Below, in pieces: positions 1-64,000 of a stretch of DNA of 64,000 bases. Each line of letters opens with the position of its first letter. Position 1 is the first letter of the stretch. A program made the translations under genes and the position numbers. The notes under the pieces are model-generated. The model was not told the DNA's origin. It did not search any database and saw only the letters and a list, made by a program, of their open reading frames with translations. The stretch comes from Yinghuangia soli (GTDB taxonomy: Bacteria; Actinomycetota; Actinomycetes; Streptomycetales; Streptomycetaceae), in the NCBI RefSeq assembly GCF_021502675.1, contig NZ_JAKFHA010000001.1, positions 396,855 through 460,854 on the forward strand, read 5' to 3'.

Positions 1-77
1 TGGGGGGGGGGCCGCGGGGGGGGCGGGGGGGGGGGGGGGGCGGGGGGGGGGGCGGCCCCCGCCCCCCCCCCCCCCCG
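1..77. repeat. G/C homopolymer tract at window edge
   Basis: After the first base the tract is only G, then mixed G and C, then C, with runs of ten or more identical bases. Nothing like it occurs elsewhere in the window, where even GC-rich spacers are mixed sequence. It carries no gene. It may be an assembly or sequencing artefact at a contig end; a natural G-quadruplex-prone tract cannot be excluded. Confidence 0.7.
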
Positions 78-141
78 CGTCTCGGTCCCCCTGGATGCGC
101 GCGGTCCCCGTCCGGGAACCGTGCACATCCTCGTCGGATCC

Positions 142-903
142 CTACTTCGGCGCCATCCGGATGGCGCCGTCGAGCCGGATCACTTCGCCGTTCAGCATCG
201 CGTTCTCCACGATATGCCCCACCAGCGCGGCGAATTCGGACGGCTGCCCGAGCCGGCTGGGGTGCGGCACCTGCTTGCCGAGCGAGTCCTTGGCCTCCTG
301 CGGCAGGAGCCCGAGGAGCGGGGTCTCGAAGGTGCCCGGGGCGATGGTCATCACCCGGATCGCGCGGGCCGCGAGGTCGCGGGCGATGGGCAGGGTCATG
401 GCCACGATGCCGCCCTTGGACGCGCTGTACGCGGCCTGCCCGATCTGGCCGTCGAACGCCGCGACCGACGCGGTGTTGACGATGACGCCGCGGTCGCCGT
501 CCTCGGGCTCGTTGCCGGTCATGCGCTCGGCGGCCAGCCGCAGCACGTTGAAGGTGCCGATGAGGTTGACGTTGATCGTGCGGGCGAACATGTCCAGCGG
601 GAAGGCGCCGGTCCGGCCGACCGTGCGGGTGGCGCTGCCGATGCCCGCGCAGTTGACGCAGATCGCGAGCCGGCCGAGCTCCTGCGCGGCGTCCATCGCC
701 GCGGCGATCTCCTCCTCGGAGGTGACATCCGCGGGGACGAACACGGCCCGGTCGCCCAGCGCCGCGGCGACCTCCTTGCCCGGCGACGAGGGCAGGTCGA
801 TCAGGACGACGGACGCGCCCTTGGCGTACAGCAGTTCGGCGGTCGCCCGGCCGAGGCCGGAAGCCCCTCCGGTGACGACGGCGACGTTTCCCTCGATGCG
901 CAT
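142..903 (-). CDS. SDR-family 3-hydroxyacyl-CoA dehydrogenase (HSD17B10-like)
   Basis: This 253-residue short-chain dehydrogenase probably oxidises a 3-hydroxyacyl-CoA with NAD. The N-terminal TGGASGLG loop (residues 11-18) and an acidic residue after the second strand (LIDLP) fit a classical NAD-binding Rossmann fold. Asn111, Ser146 and the YxxxK pair Tyr159/Lys163 form the catalytic set. The overall sequence resembles the HSD17B10/3-hydroxy-2-methylbutyryl-CoA dehydrogenase group rather than FabG. It is the last gene of a four-gene minus-strand operon, 53 bp after the thiolase, so it may supply that thiolase with its 3-ketoacyl-CoA. The ATG at 903 was chosen because the Rossmann motif starts right after it. 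Confidence 0.85.
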
Positions 904-956
904 CGTGCCCCCTGGCAGGCGAGTTCGGTGGTCGTGGTGAGCAAATTCCGCGGGTG

Positions 957-2147
957 TCAGAGGCGTTCGATGATGGTGGCATTGGCCATGCCGCCGCCCT
1001 CGCACATCGTCTGGAGGCCGTAGCGGCCGCCGGTGGCCTCCAGGATGCCGAGCATGGTGGCCATCAGGCGCCCGCCGGACGCGCCGAGCGGGTGGCCGAT
1101 CGCGATCGCCCCGCCGCGGATGTTGGTCTTCTCCAGGTCCGCTCCGGTGTCCTTGGCCCAGGCCAGCGGGACGGGCGCGAACGCCTCGTTGACCTCGAAG
1201 ACGTCGATGTCGTCGATCGACATCCCGGCCCGGGCGAGGACCTTGCGGGTGGCCGGGATGACACCGGTGAGCATGAGCAGCGGGTCGTCGCCGGTCACCG
1301 CGAACGCGTGGAAGCGGGCCCGCGGCGTCAGGCCCAGTTCGTTCGCCTTCTCCTCGGTCATGATGAGCATCGCGGACGCGCCGTCGGTGAGCGGCGAGGA
1401 GTTCCCGGGCGTGATGCGCCAGTCGATCTCCGGGAACCGGGCGCCCATGGCCTCGTGGTAGAAGGCGGGCTTGAGGCCGGCGAGGCCTTCGGCGGTGGTC
1501 GAGGCGCGGACCGTCTCGTCGGTCCGGTGCTCGACCGGGTTGCCGTCGGGGCCGGCCACCGTGATCGGCACGATCTCGCGGTCGAATGCGCCCGCGGCGG
1601 CAGCCTCGGCCGCCAGCCGGTGCGAGCGGGCCGAGAAGGCGTCCAGCTCTTCGCGCCCGAACTTCCAGCGTGCAGCGATGAGTTCGGCGGAGTAACCCTG
1701 CGGGATGAGGCCGTCGGGGTAGCGCTCGGCGAGCGGCTCGAACGGGTTGCGGCCCTGCGCGGTGAAGCCCATCGGGACACGGCTCATCGACTCGACGCCG
1801 GCCGCGATGACGATGTCGTACGCCCCGGCGATGACGCCCTGGGCGGCGAAGTGCGCGGCCTGCTGGCTGGATCCGCACTGCCGGTCCACGGTGGTGCCGG
1901 GCACCGACTCGGGGAATCCGGCGGCGAGCAGCGCGTTGCGCGCGATGTTGAGGGACTGGTCGCCGGCCTGCGAGACGCAGCCGGTGATGACGTCGTCGAC
2001 CAGGGCCGGGTCGAGGCCGTTGCGTCCGACGAGCTGCCGCAGCACGTCGCCGAGCAGGGCGACGGGGTGGGTCCCGGACAGCGCGCCGCCGGGCTTGCCC
2101 TTTCCGGATGCGCTGCGGACGGCGTCGACGATCACTGCGGTGGTCAT
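957..2147 (-). CDS. Acetyl-CoA acyltransferase (thiolase, FadA-type)
   Basis: A full-length thiolase of 396 residues that should cleave 3-ketoacyl-CoA to acetyl-CoA plus a shortened acyl-CoA. The nucleophilic cysteine is Cys91 in DRQCGSSQQ. Further on are [11 protein letters not shown], the [10 protein letters not shown] histidine motif and the C-terminal [11 protein letters not shown] cysteine motif, so every catalytic element of the family is present. Its ATG overlaps the stop of the upstream DUF35 gene by 4 bp (ATGA), showing translational coupling. With the SDR downstream it makes a late beta-oxidation pair, plausibly for 2-methylacetoacetyl-CoA or another short branched substrate. That substrate is an inference from gene context. 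Confidence 0.93.
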
Positions 2148-2638
2148 GGGGCGGGGTCTCCCGTCGCGAGGGGGGTCGGGTGGTCCGGGGTCGGGTGGTC
2201 CGGGGCGAAGACCGGGAAGGACTCGCCGTCGGCCGGGTCGGCCGGGTGGACGAACGCGGCGCGCAGGCGGAGGCCGGCGCGCAGCCCGGCCGGGTCGGCA
2301 CCGACCAGGCGGGCCTCCAGCCAGGGGCCTTCGTCGAGTTCGACGAGGGCGATGGTGTACGGCACTTGACCCGCGAAGGCCGGGTGCGGGGCGCGGTGCA
2401 CGCTGCTCCAGGAGACCAGCGTCCCGCGTCCGGAGGCGGGCAGCCAGCCCAGGCCGTCGGCGCCGGGCGGGTGCTCGGGGTGCGGGCAGGCGTACGCGTC
2501 CATGGGCAGGGCGTACGCGCAGGCCGGGCAGCCGCGGATCAGCAGCTCGCCGCGGGCGGCGGCGTCGAAGAAGGGGGCGTCCGCAGGGGTGCGGCGCAGG
2601 ATCGGGGCGCCGGGCGGCCCGGGCGCGGGGGCGGTCAT
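2144..2638 (-). CDS. Zn-ribbon/OB-fold DUF35 protein, partner of thiolase-like protein
   Basis: A 164-residue DUF35-type protein, with an N-terminal zinc ribbon and a C-terminal OB fold that typically binds acyl-CoA for a thiolase-like partner. Visible zinc ligands are Cys37, Cys40 and Cys51, with a histidine (CPHP) where a fourth cysteine is common. The OB part ([26 protein letters not shown]) follows the family pattern. The start overlaps the stop of the thiolase-like gene by 4 bp, the usual arrangement for such complexes. Its C-terminus ends in a repeated DHPTP segment encoded by two copies of a 15-bp unit at 2174-2203. An N-terminal extension in the same frame was rejected because it overlaps the upstream gene. 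Confidence 0.88.
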
Positions 2639-3843
2639 GGCCGCCCCGCGGTGCGCCGGTCGTGGCCGGACAGGATCAGGGTGCTGTGGTGGTCGAGGAT
2701 TCCGCCGTTGCCGCTGACCATGGCGAAGTCGACGTCGCGGACGAGGCGTTCGGGTTCGGCGCGGCCGCGGAGCTGGTTGACCGCCTCGGCGAGCGGTGTC
2801 ATGCCCCACAGATACGACGCGGACAGCTGGCCGCCCCCGGTGTTGGTCGGCAGGCTGCCGCCGGGGCCCAGGATGCCGGACGCGGCCAGGTCGCCGCCTT
2901 CGCCCTTCTTGCAGAAGCCGTAGTCCTCGAGCGTGACCAGGACGGTGAAGGTGTAGCAGTCGTACAGCTGCAGCATGCCGATGTCGTCCAGGCCGATGCC
3001 CGCCATCGCCAGGGCCGCGGGCCCGGCCGCGGCGGCGCCGGTGCGCAGCCCGAAGTCGGACCCGCGCATGTAGCGATTGCCGGGGTGGCCCTGCCCGTAG
3101 CCCCAGATGTAGACGGGGGCGGCGGGCAGGTCGGCGGCGCGTTCCGGCGAGGTGACGATGACTGCGGTGCCGCCGTTGGACACCAGGCAGCAGTCGAGGA
3201 GGTGCAGGGGTTCGGCGATCCAGCGCGAGGCCTGGTGGTCGGCGAGCGTGAGCGGGTCGCGCATCTGGGCGCGCGGGTTGTGCACGGCCCAGGCGCGCTG
3301 CTGCACGGCTATGGCGCCGAGCTGCTCGCTGGTGGTGCCGTACGCCTCCATGTGCCGGCGGGCGGCCAGGGCATACAGGGTGTTGACCCCGAAGACGCCT
3401 GCGGCGGCGCGCAGTCCGGGCAGGCCGGGCGGCAGCGGGCGGTCCGTGGAGTAGGCCACACCGGTCGACTTGCCGGGGCGCAGCGGGGCGTCGGCGAAGA
3501 CGCAGGCGACGGCGACGGCGGCGCCGGAGAGCACCGCTTCGGCGGCGTACTGGACCATCGCGCCCGCGGTCGCGCCGAACGCGTTGACCTGGGACAGCAG
3601 CCGCAGGTCGGTCAGCCCGAGGGCGTTGGCCAGGGTGAGGTCGAGGTCGTGCCGGAGCCCACTGGCGACCAGCAGCCCGTCGAGGTCGGCGAGCCGCAGC
3701 CCGGCATCGGCGGCCGCGCGGCGGACCGCCTCGGCGGCGAAGTCACGTGCGGTACGGCCGTACACCTTGCCGGTCTCGGTCTCGCCGAGGCCGACCAATG
3801 CGGCTGCGCGCCCCTGGTCGGTGCGCGGTGGTCGGCCCTGCAT
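2635..3843 (-). CDS. Thiolase-like lipid-transfer/aldolase-type protein lacking the thiolase cysteine
   Basis: A 402-residue thiolase-superfamily protein of the SCP-x/Ltp type. Where catalytic thiolases carry N-x-C-S-x-G it has VNAFGATAG, so it cannot work as a normal Claisen thiolase. Known DUF35-associated relatives (Ltp2 with ChsH2-DUF35 in steroid side-chain degradation) act as retro-aldolases on acyl-CoA, and a similar role is inferred. Conserved C-terminal parts remain, including LYDCYTFT, the glycine-rich GGGQLSAS and SGNGGILDHHS. The ATG at 3843 has GGGAG just upstream; an in-frame start 30 bp earlier would run into the tandem repeat. It leads the operon and has a probable TetR operator about 55 bp upstream. 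Confidence 0.85.
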   Translation of the reverse strand: MQGRPPRTDQGRAAALVGLGETETGKVYGRTARDFAAEAVRRAAADAGLRLADLDGLLVASGLRHDLDLTLANALGLTDLRLLSQVNAFGATAGAMVQYAAEAVLSGAAVAVACVFADAPLRPGKSTGVAYSTDRPLPPGLPGLRAAAGVFGVNTLYALAARRHMEAYGTTSEQLGAIAVQQRAWAVHNPRAQMRDPLTLADHQASRWIAEPLHLLDCCLVSNGGTAVIVTSPERAADLPAAPVYIWGYGQGHPGNRYMRGSDFGLRTGAAAAGPAALAMAGIGLDDIGMLQLYDCYTFTVLVTLEDYGFCKKGEGGDLAASGILGPGGSLPTNTGGGQLSASYLWGMTPLAEAVNQLRGRAEPERLVRDVDFAMVSGNGGILDHHSTLILSGHDRRTAGRP

Positions 3844-3854
3844 GCGGCTCCCGA

Positions 3855-3902
3855 CACAGAGTTGCTGAACCACAGAGTTACTAAACCACAGAGTTACTGA
3901 AC
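3855..3902. repeat. Three 16-bp tandem direct repeats in the operon leader
   Basis: Three head-to-tail 16-bp units of the form CACAGAGTTRCTRAAC differ at only two positions. They fill the space between the TetR-like operator and the ribosome-binding site of the thiolase-like gene. They could be binding sites read on one face of the DNA, or a replication-slippage product in the 5' leader. Confidence 0.85.
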
Positions 3903-3912
3903 GATCGCTAAG
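3897..3912. promoter_or_regulatory. Putative TetR operator (copy 3)
   Basis: CTGAACGATCGCTAAG matches the reverse complement of the site at 28930-28945 at 14 of 16 positions; only the two outer bases differ. It lies about 55 bp upstream of the operon start at 3843. It overlaps the end of the third tandem repeat by six bases. Binding by the TetR protein at 28968 is inferred from this match. Confidence 0.6.
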
Positions 3913-4213
3913 GTCAGCCTATCCCGGGCTCGCCGCGGGGTGTCAAGACCCGAACCGACGCACCGGCCGGATTTTCGACCCGGGGGTTAGCAGCAAATAC
4001 GCGGTGGGTAGCACCTGTTGGCCGGGGGTCGGCGGCCTTGCCGAAATGCCCCGCGGAAGGTCCCGCGGATCGCTGTGGCGGTCCGCAAGCTCCGCCGGGA
4101 TCTCTGGACTTCGTCAGGACTTCCGGACATCGTCACGTGTCACCGAGCAGCACCCGCACGACACCCGGACATGCGCGCCCGGCGCGCATCCGCAGCAGCG
4201 ATCGGAGTCACCC

Positions 4214-5638
4214 ATGACGCAGGCCGCCCTCTCCCCCGGCATGACCATCGACGGCGCCGCGGTCCCCGCAGGCGCGACCATCGACGTGGTCGACCCGGCG
4301 ACCGGCGCCGTCTTCGCGCAGGCCCCCGACTGCTCGCGCGAGCAGCTGGACGCCGCATTCGCCGCCGCGACCGCCGCATTCGGGACCTGGCGCCGCGACG
4401 ACGACACCCGGCGTACGGCCCTGCGCGCGTGCGCGGCCGCGCTGGTGGCCCGGGCCGCGGACATCGGCGCGGTGCTGACCGCCGAGCAGGGCAAGCCGAT
4501 CGCCGACGCGGTCCGCGAGGTGTACACCGGGGCGGCATGGCTCAACTACTACGCCGACCTGGACCTGCCGCGCGAGATCATCCAGGACGACGACAAGGGC
4601 ATCGTCGAGGTCGTGCGCCGCCCGATCGGCACGGTGGCCGCCATCACGCCGTGGAACTACCCGCTGACGCTGGCCTTCTGGAAGATCGCCCCGGCGCTGC
4701 GGGCCGGCAACACCGTGGTGATCAAGCCGTCCCCGTACACCCCGCTGTCCACGCTGCTGGTCGGCGAGATCCTGCGCGACGTGCTGCCGGCCGGCGTGCT
4801 CAACACGGTCAGCGGCGGCGACGAGCTGGGCGCCTGGATGACCGGGCACCCGCTGGCCCGCAAGATCAGCTTCACCGGCTCGGTGGCCACCGGCAAGCAC
4901 GTCGCCGCGTCCGCCGCCCCCGACCTCAAGCGCGTGACCCTGGAACTCGGCGGCAACGACGCCGCGATCATCCTGGACGACGCGGAAGTCGCGGCCATCG
5001 CCACGAAGATCTTCTGGAGCGCCTTCCAGAACAACGGGCAGGTGTGCGCCGCGGTCAAGCGCGTCTACGTCCCCGAGAACCTGCACGACGACCTGGTCGA
5101 CGCCCTCGCCGAGCAGGCCAAGGCGGTGCGGGTCGGCGCGGGCACCACCGAGGGCGTGCAGCTCGGCCCGGTCAACAACAAGCCGCAGTACGAGCGGGTC
5201 GGCAGCCTGGTCGCGGACGCCCTGGCCGGCGGTGCCACCGCGGTCGCGGGCGGGCAGCCGCTGGAGGTCGGGGACGGCGGCGGCTACTTCTTCCAGCCGA
5301 CCATCCTGGCCGGGCTCGCGGACGGCACCCGGATCGTGGACGAGGAGCAGTTCGGCCCGGCGCTGCCCGTGGTGGCGTACCGCGACCTGGAGGCGACCGT
5401 CGAGCACGTCAACAACGGGCGGTTCGGGCTCGGCGGTTCGGTGTGGTCGGGCGATGCGGACCGCGCCGCGGAGGTCGCGGCCCGGCTCGACGTCGGCACC
5501 GCCTGGGTGAACACCCACCTGGCGCTGGGGCCGGGGCAGCCGTTCGGCGGTGCCAAGTGGAGCGGCATCGGCGTCGAGAACGGGCCGTGGGGGCTGCACG
5601 GCTTCACCGAGCTGAAGGTGCTGCACCGGGCGCGCTGA
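4214..5638 (+). CDS. NAD(P)-dependent aldehyde dehydrogenase
   Basis: A 474-residue member of the aldehyde dehydrogenase superfamily that oxidises an aldehyde to its acid. The general base is Glu244 in LELGGND and the nucleophile is Cys278 in NNGQVCAAVKR. The cofactor-binding region shows PWNYPL, KPSPYTPL and FTGSVATGK. The overall pattern is like betaine- or aminobutyraldehyde-type dehydrogenases, but the substrate cannot be assigned. The ATG at 4214 has GGAG seven bases upstream; earlier in-frame starts lack this. Immediately after the stop comes a microsatellite-like tract, then the LLM oxidoreductase, and the two genes may be cotranscribed. Confidence 0.93.
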   Translation: MTQAALSPGMTIDGAAVPAGATIDVVDPATGAVFAQAPDCSREQLDAAFAAATAAFGTWRRDDDTRRTALRACAAALVARAADIGAVLTAEQGKPIADAVREVYTGAAWLNYYADLDLPREIIQDDDKGIVEVVRRPIGTVAAITPWNYPLTLAFWKIAPALRAGNTVVIKPSPYTPLSTLLVGEILRDVLPAGVLNTVSGGDELGAWMTGHPLARKISFTGSVATGKHVAASAAPDLKRVTLELGGNDAAIILDDAEVAAIATKIFWSAFQNNGQVCAAVKRVYVPENLHDDLVDALAEQAKAVRVGAGTTEGVQLGPVNNKPQYERVGSLVADALAGGATAVAGGQPLEVGDGGGYFFQPTILAGLADGTRIVDEEQFGPALPVVAYRDLEATVEHVNNGRFGLGGSVWSGDADRAAEVAARLDVGTAWVNTHLALGPGQPFGGAKWSGIGVENGPWGLHGFTELKVLHRAR

Positions 5639-5650
5639 GCGCACCGGACC

Positions 5651-5682
5651 TGTCCTGTCCTGTCCTGCCCGTCCGTCCGTCC
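5651..5682. repeat. Microsatellite-like TGTCC/GTCC tract after a stop codon
   Basis: Three TGTCC units, one TGCCC variant and then three GTCC units plus a partial begin 13 bp after the aldehyde dehydrogenase stop codon. Such simple repeats are unusual in GC-rich coding-dense DNA and are prone to slippage. Confidence 0.8.
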
Positions 5683-5707
5683 GACCCCGCGTCCCGAGGA
5701 GCAACCT

Positions 5708-6736
5708 GTGCAACTGGCCACCTCTCTGCAGTACGCCGGCGACGTCCAGAGCACGGTCGCGCAAGCGGTCGCCCTCGAGGACGCGGGCCTGGACATGGTG
5801 TTCGTCGCCGAGGCGTACGGCTTCGACGCCCCGTCGATCATGGGCTTCCTGGCCGCCCGCACCACGCGCATGCAGATCGCGTCCGGCATCCTGCCGATCT
5901 ACTCGCGCACCCCCGCGCTCATCGCGCAGACCGCGGCCGGTCTGGACGCCGTCTCGCAGGGCCGGGCGATCCTCGGCCTGGGGGCGTCCGGGCCCCAGGT
6001 CGTCGAGGGCTGGCACGGCGTGCCGTACGACCGGCCGGTGGCCCGGACCCGCGAGGTGGTCGAGCTCTGCCGGCGCATCTGGCGGCGCGAGATCATCACC
6101 AACGAGGGCCTGTACCCGCTGCCGCTGCCGGCCGGGCAGGGCACCGGGCTCGGCAAGCCGCTCAAGATCCTCGCGCATCCGCTGCGCGACCGGATCCCGG
6201 TGTACCTGGCCGCGCTCGGCGCCCAGAACGTCCGGCTGACCGCGGAAATCGCGGAAGGCTGGCTGCCGTTCCTGTTCCTGCCGGAGCGCGCGGACCAGGT
6301 GTGGGGCAAGGCGCTCGCCGAGGGCGGGGCGCTGCGCGACCCGCAGCTCGGCCCGCTGCAGACCGTCGCGGCCGGGCTGCTGGCGATCGGCGACGACGTG
6401 GCCGGGCTGCGCGAACTGGCCCGTCCCGGCACCGCGCTGTACGTGGGCGGGATGGGCGCCAAGGGCCGCAACTTCTACAACGACCTGGTGGCCAAGTACG
6501 GCTTCGAGGCCGAGGCCGAGCGCGTCCAGGAGCTCTACCTGGCCGGGCACAAGAAGGAGGCCATGGCCGCGCTGCCCGACGAACTGATCGAACTGACCAA
6601 CCTGATCGGCCCGGAGGGCTGGGTGCGCGACCGGATCGCCGCGTACCGCGAGGCCAGGGTGACGGTGCTCAACGTGTCGCCGGTCGGCACCGACCCGCTG
6701 GCGGACGTACGCAGGCTCAGGGAGCTCACGGCCTGA
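5708..6736 (+). CDS. LLM-class (probably F420-dependent) oxidoreductase
   Basis: A 342-residue luciferase-like monooxygenase-family protein with a TIM-barrel fold. Typical LLM features include LEDAGLDMVFVAEAYGFDAPS, IASGILPIYSRTP (the substrate- and cofactor-loop region) and GRAILGLGASGPQVVEGWHG. Actinomycete proteins of this kind usually use F420 rather than FMN, but the cofactor cannot be proven from sequence. The GTG at 5708 follows GAGGAG with good spacing. The gene lies 69 bp after the aldehyde dehydrogenase and ends at a strong hairpin shared with a convergent gene. Substrate unknown. Confidence 0.9.
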   Translation: MQLATSLQYAGDVQSTVAQAVALEDAGLDMVFVAEAYGFDAPSIMGFLAARTTRMQIASGILPIYSRTPALIAQTAAGLDAVSQGRAILGLGASGPQVVEGWHGVPYDRPVARTREVVELCRRIWRREIITNEGLYPLPLPAGQGTGLGKPLKILAHPLRDRIPVYLAALGAQNVRLTAEIAEGWLPFLFLPERADQVWGKALAEGGALRDPQLGPLQTVAAGLLAIGDDVAGLRELARPGTALYVGGMGAKGRNFYNDLVAKYGFEAEAERVQELYLAGHKKEAMAALPDELIELTNLIGPEGWVRDRIAAYREARVTVLNVSPVGTDPLADVRRLRELTA

Positions 6737-6745
6737 GACCGCCGG

Positions 6746-6779
6746 GCCGAGCCCCGGATGCGAAAGGCCGGGGCTCGGC
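6746..6779. terminator. Bidirectional hairpin terminator
   Basis: Perfect 12-bp arms (GCCGAGCCCCGG and its complement) with a 10-base loop lie between the convergent LLM gene and VOC gene. There is no clear U-tract, as is usual in this GC range. Confidence 0.85.
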
Positions 6780-6803
6780 AGCCGAGTCCGAGGTGCGCGG
6801 ATG

Positions 6804-7190
6804 TCAGGCGTCGACCGCCGCGGCCCGTTCCTGTGCGCTGCGCTCCACGCAGAACTCGTTGCCCTCCAGGTCCTGCATGGTCACCCAGCCCGTCCCGTCC
6901 GGCCGGCGCTGGTCGTCGAAGACCTTCGCGCCGAGCGCGAGCAGCCGCTCGACCTCCTCGTCGCGCGTCCGGTCCTGCGGCTGCAGGTCCATGTGCACCC
7001 GGTTCTTGACCTGCTTGTCGTCCGGGACGCGCACGAACAGCAGCGTCACCGAGTCGCTCTCCACCATGGCCTCCGGGTCGCCCGGGTAGTCCTCGTCGCT
7101 CCGCTTCCCGCCCAGGACCTCGGCCCAGAAGCCGGCCAGCGTGTAGGTGTCGTGGCAGTCGAACGTCACATGGCGCACCAAAGAAGTCAT
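6804..7190 (-). CDS. VOC-superfamily (glyoxalase/bleomycin-resistance-like) protein
   Basis: A 128-residue single-module vicinal oxygen chelate protein: the start MTSLVRHVTFDCHDTYTLAGFW and the later RVHMDLQPQD and WVTMQDLEGNEFCV give the paired beta-alpha-beta-beta-beta pattern. Such small proteins are usually dimeric and bind a metal or a small ligand; the role here is unknown. The start is well supported: a TATGAT -10 box ends six bases before the ATG, implying a leaderless mRNA. It converges on the LLM gene across a terminator. Confidence 0.9.
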   Translation of the reverse strand: MTSLVRHVTFDCHDTYTLAGFWAEVLGGKRSDEDYPGDPEAMVESDSVTLLFVRVPDDKQVKNRVHMDLQPQDRTRDEEVERLLALGAKVFDDQRRPDGTGWVTMQDLEGNEFCVERSAQERAAAVDA

Positions 7191-7248
7191 CCGCGGATCA
7201 TAAGGAGGGCATCGGATCCGGTCACGCGGGTTTTCGTCCGGCCTGGTC

Positions 7249-7357
7249 GGTGCAGTGACCGGGCCGCCGCGGTGCAGTGCCCGGACGCCGCGGCAAGGTG
7301 CCGGGGCGTCCGAGGCAGAGTGACCGGGCTGCCGCGGCAGGGTGACCCTCCGTCAGC
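7249..7357. repeat. Five degenerate 22-bp tandem repeats
   Basis: Five head-to-tail units (22, 21, 22, 22 and 22 bp) follow the pattern GGYRMRGTGACCGGGCYGCCGC. The last unit covers the stop codon of the lipoprotein gene that ends at 7353. The divergence between units suggests an old array. It lies in the 162-bp spacer before the VOC gene. Confidence 0.75.
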
Positions 7358-8708
7358 CCCGGTACGGCGCGCGTGCGTTGACCTCGGTCATGCGCTGCAC
7401 CACCGGGTCCCAGGGCTCGTCCGACGACGAGACCAGGCCGAAGTTGCTGTCCTGCCCGTCGTCCGGCTGCGCGCGGCCGCCGGTCGGGGAGTCCGCGTAC
7501 CGGTACCAGTGCACACCCACCACCCAGGGCGCGCCGAACAGCGGGCCGACATACTCGCCGTACCGCACGCCGCGCTGCTCCTGCGTCGCCTCGACGGGCA
7601 GGCCCGAGGGCACGGTGTTCGGCAGCCCGGCGTCCGCAGCGCGCGAGGACAGTTCGGTGACCAGGATCGGCCGGCCGCTGAGTTCGTGGAACGTGCGCAG
7701 GTCGGGCTCGGGCGGGTACGCCGGACCGGTCCAGGTCGGTGCGAGCGCCTCGGAGACCTCCGGGGTGTAGCGGTAGGCGTCGACGCTGAAGACGTCCACC
7801 CAGCGGCCCGCGGCCTTGACCACCTCGGCCGGCGTCCCCACGGCGGACGCCCGGACGCCCAGGATCAGGTGGTTCGCATCGAACGCCCGGACCGCGCGTA
7901 CCGCGACCTCGAAGTACCGTGCCGCGGCAAGCTCCAGGAAGCCGGCCGGGTTGCCGCGCAACTGCTCCGCGGCCGTGCGGCCGGGCGAGCCGACGGGCAG
8001 CGCCAGGTAGTCGTCCAGCAGCGTGGTCGCCGCCCGGCTGTCCGGACCCCAGCGGATGTCGTCGTCCAGGAACCAGCCCAGCAGCTGCCGGTCCTGCGCC
8101 AGCGGGGGCACCACGTTCGACGCGATCTCGCCCGCACGCCGCTCGAAATCCGGATCGAACCAGTCGGGCACCGCGCCCGGCTGCCACGGTCCGCTGAAGT
8201 CGATCACCTGCGTGTACGCGAACCGGCCCGCGAACAGCTCGGGCTGCGACCACGCCCCCAGTGTGTTGAACCCCCACGACTGCAGGCGGTCTCCGGCGGT
8301 CTGGGCCCAGGCGTCCGGCGTGGCGTACTTCCCGGCGACCGCATCGCAGTACGGGCAGCGGCCGGAACCGCGTTCGGACTCCTCCGTGGTGCGCACCCCG
8401 TTCACGCCCAGCGAGAAGAACGGCTTGGCGTCGGGGGACCGGAACGCCCACCGGCCATTGGCGTCCTGCATCACCTGGTAGTAGCGGTCCTTGCCTTCCT
8501 TCGCCGTATTCGGGAGGTTCGGGTCGACCTGCGGCGCGGAGGCCCCGAAGCGGCGCGGGGGCCCGGACTCCGACGTACAACCGGCCACGAGGACGAGGGC
8601 CAGGCCGAGGAGCAGCGGGCCGAACAGCAGGCGCGGTACGCGGCGTATGTCGCGACCCGGTATGCGTCGACACACTCTGTATCGACGCCGTACCTGCCGA
8701 TGCCGCAT
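7353..8708 (-). CDS. Secreted lipoprotein, agarase/GH-like TIM-barrel glycoside hydrolase
   Basis: A 451-residue exported protein. Arg-rich N-terminus, hydrophobic LLFGPLLLGLALVLVAGC and a lipobox cysteine indicate lipid anchoring on the outer face of the membrane. The mature part looks like a beta-agarase-type glycoside hydrolase: FFSLGVNGVR, WGFNTLGAWS, GWFLDDDIRWG (candidate acid/base region) and ILVTELSSRA (candidate glutamate nucleophile). HWYRYADSP near the end fits the substrate-binding aromatic cluster of such barrels. A CPYCD pair near residue 115 could form a disulphide. Start: ATG at 8708 with GGGAG upstream. Substrate unknown; no polysaccharide-use genes lie beside it. Confidence 0.75.
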   Translation of the reverse strand: MRHRQVRRRYRVCRRIPGRDIRRVPRLLFGPLLLGLALVLVAGCTSESGPPRRFGASAPQVDPNLPNTAKEGKDRYYQVMQDANGRWAFRSPDAKPFFSLGVNGVRTTEESERGSGRCPYCDAVAGKYATPDAWAQTAGDRLQSWGFNTLGAWSQPELFAGRFAYTQVIDFSGPWQPGAVPDWFDPDFERRAGEIASNVVPPLAQDRQLLGWFLDDDIRWGPDSRAATTLLDDYLALPVGSPGRTAAEQLRGNPAGFLELAAARYFEVAVRAVRAFDANHLILGVRASAVGTPAEVVKAAGRWVDVFSVDAYRYTPEVSEALAPTWTGPAYPPEPDLRTFHELSGRPILVTELSSRAADAGLPNTVPSGLPVEATQEQRGVRYGEYVGPLFGAPWVVGVHWYRYADSPTGGRAQPDDGQDSNFGLVSSSDEPWDPVVQRMTEVNARAPYRG

Positions 8709-8810
8709 AACCGACTCCCGTGGCCGCTCACGTACTCAGGATGGGTGGACGTGCGAGGTCGTGCGAGGTGGTCCGTGGGCGGTGACCTTACGCCAGATCG
8801 CGCGACGCCG

Positions 8811-9839
8811 TCATGAAGGCCCGCCCGCGGCCTGCGCCAGCCGCTGCGCCAGCGCGGTCAGGTCCGCGCAACGCCAAGGCCCGTACTCCTCAGCCCGGTC
8901 GGCACCCGGCAGCGGGACATGCACTGCGTCGCGCCACGCCTCCGGGATCGCGTCCAGCCCGTACACGGCTCCCGCCAACGCGCCGGTCACCGCGGCCACG
9001 GTGTCGGTGTCGCCGCCCAGGTCGACCGCGGCGCACACGGCGTCGGCGAACGTCGGCGTCGAGCGCAGCGCCCACACCGCCGAACCGAGCGCGGGCCACA
9101 CCGCGCCGTTGAACTCGGTGGCATCGTCCGGATGCCAATCGGGCGCAAGGACGACAGCCCACCGGGCCCGCTCCGCCTCGTCCACGAGCGCCAAGGCGGC
9201 TGGCAGCGCGGCAAGCGGGTCCCCGCCGCCGAGCGCGACGCGTACCAGCTCGTGGAAGACCACGCACCCCTCGCCTGTCGCCGGATCGGCATGCGTGAGC
9301 GCCGAGAGCGCCCGCGCGGCGCTGGTACTGGCGGTGGTCCCCTCCCCCGCGAAGAACACCGCTCCCGTCACCGCCCGCATCAACGAGCCGTTGCCGGCCG
9401 CCAGGTGATGGTGCGCCAGATAATCCTCCGCCGCCTCGTCCCAGGGCAGCCCCGACGTCAGCACCACTTCGGCCTGGAGCCCGATGTCCTTCGGCTCGTC
9501 CGCAGCCCAGCTCCGAAACCGCCGAAACACATCAGCCGGCTCCAACCCGCCATGCGCCGCCAACGAAAGCCCCACGTGCAACGCCATCTGCGTATCGTCC
9601 GTGGCCTCCCCGGGCTCCCACCCGCCACCGCCGCACATGCCGTCCCGCAGCGCCGCATCCCTCGTCGGAAACCGCCGTGAGAACCCCCCGGGCAAACCGA
9701 ACTCGAACGGCGCCCCCAACGCATCCCCGACGGCCAGCCCGACCACCGCCCCCGCAACGCGCCCCGACCGGCCTGGCGCGTCCGGCCCTCCGGTCACTTC
9801 GGGTCGGATGGGCCCGGTGGGTCCGGCGGACCCGGTCAA
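8811..9839 (-). CDS. ADP-ribosylglycohydrolase family protein (DraG-like)
   Basis: A 342-residue DraG/ARH-family protein that would remove ADP-ribose from proteins or other targets using two Mg2+ ions. The N-terminal GLAVGDALGAPFEF, the metal-binding ATDDTQM and the C-terminal LGGDTDTVAA are all present, so it should be active. The start appears to be TTG at 9839 with GGAG five bases upstream; a later GTG lacks a ribosome-binding site. No partner ADP-ribosyltransferase is visible nearby. The 204 bp upstream contain no recognisable gene. Confidence 0.9.
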   Translation of the reverse strand: MTGSAGPTGPIRPEVTGGPDAPGRSGRVAGAVVGLAVGDALGAPFEFGLPGGFSRRFPTRDAALRDGMCGGGGWEPGEATDDTQMALHVGLSLAAHGGLEPADVFRRFRSWAADEPKDIGLQAEVVLTSGLPWDEAAEDYLAHHHLAAGNGSLMRAVTGAVFFAGEGTTASTSAARALSALTHADPATGEGCVVFHELVRVALGGGDPLAALPAALALVDEAERARWAVVLAPDWHPDDATEFNGAVWPALGSAVWALRSTPTFADAVCAAVDLGGDTDTVAAVTGALAGAVYGLDAIPEAWRDAVHVPLPGADRAEEYGPWRCADLTALAQRLAQAAGGPS

Positions 9840-10043
9840 CGCGGCTCCGCCGGCTCAAGACAACCAAACTCCGACAACGGCCCCTCGACCCGACCTATAG
9901 CCACCATGCCGGCCATTGTGCCGCCCACCCACCGACGGCAACCATCCGGATTCCGACCGCCGCCCAGCCCACGGATCCCCGACCCCAGTCAAACCATCGG
10001 CTGTCCGACGGCCGCTCGGCCCACCAAACTCATTCCCCCTGAG

Positions 10044-10634
10044 TCACGCCACCGGATGCCGAGCCTGGAACGCCAGCCGCACATCGGCCTCCGCCGCCAG
10101 GTCGCCCAGCACCTCGTCCATCCCGCCGAAGACGTCCCACCGCTCACGCCCGGAACATGCCACCAGATGGTCCAGCACCAGGTCCTCGAGCAACGTCACA
10201 CGCGCGCCCTTCCAGACCTTGTCGGCCAGACACACGAGCAAGTCCTCGACCGCCAACCCGGGCTCCGACCACGTCCCATGCGTACAAGCGAAGCGCGCCA
10301 GCTCGGCGTCCACCCCGCTCTCGTAAAGGAGTTCGTACCCACCGAGCTCGTGCGCGTGCCCTGGGCCGGACAGTTCCTCCGGATGCACCGCCTTGCCGAT
10401 GTCGTGCGTCGCGGCCCCGAACAACACCGCCTCGCGGTCGAACTCCAGCTTCGGGTACTCCCGTTCGACCCACCCCACCAGCCGCCACGCCACGTCATGA
10501 ACCAACCGCAAGTGCGCCGCCAGCCGCGGCGGCGCGTCCACCCTGCACAACAGATCGACCACGCGATCGGGCAGGGGGCGAGGGTCCGGATCCGCGCCGT
10601 CCACCAGCGCCCGACGCAACGCTTCAGATGCCAT
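10044..10634 (-). CDS. HD-domain phosphohydrolase
   Basis: A 196-residue HD-superfamily protein. The metal-binding histidines and aspartates are visible as HLRLVHDVA, the defining ATHDIGKAVHPEE, and later HAHELGGYELLYE and CTHGTW. Such proteins hydrolyse phosphomonoesters or phosphodiesters, often of nucleotides; the substrate is unknown. The ATG at 10634 was chosen because TACCGT, a -10-like box, ends six bases before it, suggesting a leaderless transcript; a GTG directly upstream is an alternative. It is transcribed divergently from the methyltransferase. Confidence 0.85.
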   Translation of the reverse strand: MASEALRRALVDGADPDPRPLPDRVVDLLCRVDAPPRLAAHLRLVHDVAWRLVGWVEREYPKLEFDREAVLFGAATHDIGKAVHPEELSGPGHAHELGGYELLYESGVDAELARFACTHGTWSEPGLAVEDLLVCLADKVWKGARVTLLEDLVLDHLVACSGRERWDVFGGMDEVLGDLAAEADVRLAFQARHPVA

Positions 10635-10780
10635 CACCTAACGGTACGTCACCCCAGCAACCCTTCCGTGACGACTCCCCCACCCCCCGGCGAACGATGC
10701 GCATCGAATCCCTCGTCTCGACAACCCGACGGCTCGAAACCCGGTGGCCGGCATCAGGGGAACGTCGAAAGGATTCCCCC

Positions 10781-11386
10781 ATGTCCGACGCTTCTGTGCC
10801 CTCAGGTCCGCAGTCTTCCCCTACTCCCGCCCAGTCTCTGCTGGAACGGGCGTTGGCCCATGCCGAAGAGCTTGGGTTCGGGATGTCGAGTAATGGGGGG
10901 ACGGGGCGGTTGTTGGGGGTGTTGGCGGGGGCGGTGCCGGTGGGTGGGCGGGTTTTGGAGTTGGGGACTGGGACCGGGGTGGGGACGGCGGCGTTGGTGG
11001 GTGGGCTGGCGGGGCGGGGGGATGTCGGGGTGGAGACGGTGGAGTTGGATGCGGGGGTGGCGGCTCGGGCTCGGGACAATGCGTGGCCTGAGTGGGTGCG
11101 GTTCCATCTGGGGGATGCGGTCGAACTGCTGCCGGGGTTGGGGGTGTTCGACTTGGTGTACGCGGACTCGCCGGGTGGGAAGTGGTTCGGGTTGGAGTTG
11201 ACGATTGCCGCGTTGGGGCCGCGGGGGGTGTTGCTGGTGGACGACATGACGCCGGAGGCGTGGTGGTCGGAGGAGCATCGGGCGCATCAGGCGGGGGTGC
11301 GGGAGGCGCTGGTTTCGGATCCTCGGCTTGTGGTGTGCGAGCTGGATGCTGCGGGCGGGTTGATCTTGGCTACGCGGGTGGGGTGA
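10781..11386 (+). CDS. SAM-dependent O-methyltransferase-like protein
   Basis: A 201-residue class I methyltransferase. Motif I is VLELGTGTGVGTAAL, the acidic ribose-binding residue is in VETVELD, and LVYADSPGGKW and LLVDDMTP fit the O-methyltransferase family 3 layout. Methyl acceptor unknown. AAAGGA lies eight bases before the ATG. Base use differs sharply from its neighbours: glycine is mostly GGG and leucine often TTG, giving long G-runs on the coding strand and few C. This could mark recent transfer or strong strand asymmetry. Confidence 0.85.
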   Translation: MSDASVPSGPQSSPTPAQSLLERALAHAEELGFGMSSNGGTGRLLGVLAGAVPVGGRVLELGTGTGVGTAALVGGLAGRGDVGVETVELDAGVAARARDNAWPEWVRFHLGDAVELLPGLGVFDLVYADSPGGKWFGLELTIAALGPRGVLLVDDMTPEAWWSEEHRAHQAGVREALVSDPRLVVCELDAAGGLILATRVG

Positions 11387-11550
11387 GGGGTGGGTGGCGT
11401 AGCGGAGGGTTTGGAAGCGGGGGTGGGTTGAGGGGTGGGGTGGTGCGGCGGGGTTCTTGCGAGTGTGGGGTTTGGGCCTGCTATCGATTGGGGTTGATCG
11501 GTTCTTGATCAGTTTGCGTGGGGGTGATGATCGATTGGGCCGTACGCGCC

Positions 11551-11573
11551 GGTAGCCCCCCGATCGGGCTACC
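11551..11573 (+). promoter_or_regulatory. Hairpin in the leader of the repeat-protein gene
   Basis: Perfect 8-bp arms GGTAGCCC/GGGCTACC enclose a 7-base loop, 84 bp before the start of the secreted repeat protein. A smaller GCGCG-GGAAA-CGCG hairpin follows near 11588. They may be a terminator for the methyltransferase or a structured 5' UTR. The rest of the 271-bp spacer is G-rich with no gene visible. Confidence 0.55.
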
Positions 11574-11657
11574 CGCGGTGGCAGGGCGCGGGAAACGCGG
11601 TCAAGGGTGGGTGAAGGCCACTCGGCCCAACTCCCTGATGCAAAGGAATGCTTTGTC

Positions 11658-12416
11658 ATGCACAGCAAGTGGACTTCCGTCGCCCTCGCCGCCGCTCTTG
11701 GTGTGACCGTGGTGGGCTCGGGTGCCGGTGCCGCGGCCGCGTTCATCGAGAAGCCGGAGGCGCGGGTTGCCGCGCCGGCGTTGCCGGCGGTGCCGGATGC
11801 GGCCGGGACCGTGGGCCAGCTCGGCGCGCTGGGTTCGGTGCTCAAGACGGTCGGCGGGCTGGTGGGCGCGGCGTCCGTGGAGAAGCCGGATGCGGATGTC
11901 CTGGACGAGAAGCTCGCTGCGCTGGAGACGCTGGTCCAGAAGTTGAAGGACGTGGTGGGCGGGGCGGCGCCGGCGCTGCCGGGGACGCCGGCATTGCCCG
12001 GTACGCCTGCTCTTCCGGGTACTCCTGCTCTTCCGGGGACTCCTGCTCTTCCGGGGACGCCTTCGCTGCCGGATGCGCCCGCGCTTCCGGGGACGCCTGC
12101 TCTGCCGGGTACTCCGGCGTTGCCCGGGACGCCTGCCCTGCCGGGGACCCCCGCGCTGCCGGGTGCTGCCGAACTGCCGGTCAAGCCCCCGCCGGTGCTG
12201 CCGGTCGCGCCGCAGGCGGACGGGAAGGCGCTGCCGCTGCCGGGGCTCAGCCTCGACGAGGCGCTGGCCAGTCTGAAGAAGAACGCGGCGGCGCTGGTGG
12301 CCGCGGCGACGAAGGTGCCGCCGGACGTCGAGGCCGTCAAGGCGGCGGTGACGGCGCTGGCGACGGATCTGCTTGCGGTGGCGACTGCGACGGTGACGAA
12401 GCTGACCGGTCTGTAA
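11658..12416 (+). CDS. Secreted ALPGTP-repeat protein, function unknown
   Basis: A 252-residue protein with an N-terminal signal peptide (MHSKWTSVALAAALGVTVVG, cleavage probably near AAAAF), so it is exported. Residues 60-100 form an amphipathic segment (VLDEKLAALETLVQKLKD) that may coil. The centre has eleven hexapeptide units, mostly ALPGTP, predicted to be an extended proline-rich stalk. The C-terminus is helical (LDEALASLKKNAAALVAAATK) and has no membrane anchor. LPGTP resembles but is not the sortase motif LPxTG. AAGGA precedes the ATG at 11658; longer in-frame starts lack a signal peptide. I do not recognise the family. Confidence 0.8.
   Translation: MHSKWTSVALAAALGVTVVGSGAGAAAAFIEKPEARVAAPALPAVPDAAGTVGQLGALGSVLKTVGGLVGAASVEKPDADVLDEKLAALETLVQKLKDVVGGAAPALPGTPALPGTPALPGTPALPGTPALPGTPSLPDAPALPGTPALPGTPALPGTPALPGTPALPGAAELPVKPPPVLPVAPQADGKALPLPGLSLDEALASLKKNAAALVAAATKVPPDVEAVKAAVTALATDLLAVATATVTKLTGL
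11973..12170 (+). repeat. Eleven 18-bp coding repeats (ALPGTP)
   Basis: Eleven in-frame 18-bp units encode nine exact ALPGTP copies plus SLPDAP and ALPGAA variants. Units 3-5 are almost identical at DNA level (GCTCTTCCGGG-ACTCCT type), while others use different codons. This points to recent local expansion inside an older array. Confidence 0.9.
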
Positions 12417-12522
12417 GCGCAGCCGGCCAGGACTTGGTCGATCGTGCAGGAGTGGTTTCGGTGGAGGGCCGGGATTGCGTGGCGGTCGGTTGAGCGAGGC
12501 TGACCGGTCCGCCTCTGGGGTT

Positions 12523-12542
12523 CGGGTGCCTTCGGGTACCCG
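12523..12542 (+). terminator. Hairpin with UUCG tetraloop
   Basis: CGGGTGCC pairs with GGTACCCG (one G-U pair) across a TTCG loop, 107 bp after the repeat-protein stop. This is a stable rho-independent style hairpin ending that transcript. Confidence 0.7.
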
Positions 12543-12608
12543 GGCCTCGGGGGCGGACCGCGGTCTGTGCGGGGGCGGGTGCGGGTCCGGGTGGCATGCT
12601 GGCCGATC

Positions 12609-13082
12609 ATGGACGACATGGACGACATGGACGGTATGGACGACACGGCGGCCGGGGGCCGCGGGCCGCTGATGGTGCGCCAGGTCGCTTTGGCAGAGGC
12701 CCGCGAGATGTGCGATGCGGCGCTGGCCGAGGCGGCAGCGAGGGGGCTTGCGGTGTCGGTCGCGGTGGTGGACGGCGGCGGCAATCTGGTGGCGTTCGCG
12801 CGGATGGACGGCGCCGAGATCGCCGGGCCGGAGTTGGCGGTCGCCAAGGCGTACACCGCGGTCGCCAACAGCTGCGCGACGCACGAGCTGACCGAGGCGG
12901 CCGCGCCCGGGGGCGGGTTGTACGGGATCCATGCCGCCTCGGGCGGGCGGTACGTGGTCTTCGGCGGCGGGGTGCCGCTGCGCTGGGGCGGGCGGATCGT
13001 GGGCGGGGTGGGGGTCAGCGGGGCGCCGGACGCCGACGACGACATCGCCTGCGCCCAGGCAGCCGCGGACGCCTGGGCCTGA
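12609..13082 (+). CDS. HbpS/GlcG-family heme- or cofactor-binding protein
   Basis: A 157-residue protein of the GlcG/HbpS family. Characteristic segments are LAVSVAVVDGGGNLVAFARMDGA, SATHELTE-like NSCATHELTE and GGRIVGGVGVSGA. Streptomyces HbpS binds heme and tunes a two-component system, but cytoplasmic GlcG-like relatives have other, poorly known roles, and no signal peptide is seen here. The N-terminus is MDDMDDMDGMDD, encoded by four 9-bp units that each offer an ATG. CATGCT, a -10-like box, ends eight bases before the first of them, which supports a leaderless start at 12609. The next gene starts 12 bp after the stop. Confidence 0.8.
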   Translation: MDDMDDMDGMDDTAAGGRGPLMVRQVALAEAREMCDAALAEAAARGLAVSVAVVDGGGNLVAFARMDGAEIAGPELAVAKAYTAVANSCATHELTEAAAPGGGLYGIHAASGGRYVVFGGGVPLRWGGRIVGGVGVSGAPDADDDIACAQAAADAWA

Positions 13083-13093
13083 GGGGGGATCAG

Positions 13094-13756
13094 GTGGGAC
13101 GCGACAGTCTCGACGCCCTGGCGGCCGAGGCCGCAGCGCTGGTCGACGGGACGCGGCGCAAGGTGCTCGGCCTGGCCGGGCCGCCCGCGGCCGGCAAGTC
13201 GACGCTGGCCCGGCATCTCGTGGCAGCCGTGGACGCGCGGCTCGGCGCCGGCACCGCGGCGTACGTCCCGCTCGACGGCTTCCACCTGTCGGATCCGCAG
13301 CTGGTCCGCATCGGCCGCCTGGACCGCAAGGGCGCGCCGGATACGTTCGATGCGTGGGGCTACGCGGCGCTGCTGGGACGGCTGGTGGCCGAGCCTGACC
13401 ACGACGTGTACGTCCCGGACTACGACCGTGTGCTGCACGCGCCCGTGGCCGCCCGGCATGTCGTGCCGCCCGCCGCGCGCCTCATCGTGACCGAGGGCAA
13501 CTACCTTGCTGCGGACGCCCCGGAGTGGCGTGCGGCACGTAACCGCATCGACCTGCTCTGGTACGTGGAGACCCCGGATGCCGAGCGTGAGACGCGGCTG
13601 GTGGACCGGCAACGGGCAGGCGGGAAGGGCGAGTCCGCGGCCCGGGACTGGGTCGAGCGCAGCGACAGGCCGAACGGCGAATGGGTGAAGCCGTCCCAGG
13701 TGCACTGTGACCGCAGCGTGGTGCCACCGGAGTTGCCTCTGGAATCGGACAAATAG
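13094..13756 (+). CDS. P-loop nucleoside/nucleotide kinase family protein
   Basis: A 220-residue kinase of the phosphoribulokinase/uridine kinase/pantothenate kinase fold. Walker A is GPPAAGKST, followed by VPLDGFHLSD (family signature with the catalytic aspartate), RKGAPDTFDAWGY and VTEGNYL (Walker B region). Similar actinomycete proteins are annotated as nucleoside/nucleotide or fructose-transport kinases; the substrate is unknown. The GTG at 13094 has GGGGGGA five bases upstream. It follows the HbpS-like gene by 12 bp, so the two are probably one operon. Confidence 0.88.
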   Translation: MGRDSLDALAAEAAALVDGTRRKVLGLAGPPAAGKSTLARHLVAAVDARLGAGTAAYVPLDGFHLSDPQLVRIGRLDRKGAPDTFDAWGYAALLGRLVAEPDHDVYVPDYDRVLHAPVAARHVVPPAARLIVTEGNYLAADAPEWRAARNRIDLLWYVETPDAERETRLVDRQRAGGKGESAARDWVERSDRPNGEWVKPSQVHCDRSVVPPELPLESDK

Positions 13757-13832
13757 CGGCACAATTGAACGGTTGGCAAAGTTTCCGGCACCGGGGCCTC
13801 CGCAGGGCGCACAGGCCTGTCACCGTGTCGAT

Positions 13833-14876
13833 ATGACCACGGCCGGAGCTCCCACCGAAGAACCGCCGCGTACGGATACCGCGCCGACGATCCCGGCGCC
13901 CGCCGTAGAACCGCCCCGTACGGATATTGCACCGGCGATCCCGGCGCCCACGGGACCCCCGCAGCCGACGCCCGCCGCCTACCTGGTCGTCTCCGGGGAC
14001 TTGCTGGTGCTCGGCAAGCAGCCGGACGGCGACTCGGTACGGTTCCGGGCCCACGACCCGGAGATCCTGCGGCAGTTGGCGCATGGCGACCGCGTCGACA
14101 TCAAGGCCGACGGCAGCGTGCAGTTGCGCCTCGACGGCATCGACGCGCCCGAACTCCATTACGCGGGCCAGCAGCAGCCCTTCGGCGACCGTTCGCGCGA
14201 TGCGCTCCTGCGGCAGTTGGGGTTCGCGTCGGTGTCGCTGGCCGCCAATCACATGACGGTGACCGCCGCCGAGCCCGCGGTGCTGCCCGCGGTGATCGCC
14301 GCCCGGATGGTCGAAGTGCACGGCAGGCCCGTGGCGTTCCTGTTCACCGGCGATGCCGCGGCGGCCTTGGCGGAACGCGGCGGCAGCCGGATCGAGGTGG
14401 ACGCCGATCTGCTCGGGCAGAGCGCCAACCTGGGGATGCTGGCGTCCGGGGACGCGTATCCGCTGCTGTACACGTCGACCGGCCCCGAGTTGCGCGCCGC
14501 GATCGCCGCGACCGCGTCCCGGGCCCGCGCAGCGCACTTGGGCGTCTACGCGTCCGATGCGACCGCGCGTTTCCGCGTCGTCGACCACACGTCCGTCGGC
14601 CCCGGCGGCGACCTGGTGTTCCCGAAGATCTTCCGCCGCGTCACCGAGTGGCTGCGCGAGACCGAGGCCGCCATCGCCAACGAGACCGCGACGGGGTTGG
14701 GCGGGCCGCCGCCCGCGACGTTCCCGGCGTGGCTGCGCGCGAATCCGGGACGCAACGACCGCGTGGTGGTGGCCGGGAACCGGCGTTCGCAGGCCCTGCA
14801 TACCCTTCTCCAGCAGGGCGGGCACACCGTGACGATGTCCGCGGATCCGCTGACGCTGGTTTTCGTGGAGAAGTGA
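13833..14876 (+). CDS. Staphylococcal-nuclease-like (thermonuclease-fold) protein
   Basis: A 347-residue protein. The N-terminal ~45 residues are a Pro-rich tail with a repeated EPPRTDxAPxIPAP segment. Residues 55-190 include DSVRFRAHDPEIL and RLDGIDAPELHY, the latter matching the SNase-fold signature G-[IV]-D-[AT]-P-E; the catalytic arginines are not obvious. Unlike secreted thermonucleases there is no signal peptide. The C-terminal part (FPAWLRANPGRNDRVVVAG) is unassigned. The ATG at 13833 has no clear ribosome-binding site. A tandem-repeat array begins at its stop codon. Confidence 0.7.
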   Translation: MTTAGAPTEEPPRTDTAPTIPAPAVEPPRTDIAPAIPAPTGPPQPTPAAYLVVSGDLLVLGKQPDGDSVRFRAHDPEILRQLAHGDRVDIKADGSVQLRLDGIDAPELHYAGQQQPFGDRSRDALLRQLGFASVSLAANHMTVTAAEPAVLPAVIAARMVEVHGRPVAFLFTGDAAAALAERGGSRIEVDADLLGQSANLGMLASGDAYPLLYTSTGPELRAAIAATASRARAAHLGVYASDATARFRVVDHTSVGPGGDLVFPKIFRRVTEWLRETEAAIANETATGLGGPPPATFPAWLRANPGRNDRVVVAGNRRSQALHTLLQQGGHTVTMSADPLTLVFVEK

Positions 14877-14946
14877 CCTGCCGAAGTGACCTGCAGAAGT
14901 GAGCGGGAAAGTGACCTGGGGAAGTGGCGCGGAGAAGTGACGGGCC
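14870..14946. repeat. Six 12-13 bp tandem repeats spanning a stop codon
   Basis: Six head-to-tail units of GAAGTGACCTGSS type (five of 13 bp, one of 12 bp). The first unit contains the TGA stop of the nuclease-like gene. Because most units contain GTGA, each would also supply a stop in that frame. Confidence 0.8.
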
Positions 14947-14968
14947 GCGCCGCCGCACCCTGGCCGTA

Positions 14969-14984
14969 TTGAACGAGCGCTAGT
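14969..14984. promoter_or_regulatory. Putative degenerate TetR operator (copy 4)
   Basis: TTGAACGAGCGCTAGT matches the TGAACGATCGCTAA core of the other sites at 12 of 14 positions. It lies about 42 bp before the acyl-CoA synthetase start, similar to the spacing at the other sites. Confidence 0.4.
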
Positions 14985-15025
14985 ACGGTGCCCTCGTCTG
15001 CCCCTGCGAAGGCGAGGAGTCCGCG

Positions 15026-16555
15026 ATGTATCCCGGAACGTACGCCCGCACGACGCCCGACAAGCCCGCCGTCATCATGGCCGGCTCGGGCCGCTCGCTG
15101 ACCTACCGAGAACTCGACGAGAACTCCACCCGCCTGGCCCGCCTGCTCCACGAGGCGGGGCTCCGCCGCGGCGACGGCATCGCACTGCTGTCCGACAACA
15201 ACGTCCGCTATCTGGAGGTGTATTGGGCCGCGCTGCGGTCCGGCCTCTACGTCACCGCGGTCAACCACCACCTGAACCCCGACGAAGTGGCGTACATCGT
15301 CGAGGACTGCGGAGCGCGGGCGCTGATCGCCTCAGCCGCGGTCGGGCCGCTCGCGGAGGCCGTGGTCGGGACCACGCCCGGCGTCGAGGTCCGGCTGGCG
15401 TACGACGGGCCGGTGGCCGGCCACACGGACTACCTCGGCGCGCTCAAGCAGGTCTCCGGCGAACCGCTGGACGTCGAACCGGCCGGCGCCGACATGCTGT
15501 ACTCCTCGGGAACCACCGGACGCCCCAAGGGTGTTCGCTCGCCGCTGCCGGACCGCCAGATCCACGAGCCGGGCGACACGCTCGTCGCCGTCTTCGCCGC
15601 GATCTACGGGTTCGACGAGGATTCCGTCTACCTCTCCCCCGCCCCCGCGTACCACGCGGCACCGCTGCGCTTCTGCAGCCTCGTGCACCGCACCGGCGGG
15701 ACGGTGATCATGATGGAACGTTTCGATGCGGAAAAGGCGCTGGCCGCCATCGAGGAGCACCGCGTCACTCACTCGCAGTGGGTGCCCACCATGTTCGTGC
15801 GCATGCTCAAGCTGCCCGAGGAAGTCCGGGACCGCTACGAACTCGACTCGCTGCGCGTCGCGATCCACGCCGCCGCGCCCTGCCCGGTCGAGGTCAAGCG
15901 GGCGATGATCGACTGGTGGGGCCCGACGCTGTTCGAGTACTACGCGGCCACCGAGGCCAACGGCGTCACGCTCATCGACTCCGCGCAGTGGCTCGCCAAG
16001 CCGGGCTCGGTCGGCCGCGCCGCGCTCGGGGTGCTGCACATCTGCGACGACGAGGGCACCGAACTCCCCTCCGGCAGCGTGGGAACGGTGTACTTCGAGC
16101 GCGACGAAGTCCCGTTCGAGTACCACGGCGACCAGGCCAAGACCCGCGAGACGCAGCACCCGCAGCACCCGACGTGGACCACCACCGGCGACGTCGGCTA
16201 CGCCGACGACGAAGGCTTCCTGTTCCTGACCGACCGCAAGGCGTTCATGATCATCTCGGGTGGCGTCAACATCTACCCGCAGGAGGTCGAGAACGCCCTC
16301 GCGCTGCACCCCAAGGTGTACGACGTGGCGGTCATCGGCCTACCCGACGAAGACCTCGGCGAGCAGGTGAAGGCGGTCGTGCAGGCCGCCCCCGGCGTCC
16401 CGACCGGGCCCGGACTCGAGCGCGAGCTCATCGACTTCGTCCGGGAGCGCATCGCGCACTACAAGGCGCCGCGCAGTATCGACTTCGTCGACGACCTGCC
16501 GCGGTCGCCTACCGGAAAGCTGGTGAAGCGGCTCATCAGGGCCCGGTACGAGTAG
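15026..16555 (+). CDS. AMP-forming acyl-CoA synthetase (FadD-type)
   Basis: A 509-residue adenylate-forming ligase activating a carboxylic acid to its CoA ester. The P-loop-like motif is LYSSGTTGRPKG, the adenine-binding motif EYYAATEANG, the hinge region FLTDRKAFMIISGGVNIYP, and the catalytic lysine lies in SPTGKLVKR. It resembles acyl-CoA synthetases of actinobacterial fatty-acid or sterol catabolism, but the substrate is unknown. GAGGAG lies eight bases before the ATG. A weak copy of the local TetR motif upstream suggests co-control with the branched-chain acyl-CoA genes. Confidence 0.92.
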   Translation: MYPGTYARTTPDKPAVIMAGSGRSLTYRELDENSTRLARLLHEAGLRRGDGIALLSDNNVRYLEVYWAALRSGLYVTAVNHHLNPDEVAYIVEDCGARALIASAAVGPLAEAVVGTTPGVEVRLAYDGPVAGHTDYLGALKQVSGEPLDVEPAGADMLYSSGTTGRPKGVRSPLPDRQIHEPGDTLVAVFAAIYGFDEDSVYLSPAPAYHAAPLRFCSLVHRTGGTVIMMERFDAEKALAAIEEHRVTHSQWVPTMFVRMLKLPEEVRDRYELDSLRVAIHAAAPCPVEVKRAMIDWWGPTLFEYYAATEANGVTLIDSAQWLAKPGSVGRAALGVLHICDDEGTELPSGSVGTVYFERDEVPFEYHGDQAKTRETQHPQHPTWTTTGDVGYADDEGFLFLTDRKAFMIISGGVNIYPQEVENALALHPKVYDVAVIGLPDEDLGEQVKAVVQAAPGVPTGPGLERELIDFVRERIAHYKAPRSIDFVDDLPRSPTGKLVKRLIRARYE

Positions 16556-16669
16556 GCGCCGCGGCGCGCAGGGGCTGGCTGGGCGGGCCGGCCGCAGCAA
16601 CGCGGGCCGGGGCCGCACGCAGCGAAGTGCCGGGCCGCGGATCAGCGCCCGGGTGGCGGCGGTACGGCG

Positions 16670-17137
16670 TCAGGCGCCGACCTCGGCGACCGTGCCGCCC
16701 GTCACGCGCACGAGTTCCTCCAGCGTGGTGGGGAACACCGTGTGAGCGAGCCCGCCGGCCGCCCAGACCCGGTCGTACTTGCCGAGCCAGGCGTCCACGA
16801 TGGTGCGGACCGGCGCGGGGTGCCCGACCGGGGCCACGCCGCCGATGCGCTGGCCGGTGGCCGCGTACACGAAGTCGGCGTCCGCGCGGCGTACTTTGGC
16901 CGCGCCGACGAGGCCGGCCACGAGTTTGGTGTCGACGCGGTGGGCGCCGCTGGTCAGCACGAGCAGCGGTGCCCCGTCGGCGTCGAAGATGAGGCTGTTG
17001 GCGATCGCCCCGACCTCGCACCCGAGGTGTGCGGCGGCCGCGGCGGCGGTGGGCACGTCGGCGGGCAGCTCTTGCACGGCACCTTCGATGCCGTGCCGGG
17101 CAAGGTCCGCGACGACGCGGTCGAGCGCGTTGGTCAT
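16670..17137 (-). CDS. YbaK/ProRS-associated-domain aminoacyl-tRNA deacylase
   Basis: A 155-residue YbaK/EbsC-family protein that hydrolyses mischarged aminoacyl-tRNA in the cytoplasm. Features are LGCEVGAIANSLIF, LVLTSGAHRVDTKLV with the expected lysine, and the conserved GGVAPVGHP substrate loop. TAGGGT ends seven bases before the ATG at 17137, indicating a leaderless mRNA; longer in-frame extensions are therefore unlikely. Its 3' end faces the acyl-CoA synthetase gene. Confidence 0.9.
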   Translation of the reverse strand: MTNALDRVVADLARHGIEGAVQELPADVPTAAAAAAHLGCEVGAIANSLIFDADGAPLLVLTSGAHRVDTKLVAGLVGAAKVRRADADFVYAATGQRIGGVAPVGHPAPVRTIVDAWLGKYDRVWAAGGLAHTVFPTTLEELVRVTGGTVAEVGA

Positions 17138-17169
17138 ACCCAGGACCCTACTGGGCGGCCAAGTGCGGT

Positions 17170-17198
17170 GCGGTCCCGATGCGCAGCCGCGGGACCGC
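17170..17198 (-). terminator. Hairpin downstream of yiaA
   Basis: GCGGTCCC and GGGACCGC form 8-bp arms around a 13-base loop, between the yiaA-like stop and the YbaK-like promoter. Confidence 0.6.
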
Positions 17199-17234
17199 AT
17201 GGCGTGCCGCCAACGTGCCGCCCGGCCCATGCGG

Positions 17235-17525
17235 TCACACCGCTTCGGGCCGGAACATGTCGTGGTCGGACAGGAGGCGCTCGAGGCGGGCCTGGTCGAC
17301 GCGGTTGACCATCGACTCGGTCTCCTGGCGGTCCCGGATGACCTTGGCGAGCGTGAAGGACGAGGTGACCAGGAACAGCGCGCCGAGAGCGAAGAAGGCG
17401 CGGATCCATGCGGACACCGGCAGATAGGCGATGGCGACCCCCATCGACGTCATGGCGACGAGGAACGAGATCCAGGCCTGGATGTAGAACATCGCGGTGT
17501 TCTTGGGTTGCAACGGGGTTGTCAT
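17235..17525 (-). CDS. YiaA/YiaB-family small membrane protein
   Basis: A 96-residue inner-membrane protein with two close transmembrane segments (FYIQAWISFLVAMTSMGVAI and FFALGALFLVTSSFTLAKVI) followed by a charged cytoplasmic tail RDRQETESMVNRVDQARLE. This matches the YiaAB two-helix domain. Function unknown. The ATG at 17525 is favoured because the family starts shortly before the first helix; no good ribosome-binding site is seen. It follows AlkB after 43 bp and may be cotranscribed with it. Confidence 0.88.
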   Translation of the reverse strand: MTTPLQPKNTAMFYIQAWISFLVAMTSMGVAIAYLPVSAWIRAFFALGALFLVTSSFTLAKVIRDRQETESMVNRVDQARLERLLSDHDMFRPEAV

Positions 17526-17568
17526 AGAGGCATGGTGACGCCCCGTCATACGGAATGCCTGAGTACGC

Positions 17569-18231
17569 CTACTCATTCTGCGGTGGTCGGGCAAGCCCGG
17601 AGACGCGGATGGTGATGTTGAGCCGCCCCTTGAGGCCGAGCCCCGCGGGGCCGGTGCCGGGGTACGTCTTCGGCACGCCGTGGTACGCGAAGCGCGAGGG
17701 CCCGCCGAACACGAAAAGGTCGCCGGACTCGAGTTCGAGATCGGTCCAAGGCCGGGTCCGCGTCTCGGTGTTGCCGAGTCGGAAGACGCAGGTGTCGCCG
17801 AGGCTCAGCGACACCACGGGCTCCGAGCCCGCCTCGTACCGGTCCTGGTGCAGTCCCATGCGGGCCCGGTCGTCGTAGAAGTTGACCAGCGCCATGTCCG
17901 GCGCGTACGCCTCCCCCGCGGCCGGGCCGTACGCCTCGGCCACCGCGCGCCGCCCCAGCGCGCCGAGCCAGTCCGGGAACGGCTTGACCGGCTCGCCCGC
18001 CGCGGTGACCGGCACGTAGTGGTACGGCTGCCAGGTCAGGCCGAGCGAGACGGAGCGCACCGACATCACACCGCCGCCCGGCAGCACGACCGTCTCGAGT
18101 CCGGCCGGCGGCCGCGCCCACGCACGGCAGGCGGCCAGCAGCCGGGCCTGTTCCGCGTCGTCCAGCCACCCGGGGACGTGCAGCGCGCCGGGCGCGACCT
18201 CGCGGCGCTCGCGGGGAAACAAGGCGGACAT
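17569..18231 (-). CDS. AlkB-family 2-oxoglutarate/Fe(II) dioxygenase
   Basis: A 220-residue AlkB-type enzyme that would oxidatively demethylate alkylated bases. Iron ligands are His128 and Asp130 (LHQDRYE) and His184 (FAYHGVPK). The 2-oxoglutarate arginines are Arg203 and Arg209 in RLNITIR. Length matches bacterial AlkB. TAGGGT ends six bases before the ATG at 18231, so the mRNA is probably leaderless. No Ada or LexA-type operator is visible. Confidence 0.93.
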   Translation of the reverse strand: MSALFPRERREVAPGALHVPGWLDDAEQARLLAACRAWARPPAGLETVVLPGGGVMSVRSVSLGLTWQPYHYVPVTAAGEPVKPFPDWLGALGRRAVAEAYGPAAGEAYAPDMALVNFYDDRARMGLHQDRYEAGSEPVVSLSLGDTCVFRLGNTETRTRPWTDLELESGDLFVFGGPSRFAYHGVPKTYPGTGPAGLGLKGRLNITIRVSGLARPPQNE

Positions 18232-18349
18232 ACCGCCACCCTAGGGTCCGGCACCGACGCGGCATCGACGCGTGCCGCGCCGGCACAAAAACCAGCACAG
18301 AAACCAGCACAGAGCCGGCACGGAGCCGGCCCGGAGCCCGCACGCGGCT

Positions 18350-18390
18350 GCGGCCCGCGGCGCCCCCTCAGCAGGGGCGCGGCGGGCCGC
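18350..18390 (-). terminator. GC-rich imperfect hairpin after the RutE-like gene
   Basis: GCGGCCCGC-GGCGCCCC pairs with GGGGCGC-GGCGGGCCGC around a short CTCAGCA loop. It lies in the 234-bp spacer between the RutE-like stop and the AlkB promoter, together with CCAGCACAGA-type direct repeats near 18293-18315. Confidence 0.55.
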
Positions 18391-18421
18391 GGTGCGGGCG
18401 GTCGGAACCGCCCGGGCAGCT

Positions 18422-18465
<44 letters not shown>

Positions 18466-18475
<10 letters not shown>

Positions 18476-19071
18476 GTGACGACCTCGTCGTAGTCCAGGC
18501 GCGGCGAGCGCGGGAACCAGGCGTTCTCGCCCGGCTTGCCGAGGTTGACGATGACCAGGGCGCGACCGTTCCCGTCCGGGAAGAACTCCTTGCTGACGCC
18601 GTCCGCGTCGAAGCCGGTCATCGGACCGGCGGACAGGCCTGCGGCACGCACCGCGAGGGTGAAGTAGCCGGCCTGCAGCGTGGCGTTCTGGATCGCCGAG
18701 GCGACGCGCATCTCCTCGTTGCCGGCGAACATGTCGCGGGCCCCGGGGAAGTGCGGGAAGACCTTCGGCAGGTGCTCGTGGAAGTCCAGGTCGGCGGCCA
18801 GGATCGCGGTCAGCGGCGCGCTCTCGGTCTTGGCGCGGTTGCCCTCCATGAGCAGCGGGAGCAGGCGCGCCTTGCCCTCGTCGGAGCGGACCAGGACGAT
18901 GCGCAGCGGCTGCTGGTTCATGGCGGTCGGCGCGTACTTGAGCAGGTCGTAGACGGCCTGCATCTGCTCGTCGGTGACCGGCTCGGCGGAGAAGGTGTTG
19001 GCGGTGCGGGCCTCGCGGAACAGCAGGTCCTGCGCGGCGTCGTCCAGGACCAGGGCGGGGTTGGTGCTCAT
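18466..19071 (-). CDS. Malonic semialdehyde reductase/nitroreductase (RutE-like)
   Basis: A 201-residue FMN-dependent nitroreductase-family protein closest by eye to RutE/HadB: LLFREARTANTFS, YDLLKYAPTAMNQQPLRIVLV (FMN phosphate loop), ALQ-like NATLQAGYFTLAVRAAGLSAGPMTGFD and RALVIVNLGKPGENAWFPRSPRL. It may reduce a semialdehyde or xenobiotic, and no other rut genes are here. GAAGGA lies six bases before the ATG at 19071, which beats a longer in-frame start. The 3' end overlaps a 9-bp tandem repeat. Confidence 0.88.
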
Positions 19072-19192
19072 CGGGTGTCCTTCGGGTGCTTCGGGGGCGT
19101 GCCGGAAGAACAGTAGTTGAGCCATCAACTATTCCCAAATCGCGCCAGGCCCGCCCCGGCCCTGGTCCGCGGCTTGAGACCCCTGGCTGGGG

Positions 19193-20107
19193 CTACTGCT
19201 GCTTCCAGGCCCCGGCCAGCTCGTCGACGGACAGCCCGAGCCCGCTGACCGCAAGGAGCACCTCGCGGGTGGCGTCCGACGGGAAGGCGACGTCGCTCAG
19301 GTCCATCAGGCGCTCCACCTGCTCGCCGTACGCCTCGGGGGTGTCGGCCACCGCGTCGCCCGCGACGCCCAGCACGACGCGCGCCGCCCGGCCGCCGCCC
19401 ACGCTGAAGACCTCGCCGCTGACCGGCACGTCGGCCCCGGCCAGCCAGACCACGAAGGGCGCGACCTTGTCCGCGGTGAAGTGCTTCTCCAGGAAGCCGC
19501 GGAACACGGGGTCGGGGATCGCCGCGGTCATGCGGGTGAAGGCGACCGGCATGATCGCGTTGACCCGGATGCCGTCGGCGCGGCCGTCCATCGCGAGCGA
19601 CTTGGTCAGGCCGAGGACGCCGCCCTTGGCGGTGATGTAGTGGCTGGTGCCCAGGATGCCGAACAGCGAGTTCGAGCTGGTGTTCACGATGCGGCCGCGG
19701 GTCGTCTTGAGGTGCGGCCAGGCGGCACGTGTCACGTGGACGGTGCCGGCCAGGTGGATGGCCAGCATCTTGTCGAACATCTCCGCGGGGATCTGGTCGA
19801 ACATGCCGCCGTGCGAGATGCCGGCGTTGTTGACGAGGGCGTCCAGCCGGCCGAAGGCGTCCAGCGCGGTGCCGACCAGCGCGTCGGCCTCGTCCACGAC
19901 GCTGTGCGTGTCCGCGACCGCGGTGCCGCCCGCTGCGGTGATCTCGGCGACCACGTCGTCCGCCGGGCTCGCTCCGGTCGCGTCGGCGACGTCGTTGACC
20001 ACGACCTGCGCGCCGCGGGCCGCGAGGGCGAGGGCGTGCTCGCGGCCGAGGCCGCGTCCCGCACCGGTCACCAGGACCGCCTGGCCGTCGAAGCGGATCT
20101 CCGCCAC
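19193..20107 (-). CDS. SDR-family oxidoreductase (multifunctional-enzyme-type hydroxyacyl-CoA dehydrogenase)
   Basis: A 304-residue short-chain dehydrogenase. VTGAGRGLGREHALALA with downstream NDVAD binds NAD; NNAGISHGGM, SSNSLFG and YITAKGG supply the catalytic Asn, Ser, Tyr and Lys. The GREHAL signature and the C-terminal extension to ~300 residues match the 17-beta-HSD4/MFE-like group that acts on 3-hydroxyacyl-CoA. The GTG at 20107 is chosen because GGAGG lies five bases upstream; the GTG at 20119 would itself contain that site. Substrate unknown. It ends 122 bp before the divergently placed RutE-like promoter region. Confidence 0.85.
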   Translation of the reverse strand: MAEIRFDGQAVLVTGAGRGLGREHALALAARGAQVVVNDVADATGASPADDVVAEITAAGGTAVADTHSVVDEADALVGTALDAFGRLDALVNNAGISHGGMFDQIPAEMFDKMLAIHLAGTVHVTRAAWPHLKTTRGRIVNTSSNSLFGILGTSHYITAKGGVLGLTKSLAMDGRADGIRVNAIMPVAFTRMTAAIPDPVFRGFLEKHFTADKVAPFVVWLAGADVPVSGEVFSVGGGRAARVVLGVAGDAVADTPEAYGEQVERLMDLSDVAFPSDATREVLLAVSGLGLSVDELAGAWKQQ

Positions 20108-20277
20108 CTTCGCCTCCACCGGATCGCGAACACAAGCGCACCGTGCGCCTGCCTACGTCCAGAGACAACAGGTTTTCGCGAGTGAGGTCAAGAGAACGCC
20201 GGGTTTCCGGTGGCACCGCCGCTCCTGCCGCGCCTGCCGCCGACGGCTGCGCGGCAGCCCGCCCCCGCCGAACGCCG

Positions 20278-21312
20278 TCAGGCCACCGTGCGGACCGGCT
20301 CGGCCAGGTGGGCCAGGTGGGCCAGCGACCGCGGTGCGATCTCCAGGAGCCGGGCCATTCGGGCCCGGGTCTCCTCGTCGCGCGGCGTGTAGACGGTGAC
20401 GCGCGTACCCCGCTGGTCGCCCGCGAGCAGGTGCAGGACCTCGACGTCCAGGTCGCCCGCCTCGCGGTGCCGGACCGTCTTGAGGTGCCCGTTCATGCCC
20501 TGCACGTCCTGGTGCTCCCACAGTTCGCGGAACACCGGCGACGCGGCGCGCAGACGCTGCAGCAGCGCCTCGCGGTCCGGGTCGCCCGCGTCCGCCGCGG
20601 TGGCGGAGCGGAGTTTGGCGACCATCTTCCGCGCGGTGTCCGCCCAGTCCTCGGACAGGTACTGCCACTCCGGGTCGACGAAGTACAGCCACATCAGGTT
20701 GCGGGCCGGCTCGGGCAGCTGGGTGTAGTCGCCGATCATGCCCCGGTACGCCCGGTTGCCCGCGAGGATCTCCCAGCGCGGCCCGACCACGACGGCCGGC
20801 AGCGGGTCGAGCTGGTCCAGCATCACCTGGATACCGGGCGCCACCAGGGGCGGCAGGACCAGGTGCTCGGGGTCGGAGAGTTCGGCGAGTGTGAAGACGT
20901 GGGCGCGCTCGACGTCGTCCATGCCGAGGACCCGCACCACCGACAGCAGCACCTGCGCCGAGACGTTGACCGAGCGGCCCTGCTCCAGCCACGTGTACCA
21001 GGTGATCCCGATGCCGCCGAGCATCGCGACCTCCTCGCGGCGCAGCCCGGGGGTGCGGCGGCGCGGCCCGGGCGGCAGCCCGACCGCCTCGGGGGTCGTG
21101 CGCTCCCGCCGGGATCTGATGAACTCGCCGAGCATCCGCCGCCGTTCCGCGGTACGGGCGCGCGACGGACGGGTCCGGCGGGCACCGGCCTCCAGCTCGG
21201 TCCCCGTCCCGATCCCGGCCCCGCGCCCGGTCCCCGGTCCGATACCCGCTCCGATCACCGGCCTGCTGCCCGCCGCCGGCCCGGCCACCTCGCGTTCCAT
21301 GCCGATCGTCAT
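20278..21312 (-). CDS. XRE-type regulator with MmyB-like ligand-binding domain
   Basis: A 344-residue transcription factor. Residues 1-60 are low complexity. A helix-turn-helix follows (MLGEFIRSRRERT, TPGLRREEVAMLGGIGITWYTWLEQGR), then an MmyB-like domain (LDQLDPLPAVVVGPRWEILAGNRAYRGMI, NLMWLYFVDPEW). The RTPGLRREEVA block is diagnostic of this family. It is divergent from a DHA2-type exporter with 103 bp between the starts, so it probably controls that exporter and itself. The ATG at 21312 has GAGAGG nine bases upstream. Ligand unknown. Confidence 0.9.
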   Translation of the reverse strand: MTIGMEREVAGPAAGSRPVIGAGIGPGTGRGAGIGTGTELEAGARRTRPSRARTAERRRMLGEFIRSRRERTTPEAVGLPPGPRRRTPGLRREEVAMLGGIGITWYTWLEQGRSVNVSAQVLLSVVRVLGMDDVERAHVFTLAELSDPEHLVLPPLVAPGIQVMLDQLDPLPAVVVGPRWEILAGNRAYRGMIGDYTQLPEPARNLMWLYFVDPEWQYLSEDWADTARKMVAKLRSATAADAGDPDREALLQRLRAASPVFRELWEHQDVQGMNGHLKTVRHREAGDLDVEVLHLLAGDQRGTRVTVYTPRDEETRARMARLLEIAPRSLAHLAHLAEPVRTVA

Positions 21313-21415
21313 ACCGGACATCCTCTCCCTGCGGCGGCGGGCCATCCAGGTTGAACCAGTAACAGCATCCGCAGGCTCTCGGTACCGGTGTCGCGGCGCG
21401 GCGAGGGTTGCGGGC

Positions 21416-22897
21416 ATGGCAAAGACCTCTGTCCCCACCCCCTCCCTCGTGGTCCGGGCGCCCGCCGCCCTGCCGGGCGCGCCGCGGGGCTCCGCCGATA
21501 CCGCCCGCTGGTGGCGGGCCCTGCCCATCCTGCTGCTCGGCGCGTTCCTGCCGGTCCTGGACGCGTTCATCGTCAACGTGGCCCTCGCGAACATCGGCGC
21601 CGACCTGGGCGCCAGCGAGGCGCAGCTCGAACTCACTGTCTCCGGCTACGGCGTCGCGTACGCCTGCACCCTGGTCGCGGGCGGCCGCCTGGGCGACCGG
21701 TACGGGCGGCGCCGGCTCTTCATGGCGGGCATGGCCGGCTTCACCGTGATGTCCGCGGCCTGCGGCCTGGCGCCGGGCGTCGAGGCGCTCATCGCGTTCC
21801 GGGTCCTGCAGGGGCTGACCGCGGCGCTGATGTTCCCGCAGTGCCTGGCCGCGATCCAGGCCGGCTTCGAGGGCGCCGACCGGCAGAAGGCGGTCGGGAT
21901 CCTGGGCGTCGTGGTCGGTTCCGCGGGTGCGGTCGGCCAGGTCGCGGGCGGGCTGCTGCTGCACGCCGATCTGTTCGGCGCGGACTGGCGGCCGCTGTTC
22001 CTGGTCAACGTCCCGATCGGGCTGGCCGCACTGGCGCTCGCCGGGCGGCTCGTACCGGAGACCCGGGCCCCGGCGGCCGCGCCGATCGACGTGCGCGGGG
22101 CGTTCTCGCTGGCCGCGGCCATCGCGCTGCTGCTGGTCCCGCTCACGCTGGGCCGCTCCGAGGGGTGGCCGGTGTGGACGTGGGCGAGCCTGGCCGCGGT
22201 GCTGCCCGCCGCCTTCGCGTTCGTGCGGTCGCAGCACCGCAAGGAGGCGGCCGACCGCACCCCGCTGCTGCCGCCGTCGCTGCTGCGGCTGCCCGCGGCC
22301 CGGCTGGGCCTGGGCGCGATGGCTGTCTTCGCGACCTGCGTGGGCGGGTTCATGTTCACGCTGGCGATGATCCTGCAGCTGGGGCACGGCTTCAGCCCGA
22401 TCCGGTCGGGGCTGGCGATGGCCGCCGCGGCGTCCGGATTCCTCGGGATCTCGCTGCTCGCGCAGCGGCTGGTGGCCCGCTTCGGCGCGGCGGTGCTCTC
22501 CGTGGGCGCGCTGGTGTTCGCGGCCGGGCTGGCCGGGTTCGCGGCGGTGGCCGGTGCCGAGGAGGACGGGCTCACCTTGGCCGAGATCGCCGGTCCGCTG
22601 TTCGTGGCCGGGCTCGGCTGGGGCCTGGTGATGGTCCCGCTCCTCGGCTTGACGCTGGCCGCACTGCCGGTGGACCGGGCTGGGCTCGCGGGCGGGGTGC
22701 TGTCCACCGCGATGCAGGTCGGCCTCGCGACCGGGGCTTCGGCCATCGGCTCGGCGCTGTTCGCGGTGGTCGGTGATGCCCCGGACGCGGACGACTGGCG
22801 GACTGGGACCTACGTTGCGGTGGGCGTGCTGTGCGCGCTGGCGCTGGCCACCGCGGTGCTGGTCGACCGGCTGCGGCGGGCGGTCGCCGGACGCTGA
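21416..22897 (+). CDS. MFS transporter, DHA2 (14-TM) drug-exporter type
   Basis: A 493-residue proton-driven exporter. After a ~30-residue cytoplasmic tail the first helix is LPILLLGAFLPVLDAFIVNVALANIG, including the DHA2 motif LD-x2-IVNVALP-like. Motif A is GGRLGDRYGRRRLF and motif C-like glycines lie in GVVVGSAGAVGQVAGGLLL. The count of hydrophobic stretches fits 14 helices. The likely role is efflux of a small toxic or signal molecule under the adjacent divergent regulator. GAGGG lies nine bases before the ATG. It ends at a strong terminator. Confidence 0.92.
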   Translation: MAKTSVPTPSLVVRAPAALPGAPRGSADTARWWRALPILLLGAFLPVLDAFIVNVALANIGADLGASEAQLELTVSGYGVAYACTLVAGGRLGDRYGRRRLFMAGMAGFTVMSAACGLAPGVEALIAFRVLQGLTAALMFPQCLAAIQAGFEGADRQKAVGILGVVVGSAGAVGQVAGGLLLHADLFGADWRPLFLVNVPIGLAALALAGRLVPETRAPAAAPIDVRGAFSLAAAIALLLVPLTLGRSEGWPVWTWASLAAVLPAAFAFVRSQHRKEAADRTPLLPPSLLRLPAARLGLGAMAVFATCVGGFMFTLAMILQLGHGFSPIRSGLAMAAAASGFLGISLLAQRLVARFGAAVLSVGALVFAAGLAGFAAVAGAEEDGLTLAEIAGPLFVAGLGWGLVMVPLLGLTLAALPVDRAGLAGGVLSTAMQVGLATGASAIGSALFAVVGDAPDADDWRTGTYVAVGVLCALALATAVLVDRLRRAVAGR

Positions 22898-22925
22898 TCG
22901 GGAGTCCCGCGGCTGCCCGACGCAC

Positions 22926-22960
22926 CTCGGCCCGCCCGATGCTTGATCGGGCGGGCCGAG
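22926..22960. terminator. Bidirectional hairpin terminator
   Basis: Perfect 15-bp arms (CTCGGCCCGCCCGAT and complement) with a 5-base loop separate the convergent MFS and acyl-CoA dehydrogenase genes. Confidence 0.9.
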
Positions 22961-23006
22961 ACGCCAAAAGGTCCGTCAGTGAGACCGGCGGGTCGAGCCG
23001 CCAGGG

Positions 23007-24185
23007 TCAGCGGGCGGCCAGGGTCTCTCCGACGCCCAGGCCGCGGGCGATCAGCATGCGCTGGACCTCCGACGTCCCCTCCCCGATCTCGAGGATCTTG
23101 CAGTCGCGCCAGAAGCGGGCCACCGCGTACTCGTTCATGAAGCCGTAGCCGCCGTGGATCTGGGTGGCTTCGCGGGCGTTGTCGACGGCCGCCTCAGAGG
23201 TGTACAGCTTCGCGAGTGCGGCTTCCTGCTTGAACGACTCGCCGTGCACCATGCGGGATGCCGCGTGCCGCCAGGCCAACCGCGAGGTGTGCGCGCGCAG
23301 TTCCATGTCGGCCAGCTTGAAGGCGATGGCCTGGTTCGCGCCGATCGGACGGCCGAACGCCTTGCGCTCTCCGGCATACCGCACCGACTCGTCCACGCAG
23401 CCCTGCGCGAGGCCGGTGGCCAGCGCGGCGATGGCGATGCGGCCCTCGTCCAGGATGCCGAGGAACTGCGCGTAGCCGCGGCCCTGCGCGCCGAGGAGGT
23501 TCTCCAGCGGCACCCGGCAGTCGTCGAACGAGAGTTCGTGGGTGTCCGAGGCGTTCCAGCCGACCTTGGAGTAGGACGGCGCGACCGTCATGCCGGGGGT
23601 CCCGGACGGCACGATGATCGTGGAGATCTCCTTGCCGCCGTCCGGCTTGGTGCCGGTGACCGCGGTGACGGTGACGAGGCCGGTGATGTCGGTGCCGGAG
23701 TTGGTGATGAAGCACTTGCTGCCGTTGATCACCCATTCGCCGGTGGCCTCGTCGCGGCGGGCGGTGGTGCGGGTGGCGCCCGCGTCCGAGCCGCCGTCCG
23801 GTTCGGTGAGCCCGAAGGCGCCGAGCATCTCGCCGCTGCACAGCTTCGGCAGCCACTGCTGCTTCTGCGACTCGGTGCCGAACTTGTAAATGGGCATGGC
23901 GCCGAGCGACACCGCAGCCTCGAGGGTGATGGCCACCGACGAGTCCACCCGGGCCAGTTCCTCCAGCGCGATGCCGAGGGCGAGGTAGTCGCCGCCCATG
24001 CCGCCGTACTCCTCGGGGAACGGCAGGCCGAACAGGCCCATCTTCCCCATCTCGCGCACGATCGGGTACGGGAACGCGTGGCGCTCGTAGTAGTCGCCGA
24101 TGACCGGGGCGACCACGTCATTGGCGAACTCGCGGACGGTGCTGCGCAGAAGCTCGAGTTCGTCGTCGAGCCGGTGGTCGAGCAT
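23007..24185 (-). CDS. acdH: Acyl-CoA dehydrogenase of branched-chain amino-acid catabolism (AcdH-like)
   Basis: A 392-residue FAD-dependent acyl-CoA dehydrogenase. The FAD and substrate segments FGLTEPDGGSDAGATRT, FITNSGTD and QIHGGYGFMNEYAVAR are intact. The catalytic glutamate (Glu369) sits in the GEGTSEVQR loop as in short-chain dehydrogenases, not at the alternate position used by human isovaleryl-CoA dehydrogenase. It is the last gene of a tight operon with HMG-CoA lyase and both carboxylase subunits; I recall the same order around acdH of Streptomyces, where it oxidises isovaleryl-, isobutyryl- and related acyl-CoAs. The start is 5 bp after the lyase stop. Confidence 0.92.
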   Translation of the reverse strand: MLDHRLDDELELLRSTVREFANDVVAPVIGDYYERHAFPYPIVREMGKMGLFGLPFPEEYGGMGGDYLALGIALEELARVDSSVAITLEAAVSLGAMPIYKFGTESQKQQWLPKLCSGEMLGAFGLTEPDGGSDAGATRTTARRDEATGEWVINGSKCFITNSGTDITGLVTVTAVTGTKPDGGKEISTIIVPSGTPGMTVAPSYSKVGWNASDTHELSFDDCRVPLENLLGAQGRGYAQFLGILDEGRIAIAALATGLAQGCVDESVRYAGERKAFGRPIGANQAIAFKLADMELRAHTSRLAWRHAASRMVHGESFKQEAALAKLYTSEAAVDNAREATQIHGGYGFMNEYAVARFWRDCKILEIGEGTSEVQRMLIARGLGVGETLAAR

Positions 24186-24190
24186 GTCGT

Positions 24191-25123
24191 CTACCTCTCC
24201 CCCGCGAGTGCGCGGACGGTACGGGACGGGCTGGGTCGGCCCAGGTGGCCGGCCATCCACGCGCTTGTGGCGACGAGGCGGCCGAGGTCGGCACCGGTGT
24301 CGATGCCGAGTCCGGTCAGCATCCACACCAGGTCTTCGGTGGCGAGGTTGCCGGTGGCGCTCTTTGCGTACGGGCAGCCGCCGAGGCCGCCGGCCGAGGC
24401 GTCGACCGTGGCGACGCCAGCGCGCAGCGCGGCGAGCGTGTTGGCCAGCGCCTGCCCGTAGGTGTCGTGGAAGTGCACGGCGATCTTGTCGGCGCCGATG
24501 CCGGCCGCGGCGAACCGGGCCAGCAGGGCGGTGACTTGGCCGGGTGTGGCGACGCCGATGGTGTCGCCGAGGCTGAGCTGCGCGCAGCCCATCCCGAGCA
24601 GGCGGGCGCCGACGTCGACGACGCGCGCCGGGTCGACGGGGCCTTCCCAGGGGTCGCCGAAGCACATCGACAGGTAGCCGCGGACCCGGACGCCCTCCGC
24701 GGTCGCGCGGGCGGCCACCGGCTCGAACATGTCGAGGGCGGCGTCCAGGCTGCGGTTCAGGTTGCGCTGCGCGAAGGTCTCGGTGGCGCTGGCGAAGACG
24801 GCGACGTGCCGGGCGCCGAGTTCGAGGGCGCGGTCCAGGCCGCGTTCGTTCGGCACCAGGACCGGCAGGTCCGCGGGCAGGTCGCGGACCTGGGCGAACA
24901 GGTCCTCGGCGTCGCCCAGTTGCGGGACCCACTTGGCCGGTACGAAGCTCGTGGTCTCGACGGTGCCGAGCCCGGCGTCGACGAGCCGGCGGACGAACTC
25001 CGCCTTGACCTCGGTGGGCACGACGGCGGATTCGTTCTGCAGCCCGTCGCGCGGGCCGACTTCGTGGATGGTCACCGCGGCCGGCAGTCCGGCCTCGGGG
25101 ACCACCATGGGCAGGCCGTTCAC
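24191..25123 (-). CDS. hmgL: Hydroxymethylglutaryl-CoA lyase
   Basis: A 310-residue HMGL-family TIM barrel that splits HMG-CoA into acetyl-CoA and acetoacetate, the last step of leucine breakdown. GPRDGLQNE near residue 25 carries the catalytic Arg26 and metal Asp27. [13 protein letters not shown] supplies the metal histidines, and Cys250 in [15 protein letters not shown] is the loop cysteine. The GTG start at 25123 overlaps the carboxylase stop by 4 bp and has GGAGGAGG upstream. Every residue expected for activity is present. Confidence 0.95.
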
Positions 25124-27171
25124 GACGCCTCCTCCTCGGCTTCGCCGGAGTCCACCGGATGGACGACGGCGAGGACTTCGTCGAGGGCGACCCGGGTCCC
25201 GGCGTCCACCCGCAGTTCGGCGACGGTGCCGTCGAACGGTGCGGCGACCGCGTGCTCCATCTTCATCGCCTCGACCACGACCACCGCCTGCCCGGCCGTG
25301 ACTCGGTCGCCGACCGCGGCCTTGACCACGGTGACGGTGCCGGGCATCGGCGCGATCAGCGTCCCGTCGCCGGCTCCGGCGCCGCCGCCCGCGCCCGCCT
25401 CGACGGGGTCGAAGGGGACGATGCGCCAGGTGTCGGCGCCGCGGGACAGCCAGGTACTGCCGTCTTCGGCCTGTGCGTGCCGGAAGGTCTCGGTGAGGCC
25501 GCCGTATGTCACGCGCAGCCGGTCCCCGTCGAGCACGGCCTGCGCGGGGACCATCTCCCCGTCGGCGTGGCCGACTTCGGCGTGCGCGGCGCGTCCGTGG
25601 ACGCGTACGGCGACCGGTTCGGCGCCGTCGATGCGGAACCGGTGCACGGTGGCGGCGTATTCGCCGAGCCGCCAGCCGGACGGCACCGAGAACGGGTCCA
25701 CCCAGCCGCCGCCGGTTCCCTGGGCGGCCGGTTCGAGCCGGGCCTGGGCGAGCAGGGCGGCGGCCACCGCGGCGGGGCCGGCCGGTTCGGCGGCGACCAG
25801 GCCGTCGAGCGCGGCCTCGACCAGGCCGGTGTCCAGGCGCCCCGCGACGACGTCCTCGTGGGCCAGGAGCCGGGTCAGGAAGCGGGTGTTGGTGCGCAGG
25901 CCGAGGACCGGGAAGCGCTCCAGCGCGCCGCGCAGCCGGTGCAGTGCGGTGGCCCGGTCGGGGCCGTGCGCGATGACCTTGGCGAGCATGGGGTCGTACG
26001 AACTCCCCACCACGTAGCCCTCGTCCAGCCCGGAGTCGACGCGGATGCCGGGCCCGTGCGGCTCGTCGAGCACGAGGACGCGGCCGCCGCTGGGGAGGAA
26101 TCCGCGGGCCGGGTCCTCGGCGTACACGCGGGCTTCGACGGCGTGCCCGTCGAGGCGGACGTCGTCCTGCCCGAAGTCGAGCGCCTCGCCGGCCGCGATG
26201 CGGATCTGCCACGCGACCAGGTCGATGCCGGTGACCATTTCGGTGACCGGGTGCTCGACCTGGAGCCGGGTGTTCATCTCCATGAAGAACGGCTCGTCGG
26301 GCTGCGCGGCCGACACGATGAACTCGACGGTGCCGGCGCCCCGGTAGCCGCAGGAGCGGGCCGCCTCGATCGCGGCCTGCCCCATCGCGGCCCGGGTGGC
26401 CGCGTCGAGCAGGACCGAGGGGGCCTCCTCGATGATCTTCTGGTGCCGGCGCTGCAGGCTGCACTCGCGTTCGCCCAGGTGGACGACGTTGCCGTGGCCG
26501 TCGGCGAGCACCTGGATCTCGATGTGCCGGGGCCGGTCGATCCAGCGCTCCACCAGCAGCGTGTCGTCGCCGAACGCGCCCGCGGCCTCGCGCCGGGCGG
26601 CGGCGATCTCCTCGGCGAGGCGGGCCTCGTCGCGGACCAGGTGCATGCCCTTGCCGCCGCCGCCCGCGGACGGCTTGAGCAGGACCGGCAGGCCGACCTT
26701 GCGGGCCTCGTCGGCGAGTTCGGCGTCGGTCAGGCCGGAGCCGCTGCTGCCCGGCACCACCGGGACGCCGTACGCGGCGACCGTCTGCTTGGCCCTGATC
26801 TTGTCGCCCATCAGCTCGATCGCGGCGGCCGGCGGGCCGACGAAGACCAGCCCGGCGGCCTCGACCGCGGCGGCGAACGCGGCGTTCTCGGCGAGGAATC
26901 CGTAGCCGGGATGCACGGCCTGCGCCCCGGCCCGCTGCGCGGCGGCGACCACCGCGGCGATGTCGAGGTAGTCGGCGATGTGCACCGCGACGTCGGCCTC
27001 GCGGACCGCGCGGGAGTCGGCGTCCGCATCCGTGTACACGACCGCCGAGCGGATGCCGAGGCCGGCGAGGGTACGGATGATGCGGCTCGCGATCTCGCCG
27101 CGGTTCGCCACCAGGACCGTGTCGAACTGCCGTGTCTGCACAGACTGTTCCTTTTCCATGTCCTTTTCCAT
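25120..27171 (-). CDS. accA1: Acyl-CoA carboxylase biotin subunit (methylcrotonyl-CoA carboxylase alpha-like)
   Basis: A 683-residue biotin carboxylase plus biotin carrier protein. The N-terminal domain ([14 protein letters not shown]), ATP-grasp loop ([12 protein letters not shown]), [14 protein letters not shown] and the C-terminal biotin lysine Lys637 in EAMKMEH are clear. It would carboxylate biotin and hand CO2 to the beta subunit encoded just upstream, acting on methylcrotonyl-CoA in leucine degradation. The ATG at 27171 lies 5 bp after the beta-subunit stop. MEKDMEKEQ arises from a 12-bp duplication that offers a second start at 27159. Confidence 0.94.
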
Positions 27172-27176
27172 GGCGG

Positions 27177-28850
<1,674 letters not shown>

Positions 28851-28894
28851 GCCGCCGCCTCCGTGTGTGGGCCCTGTCCTGTACGTGCCCGCTG

Positions 28895-28910
28895 GTTAGC
28901 GATCGTTAAC
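28895..28910. promoter_or_regulatory. Putative TetR operator (copy 1)
   Basis: GTTAGCGATCGTTAAC is palindromic apart from one mismatched pair. It lies 45 bp before the carboxylase operon, in the region divergent with the TetR gene. Confidence 0.7.
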
Positions 28911-28929
28911 AAGACTTGACGACCCTGAC

Positions 28930-28945
28930 GTTAGCGATCGTTCAC
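28930..28945. promoter_or_regulatory. Putative TetR operator (copy 2)
   Basis: GTTAGCGATCGTTCAC shares 15 of 16 bases with copy 1 and lies 35 bp from it. It overlaps the expected -35 to -10 region of the TetR gene, whose -10 box TAGCAT ends at 28960, so binding should cause autorepression. Confidence 0.7.
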
Positions 28946-28967
28946 ATGCGTGTCTAGCATGGAGGCC

Positions 28968-29579
28968 ATGTCGCCAGACCAGGTCAAGAGCCCGCGCCGC
29001 GCGCAGATCCTCGACGAGGCCGCGCAGCTGTTCGCCGCGCGCGGGTTCCACGGGGTGAGCGTGGACGAGATCGGTGCGGCGTCCGGCATCACCGGACCCG
29101 GCCTGTACCGGCATTTCCGCGGCAAGGACGCGATGCTCGCGGAGCTCCTGGTCGGCATCAGCGAGCGCCTGCTCGCGGGCGGCCGCGCGTGCGTGGCCGG
29201 GGACGCCCCGGCGGCGGAGGCGCTGGATGCGCTGGTGCGCGGGCATGTCGCCTTCGCGATCGGCGAGCCGGCCCTGATCGTGCTGCACGACCGCGACCTG
29301 GCCAGCCTGCCGGAGGCCGAGCAGCGCACGGTCCGGCGGCTGCAGCGCGCGTACGTGGAGATATGGGTGACCGTGGTGCTGGAGGCGTACCCCGGATTCG
29401 GCCGCACCTCCGACGGCGAATCCCGCGCCCGCGCCGCGGTGCACGCGGTCTTCGGACTGCTGAACTCCACCCCGCACAGCGCCACCCGCCACCGCGGCCC
29501 GCGCCCGCCGGGACCGGACGCGATGGCCGAACTGCTGAGGACGCTGGCGCTGGGCGCCTTCGCCGCGGCGGGCAGCTAG
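28968..29579 (+). CDS. TetR-family repressor of the acyl-CoA carboxylase operon (inferred)
   Basis: A 203-residue TetR-type regulator. The DNA-binding N-terminus is RRAQILDEAAQLFAARGFHGVSVDEIGAASGITGPGLYRHFRGKDAML; the rest is a helical ligand-binding domain of the SACE_7040/AcuR-like kind. It is divergent from accD1 with two near-identical operators between them. It probably senses an acyl-CoA or acid of branched-chain catabolism. The ATG at 28968 is chosen because TAGCAT ends seven bases upstream (leaderless); GGAGG two bases from this ATG is too close to act as a ribosome site. Nearby starts at 28950 and 28959 remain possible. Confidence 0.9.
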   Translation: MSPDQVKSPRRAQILDEAAQLFAARGFHGVSVDEIGAASGITGPGLYRHFRGKDAMLAELLVGISERLLAGGRACVAGDAPAAEALDALVRGHVAFAIGEPALIVLHDRDLASLPEAEQRTVRRLQRAYVEIWVTVVLEAYPGFGRTSDGESRARAAVHAVFGLLNSTPHSATRHRGPRPPGPDAMAELLRTLALGAFAAAGS

Positions 29580-29790
29580 AGCAGCTAATGCAGCACGGAC
29601 GAGCGCGCAGGACGCCGGAGCCGCCCGACCGTCGGAGTCACCGGCCCCGCACTGCCCGACCTGCGCAATCACCCCCCTCCGCCCCCGTGGCCGCCCGAGC
29701 GCCGGGGAATGCCCGTCCCGGCGCCTGAGCGAGGCACCGCATCCGCGGCGAACCGCCGTTCGCCCCACCGACTCCCCGAGGATCACGCCG

Positions 29791-30561
29791 ATGTCCCTGG
29801 TCTCCCTGTCCACCGATGCCGCCGTCGCGACGATCACGCTCGACTCGCCCAAGAACCGCAACGCGCTCTCCGCGGCGCTGATGGACGAGCTCGACGCCCA
29901 CCTCACGGCCGTCGCCGCCGACGAGGCGGTCCGGGCCGTCGTCCTCACCCACACCGGCCCGACGTTCTGCGCGGGCGCCGACCTGTCCGAGGCCGCGGAC
30001 GGAGGCATGGAGCGCGGCACGGTCCGGCTCATGGGCCTGCTGCGGCAGATCGTCGAACTCCCGGTCCCGGTCCTCGCGCACCTGCGCGGCAACGCGCGAG
30101 CCGGCGGGCTCGGCCTGGTCGGCGCGTGCGACCTCGCGGTCGCGCCCGCGTCCACCACGTTCGCGTTCTCCGAGGTGCGCCTCGGCCTCGCGCCCGCGAT
30201 CATCTCGGTGACCACGCTGCCGCGCCTGGACCCGCGGGCCGCGTCGCGCTACTTCCTGACCGGCGAGGAGTTCGACGGCGCCGAGGCGCAGCGCATCGGG
30301 CTGCTCACGATGGCCGGCGACGGCATCGAGGGCGCGGACGCCGCCGCCGCGCACCTGCTCGGCGGCCTGCGGCTGGCGTCCCGGCAGGGCCTGACCGCCA
30401 CCAAGCAGCTGCTGGGCGCCGCACTCGCGGAACGCGTCGCGGCCGAGGGCCCGGCGGCCGTCCGCCGGTCCGCGGAACTCTTCGCCTCCGAGGAAGCCGC
30501 CGAGGGCATGCGCGCCTTCAAGGAGCGCCGCCCGCCGCGCTGGGTGACCGACGCCCAGTAG
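29791..30561 (+). CDS. Enoyl-CoA hydratase, probably 3-methylglutaconyl-CoA hydratase (LiuC-like)
   Basis: A 256-residue crotonase. The oxyanion-hole segments are CAGADLSEA and NARAGGLGLVGACD. The catalytic glutamate is in SEVRLGLAPAIIS, a sequence typical of AUH/LiuC-type methylglutaconyl-CoA hydratases rather than general enoyl-CoA hydratases. With acyl-CoA dehydrogenase, carboxylase and HMG-CoA lyase next door it fills the one remaining step of leucine degradation, although it is on the other strand after the TetR gene. GAGGAT lies upstream of the ATG. A 211-bp spacer before it shows no other gene. Confidence 0.87.
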   Translation: MSLVSLSTDAAVATITLDSPKNRNALSAALMDELDAHLTAVAADEAVRAVVLTHTGPTFCAGADLSEAADGGMERGTVRLMGLLRQIVELPVPVLAHLRGNARAGGLGLVGACDLAVAPASTTFAFSEVRLGLAPAIISVTTLPRLDPRAASRYFLTGEEFDGAEAQRIGLLTMAGDGIEGADAAAAHLLGGLRLASRQGLTATKQLLGAALAERVAAEGPAAVRRSAELFASEEAAEGMRAFKERRPPRWVTDAQ

Positions 30562-30568
30562 TGCGACC

Positions 30569-30991
30569 TCAGAGTGCGGCGACCAGCCGGAAGCGTTCGG
30601 CCACCACGATGGTGGTGTCGTCGACGCGGAAGTCCGGGTCGCCGCGCCAGGCCCGCATGTCGGGGCCGTGCCAGTACGCCTCGTGCCCGGCCCGCCAAGC
30701 GGCGATCGACGCGTGCCCCTCGCCTTCGTCGCGCACGTGCTCCCATTCGACGTCGGCGAGCGGCAGCGTACGCACCTCGGTCACTTCGATCACCGCGACC
30801 GGCCGATCCGCGGAGTCGACCACGACCATGCGGTCCCCCGCGGACGGCAGCGGTTCGTCCTCGAACTCGTAGTCCGACAGCAGGCCGGTGGTCGAGGTCT
30901 TCTCCCCCGCGAGAACCGCGGCGACCAGCCGGTCGCGCAGCGGCCCGGGAAACGCGAACTGGCAGACGGGCAGGTCCGAGTAGTCGCTCAT
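30569..30991 (-). CDS. ASCH-domain protein
   Basis: A 140-residue ASCH-domain protein: FAFPGPLRDRLVAAVLAGEKTSTTGLL carries the conserved G-x-K-[ST] motif, and later AGDRMVVVDSADRPVAVIEVTEV forms the beta-barrel. ASCH proteins bind RNA or act as amidohydrolases on acylcytidine-type substrates; the role here is not known. TACCGT ends seven bases before the ATG, suggesting a leaderless mRNA. Its 3' end lies 7 bp from that of the convergent enoyl-CoA hydratase gene. Confidence 0.88.
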   Translation of the reverse strand: MSDYSDLPVCQFAFPGPLRDRLVAAVLAGEKTSTTGLLSDYEFEDEPLPSAGDRMVVVDSADRPVAVIEVTEVRTLPLADVEWEHVRDEGEGHASIAAWRAGHEAYWHGPDMRAWRGDPDFRVDDTTIVVAERFRLVAAL

Positions 30992-31031
30992 CCGCCCGAC
31001 GGTAAGGCCCGTCAGGCGTGCCCGCGACGCA

Positions 31032-31481
31032 TTATGAGCGCTCGCGGCGGGGCCTGATGAGCATCACGACCGAAGCCGTGCTGATCGTGGCGCCTGCGTC
31101 GTCGGTCAGGGTCACGGGGCAGGGCACTTCCAATTCCTCCTTGCGTGCGGCGCGTTCGCGGATGTCCGCGAAGACGTCGGCGGGTATGGCGCCGGTCGCG
31201 GTGACCGCGCCTCGGGCTCGGCCGACGTATTCGATGTCGCCGCGGCGGGCCACCACGAAGGCCTTGGCGGCGAAGTCGCCGAGGCCGGAGACCAGGGCGC
31301 CCGCGCCGGCGATCTCGGCGAGGCCGAAGAGCACGGCGGCGTTGACGTCGCCGTTGTGGTTGAGGTGCGCGGGCTGCGGGTCGAGCCGGATCACGCAGCG
31401 GCCGGCCGCGGCCTCAGTGGTCTTGAAGCCGAGGAACTTCACCCAGCCCATGTTCGCGAAGTCGTTGTGCGGTGCGGCCAT
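31032..31481 (-). CDS. Hotdog-fold thioesterase (PaaI/DUF4442-like)
   Basis: A 149-residue single hotdog domain. PAHLNHNGDVNAAVLFGLAEIAGAGAL has the catalytic-helix Asn/Asp pattern of PaaI-like acyl-CoA thioesterases, and KAFVVARRGDIEYVGRARG is the following strand pair. It may hydrolyse an acyl-CoA. GGAGG lies upstream of the ATG at 31481. A perfect inverted repeat overlaps its probable promoter, so it is likely controlled by a dimeric repressor. Confidence 0.83.
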   Translation of the reverse strand: MAAPHNDFANMGWVKFLGFKTTEAAAGRCVIRLDPQPAHLNHNGDVNAAVLFGLAEIAGAGALVSGLGDFAAKAFVVARRGDIEYVGRARGAVTATGAIPADVFADIRERAARKEELEVPCPVTLTDDAGATISTASVVMLIRPRRERS

Positions 31482-31508
31482 GCGCTTGCCTCCGTCATAT
31501 AGTCAGGT

Positions 31509-31532
31509 TTCCTGTCGTTATTTAGACAGGAA
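31509..31532. promoter_or_regulatory. Inverted-repeat operator candidate in divergent promoter
   Basis: TTCCTGTC and GACAGGAA form perfect 8-bp arms around GTTATTTA. On the minus strand the repeat overlaps a plausible TAAATA -10 box of the thioesterase gene, with TTGCCA at a suitable -35 distance. The sirtuin gene starts 71 bp away on the other strand. Confidence 0.6.
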
Positions 31533-31603
31533 TCCTTATCGTTGGCAAGGCGGCAAGGAAACCTGATCGCTGCCGGGGGCGGCAACCAACTACCTTCCTG
31601 TCC

Positions 31604-32356
31604 GTGGCCGACACCTTGAAGAAGACCTACACACGAGTCGTCGCCCTCACCGGGGCCGGGATCTCCACCGACTCCGGCATCCCCGACTTCCGCGGCCCCG
31701 AAGGGCTCTGGACGCGCGCCCCCCGGGCGCTGCAAATGGTCGACGCAGCAAGCTTCCTGACGGACCGTGAGGTGCGCTGCGCCTTCTGGTCCTGGTGCGC
31801 CGAGGGCCACGGCCGGGCCTACGAGCCCAACGACGCACACCGCGCGCTGGTGGACCTCGCCGCGGGCGGGCTGCTCGCCGGGATCGTCACGCAGAACGTC
31901 GATGGGCTGCACCAGGCCGCCGGGTCCGACCCCGCCACCGTCCACGAGGTGCACGGCACCATGGCGACCACGTGCTGCCAGCGGTGCGGCGGCCGTACCG
32001 CGACCACCGAAGTGGTGGCGCGGGTGCGCGAAGGCGAGACCGAGCCGCTGTGCCTGTGCTGCGGCGGAGTGCTCAAGCCGGACGCCGTGTTCTTCGGAGA
32101 CCTCCTGGACCGCGGCGTGTTCGCGATGGCCGCCGCGCTGGCCGGCTCGTGCGATCTCATGCTGGCGGCCGGCTCGTCGCTGGAGGTCCAGCCCGCCGCC
32201 GGGCTCTGCGACAAGGCCGTAGCGGCGGGCGCCGACCTGGTCATCGTGAACGCCGGGCCGACCGGTTACGACGGCGTCGCGACCGCCGTGCTGCGCGAGC
32301 CGATCGGCACCGCGCTGCCCGGCCTGGTCCGGGACCTGCTGGCCGACCGGTCCTGA
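31604..32356 (+). CDS. cobB: NAD-dependent protein deacylase (sirtuin)
   Basis: A 250-residue Sir2-family deacylase that removes acyl groups from lysines using NAD. TGAGISTDSGIPDFRG, TQNVDGLH and catalytic His117 (VHGTM) are present. The zinc is held by Cys125/Cys128 and Cys150/Cys153. Size and motifs fit the compact bacterial class. TACCTT ends seven bases before the GTG at 31604, supporting a leaderless start. It may counteract acylation by the acyl-CoA rich metabolism encoded nearby, but that is speculation. Confidence 0.93.
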   Translation: MADTLKKTYTRVVALTGAGISTDSGIPDFRGPEGLWTRAPRALQMVDAASFLTDREVRCAFWSWCAEGHGRAYEPNDAHRALVDLAAGGLLAGIVTQNVDGLHQAAGSDPATVHEVHGTMATTCCQRCGGRTATTEVVARVREGETEPLCLCCGGVLKPDAVFFGDLLDRGVFAMAAALAGSCDLMLAAGSSLEVQPAAGLCDKAVAAGADLVIVNAGPTGYDGVATAVLREPIGTALPGLVRDLLADRS

Positions 32357-32389
32357 CGCCTCCCTGGCGCGACCGGGCAGGATGGGACC

Positions 32390-33025
32390 GTGCACGTACG
32401 CCCGATGACTCCGGAGGCCCTCGCCGAGCACGTCGCCGAGGCCGTCGCCGCGCGCGCCCCGGCCGGCGGATGGCTGCGCGTCGCGGTGGACGGCGCGGCC
32501 GCCGCCCGGCCCGGCGATCTCGCCGACGCGCTGGTCGACCTGGTCCGGGCCGCCGGGCACCCCGTCCAGCGCGTGTCCGCGGACGACTTCCTGCGCCCCG
32601 CCTCGGTGCGCTTCGAACTCGGCCGCCGCGACGCCGACTCCTTCTATTGGTCCTGGCTGGACGAAAAGGGCCTGCAGCGCGAGGTGTTGGACCCGCTCGG
32701 CCCGGGCGGCACCGGGCGCCTGCTGCCCACACTCTGGGACGCCGCCCGGGACCGCGCCACGCGCGCCGCGTACACCGAACTGCCGCGCGGCGGCGTGCTG
32801 CTGCTCGACGGTCCGCTGCTGCTCGGGCGCGGACTGCCGCTCGATCTGACGGTCCACCTGCAGCTGTCGGCGGGCGCACTCGCGCGCCGCACGCCGGACG
32901 ACGAGCAGTGGACGCTGCCCGCCTACGACAAGTACCGCGCGGAGTGCTTCCCCGAGGAGTCCGCGGACATCGTGGTGCGCTGGGACGACCCGCGGCGCCC
33001 GGCACTCGTCGAGGCGGCGAACTGA
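32390..33025 (+). CDS. Uridine-kinase-like protein with degenerate P-loop
   Basis: A 211-residue protein similar in layout to actinobacterial uridine kinase-like proteins: VQRVSADDFLRPASVRFELGR resembles the catalytic-aspartate segment, LLLDGPLLLGRGL the Walker B region. The expected Walker A GxxxxGK[ST] is replaced by VDGAAAARPGDLA, lacking the lysine. It may be a non-catalytic relative or use an altered nucleotide site. CAGGAT ends six bases before the GTG, consistent with a leaderless start. It follows the sirtuin gene by 33 bp. Confidence 0.75.
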   Translation: MHVRPMTPEALAEHVAEAVAARAPAGGWLRVAVDGAAAARPGDLADALVDLVRAAGHPVQRVSADDFLRPASVRFELGRRDADSFYWSWLDEKGLQREVLDPLGPGGTGRLLPTLWDAARDRATRAAYTELPRGGVLLLDGPLLLGRGLPLDLTVHLQLSAGALARRTPDDEQWTLPAYDKYRAECFPEESADIVVRWDDPRRPALVEAAN

Positions 33026-33379
33026 CCGGTCCGTCGGCCGCCGACTTAGCCAAGGCTGCCCGAAGCCGGCCGGCCGGGCCGCCGGCCGCCCGTTGACCGG
33101 CCTTTGACCTGCGTACCGGCGAGCGGACACCCGGCTGCGCAAATTGCCGATCGAACGTTAGCTATCCCTCTGGTACGCGCTACCGCCCGGTACTACGCTC
33201 GCTCCGCTCGTCACCGCGCCACGCACCGCATCTGGTCCGAGGTTGCGCATGCGATACCCCCTGCGCCGTCCCGGACCGGCTTCGCCGCTTTGCCTGCCCG
33301 TGCACCAATCTGCCCTGCACAGCGCCCAGTTCGGCGATCCGAATCGCTCCTGCCCGAGCGAGCGCTCCGAGGAGGCCGT
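33026..33379 (+). promoter_or_regulatory. Long intergenic leader before the MFS gene
   Basis: 354 bp without a convincing gene. It holds a GC-rich inverted region near 33068-33095, TTGACC-like -35 elements near 33094, and CGAACGTTAGCTAT at 33152-33165, which matches the local TetR core at 10 of 14 positions. The remaining ~200 bp may be a long 5' UTR. Confidence 0.4.
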
Positions 33380-35122
33380 ATGCCCGAGACCACGTCGCCG
33401 CAGGGCGACGCCGGCGCCAGAGAACCCCTGCCGCCCCCCGCAGCCGGACCGACGAGTTCGGTGAACTGGCTGTGGCGCCGCCAGTTGGCGCGCTACCCGG
33501 ACACCACGCCACGCGTGTTCTACCTGTTCATCTCGACGCTCGCCGGGATCGTCCTCTACTACGAGCTGTACGTGCAGTACTCGGTGTCGACCTCGCTCAT
33601 CCAAGAGTTCGGCATGACGTACATGTTCGCCACCATGATCTCGGTGGTCGGCAACCTGGCCGGCGCGTTCGCCTCGCTGCTCGCGGGCCTCGCCGACCGG
33701 TGGGGCCGCGCGAACCTCGTGGTGTACGGCCTGCTCCTGGTGGGCCTGCTGATCACCTTCGCGGTGCCGAACGCGGACAGCAAGAACCAGCTCATGTTCT
33801 ACATGGCGGTCGTCTCGTTCGTCGAAGGCATGGTGCTGGTCGCCTCGCCCGCGCTGATCCGCGACTTCTCACCGCAGGTCGGGCGCGCCGCGGCGATGGG
33901 CTTCTGGACCCTCGGCCCGGTGATCGGCTCGCTGGCGACCACCATCGTCACCAGCAACACGCTGGACGACCACGGCTGGCAGGACCAGTTCCGGTTCGCC
34001 GGCTACGCGGGCCTTGCGGTCTTCGTGATCGCGCTGTTCGGCCTGCGCGAGCTGTCCCCGCCGATCCGCGACCAGCTCATGGTGAGCCTGCAGGACCGCG
34101 CGCTGGTCGAGGCGCGGGCCCGCGGCCTGGACACCGATGCGCTGCTCAAGGGCCAGTGGAAGCAGATGATGCGGACGGACATCCTGGTCCCGTCGCTCGG
34201 CATCGCGCTGCACCTGATGTTCTACTATTCCGCGGTCGGCAACCTGGTCGTCTACTACGCGACGACCTTCGGCTACTCCGAACAGCGGACCAACGCGCTG
34301 GCCAACTGGTATTGGGTGTCGAATGCGCTGGGCCTGGTCCTGGTCGGCATCGTCTCGGACCTGCTCAAGGTGCGAAAACCGTTCATGCTGCTCGGCGGCG
34401 TCGGAACCGTGGTGCTCACCTTGCTGTTCGCCCTGCGCACCGACGAAATAGGCACCGGCTATTACCACTTCGCGTGGCTGCTGGTCGGAATCGGGTTGTT
34501 CAGCGGGCTGGCCTTCGCACCGTGGATGGCCGCGTTCACCGAGACCGTGGAGAAGCACAACCCGGCGGCCACCGCGACCGGGCTCGCGGTGTGGGGCTGG
34601 ATCCTGCGCGTGGTGGTGTCGGTGTCGGCGATCTTCACGCCGCTCATCGTCACCTCGGTCACCCCGCTGGTGAACGACGAGCCCGAGGCGCGCGCCGCGC
34701 TGGCGAGCGCCGGGCAGGCCGCGGTGACCGTGCAGCAGCACCCCGAGCTGATCGCCGAGCTGGGCAAGTACCAGAAGCTCGAGGAAGTGCCGCCGGCCCT
34801 GCTGGGCCGGGCGTTCGCCGAGATCGGCGCGGAGAAGCTGATGGAGGTCCAGGCCAAGCAGAACGAGCTGCGGATCCTGGACGACTTCCAGAAGGAGCAG
34901 AAGAAGGCGCCGGACGAGTGGAAGCGGTGGTGGTGGTTCACCATCGCCTGCCAGGCGCTCTTCATCCCGACCGTCTTCCTGATGGCCGGCCGCTGGAACC
35001 CGAAGAAGGCCAAGGCGGACGCTGCCGAGCACGAGCGGAAGGTGGCCGCCGAGCTGGCCGAGCTGGTGAGCGCCCCGGCCGCGGCGCCGTCGGGCGGATC
35101 GTCCGCGGAGGGGTCCGACTAG
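33380..35122 (+). CDS. MFS transporter with a large C-terminal-half insertion
   Basis: A 580-residue major facilitator protein. The first helices (VFYLFISTLAGIVLYYELYV) and the motif A-like GLADRWGRANLV fit sugar or metabolite MFS porters; 12 helices can be placed. Residues ~431-513 form a hydrophilic insertion before the last helix (NDEPEARAALASAG, ELGKYQKLEEVPPALLGRAF, KQNELRILDDFQKEQKKAPDEWK). It is rich in charged helix formers and probably folds as an extra domain. A charged tail follows the last helix. GAGGAGG precedes the ATG. Substrate unknown. Confidence 0.85.
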   Translation: MPETTSPQGDAGAREPLPPPAAGPTSSVNWLWRRQLARYPDTTPRVFYLFISTLAGIVLYYELYVQYSVSTSLIQEFGMTYMFATMISVVGNLAGAFASLLAGLADRWGRANLVVYGLLLVGLLITFAVPNADSKNQLMFYMAVVSFVEGMVLVASPALIRDFSPQVGRAAAMGFWTLGPVIGSLATTIVTSNTLDDHGWQDQFRFAGYAGLAVFVIALFGLRELSPPIRDQLMVSLQDRALVEARARGLDTDALLKGQWKQMMRTDILVPSLGIALHLMFYYSAVGNLVVYYATTFGYSEQRTNALANWYWVSNALGLVLVGIVSDLLKVRKPFMLLGGVGTVVLTLLFALRTDEIGTGYYHFAWLLVGIGLFSGLAFAPWMAAFTETVEKHNPAATATGLAVWGWILRVVVSVSAIFTPLIVTSVTPLVNDEPEARAALASAGQAAVTVQQHPELIAELGKYQKLEEVPPALLGRAFAEIGAEKLMEVQAKQNELRILDDFQKEQKKAPDEWKRWWWFTIACQALFIPTVFLMAGRWNPKKAKADAAEHERKVAAELAELVSAPAAAPSGGSSAEGSD

Positions 35123-35178
35123 GCAGGCAGGTGTGCGGGGCCGGACCGGCACGGGTCCGGACCCGCACCGCGGAAACG

Positions 35179-35223
35179 CCGCAGGGGCTGCCGCCGGCAT
35201 GATGCCGGCCGCAGCCCCTGCGG
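35179..35223. terminator. Bidirectional hairpin terminator
   Basis: CCGCAGGGGCTGC and its complement, plus inner GCCGGC arms, form a ~20-bp near-perfect stem around a GATG-like loop between the convergent MFS and cold-shock genes. Confidence 0.9.
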
Positions 35224-35261
35224 GTGAGTGAGCGGTGGGCTCACGGATCAGAGCGCGAGGC

Positions 35262-35465
35262 TCAGATCGTGCGGATGTTCTCCGCCTGCAGGCCCTTCTG
35301 GCCCTGGACCACGTCGAACTCGACCTGCTGGCCCTCGATGAGCTCGCGGAAGCCGGTCGACTGGATGGCCGAGAAGTGCGCGAAGACGTCGTCGCCGCCG
35401 CCGTCCTGCGCGATGAAGCCGAAGCCCTTTTCCGAGTTGAACCACTTCACGGTGCCGGTAGCCAT
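35262..35465 (-). CDS. Cold-shock protein, CspA family
   Basis: A 67-residue cold-shock domain protein that binds single-stranded RNA and DNA. Both RNA-binding motifs are present: KGFGFIAQ (RNP1) and VFAHFSAI (RNP2). Sequence and size match Streptomyces Csp/SC7.0-type proteins. AAGGAG lies six bases before the ATG at 35465. A long AT-richer leader (about 200 bp) is typical of csp mRNAs and may control translation. Confidence 0.97.
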
Positions 35466-35815
35466 ATGACTCTCCTTCAGGGGAAGGTTGCCGAATCCAC
35501 ACCTCGTGGACCCGGTGTCGCCGTGATGATCACCCTGAATTCGGAAAGGCAATGAATCACCGATACCGAAATCATCCAACGAAATAAAAAATGCACCCGC
35601 CGCAACTCGACAGGTGCACACAGATTTCGCTGGGAACCACAACTGCAACGAGTAAGACGTTAGCACACCCTTCGCGGGAAACGCGAAATGTCGGAGTCCG
35701 TGCAGGTCGGAGGCGTGCGCCCGGGCGCGTCCCGGGCGCGTCGGGGGCGTGCCGCGGGACGTGTCGGCCGCCCGGAACCCGCACGTCAGGCCCCTGCCGC
35801 CCCTAGAGTCCCGGC
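35466..35815 (-). promoter_or_regulatory. csp leader and divergent promoter region
   Basis: 350 bp without a gene. The segment 35540-35690 is clearly less GC-rich than the rest of the window, as expected for a structured csp 5' UTR. A perfect hairpin TTCGCG-GGAAA-CGCGAA lies at 35671-35687. The far end holds the TAGAGT -10 box of the phosphatase gene on the plus strand. Confidence 0.6.
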
Positions 35816-36472
35816 ATGATCGACATCAGCGCCCGCCCCAAGCGCATCGTGCTGGTCCGGCACGGCGAGTCGCAGGGCAACGTCGACCCGGGCATCTACG
35901 AGAAGGTGCCGGACCACGCCCTGGCCCTGACCGAGCGCGGCCGGGCGCAGAGCGAGAAGACCGGCGCGGAACTGCGCGCGCTCTTCGGTGCCGAGCACGT
36001 GACGGCCTTCGTGTCGCCGTACCGCCGCACCAGGGAGACATTCCGGCACCTGGGCCTGGACCCGGCCTCGACGCGGGTCAAGGAGGAGCCGCGGCTGCGC
36101 GAGCAGGACTGGGGCAATCTGCAGGAAATGGGCGACATGGACCAGCAGCGCGCCGCCCGCGACGCGTACGGCCACTTCTACTACCGCTTCGCGCACGGCG
36201 AGTCGGGGGCCGACGTATACGACCGGGTCGGCGCGTTCCTGGAGACCATGCACCGGGACTTCGCGCGGCACGCCGAGCAGTACGGCCCGGACCGCAACGT
36301 GCTGCTGGTGACGCACGGGCTGACCATGCGGCTGTTCTGCATGCGCTGGTTCCACTGGTCCGTCGAGGAGTTCGAGTGCCTGAGCAACCCGTCCAACGCC
36401 GAGACGCGCATACTGCTGCGCGGTGACGACGGGCGCTACCGCCTCGACCGGCCGTTCGTACGCTGGAAATAG
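35816..36472 (+). CDS. Histidine phosphatase (phosphoglycerate-mutase-like) family protein
   Basis: A 218-residue branch-1 histidine phosphatase. The catalytic LVRHGES gives phospho-acceptor His16 next to Arg15; [18 protein letters not shown] and [12 protein letters not shown] supply the other arginine, glutamate and second histidine. It probably dephosphorylates a small metabolite. TAGAGT ends six bases before the ATG, indicating a leaderless mRNA. Confidence 0.92.
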
Positions 36473-36520
36473 CCGGGACCACCCGCCCGGCAGCCGGGCG
36501 GACGCGGCATGATGTGCAGC

Positions 36521-38089
36521 ATGACCACGATGTCCAAAGGCGCGAACATTCCAGTCCCGACCTCCTCGCTGCGTGCGGTGGTCTCGTGGCGGACCGGCGG
36601 CGCGCCGGACGTCGACGTATCGGCCTTGCTCCTCGGCGACGACGGCAAGGTGCGCGGCGAGGACGACTTCATCTTCTACAACCAGCCCTCGCACCCGTCC
36701 GGCGCGGTCACGCACGCGGGGAAGCAGACGGGCGCGGACGGTGTCGCCACGGACGCCGTGAAGGTCGATCTGAACCGGGTTCCGACCGGTGTGGTGCGCA
36801 TTGTGATCGGTGCGTCTGCAGATGGAGGAACGTTTGGCCAAGTTCCCGGACTGGCCCTCAAGCTGCTCGACGAGGCGGGCCGCGAGCACGCCGTCTTCGA
36901 CATCGCGGACGCGTCCACCGAGACCGCGTTCCTGTTCGGTGAGCTGTACCTGCGCAACGGCGCCTGGAAGTTCCGCGCGGTAGGCCAGGGCTACGCGTCC
37001 GGCCTGGCCGGGCTGGCCACCGACTTCGGCATCGCGGTGGACGCCGAGCCCGAGCCGCCCGCGGCACCGCCCATGCCGGCCGCCCCGGCGACGTACACGC
37101 CGCCGCCCATGCCGCCGTCCGCGGTGCAGACCGCGCCGAACCACGCCGCGGTGCGCACCGCGCCCCCGATGCCGGCCACCGCGCCGCCGACCGCCCCCGC
37201 GCAGCCGGCCGCGCAAGCGTCCTCGGGCCCGGTGAGCCTGAAGAAGCAGAAGCTCGTCAACATGGAGAAGAAGCTCTCCGAGGAGGGCCACGGCCGCGTC
37301 CTGGACCTCACCAAGAAGGCCGCGATCAGCCTGGAGAAGCGCGGGCTGGGCGAGCACACCGCCCGCGTCGCACTGTGCCTGGACATCTCCGGCTCGATGC
37401 ACAACCTGTACCAGTCCGGGAAGGTGCAGGCGCTGGTCGAGCGCGTGCTGTCGCTCGGCCTGCGGTTCGACGACAACGGCGAGGTGGACGTCTTCCTGTT
37501 CGGCATGCAGGGCCACGAGGCCGGCAGCCTGAACCTGAAGAACTACCGCGGCTGGACCGACCTGATGCTGCAGAAGTACCCCCTCGAAGGCGGTACCGAC
37601 TACGCGGCGGCGATGCGCCTGGTGCGCGAGAACTACTTCAAGACCGCGGCGCAGCGGTACGCCCCGCTGTCCGACCGGGTGCCGGTGTACGTCATGTTCA
37701 TCACCGACGGCATGACCACCACCGAGCAGCAGACCCGCGAGCAGGTCGTGCACTCCAGCTACGAGCCGATGTTCTGGCAGTTCATGGGCATCGGGCCGTC
37801 CCCCAAGGCGGTCGACAAGACCGACCCCAACGCGGTCGACCCGAACGCCCCGAAGAAGAAGCTGAAGCTCGGCGAGCGGCTGCAGAACAAGCTCATCGAG
37901 AAGCTCACCGGCGGCTTCGCGTTCCTCGAGGAACTCGACAACATGCAGGGCCGCTACACCGACAACGCGGCCTTCTTCGCGGTCACCGACCCGGCGAACC
38001 TCACCGACGAGGCGCTGTTCGAGCTGATGATGGAGGAGTACCCCGACTGGCTGAACCGGGCGCGCAGCATGGGCCTGCTCACCCAGTAG
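36521..38089 (+). CDS. TerD-VWA fusion protein
   Basis: A 522-residue cytoplasmic two-domain protein. Residues 1-175 are a TerD domain (SKGANIPVPTSSLRAV, VDVSALLLGDDGKVRGEDDFIFYNQP) with the Ca2+-binding acidic pattern. A Pro/Ala/Met linker of ~60 residues follows. The C-terminal half is a VWA domain of the TerF/TerY type: CLDISGSMHNLY is the MIDAS DxSxS motif, with EGGTDYAAA and ITDGMTT completing it. TerD proteins act in tellurite/oxidative stress and membrane-associated defence complexes; no other ter gene is adjacent. CATGAT ends seven bases before the ATG at 36521, supporting that start. Confidence 0.9.
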   Translation: MTTMSKGANIPVPTSSLRAVVSWRTGGAPDVDVSALLLGDDGKVRGEDDFIFYNQPSHPSGAVTHAGKQTGADGVATDAVKVDLNRVPTGVVRIVIGASADGGTFGQVPGLALKLLDEAGREHAVFDIADASTETAFLFGELYLRNGAWKFRAVGQGYASGLAGLATDFGIAVDAEPEPPAAPPMPAAPATYTPPPMPPSAVQTAPNHAAVRTAPPMPATAPPTAPAQPAAQASSGPVSLKKQKLVNMEKKLSEEGHGRVLDLTKKAAISLEKRGLGEHTARVALCLDISGSMHNLYQSGKVQALVERVLSLGLRFDDNGEVDVFLFGMQGHEAGSLNLKNYRGWTDLMLQKYPLEGGTDYAAAMRLVRENYFKTAAQRYAPLSDRVPVYVMFITDGMTTTEQQTREQVVHSSYEPMFWQFMGIGPSPKAVDKTDPNAVDPNAPKKKLKLGERLQNKLIEKLTGGFAFLEELDNMQGRYTDNAAFFAVTDPANLTDEALFELMMEEYPDWLNRARSMGLLTQ

Positions 38090-38182
38090 CCGCAAGAACG
38101 CGATGATCATGGGTACTTGTGTTGAGACCGGCCCGCCGCGTGGCAGGCGGGCCGGCCGCGTCCGACCGGAGGAAGCACACCC

Positions 38183-39025
38183 GTGAGCACCGTTCCCGGC
38201 ATCACCCTGAACAACGGCGTGGAGATCCCGCAACTCGGCTTCGGCGTGTGGCAGGTGCCGCCCGCCGAGACCGAGGTGGCGGTGCGCACCGCGCTGGAGG
38301 CGGGCTACCGCAGCATCGACACTGCGGCCGCGTACGAGAACGAGACCGGCGTGGGCGCGGCGCTTGCCGCGTCCGGGCTGGCCCGCGAGGACGTCTTCGT
38401 GACGACCAAGCTGTGGAACCGCAACCAGGGCTACGACGCGACGCTGCGGGCGTTCGACGACAGCCTGGCGAAGCTGGGCGTGGAGTACGTCGACCTGTAC
38501 CTGATCCACTGGCCGATGCCGGCCGCGGACCGGTACGTGGACACCTGGCAGGCCTTCGAGAAGCTGTACGCCGACCAGCGGATCCGGGCGATCGGCGTGT
38601 CGAACTTCCAGATCCCGCACCTGGAGCGGCTGTTCGACGGCGCGGGCGTCATCCCGGCGGTCAACCAGGTCGAGTTGCACCCGTACCTGCAGCAGCAGGA
38701 GCTGCGGGCCTTCCACGCCGAGTTCGGGGTGCGGACGGAGGCCTGGAGCCCGCTGGCCAAGGGCGGCGCGCTGCTGACCGACCCCGTGGTGGCCGGCCTC
38801 GCGGAGAAGCACGGGCGGTCCGCGGCCCAGGTGGTGCTGCGCTGGCATGTGCAGCTGGGCAACATCGTGATCCCCAAGTCGGTGACGCCGGCCCGGATCG
38901 CGGAGAACATCGCGGTGTTCGACTTCGCACTGGACGACGCGGACCTGGCCGCGCTGGAAGGGCTGGACCGCGGGCGCCGGACGGGCCCGGACCCGGACAC
39001 GTTCAACCTCGGCTACGACGGCTGA
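38183..39025 (+). CDS. Aldo/keto reductase (2,5-diketo-D-gluconate reductase type)
   Basis: A 280-residue NADPH-dependent (beta/alpha)8 reductase. The catalytic tetrad is Asp46, Tyr51, Lys76 and His109 (LIHWP); GVSNFQIPHLERL and IPKSVTPARIAENI bind substrate and NADPH. The GTG at 38183 follows GGAGGA with good spacing. It likely reduces a small aldehyde or ketone. It ends at a terminator hairpin. Confidence 0.95.
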   Translation: MSTVPGITLNNGVEIPQLGFGVWQVPPAETEVAVRTALEAGYRSIDTAAAYENETGVGAALAASGLAREDVFVTTKLWNRNQGYDATLRAFDDSLAKLGVEYVDLYLIHWPMPAADRYVDTWQAFEKLYADQRIRAIGVSNFQIPHLERLFDGAGVIPAVNQVELHPYLQQQELRAFHAEFGVRTEAWSPLAKGGALLTDPVVAGLAEKHGRSAAQVVLRWHVQLGNIVIPKSVTPARIAENIAVFDFALDDADLAALEGLDRGRRTGPDPDTFNLGYDG

Positions 39026-39039
39026 GGACAGCACCGATA

Positions 39040-39072
39040 GAGCCCGCCCCTGGGGGATCCGGGGGCGGGCTC
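39040..39072. terminator. Bidirectional hairpin terminator
   Basis: GAGCCCGCCCC and GGGGCGGGCTC form 11-bp arms with an 11-base loop. The right arm reaches into the stop codon of the small minus-strand gene, so one structure serves both convergent genes. Confidence 0.85.
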
Positions 39073-39235
39073 AGTGCTTGTCCGGCGGGCCGCCGGGGGC
39101 ATCGCGGCGGCGGACGGCCTCGGTGCGCGTCCCTCGGCGGCGCAGGAAGCGGCCGGCGACCCCGAAGCCGGTGTGGAAGGTGAGGATCCACAGCAGGAAC
39201 CACGCGGCCGCCAGCAGGAAGTGGAAGGTGCTCAC
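39071..39235 (-). CDS. Small single-pass membrane protein (54 residues)
   Basis: Not an obvious long reading frame, but well supported. GTG at 39235 preceded by GGGAGG opens 54 codons: a transmembrane helix FHFLLAAAWFLLWILTFHTG then an Arg-rich tail (RFLRRRGTRTEAVRRRDAPG). The tail should be cytoplasmic by the positive-inside rule. It lies 81 bp after the SHOCT gene on the same strand. Function unknown. Confidence 0.65.
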   Translation of the reverse strand: MSTFHFLLAAAWFLLWILTFHTGFGVAGRFLRRRGTRTEAVRRRDAPGGPPDKH

Positions 39236-39250
39236 TGCCCCCGGCCTCCC

Positions 39251-39290
39251 GTCCTGCTCGCCGTCCTGCTCGCCGTCCTGCTCGCCGTCC
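39251..39290. repeat. 12-bp tandem repeat, 3.3 copies
   Basis: GTCCTGCTCGCC occurs three times head to tail followed by GTCC, between the SHOCT stop and the small membrane gene. The copies are exact, so the array is young. Confidence 0.85.
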
Positions 39291-39316
39291 TTCCCCCGGC
39301 CTGGTGCCCGGGGGCG

Positions 39317-39643
39317 TCAGCCGCCGGCGAGGATGCGGGCCTTCTGCGCGTCGAACTCGGCGTCGGAGAGGATGCCCTGGCTGCGCAGCGCGGCCAGGCG
39401 TTCGAGCTGGTCGACGACGCTGTCCTGGGCCGGGGCCGCGGGCGCGGCAGGCGGCGGCGCGTACGCCTGGGCCTGCTGCTGGGCCTCGTACTGCGCGGCG
39501 GCGTCTTGCTCGGCCCTGCGGTCGGCCTGGCGCTGCCGCACGCGGCCGCTCACCGCGGTGGCGGTGCCGGCCACGACCGCGGTACGTGCGGCCGCGCCCA
39601 GCAGGCCGGGACCGCGGCGCATCATCGGACCTCGCATCAGCAT
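39317..39643 (-). CDS. SHOCT-domain protein
   Basis: A 108-residue protein with a basic/hydrophobic N-terminus (MLMRGPMMRRGPGLLGAAARTAVVAG), a Gln/Ala-rich middle and a C-terminal SHOCT motif: DSVVDQLERLAALRSQGILSDAEFDAQKARIL. SHOCT domains are thought to mediate oligomer or membrane contacts. It lies between a DUF6325-like gene and a small membrane protein on the same strand, a combination that looks like one unit. Start ATG at 39643. Confidence 0.9.
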   Translation of the reverse strand: MLMRGPMMRRGPGLLGAAARTAVVAGTATAVSGRVRQRQADRRAEQDAAAQYEAQQQAQAYAPPPAAPAAPAQDSVVDQLERLAALRSQGILSDAEFDAQKARILAGG

Positions 39644-39651
39644 GGGTACTC

Positions 39652-39675
39652 CGTAAGTCCGTAAGTCCGTAAGTT
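39652..39675. repeat. 8-bp tandem repeat, three copies
   Basis: CGTAAGTC is repeated three times (last copy CGTAAGTT) directly upstream of the SHOCT start codon. Slippage here would change the leader length. Confidence 0.85.
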
Positions 39676-39690
39676 CGGGAAGGGCTGCGG

Positions 39691-40128
39691 TCAGCCGGCC
39701 GCGGCGGCGGCGAGCATGGCCGCCTCGGCGACGTCCGCGGGGATGCGTTCGAAGAGGGTGACCCGGCCGTCCGCGCGTCCGACCGCGGAGGCGACGCGGG
39801 CCGCCCAGGTGTTCTCCCAGACCAGCAGGGCGGCCGACGAGTCCTCCGGCAGGGCCGCGCCGATGGCCGCGATGTCGTCCGGGCTGAGCAGCCCGGCGAT
39901 GGTGCCGTCGAGTTCGTCGAAGGCGCTGACCGCGGACGGGTCGATCGCGTCGAGCTCCAGATGGGTGAGGCTGCCGTCCGCGTCCTTGCGGATGAACGTC
40001 AGGTCGAGGATGCGGATGGTGCCGCTGTTGACCAGCGCCGCCAGCGCCGGGGCGATCTCGCCGCGGAAATTGCTGCCGGGGAATTCGACCACCATGCAGT
40101 CGACCGGTCCCAGTTCGATCGCGTCCAT
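39691..40128 (-). CDS. DUF6325-like protein
   Basis: A 145-residue protein: IELGPVDCMVVEFPGSNFRGEIAPALAALVNSGTIRILDLTFIRKDADGS and DDIAAIGAALPEDSSAALLVWENTWAARVASAV match what I know of the DUF1269/DUF6325-type family of actinomycetes, which is linked to membrane SHOCT proteins. Function unknown. ATG at 40128 is preferred to GTG at 40152 because relatives begin close to LGPVD; neither has an ideal ribosome-binding site. Confidence 0.8.
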   Translation of the reverse strand: MDAIELGPVDCMVVEFPGSNFRGEIAPALAALVNSGTIRILDLTFIRKDADGSLTHLELDAIDPSAVSAFDELDGTIAGLLSPDDIAAIGAALPEDSSAALLVWENTWAARVASAVGRADGRVTLFERIPADVAEAAMLAAAAAG

Positions 40129-40326
40129 CGCGCGCTGCCGCCTTTCCTGCACCGGATCCGTTCCGAAATGTCCCGGGTCTCCTCAGTCAAACCCGGGGCC
40201 CGGGGGCCCGCAACAGCAGCGACGGGTGGGGCGCAGGACTGCTCGGGTCCACCCGGGTCAACTGCTGTGGCGGGATCGGCGCAGGTGGCACAGCATGGGC
40301 AGGTGGGCGACAGTGAGGGTGGCAGC

Positions 40327-40860
40327 GTGGTGAGGGATGCGCGCGCGGAGTCCGGGCCGGGGAACAGGCCGCTGCGCTGGATGGCGCTGCGCGCCGCGTG
40401 CACGCTGGCTCTGGTGGTCCTCGGGTACTACATGCTGCCGGACGATTTCGACGGCGAGTCGTTCGTCGTACGCTGCCTGATCTTCGCGGTGTGCGTGGCA
40501 GGGCTGGCCGGGCTGATCCTCTACCTGATCATGCGCGAACCGGCGGATTCGGTGTCCGCGCGGGCCGAGGGGCTGCTGCTGACCGTGATGGTGAGCCTGG
40601 CGTTCTTCGCGACGGTGTATTTCCGGTTGTCCCAGGACTCCGGGCAGTTCGACGGCCTGGAGACGAAGACGGACGGGCTCTACTTCACGCTCGTGACGAC
40701 CGCGACCGTCGGGTACGGCGACATCCATGCGACCGGGCAGGCCGCGCGTATCGCGGTGATGGTGCACATCGTGTTCAACCTGGTGTTCCTGGGTGCCGCG
40801 GGGTCGGTCGCGCTGGCCCGGATCAAGCAGCGCCGACGGAGCGGGACCGGCTCCGCTTGA
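40327..40860 (+). CDS. Potassium-channel-like membrane protein
   Basis: A 177-residue ion channel with the K+ selectivity filter TVGYGD following the pore helix DGLYFTLVTTA. Transmembrane stretches are ALRAACTLALVVLGYYML, FVVRCLIFAVCVAGLAGLILYLIM, LLLTVMVSLAFFATVYF and the inner helix RIAVMVHIVFNLVFLGAAGSVAL, so two helices precede the pore module. No cytoplasmic RCK domain is attached. The GTG at 40327 has GAGGG seven bases upstream. Its last 38 bp overlap the end of the convergent VTT gene. Confidence 0.88.
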   Translation: MVRDARAESGPGNRPLRWMALRAACTLALVVLGYYMLPDDFDGESFVVRCLIFAVCVAGLAGLILYLIMREPADSVSARAEGLLLTVMVSLAFFATVYFRLSQDSGQFDGLETKTDGLYFTLVTTATVGYGDIHATGQAARIAVMVHIVFNLVFLGAAGSVALARIKQRRRSGTGSA

Positions 40861-41476
40861 TGAGCAGCGTGGCGATCGCGACGGCCAGGATCCCGAGCGT
40901 CAGGGTGACCACGACCGAGGGCGTCACGCCCTCCCGGACCGAGGCGCCGGCCGCGCACTGGACCATGGTGGCGGGCAGCAGGCCGATGGCGCTGCCGACG
41001 CCGAAGTGCCGGACCCGGATGCCGGTGGCCGCGGCGCCGTAGTTGACCACGAAGCCCGGCATGACCGGGACCAGGCGCAGCACCACGACGGGGAGCAGGC
41101 CGTGCCGGGTGAGGCGGGCGTCGAGGTCGGCGAGGGCCTGCTTGCGGTGCAGCCAGCCGCGCACCCGTTCGCGGCCCAGGCGGCGGCCGATCCAGAAGGC
41201 GAGCAGGCTGCCGAGGATGGCGCCGGCCATCGCGACGGCGGTGCCGGTGAGCGCCCCGAACAGGGCGCCGGCGGCCGGCGCGAGCAGCGTCTTGGGGACG
41301 AAGAAGGCCACCCCGAGCGTGCAGATGACGATGAACAGGCTGATGACGACGGGCGTCGGGTATTCGGTCCAGGCGCCGTTGTAGAGGGTGTCGCGCAGGG
41401 CGTCGAGGGTGCCGCGGACGGTGTCGTCGGACCAGTGGTAGGCGTCCAGCAAGGAGCCGCGCACGGCGCTCACCAT
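40823..41476 (-). CDS. TVP38/TMEM64 (VTT-domain) family membrane protein
   Basis: A 217-residue DedA-superfamily membrane protein. The core VTT segment is FVPKTLLAPAAGALFGALTGTAVAMAGAILGSLLAFWIGRRLGR, with the re-entrant motif VVLRLVPVMPGFVVNYGAAATGI later. DedA/VTT proteins are linked to lipid flipping and membrane-potential homeostasis. ATG at 41476 has GGGGGA upstream; a longer frame start would run into the GH3 promoter. Tail-to-tail overlap with the channel gene is 38 bp. Confidence 0.9.
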   Translation of the reverse strand: MVSAVRGSLLDAYHWSDDTVRGTLDALRDTLYNGAWTEYPTPVVISLFIVICTLGVAFFVPKTLLAPAAGALFGALTGTAVAMAGAILGSLLAFWIGRRLGRERVRGWLHRKQALADLDARLTRHGLLPVVVLRLVPVMPGFVVNYGAAATGIRVRHFGVGSAIGLLPATMVQCAAGASVREGVTPSVVVTLTLGILAVAIATLLIKRSRSRSVGAA

Positions 41477-41576
41477 GTGCGTTCCCCCTGGTTCGTGCGT
41501 GTCCGCCCTGCGGTCCGACCAGGTGATTGTACGGGCGCGGGCGGACGGCCGAGGTGCCTGTGCGCTAAAACCTAGT

Positions 41577-41600
41577 GCTCGGTAGGTTTTCATGGGACGA
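41577..41600. promoter_or_regulatory. Inverted-repeat operator candidate upstream of GH3 gene
   Basis: AAAACCTA and TAGGTTTT form perfect 8-bp arms around GTGCTCGG, 40 bp before the GH3 start. Size and spacing suit a TetR-type dimer. The TetR protein in this window has quite different sites, so another regulator is expected. Confidence 0.65.
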
Positions 41601-41640
41601 TGCACCGCGCGATCCACCCGTTCCCCAGGAGGCCGAGACC

Positions 41641-43452
41641 ATGACCCAGACCAGCGCGGACGCTTCGGCGCGCAATGCCTTCCGCGGCGGCGCCACGGCC
41701 CCGTACGAGGACGCCTCCCTCCCGGTCGACGAGCGCGTCGAGGACCTCCTCGGGCGCATGACGCTGGAGGAGAAGGCCGGTCTGATGTTCCAGACCATCG
41801 CGATGATCGGCCCCGACGGGCTGTTCATCGACGACCCGGCCGACCAGCCGATGGGCAAGACCGTCCGCGAGATGGTCGAAGGCCTGCAGATGAACCACTT
41901 CAACCTGCTCGGCGGCGCGCGGCCCGAGCAGATCGCGGCCTGGCACAACAAGATGCAGGAGATCGCGCTGAGCACGCGGCTCGGCATCCCGGCGACGCTG
42001 TCCACCGACCCGCGCCACCACTTCACCGACAACCCGGGCACCGCGGCGCTTGCGCAGGGCTTCGCGCAGTTCCCGGAGACCTGCGGCCTGGCCGCGATCC
42101 GCGACGAGAAGCTGGTCCGGGACTTCGCCGACCTGGCCCGCCGCGAGTACCTGGCGGTCGGCATCCGGCTGGCGCTGCACCCGCAGATCGACCTGGCCAC
42201 CGAGCCGCGCTGGTCGCGCATCAACGCGACCTTCGGGGAGAACGCCGAGCTGACCGGGCGCCTGGTGGCGGAGTACATCCGCGGCTTCCAGGGCGAGGGC
42301 CCGCTGGGCGCCGCGTCGGTCGCCTGCATGACCAAGCACTTCCCGGGCGGCGGCCCGCAGAAGGACGGCGAAGACCCGCACTTCCCGCACGGCCGCGAGC
42401 AGGTCTACCCGGGTGGCATGTTCGAGTACCACCTGGAGCCGTTCAAGAAGGCGCTGGAGGCCGGCACGTCGCAGATGATGCCGTACTACGGCATGCCGGT
42501 GGACACCGACATGGAGCCGGTCGCATTCGGCTTCAACAAGGGCGTCATCACCGGTCTGCTGCGCGAGGAGCTCGGCTTCGACGGCATCGTGTGCACCGAC
42601 TGGGGCCTGATCTCCGACTCGCTGATCTTCGGCGAGCCGCACGTCGCCCGGGCCTGGGGCGTCGAGCACCTGAGCGAGTCCGAGCGGGTCGCGCTGGTGA
42701 TCGAGGCGGGCTGCGACCAGTTCGGCGGCGAGGCGCGCCCCGAGCTCGTGGTCGGCCTGGTCAAGGACGGCAAGGTCGACGAGGCCCGCCTGGACGTGTC
42801 GGTGCGGCGCCTGCTGCGCGAGAAGTTCGTGCTCGGCCTGTTCGAGAACCCGTTCGTGGACGTCGAGGCGGCCGCCGCGCTGGTCGGCACGCCGGAGGCG
42901 CTGGAGGCCGGGCGCATCGCGCAGAGCCGCTCGATCACGCTGCTGAAGAACGGCACCGAGGCGCCGGTCCTGCCGCTGGCCGCGGGCACCAAGGTGTACG
43001 TCGAGGGCGTCGACGCGGCAGTCGCCGCCGAGTACGGCACCGTCGTGGCCTCGCCCGAGGAGGCCGATGTGGCCATCCTGCGAATGCGGACCCCGTTCGA
43101 GGAGCGCCCGGGCTTCTTCGAGTCGTTCTTCCACTCCGGCACGCTGGCGTTCCCCGAGGACAAGCTCGCACCGGTCCTGGACGTGTGCGGCAAGGTGCCG
43201 ACCGTGGTCGACATCTACCTGGAGCGTCCGGCGGTCATCCCGGAGATCGCCGCGGCGTCGGCGGCCCTGGTGGCCAACTACGGTGCCGCGGACGGCCCGC
43301 TGCTGGACGTGCTGTTCGGGCGCCGCGCGCCGGAGGGCAAGCTGCCGTTCCAGCTGCCCGGTTCGATGGCGGACGTCGAGGCGCAGCGCTCCGACGTGCC
43401 GAGCGACAGCAAGAACGCGGTCTTCGAGTACGGCCACGGCCTCTCGTACTGA
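41641..43452 (+). CDS. Glycoside hydrolase family 3 (beta-glucosidase-type)
   Basis: A 603-residue cytoplasmic GH3 enzyme (no signal peptide). The N-terminal barrel contains MTLEEKAGLMFQTI, KHFPGGG (transition-state lysine-histidine motif) and nucleophile Asp320 in GFDGIVCTDWG. The second domain (ITLLKNGTEAPVLPLAAGTKVYVEG) and the final GKLPFQLPGSM/YGHGLSY complete the family layout; the length lacks the FnIII domain. It should hydrolyse a beta-linked glucoside or xyloside imported as an oligosaccharide. AGGAGG precedes the ATG. Confidence 0.93.
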   Translation: MTQTSADASARNAFRGGATAPYEDASLPVDERVEDLLGRMTLEEKAGLMFQTIAMIGPDGLFIDDPADQPMGKTVREMVEGLQMNHFNLLGGARPEQIAAWHNKMQEIALSTRLGIPATLSTDPRHHFTDNPGTAALAQGFAQFPETCGLAAIRDEKLVRDFADLARREYLAVGIRLALHPQIDLATEPRWSRINATFGENAELTGRLVAEYIRGFQGEGPLGAASVACMTKHFPGGGPQKDGEDPHFPHGREQVYPGGMFEYHLEPFKKALEAGTSQMMPYYGMPVDTDMEPVAFGFNKGVITGLLREELGFDGIVCTDWGLISDSLIFGEPHVARAWGVEHLSESERVALVIEAGCDQFGGEARPELVVGLVKDGKVDEARLDVSVRRLLREKFVLGLFENPFVDVEAAAALVGTPEALEAGRIAQSRSITLLKNGTEAPVLPLAAGTKVYVEGVDAAVAAEYGTVVASPEEADVAILRMRTPFEERPGFFESFFHSGTLAFPEDKLAPVLDVCGKVPTVVDIYLERPAVIPEIAAASAALVANYGAADGPLLDVLFGRRAPEGKLPFQLPGSMADVEAQRSDVPSDSKNAVFEYGHGLSY

Positions 43453-43473
43453 GCGCGTCGCGTTCTGACGCCC

Positions 43474-43510
43474 TGATGTCTTGATGTCTTGATGTCCTGA
43501 TGTCTTGATG
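43474..43510. repeat. 8-bp tandem repeat after a stop codon
   Basis: Four TGATGTCT-type units plus a partial fifth start 22 bp after the GH3 stop. This is followed by a terminator, so the repeat would lie in the mRNA 3' end. Confidence 0.85.
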
Positions 43511-43529
43511 GCGGCTGCTCCGGCAGCAT

Positions 43530-43567
43530 GACGGCCCCGCCGGGGAAGCCCCCGCGGCGGGGCCGTC
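43530..43567 (+). terminator. Hairpin terminator of GH3 gene
   Basis: GACGGCCCCGCC and GGCGGGGCCGTC form perfect 12-bp arms around a 14-base loop. Confidence 0.88.
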
Positions 43568-43645
43568 GCATTGCGGGGTCGTCGCATTCCCGGGCTGCCG
43601 GGCACACTGGAGACACGGTGACCGGGGCGACCGGAGGGGGCGGCG

Positions 43646-43927
43646 ATGACCGGGTACAGCCACCACAAGGACGATGTCCTCAAGCGGCTGCGGCGTATCG
43701 AGGGGCAGATCCGCGGGCTGCAGCGCATGGTCGAGAACGACACCTATTGCATCGACGTCCTCACGCAAGTGTCCGCTGCGACACGGGCGTTGCAGTCGTT
43801 CGCACTGGCGCTGCTGGACGAGCACATGGCCTGCTGCGTGGCCGAGGCGGTCGCGGGCGGCGGTGCGGACGCCGAGGAGAAGGTACGCGAGGCATCGGCG
43901 GCGATCGCCCGCCTGGTGCGGTCCTGA
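43646..43927 (+). CDS. CsoR-family metal-sensing repressor
   Basis: A 93-residue CsoR/RcnR-family repressor, an all-helical DNA-binding protein without a classical HTH. The Cu(I) ligand set Cys35, His60, Cys64 is spaced as in copper-responsive CsoR; KRLRRIEGQIRGLQRMVE is the conserved helix 1. Usual targets (copper ATPase, CopZ) are not adjacent, so its regulon lies elsewhere. GGAGGGGG precedes the ATG. Confidence 0.93.
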   Translation: MTGYSHHKDDVLKRLRRIEGQIRGLQRMVENDTYCIDVLTQVSAATRALQSFALALLDEHMACCVAEAVAGGGADAEEKVREASAAIARLVRS

Positions 43928-43957
43928 GCCGAATGGCTCGCACCGGCTCGAAGCGCT

Positions 43958-44542
43958 TTACGCCCCGGCCGGGTTGGTGCCGGTGGCCTGCTGCTTGACG
44001 TAGCGGCTCCAGGGCCGCAGCAGCACCGGCCGGGTCCACAGCAGATGGCCGCCGCCGGGCGGGGAGACCACGCCGCCGCGGGCCGGGTCGCCCGCGAACC
44101 AGACCTTGGAGCCGTCGCAGGGCCGCAGCGGACGCGTCCGCCGCGCACCGGCGACCACGGCCAGGACGTGCTGGGCGCCGTCGCGGGCCGGGTCGATGAG
44201 CACGATGACCGGCTGGTTGCCGGCGTTGGGGTAGCGGGCCGGCTCGTGGAAGCGGCAGGAGCAGGCCACCCACTTGTGCCGGGCCAGCACGCGGCGCATC
44301 CGGGTGGCCTGGACGTGCCCGACGATCCCGAAGACGGCCGCGCAGCCGGCCGCGAGGATCGCGGCGAGCGTGCATACCGGCGGGACGTCGGAGAGGCGTT
44401 CGAGGACCCAGGCCCCGGCGTAGAGGACCGCACCGAGGACGATCAGGCCCCACGCCCGCCAGCGGCAGCCGCGCAGCGCACGGCGGGTGTCCGGCACGGC
44501 CAAGGCCGATCCCTCGGGCGGCGGCGGCACGAGGGACCTCAT
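43958..44542 (-). CDS. Two-helix membrane protein, function unknown
   Basis: A 194-residue protein with two transmembrane segments (WGLIVLGAVLYAGAWVLERL, CTLAAILAAGCAAVFGIVGHV). The C-terminal region of ~100 residues has CSCRFHE, VIVLIDPARDGAQHVLAVVAG, SKVWFAGDPARGGVVSPPGG and HLLWTRPVLLRP. It reads like a folded beta domain attached to the membrane. I do not recognise the family beyond similar actinomycete hypothetical proteins. It follows the TDT transporter by 36 bp in the opposite gene order and converges on csoR. Confidence 0.8.
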   Translation of the reverse strand: MRSLVPPPPEGSALAVPDTRRALRGCRWRAWGLIVLGAVLYAGAWVLERLSDVPPVCTLAAILAAGCAAVFGIVGHVQATRMRRVLARHKWVACSCRFHEPARYPNAGNQPVIVLIDPARDGAQHVLAVVAGARRTRPLRPCDGSKVWFAGDPARGGVVSPPGGGHLLWTRPVLLRPWSRYVKQQATGTNPAGA

Positions 44543-44578
44543 GACACGTCAGCCTAGAGGCTCCCCCCGGTCGCCTGG

Positions 44579-45784
44579 CTAGCGTGACGCGAGAGCCGCG
44601 GGCACGGGGCGGGCCGGCACTGCGGGAGTCGCCGCTGCGGCCGTCGCGGTGGCGGCGGCGGGGGCTGCGGGCGGGGTGCGGAACAGGCGGCCGCTCAGGC
44701 AGCCGCGGGCGGTGCGGGTGCCGACCACCAGCCATGCGGCGACCAGCAGCACGTACAGGGCCACGGCGAGTGCCTTGAAGGCCGTCGAGCCGGTGTGCAC
44801 GGCGAGGCCGGTGGCGCCGGTGACGCAGGTGCCGACCGGGAAGGTGAAGCCCCACCACGTCATCGCGAAGGGCAGTCCGCTGCGCGCGGCCCGCCAGGTG
44901 AGGGCGGCGGCGAGGCCCATCCAGACCAGGGCGAAGCCGAGCACGGGGATGCCGTACAGGATGCCGAAGGCCTCGAAGGCGGAGGCGAGTTGCGGCGAGA
45001 CCGCCACGTGGGCGACCGAGCCCAGCGTGTTGGCGGCGGTCACCGACTGGCCCAGGGGGCCGAGCACGATCCAGAGGGTGGGGACCATGACGGCGGGGCC
45101 GGTGCGGTGCAGGACCAGGCGCGTCCAGATCAGCGGGAGCAGCGCGACGGTGGCGAACAGGCTGATCCCGAACATCGCGTAGCAGGCGAACAGCAGGGCG
45201 GTACGGGCCTCCCCGTGCGCCAGGTGCGGCACCAGCAGGGGGCCGGTGGCGGCCGAGACCATCGGGGGCACCACGGGCATCAGCCAGGTGGCGAACACGC
45301 TGTCCAGGCGCAGGTCGTGCCGGGTGATCATGAGGTACGGCACGGCCACCGCGGAGGCCAGTCCGGCCAGCGTGCCGGCCGTCCACAGCACCGCGCCGAT
45401 GCCGACCGCGGTCTCGGTGCCGAACAGCTCGGGCCCGAAGGTGACCGTGCCGGCGGCGATGGTGAGCAGGGCCATCGGGGGTGCGCCGTAGAAGGGGGCC
45501 ATCGCGGGGTTCAGGTGGTGCCCGCGGGCGGCCTCGCGGTGCCGGGCCCAGTGCACGGCGGTGCCGGCCACGAGGGCGACCAGCAGCACCGAGGCGAGCA
45601 GCCAGACCAGGAAGGCCGCGGTGTGCAGCCCGGTGACGCGGACCGGGAGGGTGGCGGCGGCGTTCGCGACGATGCCGGTGCCCATGACCGCGGCGAACCA
45701 GTTCGGTCCGAGGTTGCGGAAGACGTCGGCGGGACGGTCCAGCTCGTGCAGAAGCCGGGTTCGGGTCCAGGTCGCGGTGCTCAT
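44579..45784 (-). CDS. TDT-family transporter (TehA/SLAC1/Mae1-like)
   Basis: A 401-residue ten-helix membrane protein. FRNLGPNWFAAVMGTGIVANAAATLPV, FYGAPPMALLTIAAGTV and FPVGTCVTGATGLA are typical of the TehA/SLAC1 anion-channel and C4-dicarboxylate/sulfite exporter family. The C-terminus is an Ala/Pro/Thr-rich tail. It is divergent from a LysR gene with a symmetric LTTR box between, so it is likely induced by its substrate. ATG at 45784 has GAGGTG upstream; longer starts would overlap that box. Confidence 0.88.
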   Translation of the reverse strand: MSTATWTRTRLLHELDRPADVFRNLGPNWFAAVMGTGIVANAAATLPVRVTGLHTAAFLVWLLASVLLVALVAGTAVHWARHREAARGHHLNPAMAPFYGAPPMALLTIAAGTVTFGPELFGTETAVGIGAVLWTAGTLAGLASAVAVPYLMITRHDLRLDSVFATWLMPVVPPMVSAATGPLLVPHLAHGEARTALLFACYAMFGISLFATVALLPLIWTRLVLHRTGPAVMVPTLWIVLGPLGQSVTAANTLGSVAHVAVSPQLASAFEAFGILYGIPVLGFALVWMGLAAALTWRAARSGLPFAMTWWGFTFPVGTCVTGATGLAVHTGSTAFKALAVALYVLLVAAWLVVGTRTARGCLSGRLFRTPPAAPAAATATAAAATPAVPARPVPAALASR

Positions 45785-45917
45785 GCAGGCACCTCGCTTC
45801 GCTCGGCACCGCATTCGCGAAGCGCATCCTCTTGTTTGATTCTCTCGCTGCGCTCGTTCATTCTTCAACGTTCGCCGGTCAAGATCGTCCCCGGTAGCCG
45901 TCTTGTCCCGATGAGGC

Positions 45918-45934
45918 CATAAGGCAGGGTTATG
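45918..45934. promoter_or_regulatory. LysR-type (T-N11-A) box
   Basis: CATAA-GGCAGGG-TTATG is a perfect inverted repeat with the T-N11-A spacing of LTTR boxes. It lies 23 bp before the LysR start and in the promoter region of the divergent transporter. Confidence 0.7.
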
Positions 45935-45956
45935 AGTGCTCTCGTATGCTGAGGCC

Positions 45957-46877
45957 GTGCCCTTGTCCTCACGCATGCCCGATCTGTCCTCGCTGGAGCT
46001 GCTGCTCGCGGTCGCGCGGCTCGGCTCACTGGGGCGGGCCGCCCGCGAGGCGGGCATCTCCCAGCCCGCGGCGAGCGCCCGCATGCACACCCTCGAACGG
46101 CTGGCCGGCTTTCCGCTGCTGGAGCGCACGCCGCGGGGCTCGGTCCTGACCCCGGCCGGGGTGCTGGTCACCGACTGGGCGCGGCCGCTCCTGGAGGCCG
46201 CGGACGAGCTGGACGCGGGCCTGACCGCGCTGCGCGAGGACCACGACTCGCGGCTGCGCGTCGAGGCGAGCCTCACGGTCGCCGAGTACCTGCTGCCGCG
46301 CTGGCTGGTCACCCTACGCGACGCCCGTCCCGGGGTGTCGGTGTCGCTGCGGGTGGCGAACTCCACGGACGTGGCCGCGCGGCTGCTGGCCGGCGAGGCC
46401 GACCTGGGGTTCACCGAGGGCAGCCGGGCACCGCGCGGCCTGGACTCCGCGGTGGTCGCCCGCGACCGGTTGACCGTGGTGGTCGCCCCGGGCCACCCCT
46501 GGTCCCGCCGCCGCAGTCCGCTCACCGCGGCCGAACTGGCCGCGGCACCGCTGGTCCAGCGCGAACAGGGCTCCGGCACGCGCGAGGTGCTGTCCGCGGC
46601 CCTGGCCGCACACGGCGGCCCGGCCGCACCCCTGCTCGAACTGGCGTCCACCACCGCCCTGAAAGCCGCCGCGGTCTCGGGCGCAGGCCCCGCGGTCCTC
46701 AGCTCCCTCGCCGTCGCCGACGACCTGGCCTCGGGACGCCTGGTCGCCGTGGAGGTCGCCGACCTCACCCTGGACCGAGCCCTCCGCGCCGTATGGCCGC
46801 ACGGCACCCAACCCACAGGCCCCGCACGAGAATTGCTCACCCTGACCCGAGCCACCGCCCGCCGCACCAAGCCTTGA
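45957..46877 (+). CDS. LysR-family transcriptional regulator
   Basis: A 306-residue LTTR. The N-terminal winged HTH is LELLLAVARLGSLGRAAREAGISQPAASARMHTLERLAGFPLLERTPRGSVLTPAG. A two-lobed effector domain follows (LRVEASLTVAEYLLPRWLV, VAPGHPWSRRRSPLT). It probably activates the divergent TDT transporter. TATGCT ends six bases before GTG 45957, which supports this start over ATG 45975. Confidence 0.92.
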   Translation: MPLSSRMPDLSSLELLLAVARLGSLGRAAREAGISQPAASARMHTLERLAGFPLLERTPRGSVLTPAGVLVTDWARPLLEAADELDAGLTALREDHDSRLRVEASLTVAEYLLPRWLVTLRDARPGVSVSLRVANSTDVAARLLAGEADLGFTEGSRAPRGLDSAVVARDRLTVVVAPGHPWSRRRSPLTAAELAAAPLVQREQGSGTREVLSAALAAHGGPAAPLLELASTTALKAAAVSGAGPAVLSSLAVADDLASGRLVAVEVADLTLDRALRAVWPHGTQPTGPARELLTLTRATARRTKP

Positions 46878-47288
46878 CCCGCCCGCCCGGACCGGGCCCT
46901 GCGGCCGGCGCGGCAGGAGCGTTACAGGGAGCTAGGCATCGGGCTTGGGGAGCCGCGAGGGGGAAGCAGATAGCCGTGGACGCACGAAACCGCGATGCGC
47001 AGAGGCCTGGCGGCGAAGGCGTCACTCCGCCGGAGCAGCGCCGCAGCAAGCGCGGCTGCAGGAGGAGGACTTGGGCATCGGGGCCGGGGCGGCGTGAGGG
47101 TGTGAGGCGCAAACCGGGGGCAGGCAGGGCAGCGCATCGCCAGAACTCGAGGCAGCAAAGGGCGCGGGGTACGCAGCTACGGCCGGGGGTTGGTCGGCGG
47201 CGGGCGGCGGGCGGCGGGCCGACGCTTGTTGGTGGCGGGGGGCGTTGGTGCGCGTCAAGGTTCGACGGCCGCGGCCTAGGGTGGGCGG
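46878..47288. other. Intergenic region without recognisable gene
   Basis: 411 bp with no reading frame that has both a start signal and GC-skewed codon positions. It contains CGGCGGG iterations near 47198-47222 and, at its end, TAGGGT six bases before the ATP-grasp start. Base composition is more mixed and purine-rich than in neighbours. Confidence 0.5.
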
Positions 47289-48152
47289 ATGGTTGTTGCG
47301 TTGCTTGTGCCCGGGGATCCGCTGGACCCGCGGAGGGTTGATCCGCATTTTGCGGCGGAGGCGGGCTCGGCTCGGGATGCGGGGGCGGGTGTGGCACGCA
47401 TTGACCATGACGCGCTGCTGCGGGGTGATGCTTGTGCTGCGGTTGCGCGGGTGCCTCGGGGCCTGGGGCGCGTCTTCTACCGCGGCTGGATGATCCCCTC
47501 CCCTGACTACCGGGCCCTCGACGCCGCGCTTCGCGACCGCGGGGTGGAGTTGGTGACCTCGCCGGACGCGTACGCCCGCGCGCATGAGTTGCCCGGCTGG
47601 TACGCGGTGTTCCGGGAACTCACGCCTGTGAGTGTGTGGTTGCCGTTGGCTCCGGCGACGATGCCGGACACCGGAGAGCTCGCGGCGTTGGCCGCGGGGC
47701 TGCCGCCGGGGGCGGCGGTGGTCAAGGACTGGGTGAAGTCCCGCAAGTATGAGTGGGACACCGCCTGCTTCGTGCCCGACCTGGCCGATACCGCGCATCT
47801 GACGGGCGTGGCCGAGGCGTTCGTGCGCGGGCAGGACGAGTTCCTGACCGGCGGTGTCGTGCTGCGGGCGTACGAGGACTTCACCGGGACGGAGGCCCGC
47901 GTGTGGTGGGTGCGCGGCGAGCCGGTGCTCGTGACGCCGCATCCGGATACGCCGGAGGCCTTGGCCGAGCCGGAGATCGGCGCCGACGTGCGGGCCGCGG
48001 TCGCGGAGTTGGACGTGGCCTTCGTGACGACGGACCTGGCACTGCGGGCGGACGGCCGGTGGCGGGTCGTGGAGGTCGGCGACGGCCAAGTGAGCGACCG
48101 CGCGGCCGGGGTGGCCCCGGAACTCCTGCTGGAACCACTGCTCATGCCGTGA
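47289..48152 (+). CDS. ATP-grasp domain protein (DUF4343-like)
   Basis: A 287-residue protein with an ATP-grasp layout: GLPPGAAVVKDWVKSRKYEWDTACF is the nucleotide-binding lysine region, GGVVLRAYEDFTGTEARVWWVRGEPVLVTPHPD the central strands, and RWRVVEVGDGQVSD the metal-binding glutamate/asparagine-type end. It would ligate a carboxylate to an amine with ATP; substrates unknown. The first ~50 codons are G-rich like the methyltransferase gene at 10.8 kb. TAGGGT directly upstream indicates a leaderless start. Confidence 0.85.
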   Translation: MVVALLVPGDPLDPRRVDPHFAAEAGSARDAGAGVARIDHDALLRGDACAAVARVPRGLGRVFYRGWMIPSPDYRALDAALRDRGVELVTSPDAYARAHELPGWYAVFRELTPVSVWLPLAPATMPDTGELAALAAGLPPGAAVVKDWVKSRKYEWDTACFVPDLADTAHLTGVAEAFVRGQDEFLTGGVVLRAYEDFTGTEARVWWVRGEPVLVTPHPDTPEALAEPEIGADVRAAVAELDVAFVTTDLALRADGRWRVVEVGDGQVSDRAAGVAPELLLEPLLMP

Positions 48153-48163
48153 CGGGAAGCCGG

Positions 48164-48177
48164 TCGACACGTGTCGA
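48164..48177. promoter_or_regulatory. 14-bp perfect palindrome in a convergent spacer
   Basis: TCGACACGTGTCGA is a perfect palindrome between the ends of the ATP-grasp and AraC genes. It is too short on spacer to form a terminator hairpin; a protein-binding site is possible. Confidence 0.45.
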
Positions 48178-48256
48178 TTCGCGGCGGTGGCTTCGGACGG
48201 GGCGGCGCGGTGTTCATTCCTGCGGAGTCACCGTGCCGGCAGGGCCGTTCAGCCCG

Positions 48257-49132
48257 TCAGGGCTCCAGCATCAGCGTCGTCACGTTGCCGTTGAGGCGGT
48301 TCGGGGCGGCCGGGCCGCGTAGGGCCTGGGCCAGGAAGGCGCCGGGGGTCAGGCCGGTGGCGTTGCGGATTTCGCGGTTGAGGTGCGATTGGTCGTAGAA
48401 GCCGGCCCGGGAGGCGATCTCGGCGAGGGGGCGGCCGGCGGTGAGCATCCGGAGGGCGTGCTGCAGGCGCAGGATGCGCGCCGCGGACTTGGGGCTGAGG
48501 CCCATCTGCTCGCGGAAGCGGCGTTCGAGTTGGCGTTCGCTCCAGTCGAGTTCGGCGGCGAGGTCGCCGATCGGGAGGGTGCCGGCGGAGTCGTGCAGGA
48601 TGTCCCAGGCGTGCAGGACGCGCGGGGCGACGCCGGGTCCCGCGGACTGCCAGCGCACCAGCATCTCGTCGAGGGCGGCGAAGCGGGACGGCCAGTCGGG
48701 GAGTTCGGCGAGGCGCTCGGCGAGGCGGCCGACCACGGCGCCGCCGAGGTCGGAGGGTTCCACGAGGCGGTCCGCGACCTGGTGCATGGGCACGCCGAAC
48801 ATCGCGTACGCGGCCCAGGGGCGCATCACGATCTCGATGCCGTGCAGCGAGCCGGGGTGTTCGCCGATCGCGGCTTTGGTGCGCATGCCGGTGAACAGCG
48901 AGTTGAAGGTCGTCGGAGCCGTGGGGGCGTCCGCGTCGACCGGGGCGACCGCGAGGCGGTGGTCGAAGCCGAGCAGCAGAGTGGCCACGCCGACCGGGAG
49001 TTCGAGGCGGCGGCGCGGCTGGTCGGTGTCGATGCGCAGTCCCCGGTAGAAGCACACGCCGGGGCGTAAGCGGGGGTGCGGCGGTACCTCGACGATTTCG
49101 TGCGCGGGCGAGATGAGTGTGCGGTACGGCAT
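48257..49132 (-). CDS. AraC-family transcriptional regulator
   Basis: A 291-residue regulator. The N-terminal ~170 residues are an uncharacterised sensor domain (GVATLLLGFDHRLAV, GIEIVMRPWAAYAMFGVPMHQVADRLVEP). The C-terminal two-HTH AraC domain reads DLAAELDWSERQLERRFREQMGLSPKSAARILRLQHAL and LAEIASRAGFYDQSHLNREIRNATGLTPGAFLA. GGAGG lies seven bases before the ATG. It is directly downstream of the catabolic operon (229-bp gap) on the same strand, so control of that operon is possible but unproven. Confidence 0.92.
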   Translation of the reverse strand: MPYRTLISPAHEIVEVPPHPRLRPGVCFYRGLRIDTDQPRRRLELPVGVATLLLGFDHRLAVAPVDADAPTAPTTFNSLFTGMRTKAAIGEHPGSLHGIEIVMRPWAAYAMFGVPMHQVADRLVEPSDLGGAVVGRLAERLAELPDWPSRFAALDEMLVRWQSAGPGVAPRVLHAWDILHDSAGTLPIGDLAAELDWSERQLERRFREQMGLSPKSAARILRLQHALRMLTAGRPLAEIASRAGFYDQSHLNREIRNATGLTPGAFLAQALRGPAAPNRLNGNVTTLMLEP

Positions 49133-49361
49133 GGCAAGGCCTCCGGAACCGATCCGAGCGCTGCCGTTCCGTCACCCGCCCCGCAGGTCCGGGGCGTACG
49201 GCCGTGCTGAAGACGGGGACGTCACGGGTTGCGGGAAACGCTCGGATGCTAGCCAGCGCGCGGTGGTCCGGAGAACCCCTGAACGGTCGGTTCCGGCGCA
49301 ATCCTCAGGGTTTTTCCGGAAGGTTTGCGTCCGTTTGTGTATGCACCCGGGGCACGAACGG

Positions 49362-50945
49362 TCAATTGCGGTCGCGATAGGCGGCTCTGAGCTCCGTCTT
49401 CTGCACCTTCCCGGTCGCGTTGCGCGGCAGCGTGGCGACCACCTCGATGGTCCGCGGCACCTTGAAGTTGGCGAGCCGCTCGCGCAGCCAGGCACCGATC
49501 TCGTCGGCGTCCGCGGCCGCTCCGGGCTTGGCGATCACGTACGCCCGGCCCACCTCGCCGAGGCGGGCGTCCGGCACGCCGATGACCGCGGCCTCGGAGA
49601 CCGCCGGGTGCCGGGCCATGACCTGCTCGACCTCGGCCGGGGACACGTTGAAGCCGCCCACGATGAACAGGTCCTTGAGCCGGTCGGTGATGGCGAGGTT
49701 GCCGCGCGCGTCCAGGTGGCCGATGTCGCCGGTGTGCAGCCAGCCGTCCAGGTCGACCGCGGCCGAGGTGGCCTCCGGGTCGTCGAGGTAGCCGTGCGTC
49801 ACGTTGTAGCCGCGCACCCAGATCTCGCCGGGCTCGCCGGCCGGCCGGTCGCGGCCGTCCGGGCCGACCACCTTGACCTCGACGGACGGCAGCGCGCTGC
49901 CGCTGGTCGCGGCGACCGTCGCGGGGTCGTCGTCGTCCCGGCACATGGTCGCGGTGCCGTGGCACTCGGTGAGCCCGTAGGCGGTGATGAAGTTCTCGAA
50001 CGGCAGTTCCGCCTTGCAGCGCTCCACCAGCCGGACCGGGACCACCGCGGCCCCGGTCGCGGCGAGGCGCAGTGAGGACAGGTCGTGGCGGGCGCGGTCC
50101 GGGTGGTCGAGGAGTGCCGCGAACACCGTCGGGGCGCCGATCAGCACGCTGACCTTGAGCCGGTCGACGAGCGCGAGCACCTCCCCCGGGTCGAAGACCG
50201 CGAGCGGCAGGATCGCCGCGCCCCGGGTCAAGCAGGACAGCACGGCCGACTGCCCGCCCATGTGGAAGAACGGCAGCGGCACGAGGTAGCGGTCGCCCTC
50301 CTGGATGCCCCAGATCCCGGAGTACGCGGCATAGAGGCGGACCAGGGCCCGGTGGTGCAGCAGGACGCCCTTGGGTGCGCCGGTGGTCCCCGAGGTGAAG
50401 ATGATGTGCGAGGTGTCCGTCGGCCGGATGGAGTCGAGTACGGCGAGGGCGTGGTCGTCGGTCATGCGCTCGGCCTCGGCGAGGAAGCCCTCCCAGGAGA
50501 GCGGCGCGGGCGCCGCTTCGGGGGCCGCGTCGCCGACGTCGGCGGTGAGCCGCAGCGCGGGCAGCCCGGACGGCCCGGCCGCCTTGGCCAGTTCGCCGAC
50601 GTAGTCGTAGCCCAGGAAGCCCTGGTGCACGAACAGCATGACGGCCTGCGAGCGGCGCAGCAGGTCGGCGGCCTCGGCGCCGCGGTAGCGGGTGTTGACG
50701 GTGACGACGGTGCCGCCGGCGGTGAGGACGCCGAGTGCGGCGATGAGCCAGCGTGCCGAGTTCGGTGCCCAGATCGCCACCCGGTCTCCCGGCTCCAGCC
50801 CGCGGGCTTCCGCGGCGCGGGCGAACCGCATGACCTCGTCTGCGAGTTGCCGGAAGCTGAGCACGGTGTCGCCGTCCACCACGGCCTCGGCGTCCTCGTA
50901 GCGGTCCGCTGCGGTCCGGACCAGGTGCGCGACGGTCTGCTTCAT
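49362..50945 (-). CDS. AMP-forming acyl-CoA synthetase (FadD3/short-chain type)
   Basis: A 527-residue adenylate-forming CoA ligase. Motifs: IIFTSGTTGAPKGVLLHH, YGLTECHGTATMC, WLHTGDIGHLDARGNLAITDRLKDLFIVGGFNVSPAEVE and catalytic lysine in NATGKVQKTEL. It resembles FadD3-like ligases of ring-degradation pathways as much as medium-chain FadD. It ends the minus-strand catabolic operon; its ATG overlaps the preceding ligase stop (ATGA). Confidence 0.92.
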   Translation of the reverse strand: MKQTVAHLVRTAADRYEDAEAVVDGDTVLSFRQLADEVMRFARAAEARGLEPGDRVAIWAPNSARWLIAALGVLTAGGTVVTVNTRYRGAEAADLLRRSQAVMLFVHQGFLGYDYVGELAKAAGPSGLPALRLTADVGDAAPEAAPAPLSWEGFLAEAERMTDDHALAVLDSIRPTDTSHIIFTSGTTGAPKGVLLHHRALVRLYAAYSGIWGIQEGDRYLVPLPFFHMGGQSAVLSCLTRGAAILPLAVFDPGEVLALVDRLKVSVLIGAPTVFAALLDHPDRARHDLSSLRLAATGAAVVPVRLVERCKAELPFENFITAYGLTECHGTATMCRDDDDPATVAATSGSALPSVEVKVVGPDGRDRPAGEPGEIWVRGYNVTHGYLDDPEATSAAVDLDGWLHTGDIGHLDARGNLAITDRLKDLFIVGGFNVSPAEVEQVMARHPAVSEAAVIGVPDARLGEVGRAYVIAKPGAAADADEIGAWLRERLANFKVPRTIEVVATLPRNATGKVQKTELRAAYRDRN

Positions 50946-52450
50946 GCCTGTCTCCGTCCGAGGGCCGCGAGTTCGCCGGTCAGGACCTTGCCCGCTTCGT
51001 TGCGGGGCAGGGCGTCCACGGTGACATACCGGGCCGGAGCCTTGAAGGGGGCGAGGTGGGTCCGGCACCACGCGTCCAGGTCGGCAACGTCCGCTGTGTG
51101 CCCGGGAGTCGGCACGATGAAGGCGTACGGCACCTCGCCGAGACGGGGGTCGGGCATCCCGACGACGGCGGCGTCCGCGACGCCCGGGGCCAGTCGGAGG
51201 ACTTCGGCGACCTCGGCGGGGAAGACCTTCAGACCGCCGCGGTTGATCATGTCCGAGACCCGGCCGTCGATCCACAGGAAGCCCTCGGCGTCCACCCGGC
51301 CGATGTCGCCGGTACGGAACCAGCCGTCCGGGCCCAGGCGTTCGGCCAGCGCGGTGCCGTCCGCGTAGCCGGCCGCGAGTGCCGGGGTGCGCACCCACAG
51401 CTCGCCCGACGCGCCGCACGGGAGTTCGGTGCCGTCGGCGTCCGCCACGCGCAGCGCGACTCCGTCGTGGGGCCGGCCCACCGCGCCGAGCTTCTCCTCG
51501 CCGTAGGCGCGGGCGTCCGCGGCGTTCCAGCCCACGATCTCGCCGCCGATCTCGGTCTGCCCGTAGCAGTTGAGCACGGTGATGCCGAAGCGGTCGCGGA
51601 ACCGCCGGGCCTGGAACGGGGACAGCGGTGCGGTGATGCTGCGCACGTACCGCAGCGGGGCGAGGTCGGCGACCGCCGGGTCGTCGGCGAGCATCACCAT
51701 GGCGGCCGGCGGCAGGACGACGGACCGGATCCCGAAGCGCCGGACGTAGGCGGTGAAGCGGGCGGTGTCGAAGTGCTCCATGAGGATCACGGGCGCGCCG
51801 ACGCGGAAGGCGAAGAGCACGTTGTAGATGCCCGCCCACAGCGACATCGAGGTGGGGATGAGGTTGGGCATCGGCTCGGCGGGCCGGGTGCGGGCGCGGC
51901 CGACCAGCCGGTCGAGGACCGGTTCGAGGAGGGCGGAGATGCCGCTGTGCCGGAGCAGGACGGGCTTGGGGCGGCCGGTGGTCCCGGAGGTGAACTGGAT
52001 CAGGGCGGTGTCGGCGTCGTGCGCGGGTGCCCGGGGGTCGGCCAGGGCGTCGGGCGGCAGCCAGCGGTACGCGGACCGGACCACCTCCGGGACCGCGACG
52101 ACGACCGGCCGGCCCGGGAAGCGCCAGGCGCGCGTGGGGTCCGTGACGACCAGCGCCGGGCGGACCGCCGCCAGGACGCGGTCCACTTCGGCGTCCGTCA
52201 GGCGCGGGTTGAGCGGGACGTAGACGGCGTCGGCCAGCCACACCCCGAACAGTGCCGCGACCGCGTCCGCTCCGTCGCCGGGCATGACCGCGACGGCCTG
52301 GCCGGTGCGCACCCCGGCGGACCGCAGCACGGCGGCGAGCGCGTGTGCGCCGTCCCGCAGCGCGGCTCGGGACACTTCGCGCGTGTCGGTGTGGATCGCG
52401 ACGGTGGTGGCGTCGTCGTCGCGGGCGGCGAGCAGTTCGGTCAGGCGCAT
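50942..52450 (-). CDS. AMP-binding CoA ligase, second paralogue
   Basis: A 502-residue ligase with ALIQFTSGTTGRPKPVLL, NCYGQTEIGGE, WFRTGDIGRVDAEGFLWIDGRVSDMINRGGLKVFP and the lysine motif NEAGKVLTGEL. It is clearly diverged from its neighbour, so the two probably activate different acids or act at different stages. Coupled by overlaps on both sides: its start overlaps the upstream crotonase stop by 10 bp and its stop overlaps the next start by 4 bp. Confidence 0.9.
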   Translation of the reverse strand: MRLTELLAARDDDATTVAIHTDTREVSRAALRDGAHALAAVLRSAGVRTGQAVAVMPGDGADAVAALFGVWLADAVYVPLNPRLTDAEVDRVLAAVRPALVVTDPTRAWRFPGRPVVVAVPEVVRSAYRWLPPDALADPRAPAHDADTALIQFTSGTTGRPKPVLLRHSGISALLEPVLDRLVGRARTRPAEPMPNLIPTSMSLWAGIYNVLFAFRVGAPVILMEHFDTARFTAYVRRFGIRSVVLPPAAMVMLADDPAVADLAPLRYVRSITAPLSPFQARRFRDRFGITVLNCYGQTEIGGEIVGWNAADARAYGEEKLGAVGRPHDGVALRVADADGTELPCGASGELWVRTPALAAGYADGTALAERLGPDGWFRTGDIGRVDAEGFLWIDGRVSDMINRGGLKVFPAEVAEVLRLAPGVADAAVVGMPDPRLGEVPYAFIVPTPGHTADVADLDAWCRTHLAPFKAPARYVTVDALPRNEAGKVLTGELAALGRRQA

Positions 52451-53262
52451 CCCGCACCGTCCGGCGGAGCCCACTTCGGTTCGCGCTTCTCGGCGAAGGC
52501 GCGCGGGCCTTCCTCCTGGTCCGGGTGCCCCCACATGGACACCAGCTCCTTCGCGCCGGCCCGGCAGGCCTCGGTCAGGCCGGTCTCCAGCGCGCCCCAG
52601 AGCGCGCGTTTGGTGGCGGCCATCGCGGCGGGCGAGTTTCGAGCGATCTTCTCGCCGAGCTCCTGGGCCGCCTCGCGCAGCCGCTCGGGCGGGTCGACGA
52701 CCTCGCCGACCATGCCGAGTTCGTACGCGCGCTGCGCGGACATCCGCTCGTGCCGGCCGGTCAGCGCCATCCGCATGACCGCCTCGAACGGCATCTTGCG
52801 CAGCAGCCCGATCGCCTCGATCGCCACGACCTGGCCGACCGACACGTGGGGGTCGAAGAACTGCGCGTCGGAGGCCGCCAGCACGATGTCCGCATCGGCG
52901 ACCCAGTGGAACGCGCCGCCCGCGCACAGCCCGTTCACCGCGGTGATCACCGGCTTGGCGACCCCTTGGTGCCACGCAGTGAAGTGGACGTCGAACTCCT
53001 CCATCGACTGCCGGTACCGCTCCATCCCGACCCCGTCGCCGGCGATCTCCGCGACGTCCACGCCGGTCTGGAACGCCCGGCCTTCACCGGTGTGCACGAT
53101 GACCCGCACCTCGGGGTCGGCATCCAGCACCTGCCAGGCCACCGCGAATTCGTCGCGCATCGCGTTGTTCATCGCGTTCAGCCGGTCGGGCCGGTTGTTG
53201 ATCAACCAACCGACCGGACCGCGCCGTTCCAGCTTGAGGTGCTCGAGTTCCGGGTACGTCAC
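52441..53262 (-). CDS. Crotonase-family protein A (atypical active site)
   Basis: A 273-residue enoyl-CoA hydratase/isomerase-family protein. The oxyanion hole (GRAFQTGVDV, NGLCAGGAFHWVADADIVLA) is present. The usual catalytic glutamate after it (PEV/SEV-x-LG) is replaced by FFDPHVSVGQV, so simple hydration is uncertain. It is strongly similar to the next gene upstream, including 17 identical residues QRAYELGMVGEVVDPPE. GTG at 53262 overlaps the upstream stop by 4 bp with GGAGGGAAGG before it. Confidence 0.87.
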   Translation of the reverse strand: MTYPELEHLKLERRGPVGWLINNRPDRLNAMNNAMRDEFAVAWQVLDADPEVRVIVHTGEGRAFQTGVDVAEIAGDGVGMERYRQSMEEFDVHFTAWHQGVAKPVITAVNGLCAGGAFHWVADADIVLAASDAQFFDPHVSVGQVVAIEAIGLLRKMPFEAVMRMALTGRHERMSAQRAYELGMVGEVVDPPERLREAAQELGEKIARNSPAAMAATKRALWGALETGLTEACRAGAKELVSMWGHPDQEEGPRAFAEKREPKWAPPDGAGCA

Positions 53263-54014
53263 GTCGCCTTCCCTCCCACGCCGGGCTGTTCCAGGGCCTG
53301 CCACAGCGCCGCCTTGGCGGCGGCCAGTCGTTCGGGCGGGTGCCGGGCGATGGTCTCGGCCAGCGCCTGGGCCGCCTCGGTCAGGCTCTCGGGCGGGTCG
53401 ACCACCTCGCCCACCATGCCCAGTTCGTACGCCCGCTGCGCGGTGATGCGTTCGTGGCGGCCGGCCAGCACCATCCGCATGACCGGTTCGAACGGCATGC
53501 GTCGGGCCAGGGTGACCGCTTCGGCGGCGGAGACCTGGCCGACGGTGACGTGCGGGTCGAGGAAGACCGCCGCGGAGGACGCGATGACCACGTCGGCGTC
53601 CGCGACGAAGTGCAGTCCGCCGCCCGCGCAGATGCCGTTGACCGCGGCGATCACCGGTTTGCGGACCTTGTTGTGATGGGCCGTCAGCCGCAGTTCGGAG
53701 CGTTTGGTGCGCCGGGACTGCTCGCGGAGCGCGGCGGGGTCGCGGGCGAGCTGGGCGACGTCCAACCCGGTCTGGAAGGCCTTCCCGCGGCCGGTGTTCA
53801 CGATCACCCGGACCGCCGGGTCGTCATCCAACTCGCGCCAGGCGTATTCGAGTTCGTCGAGCATCGCGGCGTCCATGGCATTGCCCTGCGCGGGCCGGTC
53901 GAACACCAGCCAGCCGACCGGGCCGCGGCGTTCGACGGCGAGCCGGGTGTAGGTGCGCGGCGCGGCCCCGGCGGAACCGGCGGACGGGGACGGTGAGGCG
54001 GGCGAGGCGGTCAT
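53259..54014 (-). CDS. Crotonase-family protein B, tandem paralogue
   Basis: A 251-residue crotonase with the same atypical site (FLDPHVTVGQV) and GKAFQTGLDV, NGICAGGGLHFVADADVVIA. It is probably the tandem-duplication partner of crotonase A; more than half of aligned positions are the same by eye. Two such paralogues could form a mixed trimer or act on successive intermediates. ATG at 54014, 3 bp after the acyl-CoA dehydrogenase stop. Confidence 0.87.
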   Translation of the reverse strand: MTASPASPSPSAGSAGAAPRTYTRLAVERRGPVGWLVFDRPAQGNAMDAAMLDELEYAWRELDDDPAVRVIVNTGRGKAFQTGLDVAQLARDPAALREQSRRTKRSELRLTAHHNKVRKPVIAAVNGICAGGGLHFVADADVVIASSAAVFLDPHVTVGQVSAAEAVTLARRMPFEPVMRMVLAGRHERITAQRAYELGMVGEVVDPPESLTEAAQALAETIARHPPERLAAAKAALWQALEQPGVGGKAT

Positions 54015-54017
54015 CGG

Positions 54018-55313
54018 TCAGCTCCTCGGCACGTCGCGCCAGGGGGTGTCCAGCCACGGGTCGGGTTCGCGCGGCAGGCCCAGCACCCGCTCGGCGAGGA
54101 TGTTCCGGTTGACCTCGGACGTCCCGCCTTCGATGGTGTTGGCCCGGCTGCGCAGCATGCCGCGGACCTCGTGCGGCAGCGCCTCCTCGTACGTGTCCGC
54201 ATCGGATTCCCAGGCCTGCCCGAAGGCGCCGAGGAGTTCGGCGGCCATCGCCTGCATGCGCTGGTTGAGTTCGCCTTGGTGGACTTTGCCGATCGAGCTC
54301 GCGGGGCCGGGTGCGCGGCCCGCCTTGACGCCGTCGCGCACGCGTTCGTTGGTCCAGGCCCGGATGCGCTCCTCGCTGTAGAGGCGCATGAGTTCCTGGC
54401 GTACGACGGGGTCGGTCCAGCCGCCGGGGCGGCCTTCGGCGCTGATCCGCCGGGCCAGGGCGACGAGGTGCCCGACGCCGGAGCCGCCGATGCGGTCCAC
54501 GCCGCCCGAGCCGGCCCCGGAGACCATCTGGCGCTCGCCGGAGAGCGTCGCGCCGGCCACCTTCCAGCCGTCGCCGACCGCGCCGATCCGGTAGGCGTCC
54601 GGTACGTGGGCGCGGTCGAGGAACACCTCGCTGAATTCGGCCTCGCCGGCCATGGTCCGCAACGGCCTTATCTCGAGGCCGGGTTGGCGCAGGTCGATGA
54701 GGAAGTACGTGAGGCCCTTGCGTTTGGTGCGGTCCGGATCGGTCCGCGCCAGCAGCACGCCGAAGTCCGCCCGGAACCCCCAGGTCGTCCAGACTTTCTG
54801 GCCGGTGACCGCCCAGTCGCCGGCCGCGTCGCGTTCCGCGCGGGTGGCGAGCGAGGCGAGGTCGGAGCCGGCGCCGGGCTCGCTGAACAGCTGGCACCAG
54901 AACTCCTCGTTGCGCACGATCGGCGGCAGGAAGCGCAGCTTCTGCGCCTCGGTGCCGTGCGCGAACAGCGCGGGGGCCGCGTTGCCGAGGCCGAGCGGGT
55001 TGAGGCGGCCGAGGTTGTACGGCCGCAGCACGGCGTCCGCGGCGCGGGCCTCCTCGCGGGTCAGGCCGAGGCCGCCGTACTCCGGTTCCCAGGTGGGTGC
55101 GACCAGTCCGGAGCGGCCGAACACCGGGTACCAGGACTCGTATGCGCTGCGCGGGCGGACCGCGCGGATCGCCGCCCGGCCATGTGCGGCGGCGTCGATC
55201 CAGGCGGCCGGGACGTACGCCTCGACCCAGGCGCGGACCGCGCGGGCGACGTGCGCGACCCGGCTGCGGTCCGGGAGCAGCAGTTTGCCGTCGGCGTCGA
55301 CGAGGTCGGCCAC
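54018..55313 (-). CDS. Acyl-CoA dehydrogenase, FadE-type (probable catalytic-loop subunit)
   Basis: A 431-residue acyl-CoA dehydrogenase. QLFSEPGAGSDLASLATRA is the FAD-binding region, VTGQKVWTTWGFRADFGVLLART the middle domain, and RSRANTIEGGTSEVNRNILAERVLG the C-terminal loop with the usual glutamate position. Slightly long for the family and with a tail DPWLDTPWRDVPRS. Together with the second dehydrogenase at 57.5 kb it recalls the paired FadE subunits of mycobacterial cholesterol side-chain degradation. GTG start at 55313, 7 bp after the upstream stop. Confidence 0.9.
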   Translation of the reverse strand: MADLVDADGKLLLPDRSRVAHVARAVRAWVEAYVPAAWIDAAAHGRAAIRAVRPRSAYESWYPVFGRSGLVAPTWEPEYGGLGLTREEARAADAVLRPYNLGRLNPLGLGNAAPALFAHGTEAQKLRFLPPIVRNEEFWCQLFSEPGAGSDLASLATRAERDAAGDWAVTGQKVWTTWGFRADFGVLLARTDPDRTKRKGLTYFLIDLRQPGLEIRPLRTMAGEAEFSEVFLDRAHVPDAYRIGAVGDGWKVAGATLSGERQMVSGAGSGGVDRIGGSGVGHLVALARRISAEGRPGGWTDPVVRQELMRLYSEERIRAWTNERVRDGVKAGRAPGPASSIGKVHQGELNQRMQAMAAELLGAFGQAWESDADTYEEALPHEVRGMLRSRANTIEGGTSEVNRNILAERVLGLPREPDPWLDTPWRDVPRS

Positions 55314-55320
55314 GTCCGGG

Positions 55321-56163
55321 TCACCGGCCTTCGAACGCGGCCGGGCGCTTGCCGGTGAAGGCGGCCATGCCCTCGCGGAAGTCGTGGCTGCGCGAGGAGA
55401 GTTCCATGGCGAAGCCCTCGTCCCGGAGCTGCTGTTCCAGCGTCGCGGAGTTGCCGTTGTGCAGCAGCCACTTGGTCAGGCCGAGGGCGACGGTCGGTCC
55501 GCTCGCGAGCCCGGCGGCCACCTCGGCGGCGGCCTTGTCCAGGCCGGATTCGGGGACGACGCGGTCGACGAGCCCCCACTCCTCTGCGGTGCGGGCGTCG
55601 ACGCGGTCGCCGAGCAATAGCATCTTGCGGGCCCGGACTTCGCCGATGCGGCGCGGGAGCAGCCAGGTCATGCCGCTGTCCGGGGTGAAGCCGCGGTCCG
55701 AGAACGGGGCCCAGAAGCGTGCGTCGTCGGCGGCGACGGTCACGTCCGCGGCGAGTGCCAGGGCGAGGCCGATGCCGGCCGCCCAGCCGCGTACCGCGCA
55801 CACGATGGGGACCTGCACGGTCAGCATGAGCGGGATGAGGCGGTGGGCCTGGGACGGGAGGCGGCGCTGGATGCTGCCGACGCGCGGCTTGGCGCCCGCC
55901 CCCTGGGTCTCCTCGGCGGCATTGCGCTGGACGATGTCGGCGCCGGTGCAGAAGTGCGCGCCGCGGGCGGCGAGGAGGACGGCGCGGACCGCCTCGTCGC
56001 GGCCGGCGGCGTCGAGGGCGTCGATGAGCCCGGCGACCATGGTGTCGTCGAGGGCGTTGCGCTTGGCGGTCCGGTCGAGGGTCAGGTGCAGGATGCCGGT
56101 CGCGGGGTCGAGGGCGATGTCGAGGCCGGGGACGGGGGTGCCGCCGAAAGGTGCGCCGGTCAT
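55321..56163 (-). CDS. Enoyl-CoA hydratase/isomerase family protein C
   Basis: A 280-residue crotonase distinct from the tandem pair. The oxyanion hole lies in GAHFCTGADIV and VRGWAAGIGLALALAADV. Where hydratases have two glutamates it shows FSDRGFTPDSGMTWLLPR, an aspartate-containing pattern seen in some isomerases and dehalogenase-like crotonases. The ATG overlaps the dehydratase stop by 4 bp. Substrate unknown. Confidence 0.88.
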   Translation of the reverse strand: MTGAPFGGTPVPGLDIALDPATGILHLTLDRTAKRNALDDTMVAGLIDALDAAGRDEAVRAVLLAARGAHFCTGADIVQRNAAEETQGAGAKPRVGSIQRRLPSQAHRLIPLMLTVQVPIVCAVRGWAAGIGLALALAADVTVAADDARFWAPFSDRGFTPDSGMTWLLPRRIGEVRARKMLLLGDRVDARTAEEWGLVDRVVPESGLDKAAAEVAAGLASGPTVALGLTKWLLHNGNSATLEQQLRDEGFAMELSSRSHDFREGMAAFTGKRPAAFEGR

Positions 56164-57479
56164 GCAGGGCCGTCCTCTCCGCCGGCCGGGCCGGCGTCCT
56201 CGACTGCCGCGGTGCGGTCGCGTTCGGCGAACCGGGCGGCGGCGGCTTCCAGGGCGCGGGCCAGGCTGCTGCCGGTGCCGTCGCCGGCTCCGGGGGGCGC
56301 GCCGGGCGGGTCCGGCAGGCGTACCTCGCCGTGCTCGCGGCTGGGCAGCAGGATGGTGGCGTGGCCGGGCGTGGTGGTCTCGCCGCGCTGGTTGACCGCG
56401 GCGATGTCCAGGTCGACGGCCGGGCGTCCGCCGTCCGCAAGGTACTTGCGGGTCACGGTGCCGCGCAGCCACTGCGTGTCGCCCGTGTAGTTGAACGCCC
56501 GGAACTCGCAGTCCAGCTTCCACAGCCAGGCGTCGTCGCCCATCCAGTCGGTGCACAGGTGGATGAGCCAGTTCTCCCGCATGCGGCCGTAGTCGAAGGT
56601 GCTCGCGTTGCCGGAGCGCTTGGCGAACTCCGGGTCCCAGTGGATGCGCTGCAGGACGTCGGGGATGCCCTGCGGGTCGCGGTGGTAGAAGCGCGGGATG
56701 CGGCGGCGGTTGGCGGCGCCGAGCCGCAGCGCCTTGACGCCGTACATTCCCATGCCCATGCCGACGTGCCAGCAGACCAGGTCGGTGACCGTGAACGGGC
56801 CCTTGACCAACGGGCCGACGGAGTCGCCGACTTCGACGTCCTCCCACCAGCGGGGCTGGGCGCCGCGCGGCCGCTCGGCGGCGTACTGCGCGTCGATCGC
56901 CGCGATGTCCGCCTCGGTGTACGTGGCGAGTTCGACGTCCTTCTCGCGCGCCTTGCCGCGCGCCTTGCCGCGTTCGGTGCGGATCATCAGGCGGTACTGG
57001 GCGCTCAGCAGCGTGCCGGTGTCGTCGCCGAAGACCTGCCCGGTCCACTCGTGTACGGCCCGCTCGGCGAAGGCGCTGGCCTTGTCGTGCACGCCGACCA
57101 GCGCGTTGCGGCGCCGGACGCGGCGGTTCGGCAGCAGCGGCGCCCACCATTCGCGCATGCTCGCCGAGTAGAAGGCGTGCACGCCGCGCAGCGGGTCGCC
57201 CTTCATCAGCGCGCGGTGCTCGTCGGCGACCTCCCGGACCTCGTCCTCGCCGACGAGGGTGTCGCCGCCGGCGAGTGCGGGCGGCGCGATGGGGCTCTTC
57301 CACCGGGTCTCGGGACCGTAGTCCGGGTCGCACCACAGCGGGTTGTCGTCGCCGTACGACTCGGCCACGTGCCGGAAGGCGTCGGTGCCCGGCAGCAGGT
57401 AGTGCGGGGGTGCGGTGTGCGGTTCCGGGATGCCGATCCGGGCGCGGAGCCGGTCGATCGCGTCATCCGTGATGGGCAT
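56160..57479 (-). CDS. MaoC/FAS1-type acyl dehydratase (double hotdog)
   Basis: A 439-residue protein with an N-terminal MaoC-like dehydratase domain (HYLLPGTDAFRHVAESYGDDNPLWCDPDYG, with the D-x4-H-like hydratase region) and a second hotdog-like region after residue ~200 (WWEDVEVGDSVGPLVKGPFTVTDLVCWHVGMGMG). Such proteins hydrate or dehydrate 2-enoyl-CoAs too bulky for crotonases, as in steroid and terpenoid catabolism. It heads a run of genes coupled by overlaps or very short gaps, and an AT-rich palindrome lies 36 bp before its ATG. Confidence 0.85.
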   Translation of the reverse strand: MPITDDAIDRLRARIGIPEPHTAPPHYLLPGTDAFRHVAESYGDDNPLWCDPDYGPETRWKSPIAPPALAGGDTLVGEDEVREVADEHRALMKGDPLRGVHAFYSASMREWWAPLLPNRRVRRRNALVGVHDKASAFAERAVHEWTGQVFGDDTGTLLSAQYRLMIRTERGKARGKAREKDVELATYTEADIAAIDAQYAAERPRGAQPRWWEDVEVGDSVGPLVKGPFTVTDLVCWHVGMGMGMYGVKALRLGAANRRRIPRFYHRDPQGIPDVLQRIHWDPEFAKRSGNASTFDYGRMRENWLIHLCTDWMGDDAWLWKLDCEFRAFNYTGDTQWLRGTVTRKYLADGGRPAVDLDIAAVNQRGETTTPGHATILLPSREHGEVRLPDPPGAPPGAGDGTGSSLARALEAAAARFAERDRTAAVEDAGPAGGEDGPA

Positions 57480-57515
57480 CGCTTACCTCCGCCGGGGACG
57501 GGTGCGCCGCAAGGC

Positions 57516-57533
57516 TATCTTTATAATGATTGC
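57516..57533. promoter_or_regulatory. AT-rich palindromic operator candidate (copy 1)
   Basis: CTATCTTTATAATGATTG follows the symmetric scheme CTAT-N2-TTATAA-N2-AT-N-G. It shares 12 consecutive bases (CTATCTTTATAA) with the site at 62970. TTATAA-type sequence is rare in this GC-rich DNA. It lies in the 58-bp spacer before the dehydratase gene. Confidence 0.6.
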
Positions 57534-57537
57534 AGTA

Positions 57538-58737
57538 TCAAGGGTGCTGCTCGTCCAGCAAGGCGGCCATGCGGGCGCGGTGCGCGGCAGGCGGGTCGAA
57601 CAGTTCGCGCGTCGACCGGGCGCGTTTGAGGTACAGGTGCGCGGAGTGCTCCCAGGTGAAGCCGATGCCGCCGTGCAGTTGCACGGCCTCCTGGGCCGCG
57701 TGCACGTACGCCTCCGCGCAGTACGCCTTGGCGAGCGAGGCCACCAGCGGGAGTTCGGGGTCTCCGCAGGCCCACGCCCCGAGTGCGCGGTAGGCCGCCG
57801 AGTGCGCGGACTCCACCTGCACGAGTACGTCGGCGAGCTTGTGCTTGACGGCCTGGAACGACCCGATCGGCCGGCCGAACTGGACGCGCGTGCGGGCGTA
57901 GTCGGCCGTGGTGTCCAGCAGGAAGCGGGCGCCCGCGGCCTGCTCGGCGCACAGCAGCACAGCAGCCATGTCGAGGACGTGGCCGACCAGCGGTTCCGCG
58001 GCGCCGGCGGACTCGAGGCGCCGGGCGGGGGTCCGGTCGAAGGCGATGCCTGCCTGGCGCCGGGTCAGGTCCAGCGTGGCGAGCCGACGGCGCGTCAGCC
58101 CGGCTGCCCGGTCCGGGTGTTCGACGACGAAGAGGCTGCTGCCGCTGGGCGTGTCGGCGGCCACCAGCAGCAGGTCGGCGGCCATGCCGTCGGTCACACA
58201 GGTCTTGGCGCCGGTCAGCAGCCAGCGGCCTTCGGCATCGGGCTCCGCGGTGGTGGCGTACGCGTCGCGGCGCCAGCGGCCGTCCGCTTCGGCGACCGCG
58301 ACCGTCGCGACGGTCTCCCCCGCGGCGATCCCGGGCAGGTACGCCGCGCACGCCTCGGTGTCCCCCGAGGCCACCAGAGCCTGCGCGGCGAGCATCGTGG
58401 AGAAATAGGGCGCGCAGCAGAGCGCCCGGCCCAGCTCGGCGCAGGCGACGCCGAGTTCCTCGATGCCGCCCGCTCCCCCGTACGCCTCGGGGATCGCGAG
58501 CCCGGTCAGGCCGAGCTCGCCGGACAGCCGCCGCCACAGTGCGGGGTCGTGCCCGGATCCGCTCTCCATGGCTGCGCGTACTGAGGCTTCCGGTGCGTGC
58601 TCGGCGAGGAAGGCGCGCACGACGCGGCCCAGCTCCGCGCGCTCCTCGGCACTCCCGTCCGAGGCACGGGCGGACGAGGAGGGCGGGGAGGACTGGGACT
58701 GCGAGGAGGATGCGGATTCGGTGTTCCGGGGTGCCAC
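57538..58737 (-). CDS. Acyl-CoA dehydrogenase, second FadE-type subunit
   Basis: A 399-residue acyl-CoA dehydrogenase-fold protein. It has GLTGLAIPEAYGGAGG, GAKTCVTDGMAADLLLVAA and QLHGGIGFTWEHSAHLYLKRA. The C-terminal loop carrying the usual catalytic glutamate (GGTSE/GEGTS) is absent; the chain ends TRELFDPPAAHRARMAALLDEQHP. This is what is seen in the partner subunit of heteromeric FadE complexes. A Ser/Gln-rich leader of ~30 residues precedes the domain. GTG start at 58737 has GAGGAG upstream. Confidence 0.87.
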   Translation of the reverse strand: MAPRNTESASSSQSQSSPPSSSARASDGSAEERAELGRVVRAFLAEHAPEASVRAAMESGSGHDPALWRRLSGELGLTGLAIPEAYGGAGGIEELGVACAELGRALCCAPYFSTMLAAQALVASGDTEACAAYLPGIAAGETVATVAVAEADGRWRRDAYATTAEPDAEGRWLLTGAKTCVTDGMAADLLLVAADTPSGSSLFVVEHPDRAAGLTRRRLATLDLTRRQAGIAFDRTPARRLESAGAAEPLVGHVLDMAAVLLCAEQAAGARFLLDTTADYARTRVQFGRPIGSFQAVKHKLADVLVQVESAHSAAYRALGAWACGDPELPLVASLAKAYCAEAYVHAAQEAVQLHGGIGFTWEHSAHLYLKRARSTRELFDPPAAHRARMAALLDEQHP

Positions 58738-58850
58738 GGTCAGGTCTCCTCGGTCGGGTCCGTCAGGGGCTTCGGTACGCGGGAGAACCGGCGCGGAAAT
58801 CGGCCGCCCCGGACACGGAACCGAAACCCGGTCCGCTCCGTCCCACCGCC

Positions 58851-61220
58851 ATGCGAATCGACGACGGCACTCTCGGACCGGCCGGGACGCCCCCGGGCCG
58901 GCCTCCTGTCCTGTCCGGCCGCCGCACGCGCGGCCAAGCGCTGGCGGCCCTGCTCCTGTGCGGGGGCCTGGTCGCGGCCGGCTGCACGTCCTCGGACAAG
59001 CCCGACGCCTCGCCGGGTGCGACCACCCCCGTCCCCGGGGGCACGAGCACCTTGACCGGCGAGGCGGGCGCGATCCGGGCCAAGATGATGCGGCTCAGCA
59101 CGTACAACTCGTGCGACGCGCTGCTGACCGACTTCCGGAAGGCCGCCCTGGCCCGCTCGAAGCAGACGTTCCTGGAGAGCGGCGACATGGCCGCCGCGGC
59201 ACCCGCCATGCCGGGTGCGGCCCCGCCCGGATCGGGCTTCACCGGCGGCGGCACCACCGGCGGCGAGCGGAGCCTGCAGCAGGACGCCGCGGGCAAGTCC
59301 GGAGCCGGGGCCGCAGAGGCCCCCGCCGCGGCCGCGCCGAACGGCGGCACCCAGCCCAGCGGCGCGCCCGGGTACTCCGGCACGAACACCCATGAGCAGG
59401 GTGTCGACGAGCCGGATCTGGTCAAGACCGACGGCAAGCGGCTGCTCACCGTCGCGGACGGCACGCTGCGGGTCTTCGACGCGGCCGGCCGCACGCAGAC
59501 CGGCAAGCTGGCGCTGCCCGGCGGCCGCGCAAGCGAGATGCTGCTGTCCGGGGACCGTGCGCTGCTCATCCTGCCGGGCGGCAACGTGGCGTACGACGGC
59601 GGTCCGGGCATGCCGGTGCCGATGCCGGGCGACGCCACCACACGGTCCTCCAAGGACGCCATGGGCCCCGACCGGGCCCGCATGGTCCTCGTCGACATCT
59701 CGGGCGCGCCGCGCATCCTGGGCGAACTCGCGGTGGACGGCGGCTACGTGGACGCCCGCCAGATCGGCACGACCGCGCGCGTCGTCGTCCGCTCCTTCCC
59801 GCGCGTCCCGGTCCCCGAGAATTTCAAGGGCGACTACCAGAAGGCGTACGAGACGGCGGTCGGCAAGACCACCGTGGACAACTGGCTCCCGGCCTACACC
59901 CTCACGTCCGGCGGCCAGAGCAGCTCCGGGCGCCTGGTGGACTGCAACGCGGTGAGCCGCCCGGACACCGAGCCCGGCGCCCCCGGCCACTCGGGTGCCT
60001 CGACGCTTTCGGTGCTGTCCTTCGACCTGACGCGCGACCTGGGCACCGGGAGCCCGGTCACGGTCGCCGCGGACGCGGACACCGTGTACGCGTCCGCCTC
60101 GAACCTGTACGTGGCGTCGAACTACTACACCGTGCCGGGTACTTCCCGGCAGTCGATGGTCATGACGCCGCCGCGGACCGCGATCTACCAGTTCGACATC
60201 TCCGGGTCCGGGCAGCCCAAGCACGTCGCCTCCGGCGACGTCGAGGGCACGCTGCTCAACCAGTACTCGCTGTCCGAGTACGACAAGCACCTGCGGGTGG
60301 CCACCACCGCGCAGATCTTCGCCCCGCCGCCCTCGGCCCAGGGCACTACCGGCTCTGTCTCGACCTCGACGGGCGGCTCGGGCAAGGACAAGTCCACCGG
60401 CACCGGCGTGAAGCCGGGCCGCGGTCCGGCCGGTGCGGCCGAGCGGATCGCTCCCGTGCCGACGAGCACCGAGAGCGCGGTCACCGTCCTGGAGCGCAAG
60501 GGCGGCGACCTGGTCCAGGTCGGCCGGGCCGGCGGCCTCGGGCGCGGCGAACGCATTTACGCGGTCCGTTTCGTGGGCCCGGTCGGGTATGTGGTGACCT
60601 TCCGCCAGACCGACCCGCTGTACACCCTCGATCTGGCCGTCCCGACCGCCCCCAAGGTGCTCGGCGAGCTCAAGATCAACGGCTACTCGGCTTACCTGCA
60701 CCCGCTGGAGGGCGGCAAGCTCATCGGCGTCGGGCAGGACGCGACGGACACCGGCCGGCGCACCGGGACGCAGGTGTCGCTGTTCGACGTGGCCAACCTC
60801 GCGGACCCGAAGCGGATCGCGAACTACACGGTGGCGATGGGCAATTCCGAGGCCGAGATGGACCCGCACGCCTTCCTGTACTGGCCCGCGACCGGGATCC
60901 TCGTCATCCCGCTGCAGACCGTCGGCGCTCCCGGCAGCGGGTCGGCCTCCAACGGAAGCAGCACCGGCGGCAGCACCGGCGGCTCGGGCCCCGCGCAGAT
61001 CGCCCCGGACCGCGCCTACGCGCCGTCCTCGCAGGCGCTGGTCCTCAAGCTGCAAGGCGGCTCCTTCACCGAGGTGGGCAAGATCCAGCACCCGGGCGGC
61101 TACAGCCAGATGCGCCGCTCCGTGGTGATCGGCGACGACCTGTGGACGGTGTCCACGAAGGGCGTCATGGTCAACGGGCTCGGCGACCTGGCGCAGCGCG
61201 CCTGGGTGCCGTTCAGCTGA
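58851..61220 (+). CDS. Secreted lipoprotein with C-terminal beta-propeller domain (COG4880-like)
   Basis: A 789-residue exported protein. The signal peptide LALLLCGG-like segment (RRTRGQALAALLLCGGLVAAGC) ends in a lipobox-like cysteine. A Gly/Ala/Pro-rich low-complexity stretch follows, then THEQGVDEPDLVKTDGKRLLTVADGTLRVFD, the signature of the COG4880 beta-propeller family. Later repeats (VVTFRQTDPLYTLDLAVPTAPKVLGELKINGYSAYLHPL, DPHAFLYWPATGILVIPL) are propeller blades. Function unknown; probably a cell-surface binding protein. It is divergent from the dehydrogenase at 58737. Confidence 0.88.
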   Translation: MRIDDGTLGPAGTPPGRPPVLSGRRTRGQALAALLLCGGLVAAGCTSSDKPDASPGATTPVPGGTSTLTGEAGAIRAKMMRLSTYNSCDALLTDFRKAALARSKQTFLESGDMAAAAPAMPGAAPPGSGFTGGGTTGGERSLQQDAAGKSGAGAAEAPAAAAPNGGTQPSGAPGYSGTNTHEQGVDEPDLVKTDGKRLLTVADGTLRVFDAAGRTQTGKLALPGGRASEMLLSGDRALLILPGGNVAYDGGPGMPVPMPGDATTRSSKDAMGPDRARMVLVDISGAPRILGELAVDGGYVDARQIGTTARVVVRSFPRVPVPENFKGDYQKAYETAVGKTTVDNWLPAYTLTSGGQSSSGRLVDCNAVSRPDTEPGAPGHSGASTLSVLSFDLTRDLGTGSPVTVAADADTVYASASNLYVASNYYTVPGTSRQSMVMTPPRTAIYQFDISGSGQPKHVASGDVEGTLLNQYSLSEYDKHLRVATTAQIFAPPPSAQGTTGSVSTSTGGSGKDKSTGTGVKPGRGPAGAAERIAPVPTSTESAVTVLERKGGDLVQVGRAGGLGRGERIYAVRFVGPVGYVVTFRQTDPLYTLDLAVPTAPKVLGELKINGYSAYLHPLEGGKLIGVGQDATDTGRRTGTQVSLFDVANLADPKRIANYTVAMGNSEAEMDPHAFLYWPATGILVIPLQTVGAPGSGSASNGSSTGGSTGGSGPAQIAPDRAYAPSSQALVLKLQGGSFTEVGKIQHPGGYSQMRRSVVIGDDLWTVSTKGVMVNGLGDLAQRAWVPFS

Positions 61221-61238
61221 CCGGCCGCACGGGGGTAC

Positions 61239-61271
61239 GCCGGGGCCGGGAGCACTGCTCCCGGCCCCGGC
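61239..61271. terminator. Bidirectional hairpin terminator
   Basis: GCCGGGGCCGGGAGC and its complement form perfect 15-bp arms around ACT between the convergent lipoprotein and 111-residue-protein genes. Confidence 0.9.
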
Positions 61272-61311
61272 GCCGCCTATGCCCCGGTTCCCCGGAATCA
61301 GGGCCGGGCGG

Positions 61312-61647
61312 TCAGTCGCTCGCCGGAAGTGCCTTGGCCTCCTTGACCACCAGCGGTTCGCGGCCGTCCGCGAGGGTGCCCGTGCCGGCTTTGGTCACCA
61401 GGATCTCGAAGGTCTCGTCGGCGGCGAGCGTGTACCGCTTGCCGAGCAGTGCGCCGCCGGCCAGGTCCGGTTCGGGGGCCAGGCCGCCCGGGGGTTCGGC
61501 GTCGATGCCGAGCATCGGCAGGCCCCCGCAGGTCAGGTCCACCGCCGCGGCGGGCGGCCGGACGACGATCACTTCGGCGGTGCACACCTGGCTGCGCAGC
61601 CGGGCGCCGGTCCGGATCGGTGCCCGGGTGCTGTCGGTTTCGGTCAC
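61312..61647 (-). CDS. Conserved small protein coupled to the amidohydrolase, unknown function
   Basis: A 111-residue protein whose middle (QVCTAEVIVVRPPAAAVDLTCGGLPML) has two cysteines and ends with KRYTLAADETFEILVTKAGTGTLADGREPLVVKEAKALP, a beta-rich pattern. I know no named family. The GTG at 61647 overlaps the amidohydrolase stop by 4 bp and has GAGGAG before it, so the two are translationally coupled and may form a complex or handle the same compound. Confidence 0.75.
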   Translation of the reverse strand: MTETDSTRAPIRTGARLRSQVCTAEVIVVRPPAAAVDLTCGGLPMLGIDAEPPGGLAPEPDLAGGALLGKRYTLAADETFEILVTKAGTGTLADGREPLVVKEAKALPASD

Positions 61648-62945
61648 GTGCTGCTCCTCGGGGGCGCCGCGGACGCGGCGCCGGTCAGGCGGTTCCAGCT
61701 CTCCAAGTCCCGCTGCCCGGCCGGGCGGCCGACGCGGGTGACGGTGTCGACATCGCCCGCCTCGGCGCGCAGCGCGGCGACCGTGCAGCGCTCGCGGGGC
61801 CGTACGGCGAACGGGTCGAAGCGGTAGTGCCGCAGCGCGTTGCGGTGCGTGATGCCGTCCACGAGGTCGTCCGGCAGGTCCTTGAAGAGCGTCTCCAGCT
61901 CTTCCGGCGCATGCGGCCAACTGCTGTCGGAGTGCGGGTAGTCCGACTCCCAGCAGACGTTGTCGGTGTTGAAGTGGTGCAGCAGGTCGACGCCGACCGC
62001 GTCGCTGATGAAGCAGCACAGCATGTGCTTGCGGAAGATCTCGGCGGGCCCCGAAACCCCCTCGGGGAAGGCCGCCTTGGTCCAGCCGGAGTGCCGGCGC
62101 TGGACGTGCTCGGCGCGCCACAGGAAGTACGGAATCCACCCGATGTCGCCCTCGGTGAGCGAGAAGCGCAGGTCGGGGAAGCGGTGCCAGATGTCCGCCC
62201 AGATCAGTTCGACGAGCGAGAACGTCGACATCACCGACGACAGCGTCATGTTGACGCTCGCGGGCGCGTCGGACGAGGACGGGGCCCGGCGCGAGGACGA
62301 ACCCACGTGCAGGCACAGCACGGTGCCCTCGTCGCAGGCGGCCGCGAACAGCGGGTCCCAGTAGCGGGTGTGGATGCTGGGCAGTTGCAGCGCCTCGGGG
62401 TTCTCCGAGAAGGTCACCGCGTGCACGCCCTTGGCGGCCAGCCGGCGCAGTTCGGCGGCCGCGTGCTCGACGTCGTACAGCGGCAGGATGCCGCACGGGA
62501 TGAACCGCTCGGGGTACGCCCCGCACCATTCGTCGACGTGCCAGTCGTTGTAGGCGCGGATCATCACCTCGTTGACGGCGCGGTCCGGGCCCTGCCACAG
62601 CACCTGCCCGGAAAAGCCGGTGAAGTTGGGGAAGTTGAGGCCGGCGAGCTGGCCGCCGGCGCTCATGTCCCGGACCCGTTCGTGCACGTCGTAGCAGCCG
62701 GGGCGCATCTCGTCGTAGCGGCTGGCGTCGATGTTGAACATCTCGGGCGGCTTGCCGGCCACCGCGTTGAGGCCGAGGTCGCGGCCGCGGGCGTCGCCGT
62801 ACATCCACTGCTGGACGCCGTCGTCGCGCACCACGACGCGCGGGGCCCGGTCGCGGTAGCGCGCCGGGACGTGGGCGTCGAACATCGTGGCCGGCTCACA
62901 GATGTGGTCGTCCACGCTGACGAGGATCAGGTCGTCCTTGCGCAC
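61644..62945 (-). CDS. Amidohydrolase-2 family metal-dependent hydrolase/decarboxylase
   Basis: A 433-residue amidohydrolase of the ACMSD-like group. VSVDDHICEP provides the first metal-binding motif (in place of HxH, D-x-H), YNDWHVDEWC and TVLCLHVGSSS the barrel residues, and the late WESDYPHSDSSWPHAPEE the conserved aspartate/histidine. Members hydrolyse or decarboxylate aromatic and cyclic acids in catabolic clusters. GTG at 62945 has GGAGG upstream. A palindromic site like that at 57516 lies 25 bp before the start. Confidence 0.88.
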   Translation of the reverse strand: MRKDDLILVSVDDHICEPATMFDAHVPARYRDRAPRVVVRDDGVQQWMYGDARGRDLGLNAVAGKPPEMFNIDASRYDEMRPGCYDVHERVRDMSAGGQLAGLNFPNFTGFSGQVLWQGPDRAVNEVMIRAYNDWHVDEWCGAYPERFIPCGILPLYDVEHAAAELRRLAAKGVHAVTFSENPEALQLPSIHTRYWDPLFAAACDEGTVLCLHVGSSSRRAPSSSDAPASVNMTLSSVMSTFSLVELIWADIWHRFPDLRFSLTEGDIGWIPYFLWRAEHVQRRHSGWTKAAFPEGVSGPAEIFRKHMLCCFISDAVGVDLLHHFNTDNVCWESDYPHSDSSWPHAPEELETLFKDLPDDLVDGITHRNALRHYRFDPFAVRPRERCTVAALRAEAGDVDTVTRVGRPAGQRDLESWNRLTGAASAAPPRSST

Positions 62946-62969
62946 GACTGCCTCCAGGCACTTATTTCT

Positions 62970-62987
62970 CTATCTTTATAAGAATAG
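62970..62987. promoter_or_regulatory. AT-rich palindromic operator candidate (copy 2)
   Basis: CTATCTTTATAAGAATAG is symmetric apart from two mismatched pairs (CTAT-N2-TTATAA-N2-ATAG). The first 12 bases are identical to the site at 57516, in the same orientation relative to the downstream gene. Confidence 0.65.
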
Positions 62988-63003
62988 GAATGCCCGGCCG
63001 ATG

Positions 63004-63921
63004 CTAGCCGTTGGCGGCAACGGAGTCGAGGAGTCCGAGCAGCGCTCCGGCGAACACGTCGTTGTCGTCGCCGACCACCATGTGGCCCGCGTCCGCGACG
63101 TCGGCGAAGGTGGATCCGGGGATCAGGTCGAGCATTTCGTGCACCGCCTCCAGGCTCACCACGTCGGACTGGCGGCCGCGCACGACGAGGGTGGGCACCG
63201 CGATCTTGCGGGCCGCGTCGGCGAGGCGCTCCGGGGTGACGACCGGGCCGCGGCCGGTAGTGCCGCCCAGGCTGCCCATGAACTGCGGGTCCCAGTGCCA
63301 GTACCAGCGGCCGTCGGCGTGCTGCCGGACGTTGCGGGCCAGCTTGGCGTGGTCGGTCTGCCGGGGCCGGTCCGGCTGGTACTCGTGGAGCGCGTCGGCG
63401 ACCTCGCCGAGGTCCGCGAAGCCGGCGCGGTGCGCGAGCATGAACGCGGCGATGCGGTCGGTGCCCTCCCGCTCGGTGCGGTGCGTGATGTCGACGAGCA
63501 CCAGGCCGCGGGCGTACGCGTCGCCCTCCCCCTCGCCTTCGGCGATCAGCGAGATCCACCCGCCGAACGACGCGCCGACGAGGACCGGCGGGCGGCCCTG
63601 CTCGGCGGCCACCGCCCGGGACACCGCGCGCACGTCGGCGACGAACGCGTCGATGCTGTAGTCGCCGTCCGCCGACCAGTCGCTCTCGCCGTGCCCGCGC
63701 TGGTCGAGGGCGAGCGCGGTCCAGCCCTGCCCGGCCAGGGTGGCCGCGGAGCGCGTCCACGACCCGCGGGCCTGGCCGCCGCCGTGCAGCAGCAGGACGG
63801 TCCCGGCCGACCCGCCCTCCGGGTCCCACCGGTCGCCGACCACCTCGAGGGGGCCGCCGGCGTCGTTGCGGGAGCCGTATTCGGCGGCGTGGAACCGCAC
63901 CTGACGGGGCGTCGGGGGCAT
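63004..63921 (-). CDS. Alpha/beta hydrolase
   Basis: A 305-residue alpha/beta hydrolase. LLLHGGGQARGSW is the oxyanion segment, GASFGGW the nucleophile elbow with its serine, RGRQSDVVS the acidic residue and AGHMV the catalytic histidine, so the triad is complete. Such enzymes open lactones, esters or ring-cleavage products in catabolic clusters. AGGAG lies seven bases before the ATG at 63921. The 58-bp gap to the amidohydrolase holds that gene's own operator, suggesting joint or separate control. Confidence 0.9.
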   Translation of the reverse strand: MPPTPRQVRFHAAEYGSRNDAGGPLEVVGDRWDPEGGSAGTVLLLHGGGQARGSWTRSAATLAGQGWTALALDQRGHGESDWSADGDYSIDAFVADVRAVSRAVAAEQGRPPVLVGASFGGWISLIAEGEGEGDAYARGLVLVDITHRTEREGTDRIAAFMLAHRAGFADLGEVADALHEYQPDRPRQTDHAKLARNVRQHADGRWYWHWDPQFMGSLGGTTGRGPVVTPERLADAARKIAVPTLVVRGRQSDVVSLEAVHEMLDLIPGSTFADVADAGHMVVGDDNDVFAGALLGLLDSVAANG

Positions 63922-64000
63922 GGCGACTCTCCTAGCGGTCGTACCGGCCCGCCCGGGGGGCGGGACGTAGCGGAACACAGGCGTACGCGGCCCCTGGGGC

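Follow-up and report, generated by a model that had tools for sequence, protein, structure and literature searches.

Tcur3481 and Tcur3483, both chains of PDB entry 6wy8, are taken here to be heteromeric acyl-CoA dehydrogenases with a steroid role, and FadD3 is presumably the HIP-CoA ligase of steroid degradation. Canonical enoyl-CoA hydratases of the ECHS1 type depend on two catalytic glutamates, E144 and E164, and MaoC-type (R)-hydratases carry the motif GDxNP[LIV]H. The Asp of the isomerase PaaG that is discussed below is assumed to matter for its function. DitZ is placed by us in the abietane diterpenoid dit cluster by its name alone, and no paper on DitZ itself was found in the literature search.

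DitZ, PtmU3, AibH2 and SfbO are amidohydrolase-related dinuclear oxygenases (AROs). Their metal site is formed by three His ligands and three carboxylates, and a further acidic residue distinguishes the dinuclear members (PMC7782822, PMC10127204). PtmU3 is a dinuclear monooxygenase that acts on diterpenoid-CoA in platensimycin biosynthesis, and a small adjacent Rieske ferredoxin/reductase is described for AibH2-like AROs. The dit cluster includes a ring-hydroxylating dioxygenase (DitA), a putative ring-cleavage dioxygenase (DitC) and a P450 (DitQ) (PMC13063091).

The window analysed here is a stretch of 64,000 nucleotides from Yinghuangia soli, in which an eight-gene cluster lies near an ARO homologue. 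We see about an even chance that these genes serve to break down, as CoA thioesters, a terpenoid- or steroid-like carboxylic acid with a polycyclic or alicyclic skeleton, with substrate and reactions predicted from the sequences.

The eight-gene cluster and its conserved core

Eight intact genes run from position 58737 to 49362, all on the minus strand, with no inner stops in the open reading frame check and coding-type GC by codon position in each. An earlier note on this DNA had described the same eight genes on one strand, and its count of two CoA ligases, three crotonases and two acyl-CoA dehydrogenases agrees with the Pfam families found (AMP-binding, ECH_1 and acyl-CoA dehydrogenase respectively). 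Its statement that the genes mostly overlap by 4–10 bp barely holds, since four of the seven junctions are overlaps (4, 4, 10 and 4 bp) and three are gaps (58, 7 and 3 bp). A scan for promoter and terminator consensus sequences gave nothing exceeding shuffled sequence.

The genes for the MaoC-like protein, ECH1, ACAD2, ECH2, ECH3 and LigA form a six-gene core. Of 74 related loci that were scored, 34 carry this core uninterrupted, with the same gene order and a single coding strand. Of these 34, 29 are mycobacterial, and mycobacterial loci are not independent samples; several scored loci are contigs too short for the whole core. Because of this conservation, the gene order is not a matter of chance. 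An origin of the gene set by chance or artefact was also rejected, as the frames are intact. The 74 loci are those of 80 that remained after omission of six without a MaoC call of at least 45% (L065, L097, L098, L100, L105 and L112). ACAD1 and LigB are lineage-dependent additions to the core, each with relatives in 8 of the 74 loci. The Baikal MAG at L065, which is outside this count, matches the gene order of the window all the way from MaoC to LigB. Some starts, such as those of ACAD1, ECH2 and LigB, were misplaced by the simple gene caller.

In a phylum-wide sample, the MaoC protein was found in 6 of 396 genomes (E 1e-100), a figure that may miss cases, at most four candidates having been scored per genome. 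P450, SDR and ALDH genes adjoin the core in Actinomadura and Thermomonospora. Plasmids yielded 33 records of MaoC-protein relatives and, at 1e-40, 25 records of ARO relatives, none of which reached 60% identity; ECH3 gave only two plasmid matches at 1e-50 (42–44%). The plasmid contexts include paired dehydrogenases, crotonases and thiolase; on a Massilia plasmid, genes for two acyl-CoA dehydrogenases and a crotonase come immediately after an ARO gene. No known substrate is given for the plasmid contexts of the MaoC and ARO relatives. One related MAG bears the family name Candidatus Hopanoidivoransaceae, which is a name only and for which the literature search found no paper. No description of the cluster was found in the literature searched; to that extent the route is undescribed, as the note had suggested, although it is common in some groups.

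Dehydrogenases, ligases and atypical hydratase-fold proteins

The best PDB sequence matches of ACAD1 (57538–58737) and ACAD2 (54018–55313) are Tcur3481 and Tcur3483; the E-values of the two matches, 2.5e-41 and 5e-31, are modest. The catalytic-type Glu395 of ACAD2 is present in 60 of 61 aligned rows, the remaining row being a gap. ACAD1 has Asp, not Glu, at the usual catalytic position, where its aligned rows carry Gly (9 of 11) or Asp (2 of 11). Within the pair, Glu is thus found in ACAD2 only, and these residues suggest that ACAD1 is probably a non-catalytic partner.

LigB (49362–50945) scored 653.1 with the FadD3 equivalog NF005801, just below the cutoff of 657, and ACAD1 weakly resembled IpdE2 (206.9 with the NCBIfam equivalog NF050027, cutoff 450). 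The Tcur3481/Tcur3483 matches and the FadD3-like LigB lend weight to the note's impression of side-chain or ring degradation. With the IpdE2 likeness, they would also fit a variant of a known steroid pathway, in which the cluster degrades a steroid side chain or rings C/D as in cholesterol or bile-acid catabolism. We consider this unlikely, as none of the NCBIfam families shown, steroid families included, reached its cutoff with any of the eight proteins. ECH2 and ECH3, which lack the hydratase glutamates, scored 154.1 and 182.6 with the EchA19 steroid enoyl-CoA hydratase model (NF051848, cutoff 400). Moreover, a separate FadD3 of the same genome, on contig C56, reached 771.9, and 22–26 kb further on there are genes for a nitronate monooxygenase and a PRK07938 crotonase as well as a CoA_trans gene. 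The main route of this genome for steroid rings is therefore probably a different one, and a main steroid HIP cluster was set aside as the primary reading. The other ligase, LigA (50942–52450), belongs to the conserved core.

Both dehydrogenases also gave weak matches to the PimD/PimC and cyclohexanecarboxyl-CoA dehydrogenase models. These matches, and a compact core with two atypical crotonases, would be expected if the substrates were monocyclic (monoterpenoid, cyclohexane- or naphthenic-type acids) and a BadI-like crotonase opened the ring. We hold this to be quite unlikely, given that the scores are far under cutoff and that, among the solved proteins closest to the ARO, PtmU3 has diterpenoid-CoA as its substrate and DitZ has a diterpenoid-cluster name.

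Among the crotonases, ECH1 (55321–56163) is PaaG-like and of the isomerase type. It retains the PaaG-type Asp162, which is present in 51 of 53 rows, but scored 194.9 with the PaaG isomerase model TIGR02280, below the cutoff of 345.15. ECH2 (53259–54014) and ECH3 (52441–53262) are tandem paralogues with 62% identity across 218 aa. Both catalytic glutamates are replaced by His and Arg in 89 of 89 ECH3-type rows and in 17 of 18 ECH2-type rows, the other row having a gap. ECH3 aligned to 2hw5 has the same His and Arg and falls outside the canonical ECHS1 type. Without the two-glutamate pair, normal hydratase chemistry appears to be excluded for ECH2 and ECH3, and another crotonase reaction is proposed.

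For the 439-aa MaoC-like protein (56160–57479), searches of Pfam and NCBIfam at 0.001 and of PDB sequences at 0.01 found nothing. In structure comparison, the best matches of its AlphaFold model, which has a mean pLDDT of 81.6, are MaoC-like double-hotdog dehydratases (5i7n, 4v12 and MeaC). The model thus predicts the double-hotdog fold of MaoC-type (R)-hydratases such as MeaC and MSMEG_6754, and the note's call of a double-hotdog dehydratase is upheld. Unlike in those hydratases, the motif reads GDxNPLW instead of GDxNPLH. Across 77 rows, position 49 is Trp in 66, Tyr in 4 and a gap in 7; His occurs in none of the 70 rows with a letter there, and G, D, N and P are kept in all 70. These residues were counted more widely than in the structure alignment (A3), which held 34 of the 66 listed MaoC stretches, the window's own and that of L013.

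Every part of the cluster has a generic beta-oxidation fold, as would suit ordinary beta-oxidation of branched-chain or dicarboxylic acyl-CoA. The loss of both glutamates from ECH2 and ECH3 and of the motif His from the MaoC family argues against this role. In addition, among 150 genomes from the family only 4 had a match of at least 45%, a patchy occurrence that fits a housekeeping role poorly. Ordinary beta-oxidation is therefore considered improbable.

The candidate oxygenase and neighbouring genes

The earlier note saw no ring-cleavage dioxygenase here and passed over a likely oxygenase. The view that no oxygenase is close by is not supported, as a dinuclear-monooxygenase homologue (61644–62945, minus strand), usually annotated 'amidohydrolase', lies 2.9 kb upstream of ACAD1. 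Its closest solved relative is DitZ (7.5e-92), and it also matches PtmU3 (2e-35). It carries all seven metal-site residues (D12, H14, H213, E265, D335, H338 and D340), as mapped through alignment with residue roles from PMC7782822 and PMC10127204. The full set is likewise present in 21 of 21 F8-type and 20 of 20 F12-type AROs of related loci. These residues make this 'amidohydrolase' the likely oxygenase that had seemed missing. A thioesterase role for DitZ and PtmU3 was dropped, since PtmU3 is shown in the literature to be a monooxygenase.

An ARO-family gene occurs in 23 of 23 mycobacterial loci of at least 20 kb, again not independent samples, and in 9 of 16 others of that length; the flanks of the other seven held none. 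In two of these nine (L069 and L117), the AROs are distant (at most 31%). AROs at least 43% identical to the window's were found in 19 of the 39 loci, from mycobacteria, Acidimicrobiia, Geodermatophilaceae and one proteobacterial MAG, and the linked ARO of the sister genome G001 is 90% identical. The chance expectation is about 0.05 per 20 kb in the window's own genome (23 matches in 9.7 Mb) and at most about 0.16 in other genomes, from first-look candidates. When 20 genomes were searched (E 1e-100), with positions judged against the fetched ranges, the ARO was inside the locus in 12, on the locus contig at 36 and 59 kb in two (L099 and L103), elsewhere in three (including the same-genus G018) and absent in three. 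In some mycobacteria, another protein of the genome matches the window's ARO better than the linked one does.

The ARO is not in the core's transcription unit, because a beta-propeller lipoprotein gene (58851–61220, plus strand), probably outside the pathway, intervenes. An alpha/beta hydrolase gene (63004–63978, minus strand; the true start may be 63921) separates the ARO from a thiolase gene beyond the window end, where GntR regulator, CoA-transferase and SDR genes also lie. The single P450 seen was a partial match about 13.6 kb past the window end. Beyond LigB is an AraC-type regulator gene (48257–49132, minus strand), as also in G001; any role of this regulator in the pathway is a guess. 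No Mce or KstR gene was seen among the window genes scanned, in agreement with the note.

The homology of the ARO to PtmU3 might also suggest a biosynthetic tailoring cluster, as in platensimycin biosynthesis. No terpene synthase was seen among the scanned neighbours, and in the many mycobacteria and the Acidimicrobiia that keep the core, genes for thiolase, SDR and regulators are found close to it, which gives it a catabolic look. A biosynthetic role is thus very improbable.

Proposed pathway and comparison with described systems

In the proposed catabolism of a terpenoid/steroid-like acid, the CoA ester would be formed by LigA or LigB, or by the CoA-transferase past the window. The ARO would then hydroxylate an unactivated C-H of the acyl-CoA, as PtmU3 does on diterpenoid-CoA. 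Desaturation may be catalysed by an ACAD1-ACAD2 heteromer with ACAD2 as the catalytic subunit, hydration by the MaoC-like protein and a double-bond shift by ECH1. For the ECH2/ECH3 pair a different crotonase reaction is proposed, of which ring opening or the hydrolytic cleavage of a C-C bond would be the most likely kind, and the last steps would fall to the SDR and thiolase.

A bolder version, which we regard as a long shot, is that the core is a widespread pathway for breaking polycyclic-terpenoid rings, possibly of triterpenoids such as hopanoids, in which the ARO attacks the CoA thioester and the obligate His/Arg crotonase pair is a new ring-opening C-C hydrolase. We know of no route for hopanoid breakdown. 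If the proposed pathway is correct, an uncharacterised route for terpenoid-like acids is common to many environmental mycobacteria and to uncultured Acidimicrobiia, and annotation as 'amidohydrolase' hides its oxygenase. The His/Arg crotonase pair offers a concrete target, open to expression, in the search for new chemistry, and the ligase, ARO and dehydrogenases give a short assay list able to name the substrate.

The locus resembles the abietane diterpenoid dit cluster in that DitZ is the nearest solved relative of its ARO. Unlike that cluster, it has no ring-hydroxylating or ring-cleavage dioxygenase, and no DitA-, DitC- or DitQ-type gene adjoining it, among the scanned neighbours. The ACAD pair shares the two-chain arrangement of Tcur3481/Tcur3483 (PDB 6wy8 and 6wy9), but the aligned chains of Tcur3483 have Ala (6wy9) or Gly (6wy8) where ACAD2 has its Glu, and the restriction of ACAD1 to a minority of loci is a further difference. 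The ARO of the window has all seven metal-site residues of the family that includes DitZ, PtmU3, AibH2 and SfbO. Among the neighbouring genes scanned, none for a Rieske ferredoxin turned up. At the position of PtmU3 Glu313 the window ARO has Asp, as do AibH2 and LynB7.

Operon layout and enzyme families

The eight genes (58737 to 49362) all lie on the minus strand at the positions proposed in the earlier note, on contig C1 of a 9.7-Mb genome assembled in 91 contigs. In 5' to 3' order, they encode an acyl-CoA dehydrogenase (ACAD1, 58737-57538), a MaoC-like double-hotdog protein (57479-56160), a crotonase (ECH1, 56163-55321), a second acyl-CoA dehydrogenase (ACAD2, 55313-54018), two further crotonases (ECH2, 54014-53259; ECH3, 53262-52441) and two acyl-CoA ligases (LigA, 52450-50942; LigB, 50945-49362). 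The genes had also been described as mostly overlapping, which holds for four junctions but not for the three with gaps (from ACAD1 to LigB, +58, -4, +7, +3, -4, -10 and -4 bp).

Pfam confirms the ligases, crotonases and dehydrogenases. The 439-aa MaoC-like protein had no Pfam, NCBIfam or PDB sequence match at the limits applied; its predicted model (pLDDT 81.6, pTM 0.86) matches MaoC-like double-hotdog dehydratases. The best NCBIfam scores of the other seven, given against curated cutoffs, were ACAD1 to IpdE2 (207/450), ACAD2 to PimC (186/624), ECH1 to PRK05981 (208/351), ECH2 and ECH3 to EchA19 (154/400 and 183/400), LigA to PRK06187 (291/476) and LigB to FadD3 (653/657). Because all fall under the cutoffs, the seven proteins are, by sequence, relatives of ring- and side-chain-degradation enzymes outside the named families.

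Conservation of the cluster

The MaoC alignment, used to scan GTDB genomes, yielded at least 568 confirmed relatives. The best 80 of these (60–74% identity) were retained and span Acidimicrobiia, mycobacteria, Frankia, Actinomadura, Thermomonospora, Nonomuraea, Blastococcus and others, with a few Myxococcota, Pseudomonadota and Acidobacteriota and one Bacillota-labelled MAG. Among the 74 loci of these 80 with a usable MaoC gene call, the gene-order search proposed earlier found MaoC-ECH1-ACAD2-ECH-ECH-LigA contiguous, ordered and on one strand in 34, 29 of which are mycobacterial. ACAD1 relatives (≥40%) and LigB relatives (≥45%) each occur in 8/74 loci. At locus L065, outside the 74 since gene calling missed its MaoC gene, tblastn showed the order running on through LigB, as in the window. 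A MaoC match of at least 45% was present in 4 of 150 genomes of the window's family, three of the four belonging to its genus, and a match at E 1e-100 in 6 of 396 genomes of a phylum sample, with few candidates scored per genome. By these counts, the cluster is frequent in certain groups and scarce elsewhere.

A tree built from 53 ECH2/ECH3 rows of chosen loci gathers the ECH3-type copies, including that of the window, in a single group of 27 rows (support 100/99), with the window's ECH2 outside it; ECH2 and ECH3 thus stem from an old duplication. A genome of the same genus (G018) carries a rearranged cluster, L041, with MaoC and ACAD1 divergent from the remaining genes. Its MaoC groups with Thermomonosporaceae and its ECH2 and ECH3 group with those of the window, a conflict which suggests a chimeric origin.

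A candidate oxygenase and other neighbouring genes

The earlier note saw no ring-cleavage dioxygenase here. The flank holds a candidate oxygenase: the PF04909 'amidohydrolase' at 61644-62945 (minus strand) matches DitZ (7.5e-92) and PtmU3 (2e-35) among PDB sequences, DitZ being identified by its PDB name alone. PMC10127204 describes PtmU3 as a non-heme diiron monooxygenase whose substrate, a diterpenoid-CoA, is hydroxylated at C-5, and PMC7782822 reports that it takes CoA-ligated substrates. Such proteins are classed as amidohydrolase-related dinuclear oxygenases (AROs), and PF04909 also contains carboxylases, hydratases and hydrolases (PMC10811679). Among genes of at least 330 aa, the window ARO and 21/21 relatives of group F8 in the loci have the complete set of seven metal-site residues; in group F12 the seventh is Glu (20/20). 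Group F14 (n = 10) has three complete members and seven without the N-terminus; of ten further window-like relatives, five are complete, two carry Ser as the seventh residue and three lack the N-terminus, one of these also with Ser.

The ARO stands outside the operon's unit, separated by an opposite-strand gene (58851-61220). This gene encodes a large beta-propeller lipoprotein (PF09826) and by position is also present in the sister genome G001 (922-aa call, L040). Among loci of at least 20 kb, an ARO-family gene was found in 23/23 mycobacterial loci, whose shared ancestry counts against the strength of the linkage, and in 9/16 others; also against the linkage, seven of the 16 had none, and two of the nine (L069, L117) only distant ones. 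AROs at least 43% identical to the window's occur in 19 of these 39 loci, reaching 70–74% in Geodermatophilaceae. The number of AROs expected by chance per 20 kb is about 0.05 in the window's genome, from 23 matches over 9.7 Mb, and no more than about 0.16 in other genomes, counting all first-look candidates. Of 20 genomes searched whole at E 1e-100, 12 had the ARO inside the fetched locus. In two, with contigs paired by length, it lay on the contig of the core at a distance of 36 kb (L099) and 59 kb (L103); in three (G018 and those holding L088 and L096) it lay elsewhere, and three (L106, L110, L111) had none. Of the window ARO's five nearest paralogues in the same genome, two also lie about 1.5 kb from a LigB-like stretch (C45, C56). 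Mycobacterial loci such as L061 carry up to three ARO-family genes (F14, F8, F12) around the core, along with TauD dioxygenase, 2-hydroxyacid dehydrogenase and thiolase genes.

Past the window end, in its coordinates, are a thiolase (64057-65271), a GntR/FCD regulator (65318-66193) and, on the opposite strand to these, a class III CoA-transferase (66179-67381) and an SDR (67472-68275), with starts from a simple gene caller. Three Geodermatophilaceae loci also carry the GntR family, and two of the three the CoA-transferase family, which is present as well in Actinophytocola, Nonomuraea and Sphaerimonospora. G001 has the order GntR-family gene, thiolase, hydrolase, ARO, the eight genes and an AraC-type gene. 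From these neighbours, their recurrence and the G001 layout, the pathway's gene set is likely larger than eight.

The window's left end carries two thiolase-type genes, at 957-2147 and 2635-3873, of which the second has Thiolase_C_1, and an aldehyde dehydrogenase gene at 4004-5638. Contig C56 encodes a second FadD3-type ligase (220357-221880) that passes the equivalog cutoff (772 vs 657) and, some 22–26 kb from it (~244000-247500; L044, L045), a CoA_trans protein, a nitronate monooxygenase and a PRK07938 crotonase; these may form the genome's cluster for steroid rings C and D. A Peripla_BP_6 binding protein gene of ABC import type, which could be part of an importer, lies near the core in several MAGs (L052 by Pfam; L049, L050, L108 and L122 by similarity).

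Active-site residues and proposed pathway

ECH3 was aligned to PDB entry 2hw5, titled only 'Enoyl-CoA hydratase' (human ECHS1). In ECH3 both catalytic glutamates are replaced, by His and Arg, as they are in 89/89 ECH3-type rows and in 17/18 ECH2-type rows, the remaining one being a gap. The PaaG-type Asp is kept in 51/53 ECH1 rows. The MaoC-like protein retains the four fixed residues of the GDxNP motif (G, D, N, P) in each of the 70 rows that have a residue at these sites. The next position, His in MaoC hydratases, is Trp in 66, Tyr in four and a gap in seven of 77 rows, and a structure alignment of 36 rows gave the same picture. One half of a double-hotdog enzyme may be inert, so the protein may still be a hydratase despite this replacement. 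Of 61 ACAD2 rows, 60 have the catalytic-type Glu and one a gap; at this position ACAD1-type rows show Gly (nine) or Asp (two).

In the proposed pathway, an acid would be activated by a ligase or CoA-transferase, hydroxylated by the ARO, desaturated by an ACAD1-ACAD2 heteromer and hydrated by the MaoC-like protein, with ECH1 shifting a double bond. ECH2 and ECH3 would catalyse a crotonase step other than hydration, C-C hydrolysis or ring opening being favoured, and an SDR and then a thiolase would complete the route. P450-SDR-ALDH genes adjoin the core in Actinomadura and Thermomonospora. Together with the ARO relatives, the FadD3-like ligase and the Tcur3481/Tcur3483-like dehydrogenases, these neighbours point to a polycyclic terpenoid- or steroid-like substrate. 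Searches of a limited collection of papers found none describing this gene cluster. The system would belong to CoA-thioester catabolism of rings or side chains, with an unusual oxygenase and unusual crotonases.
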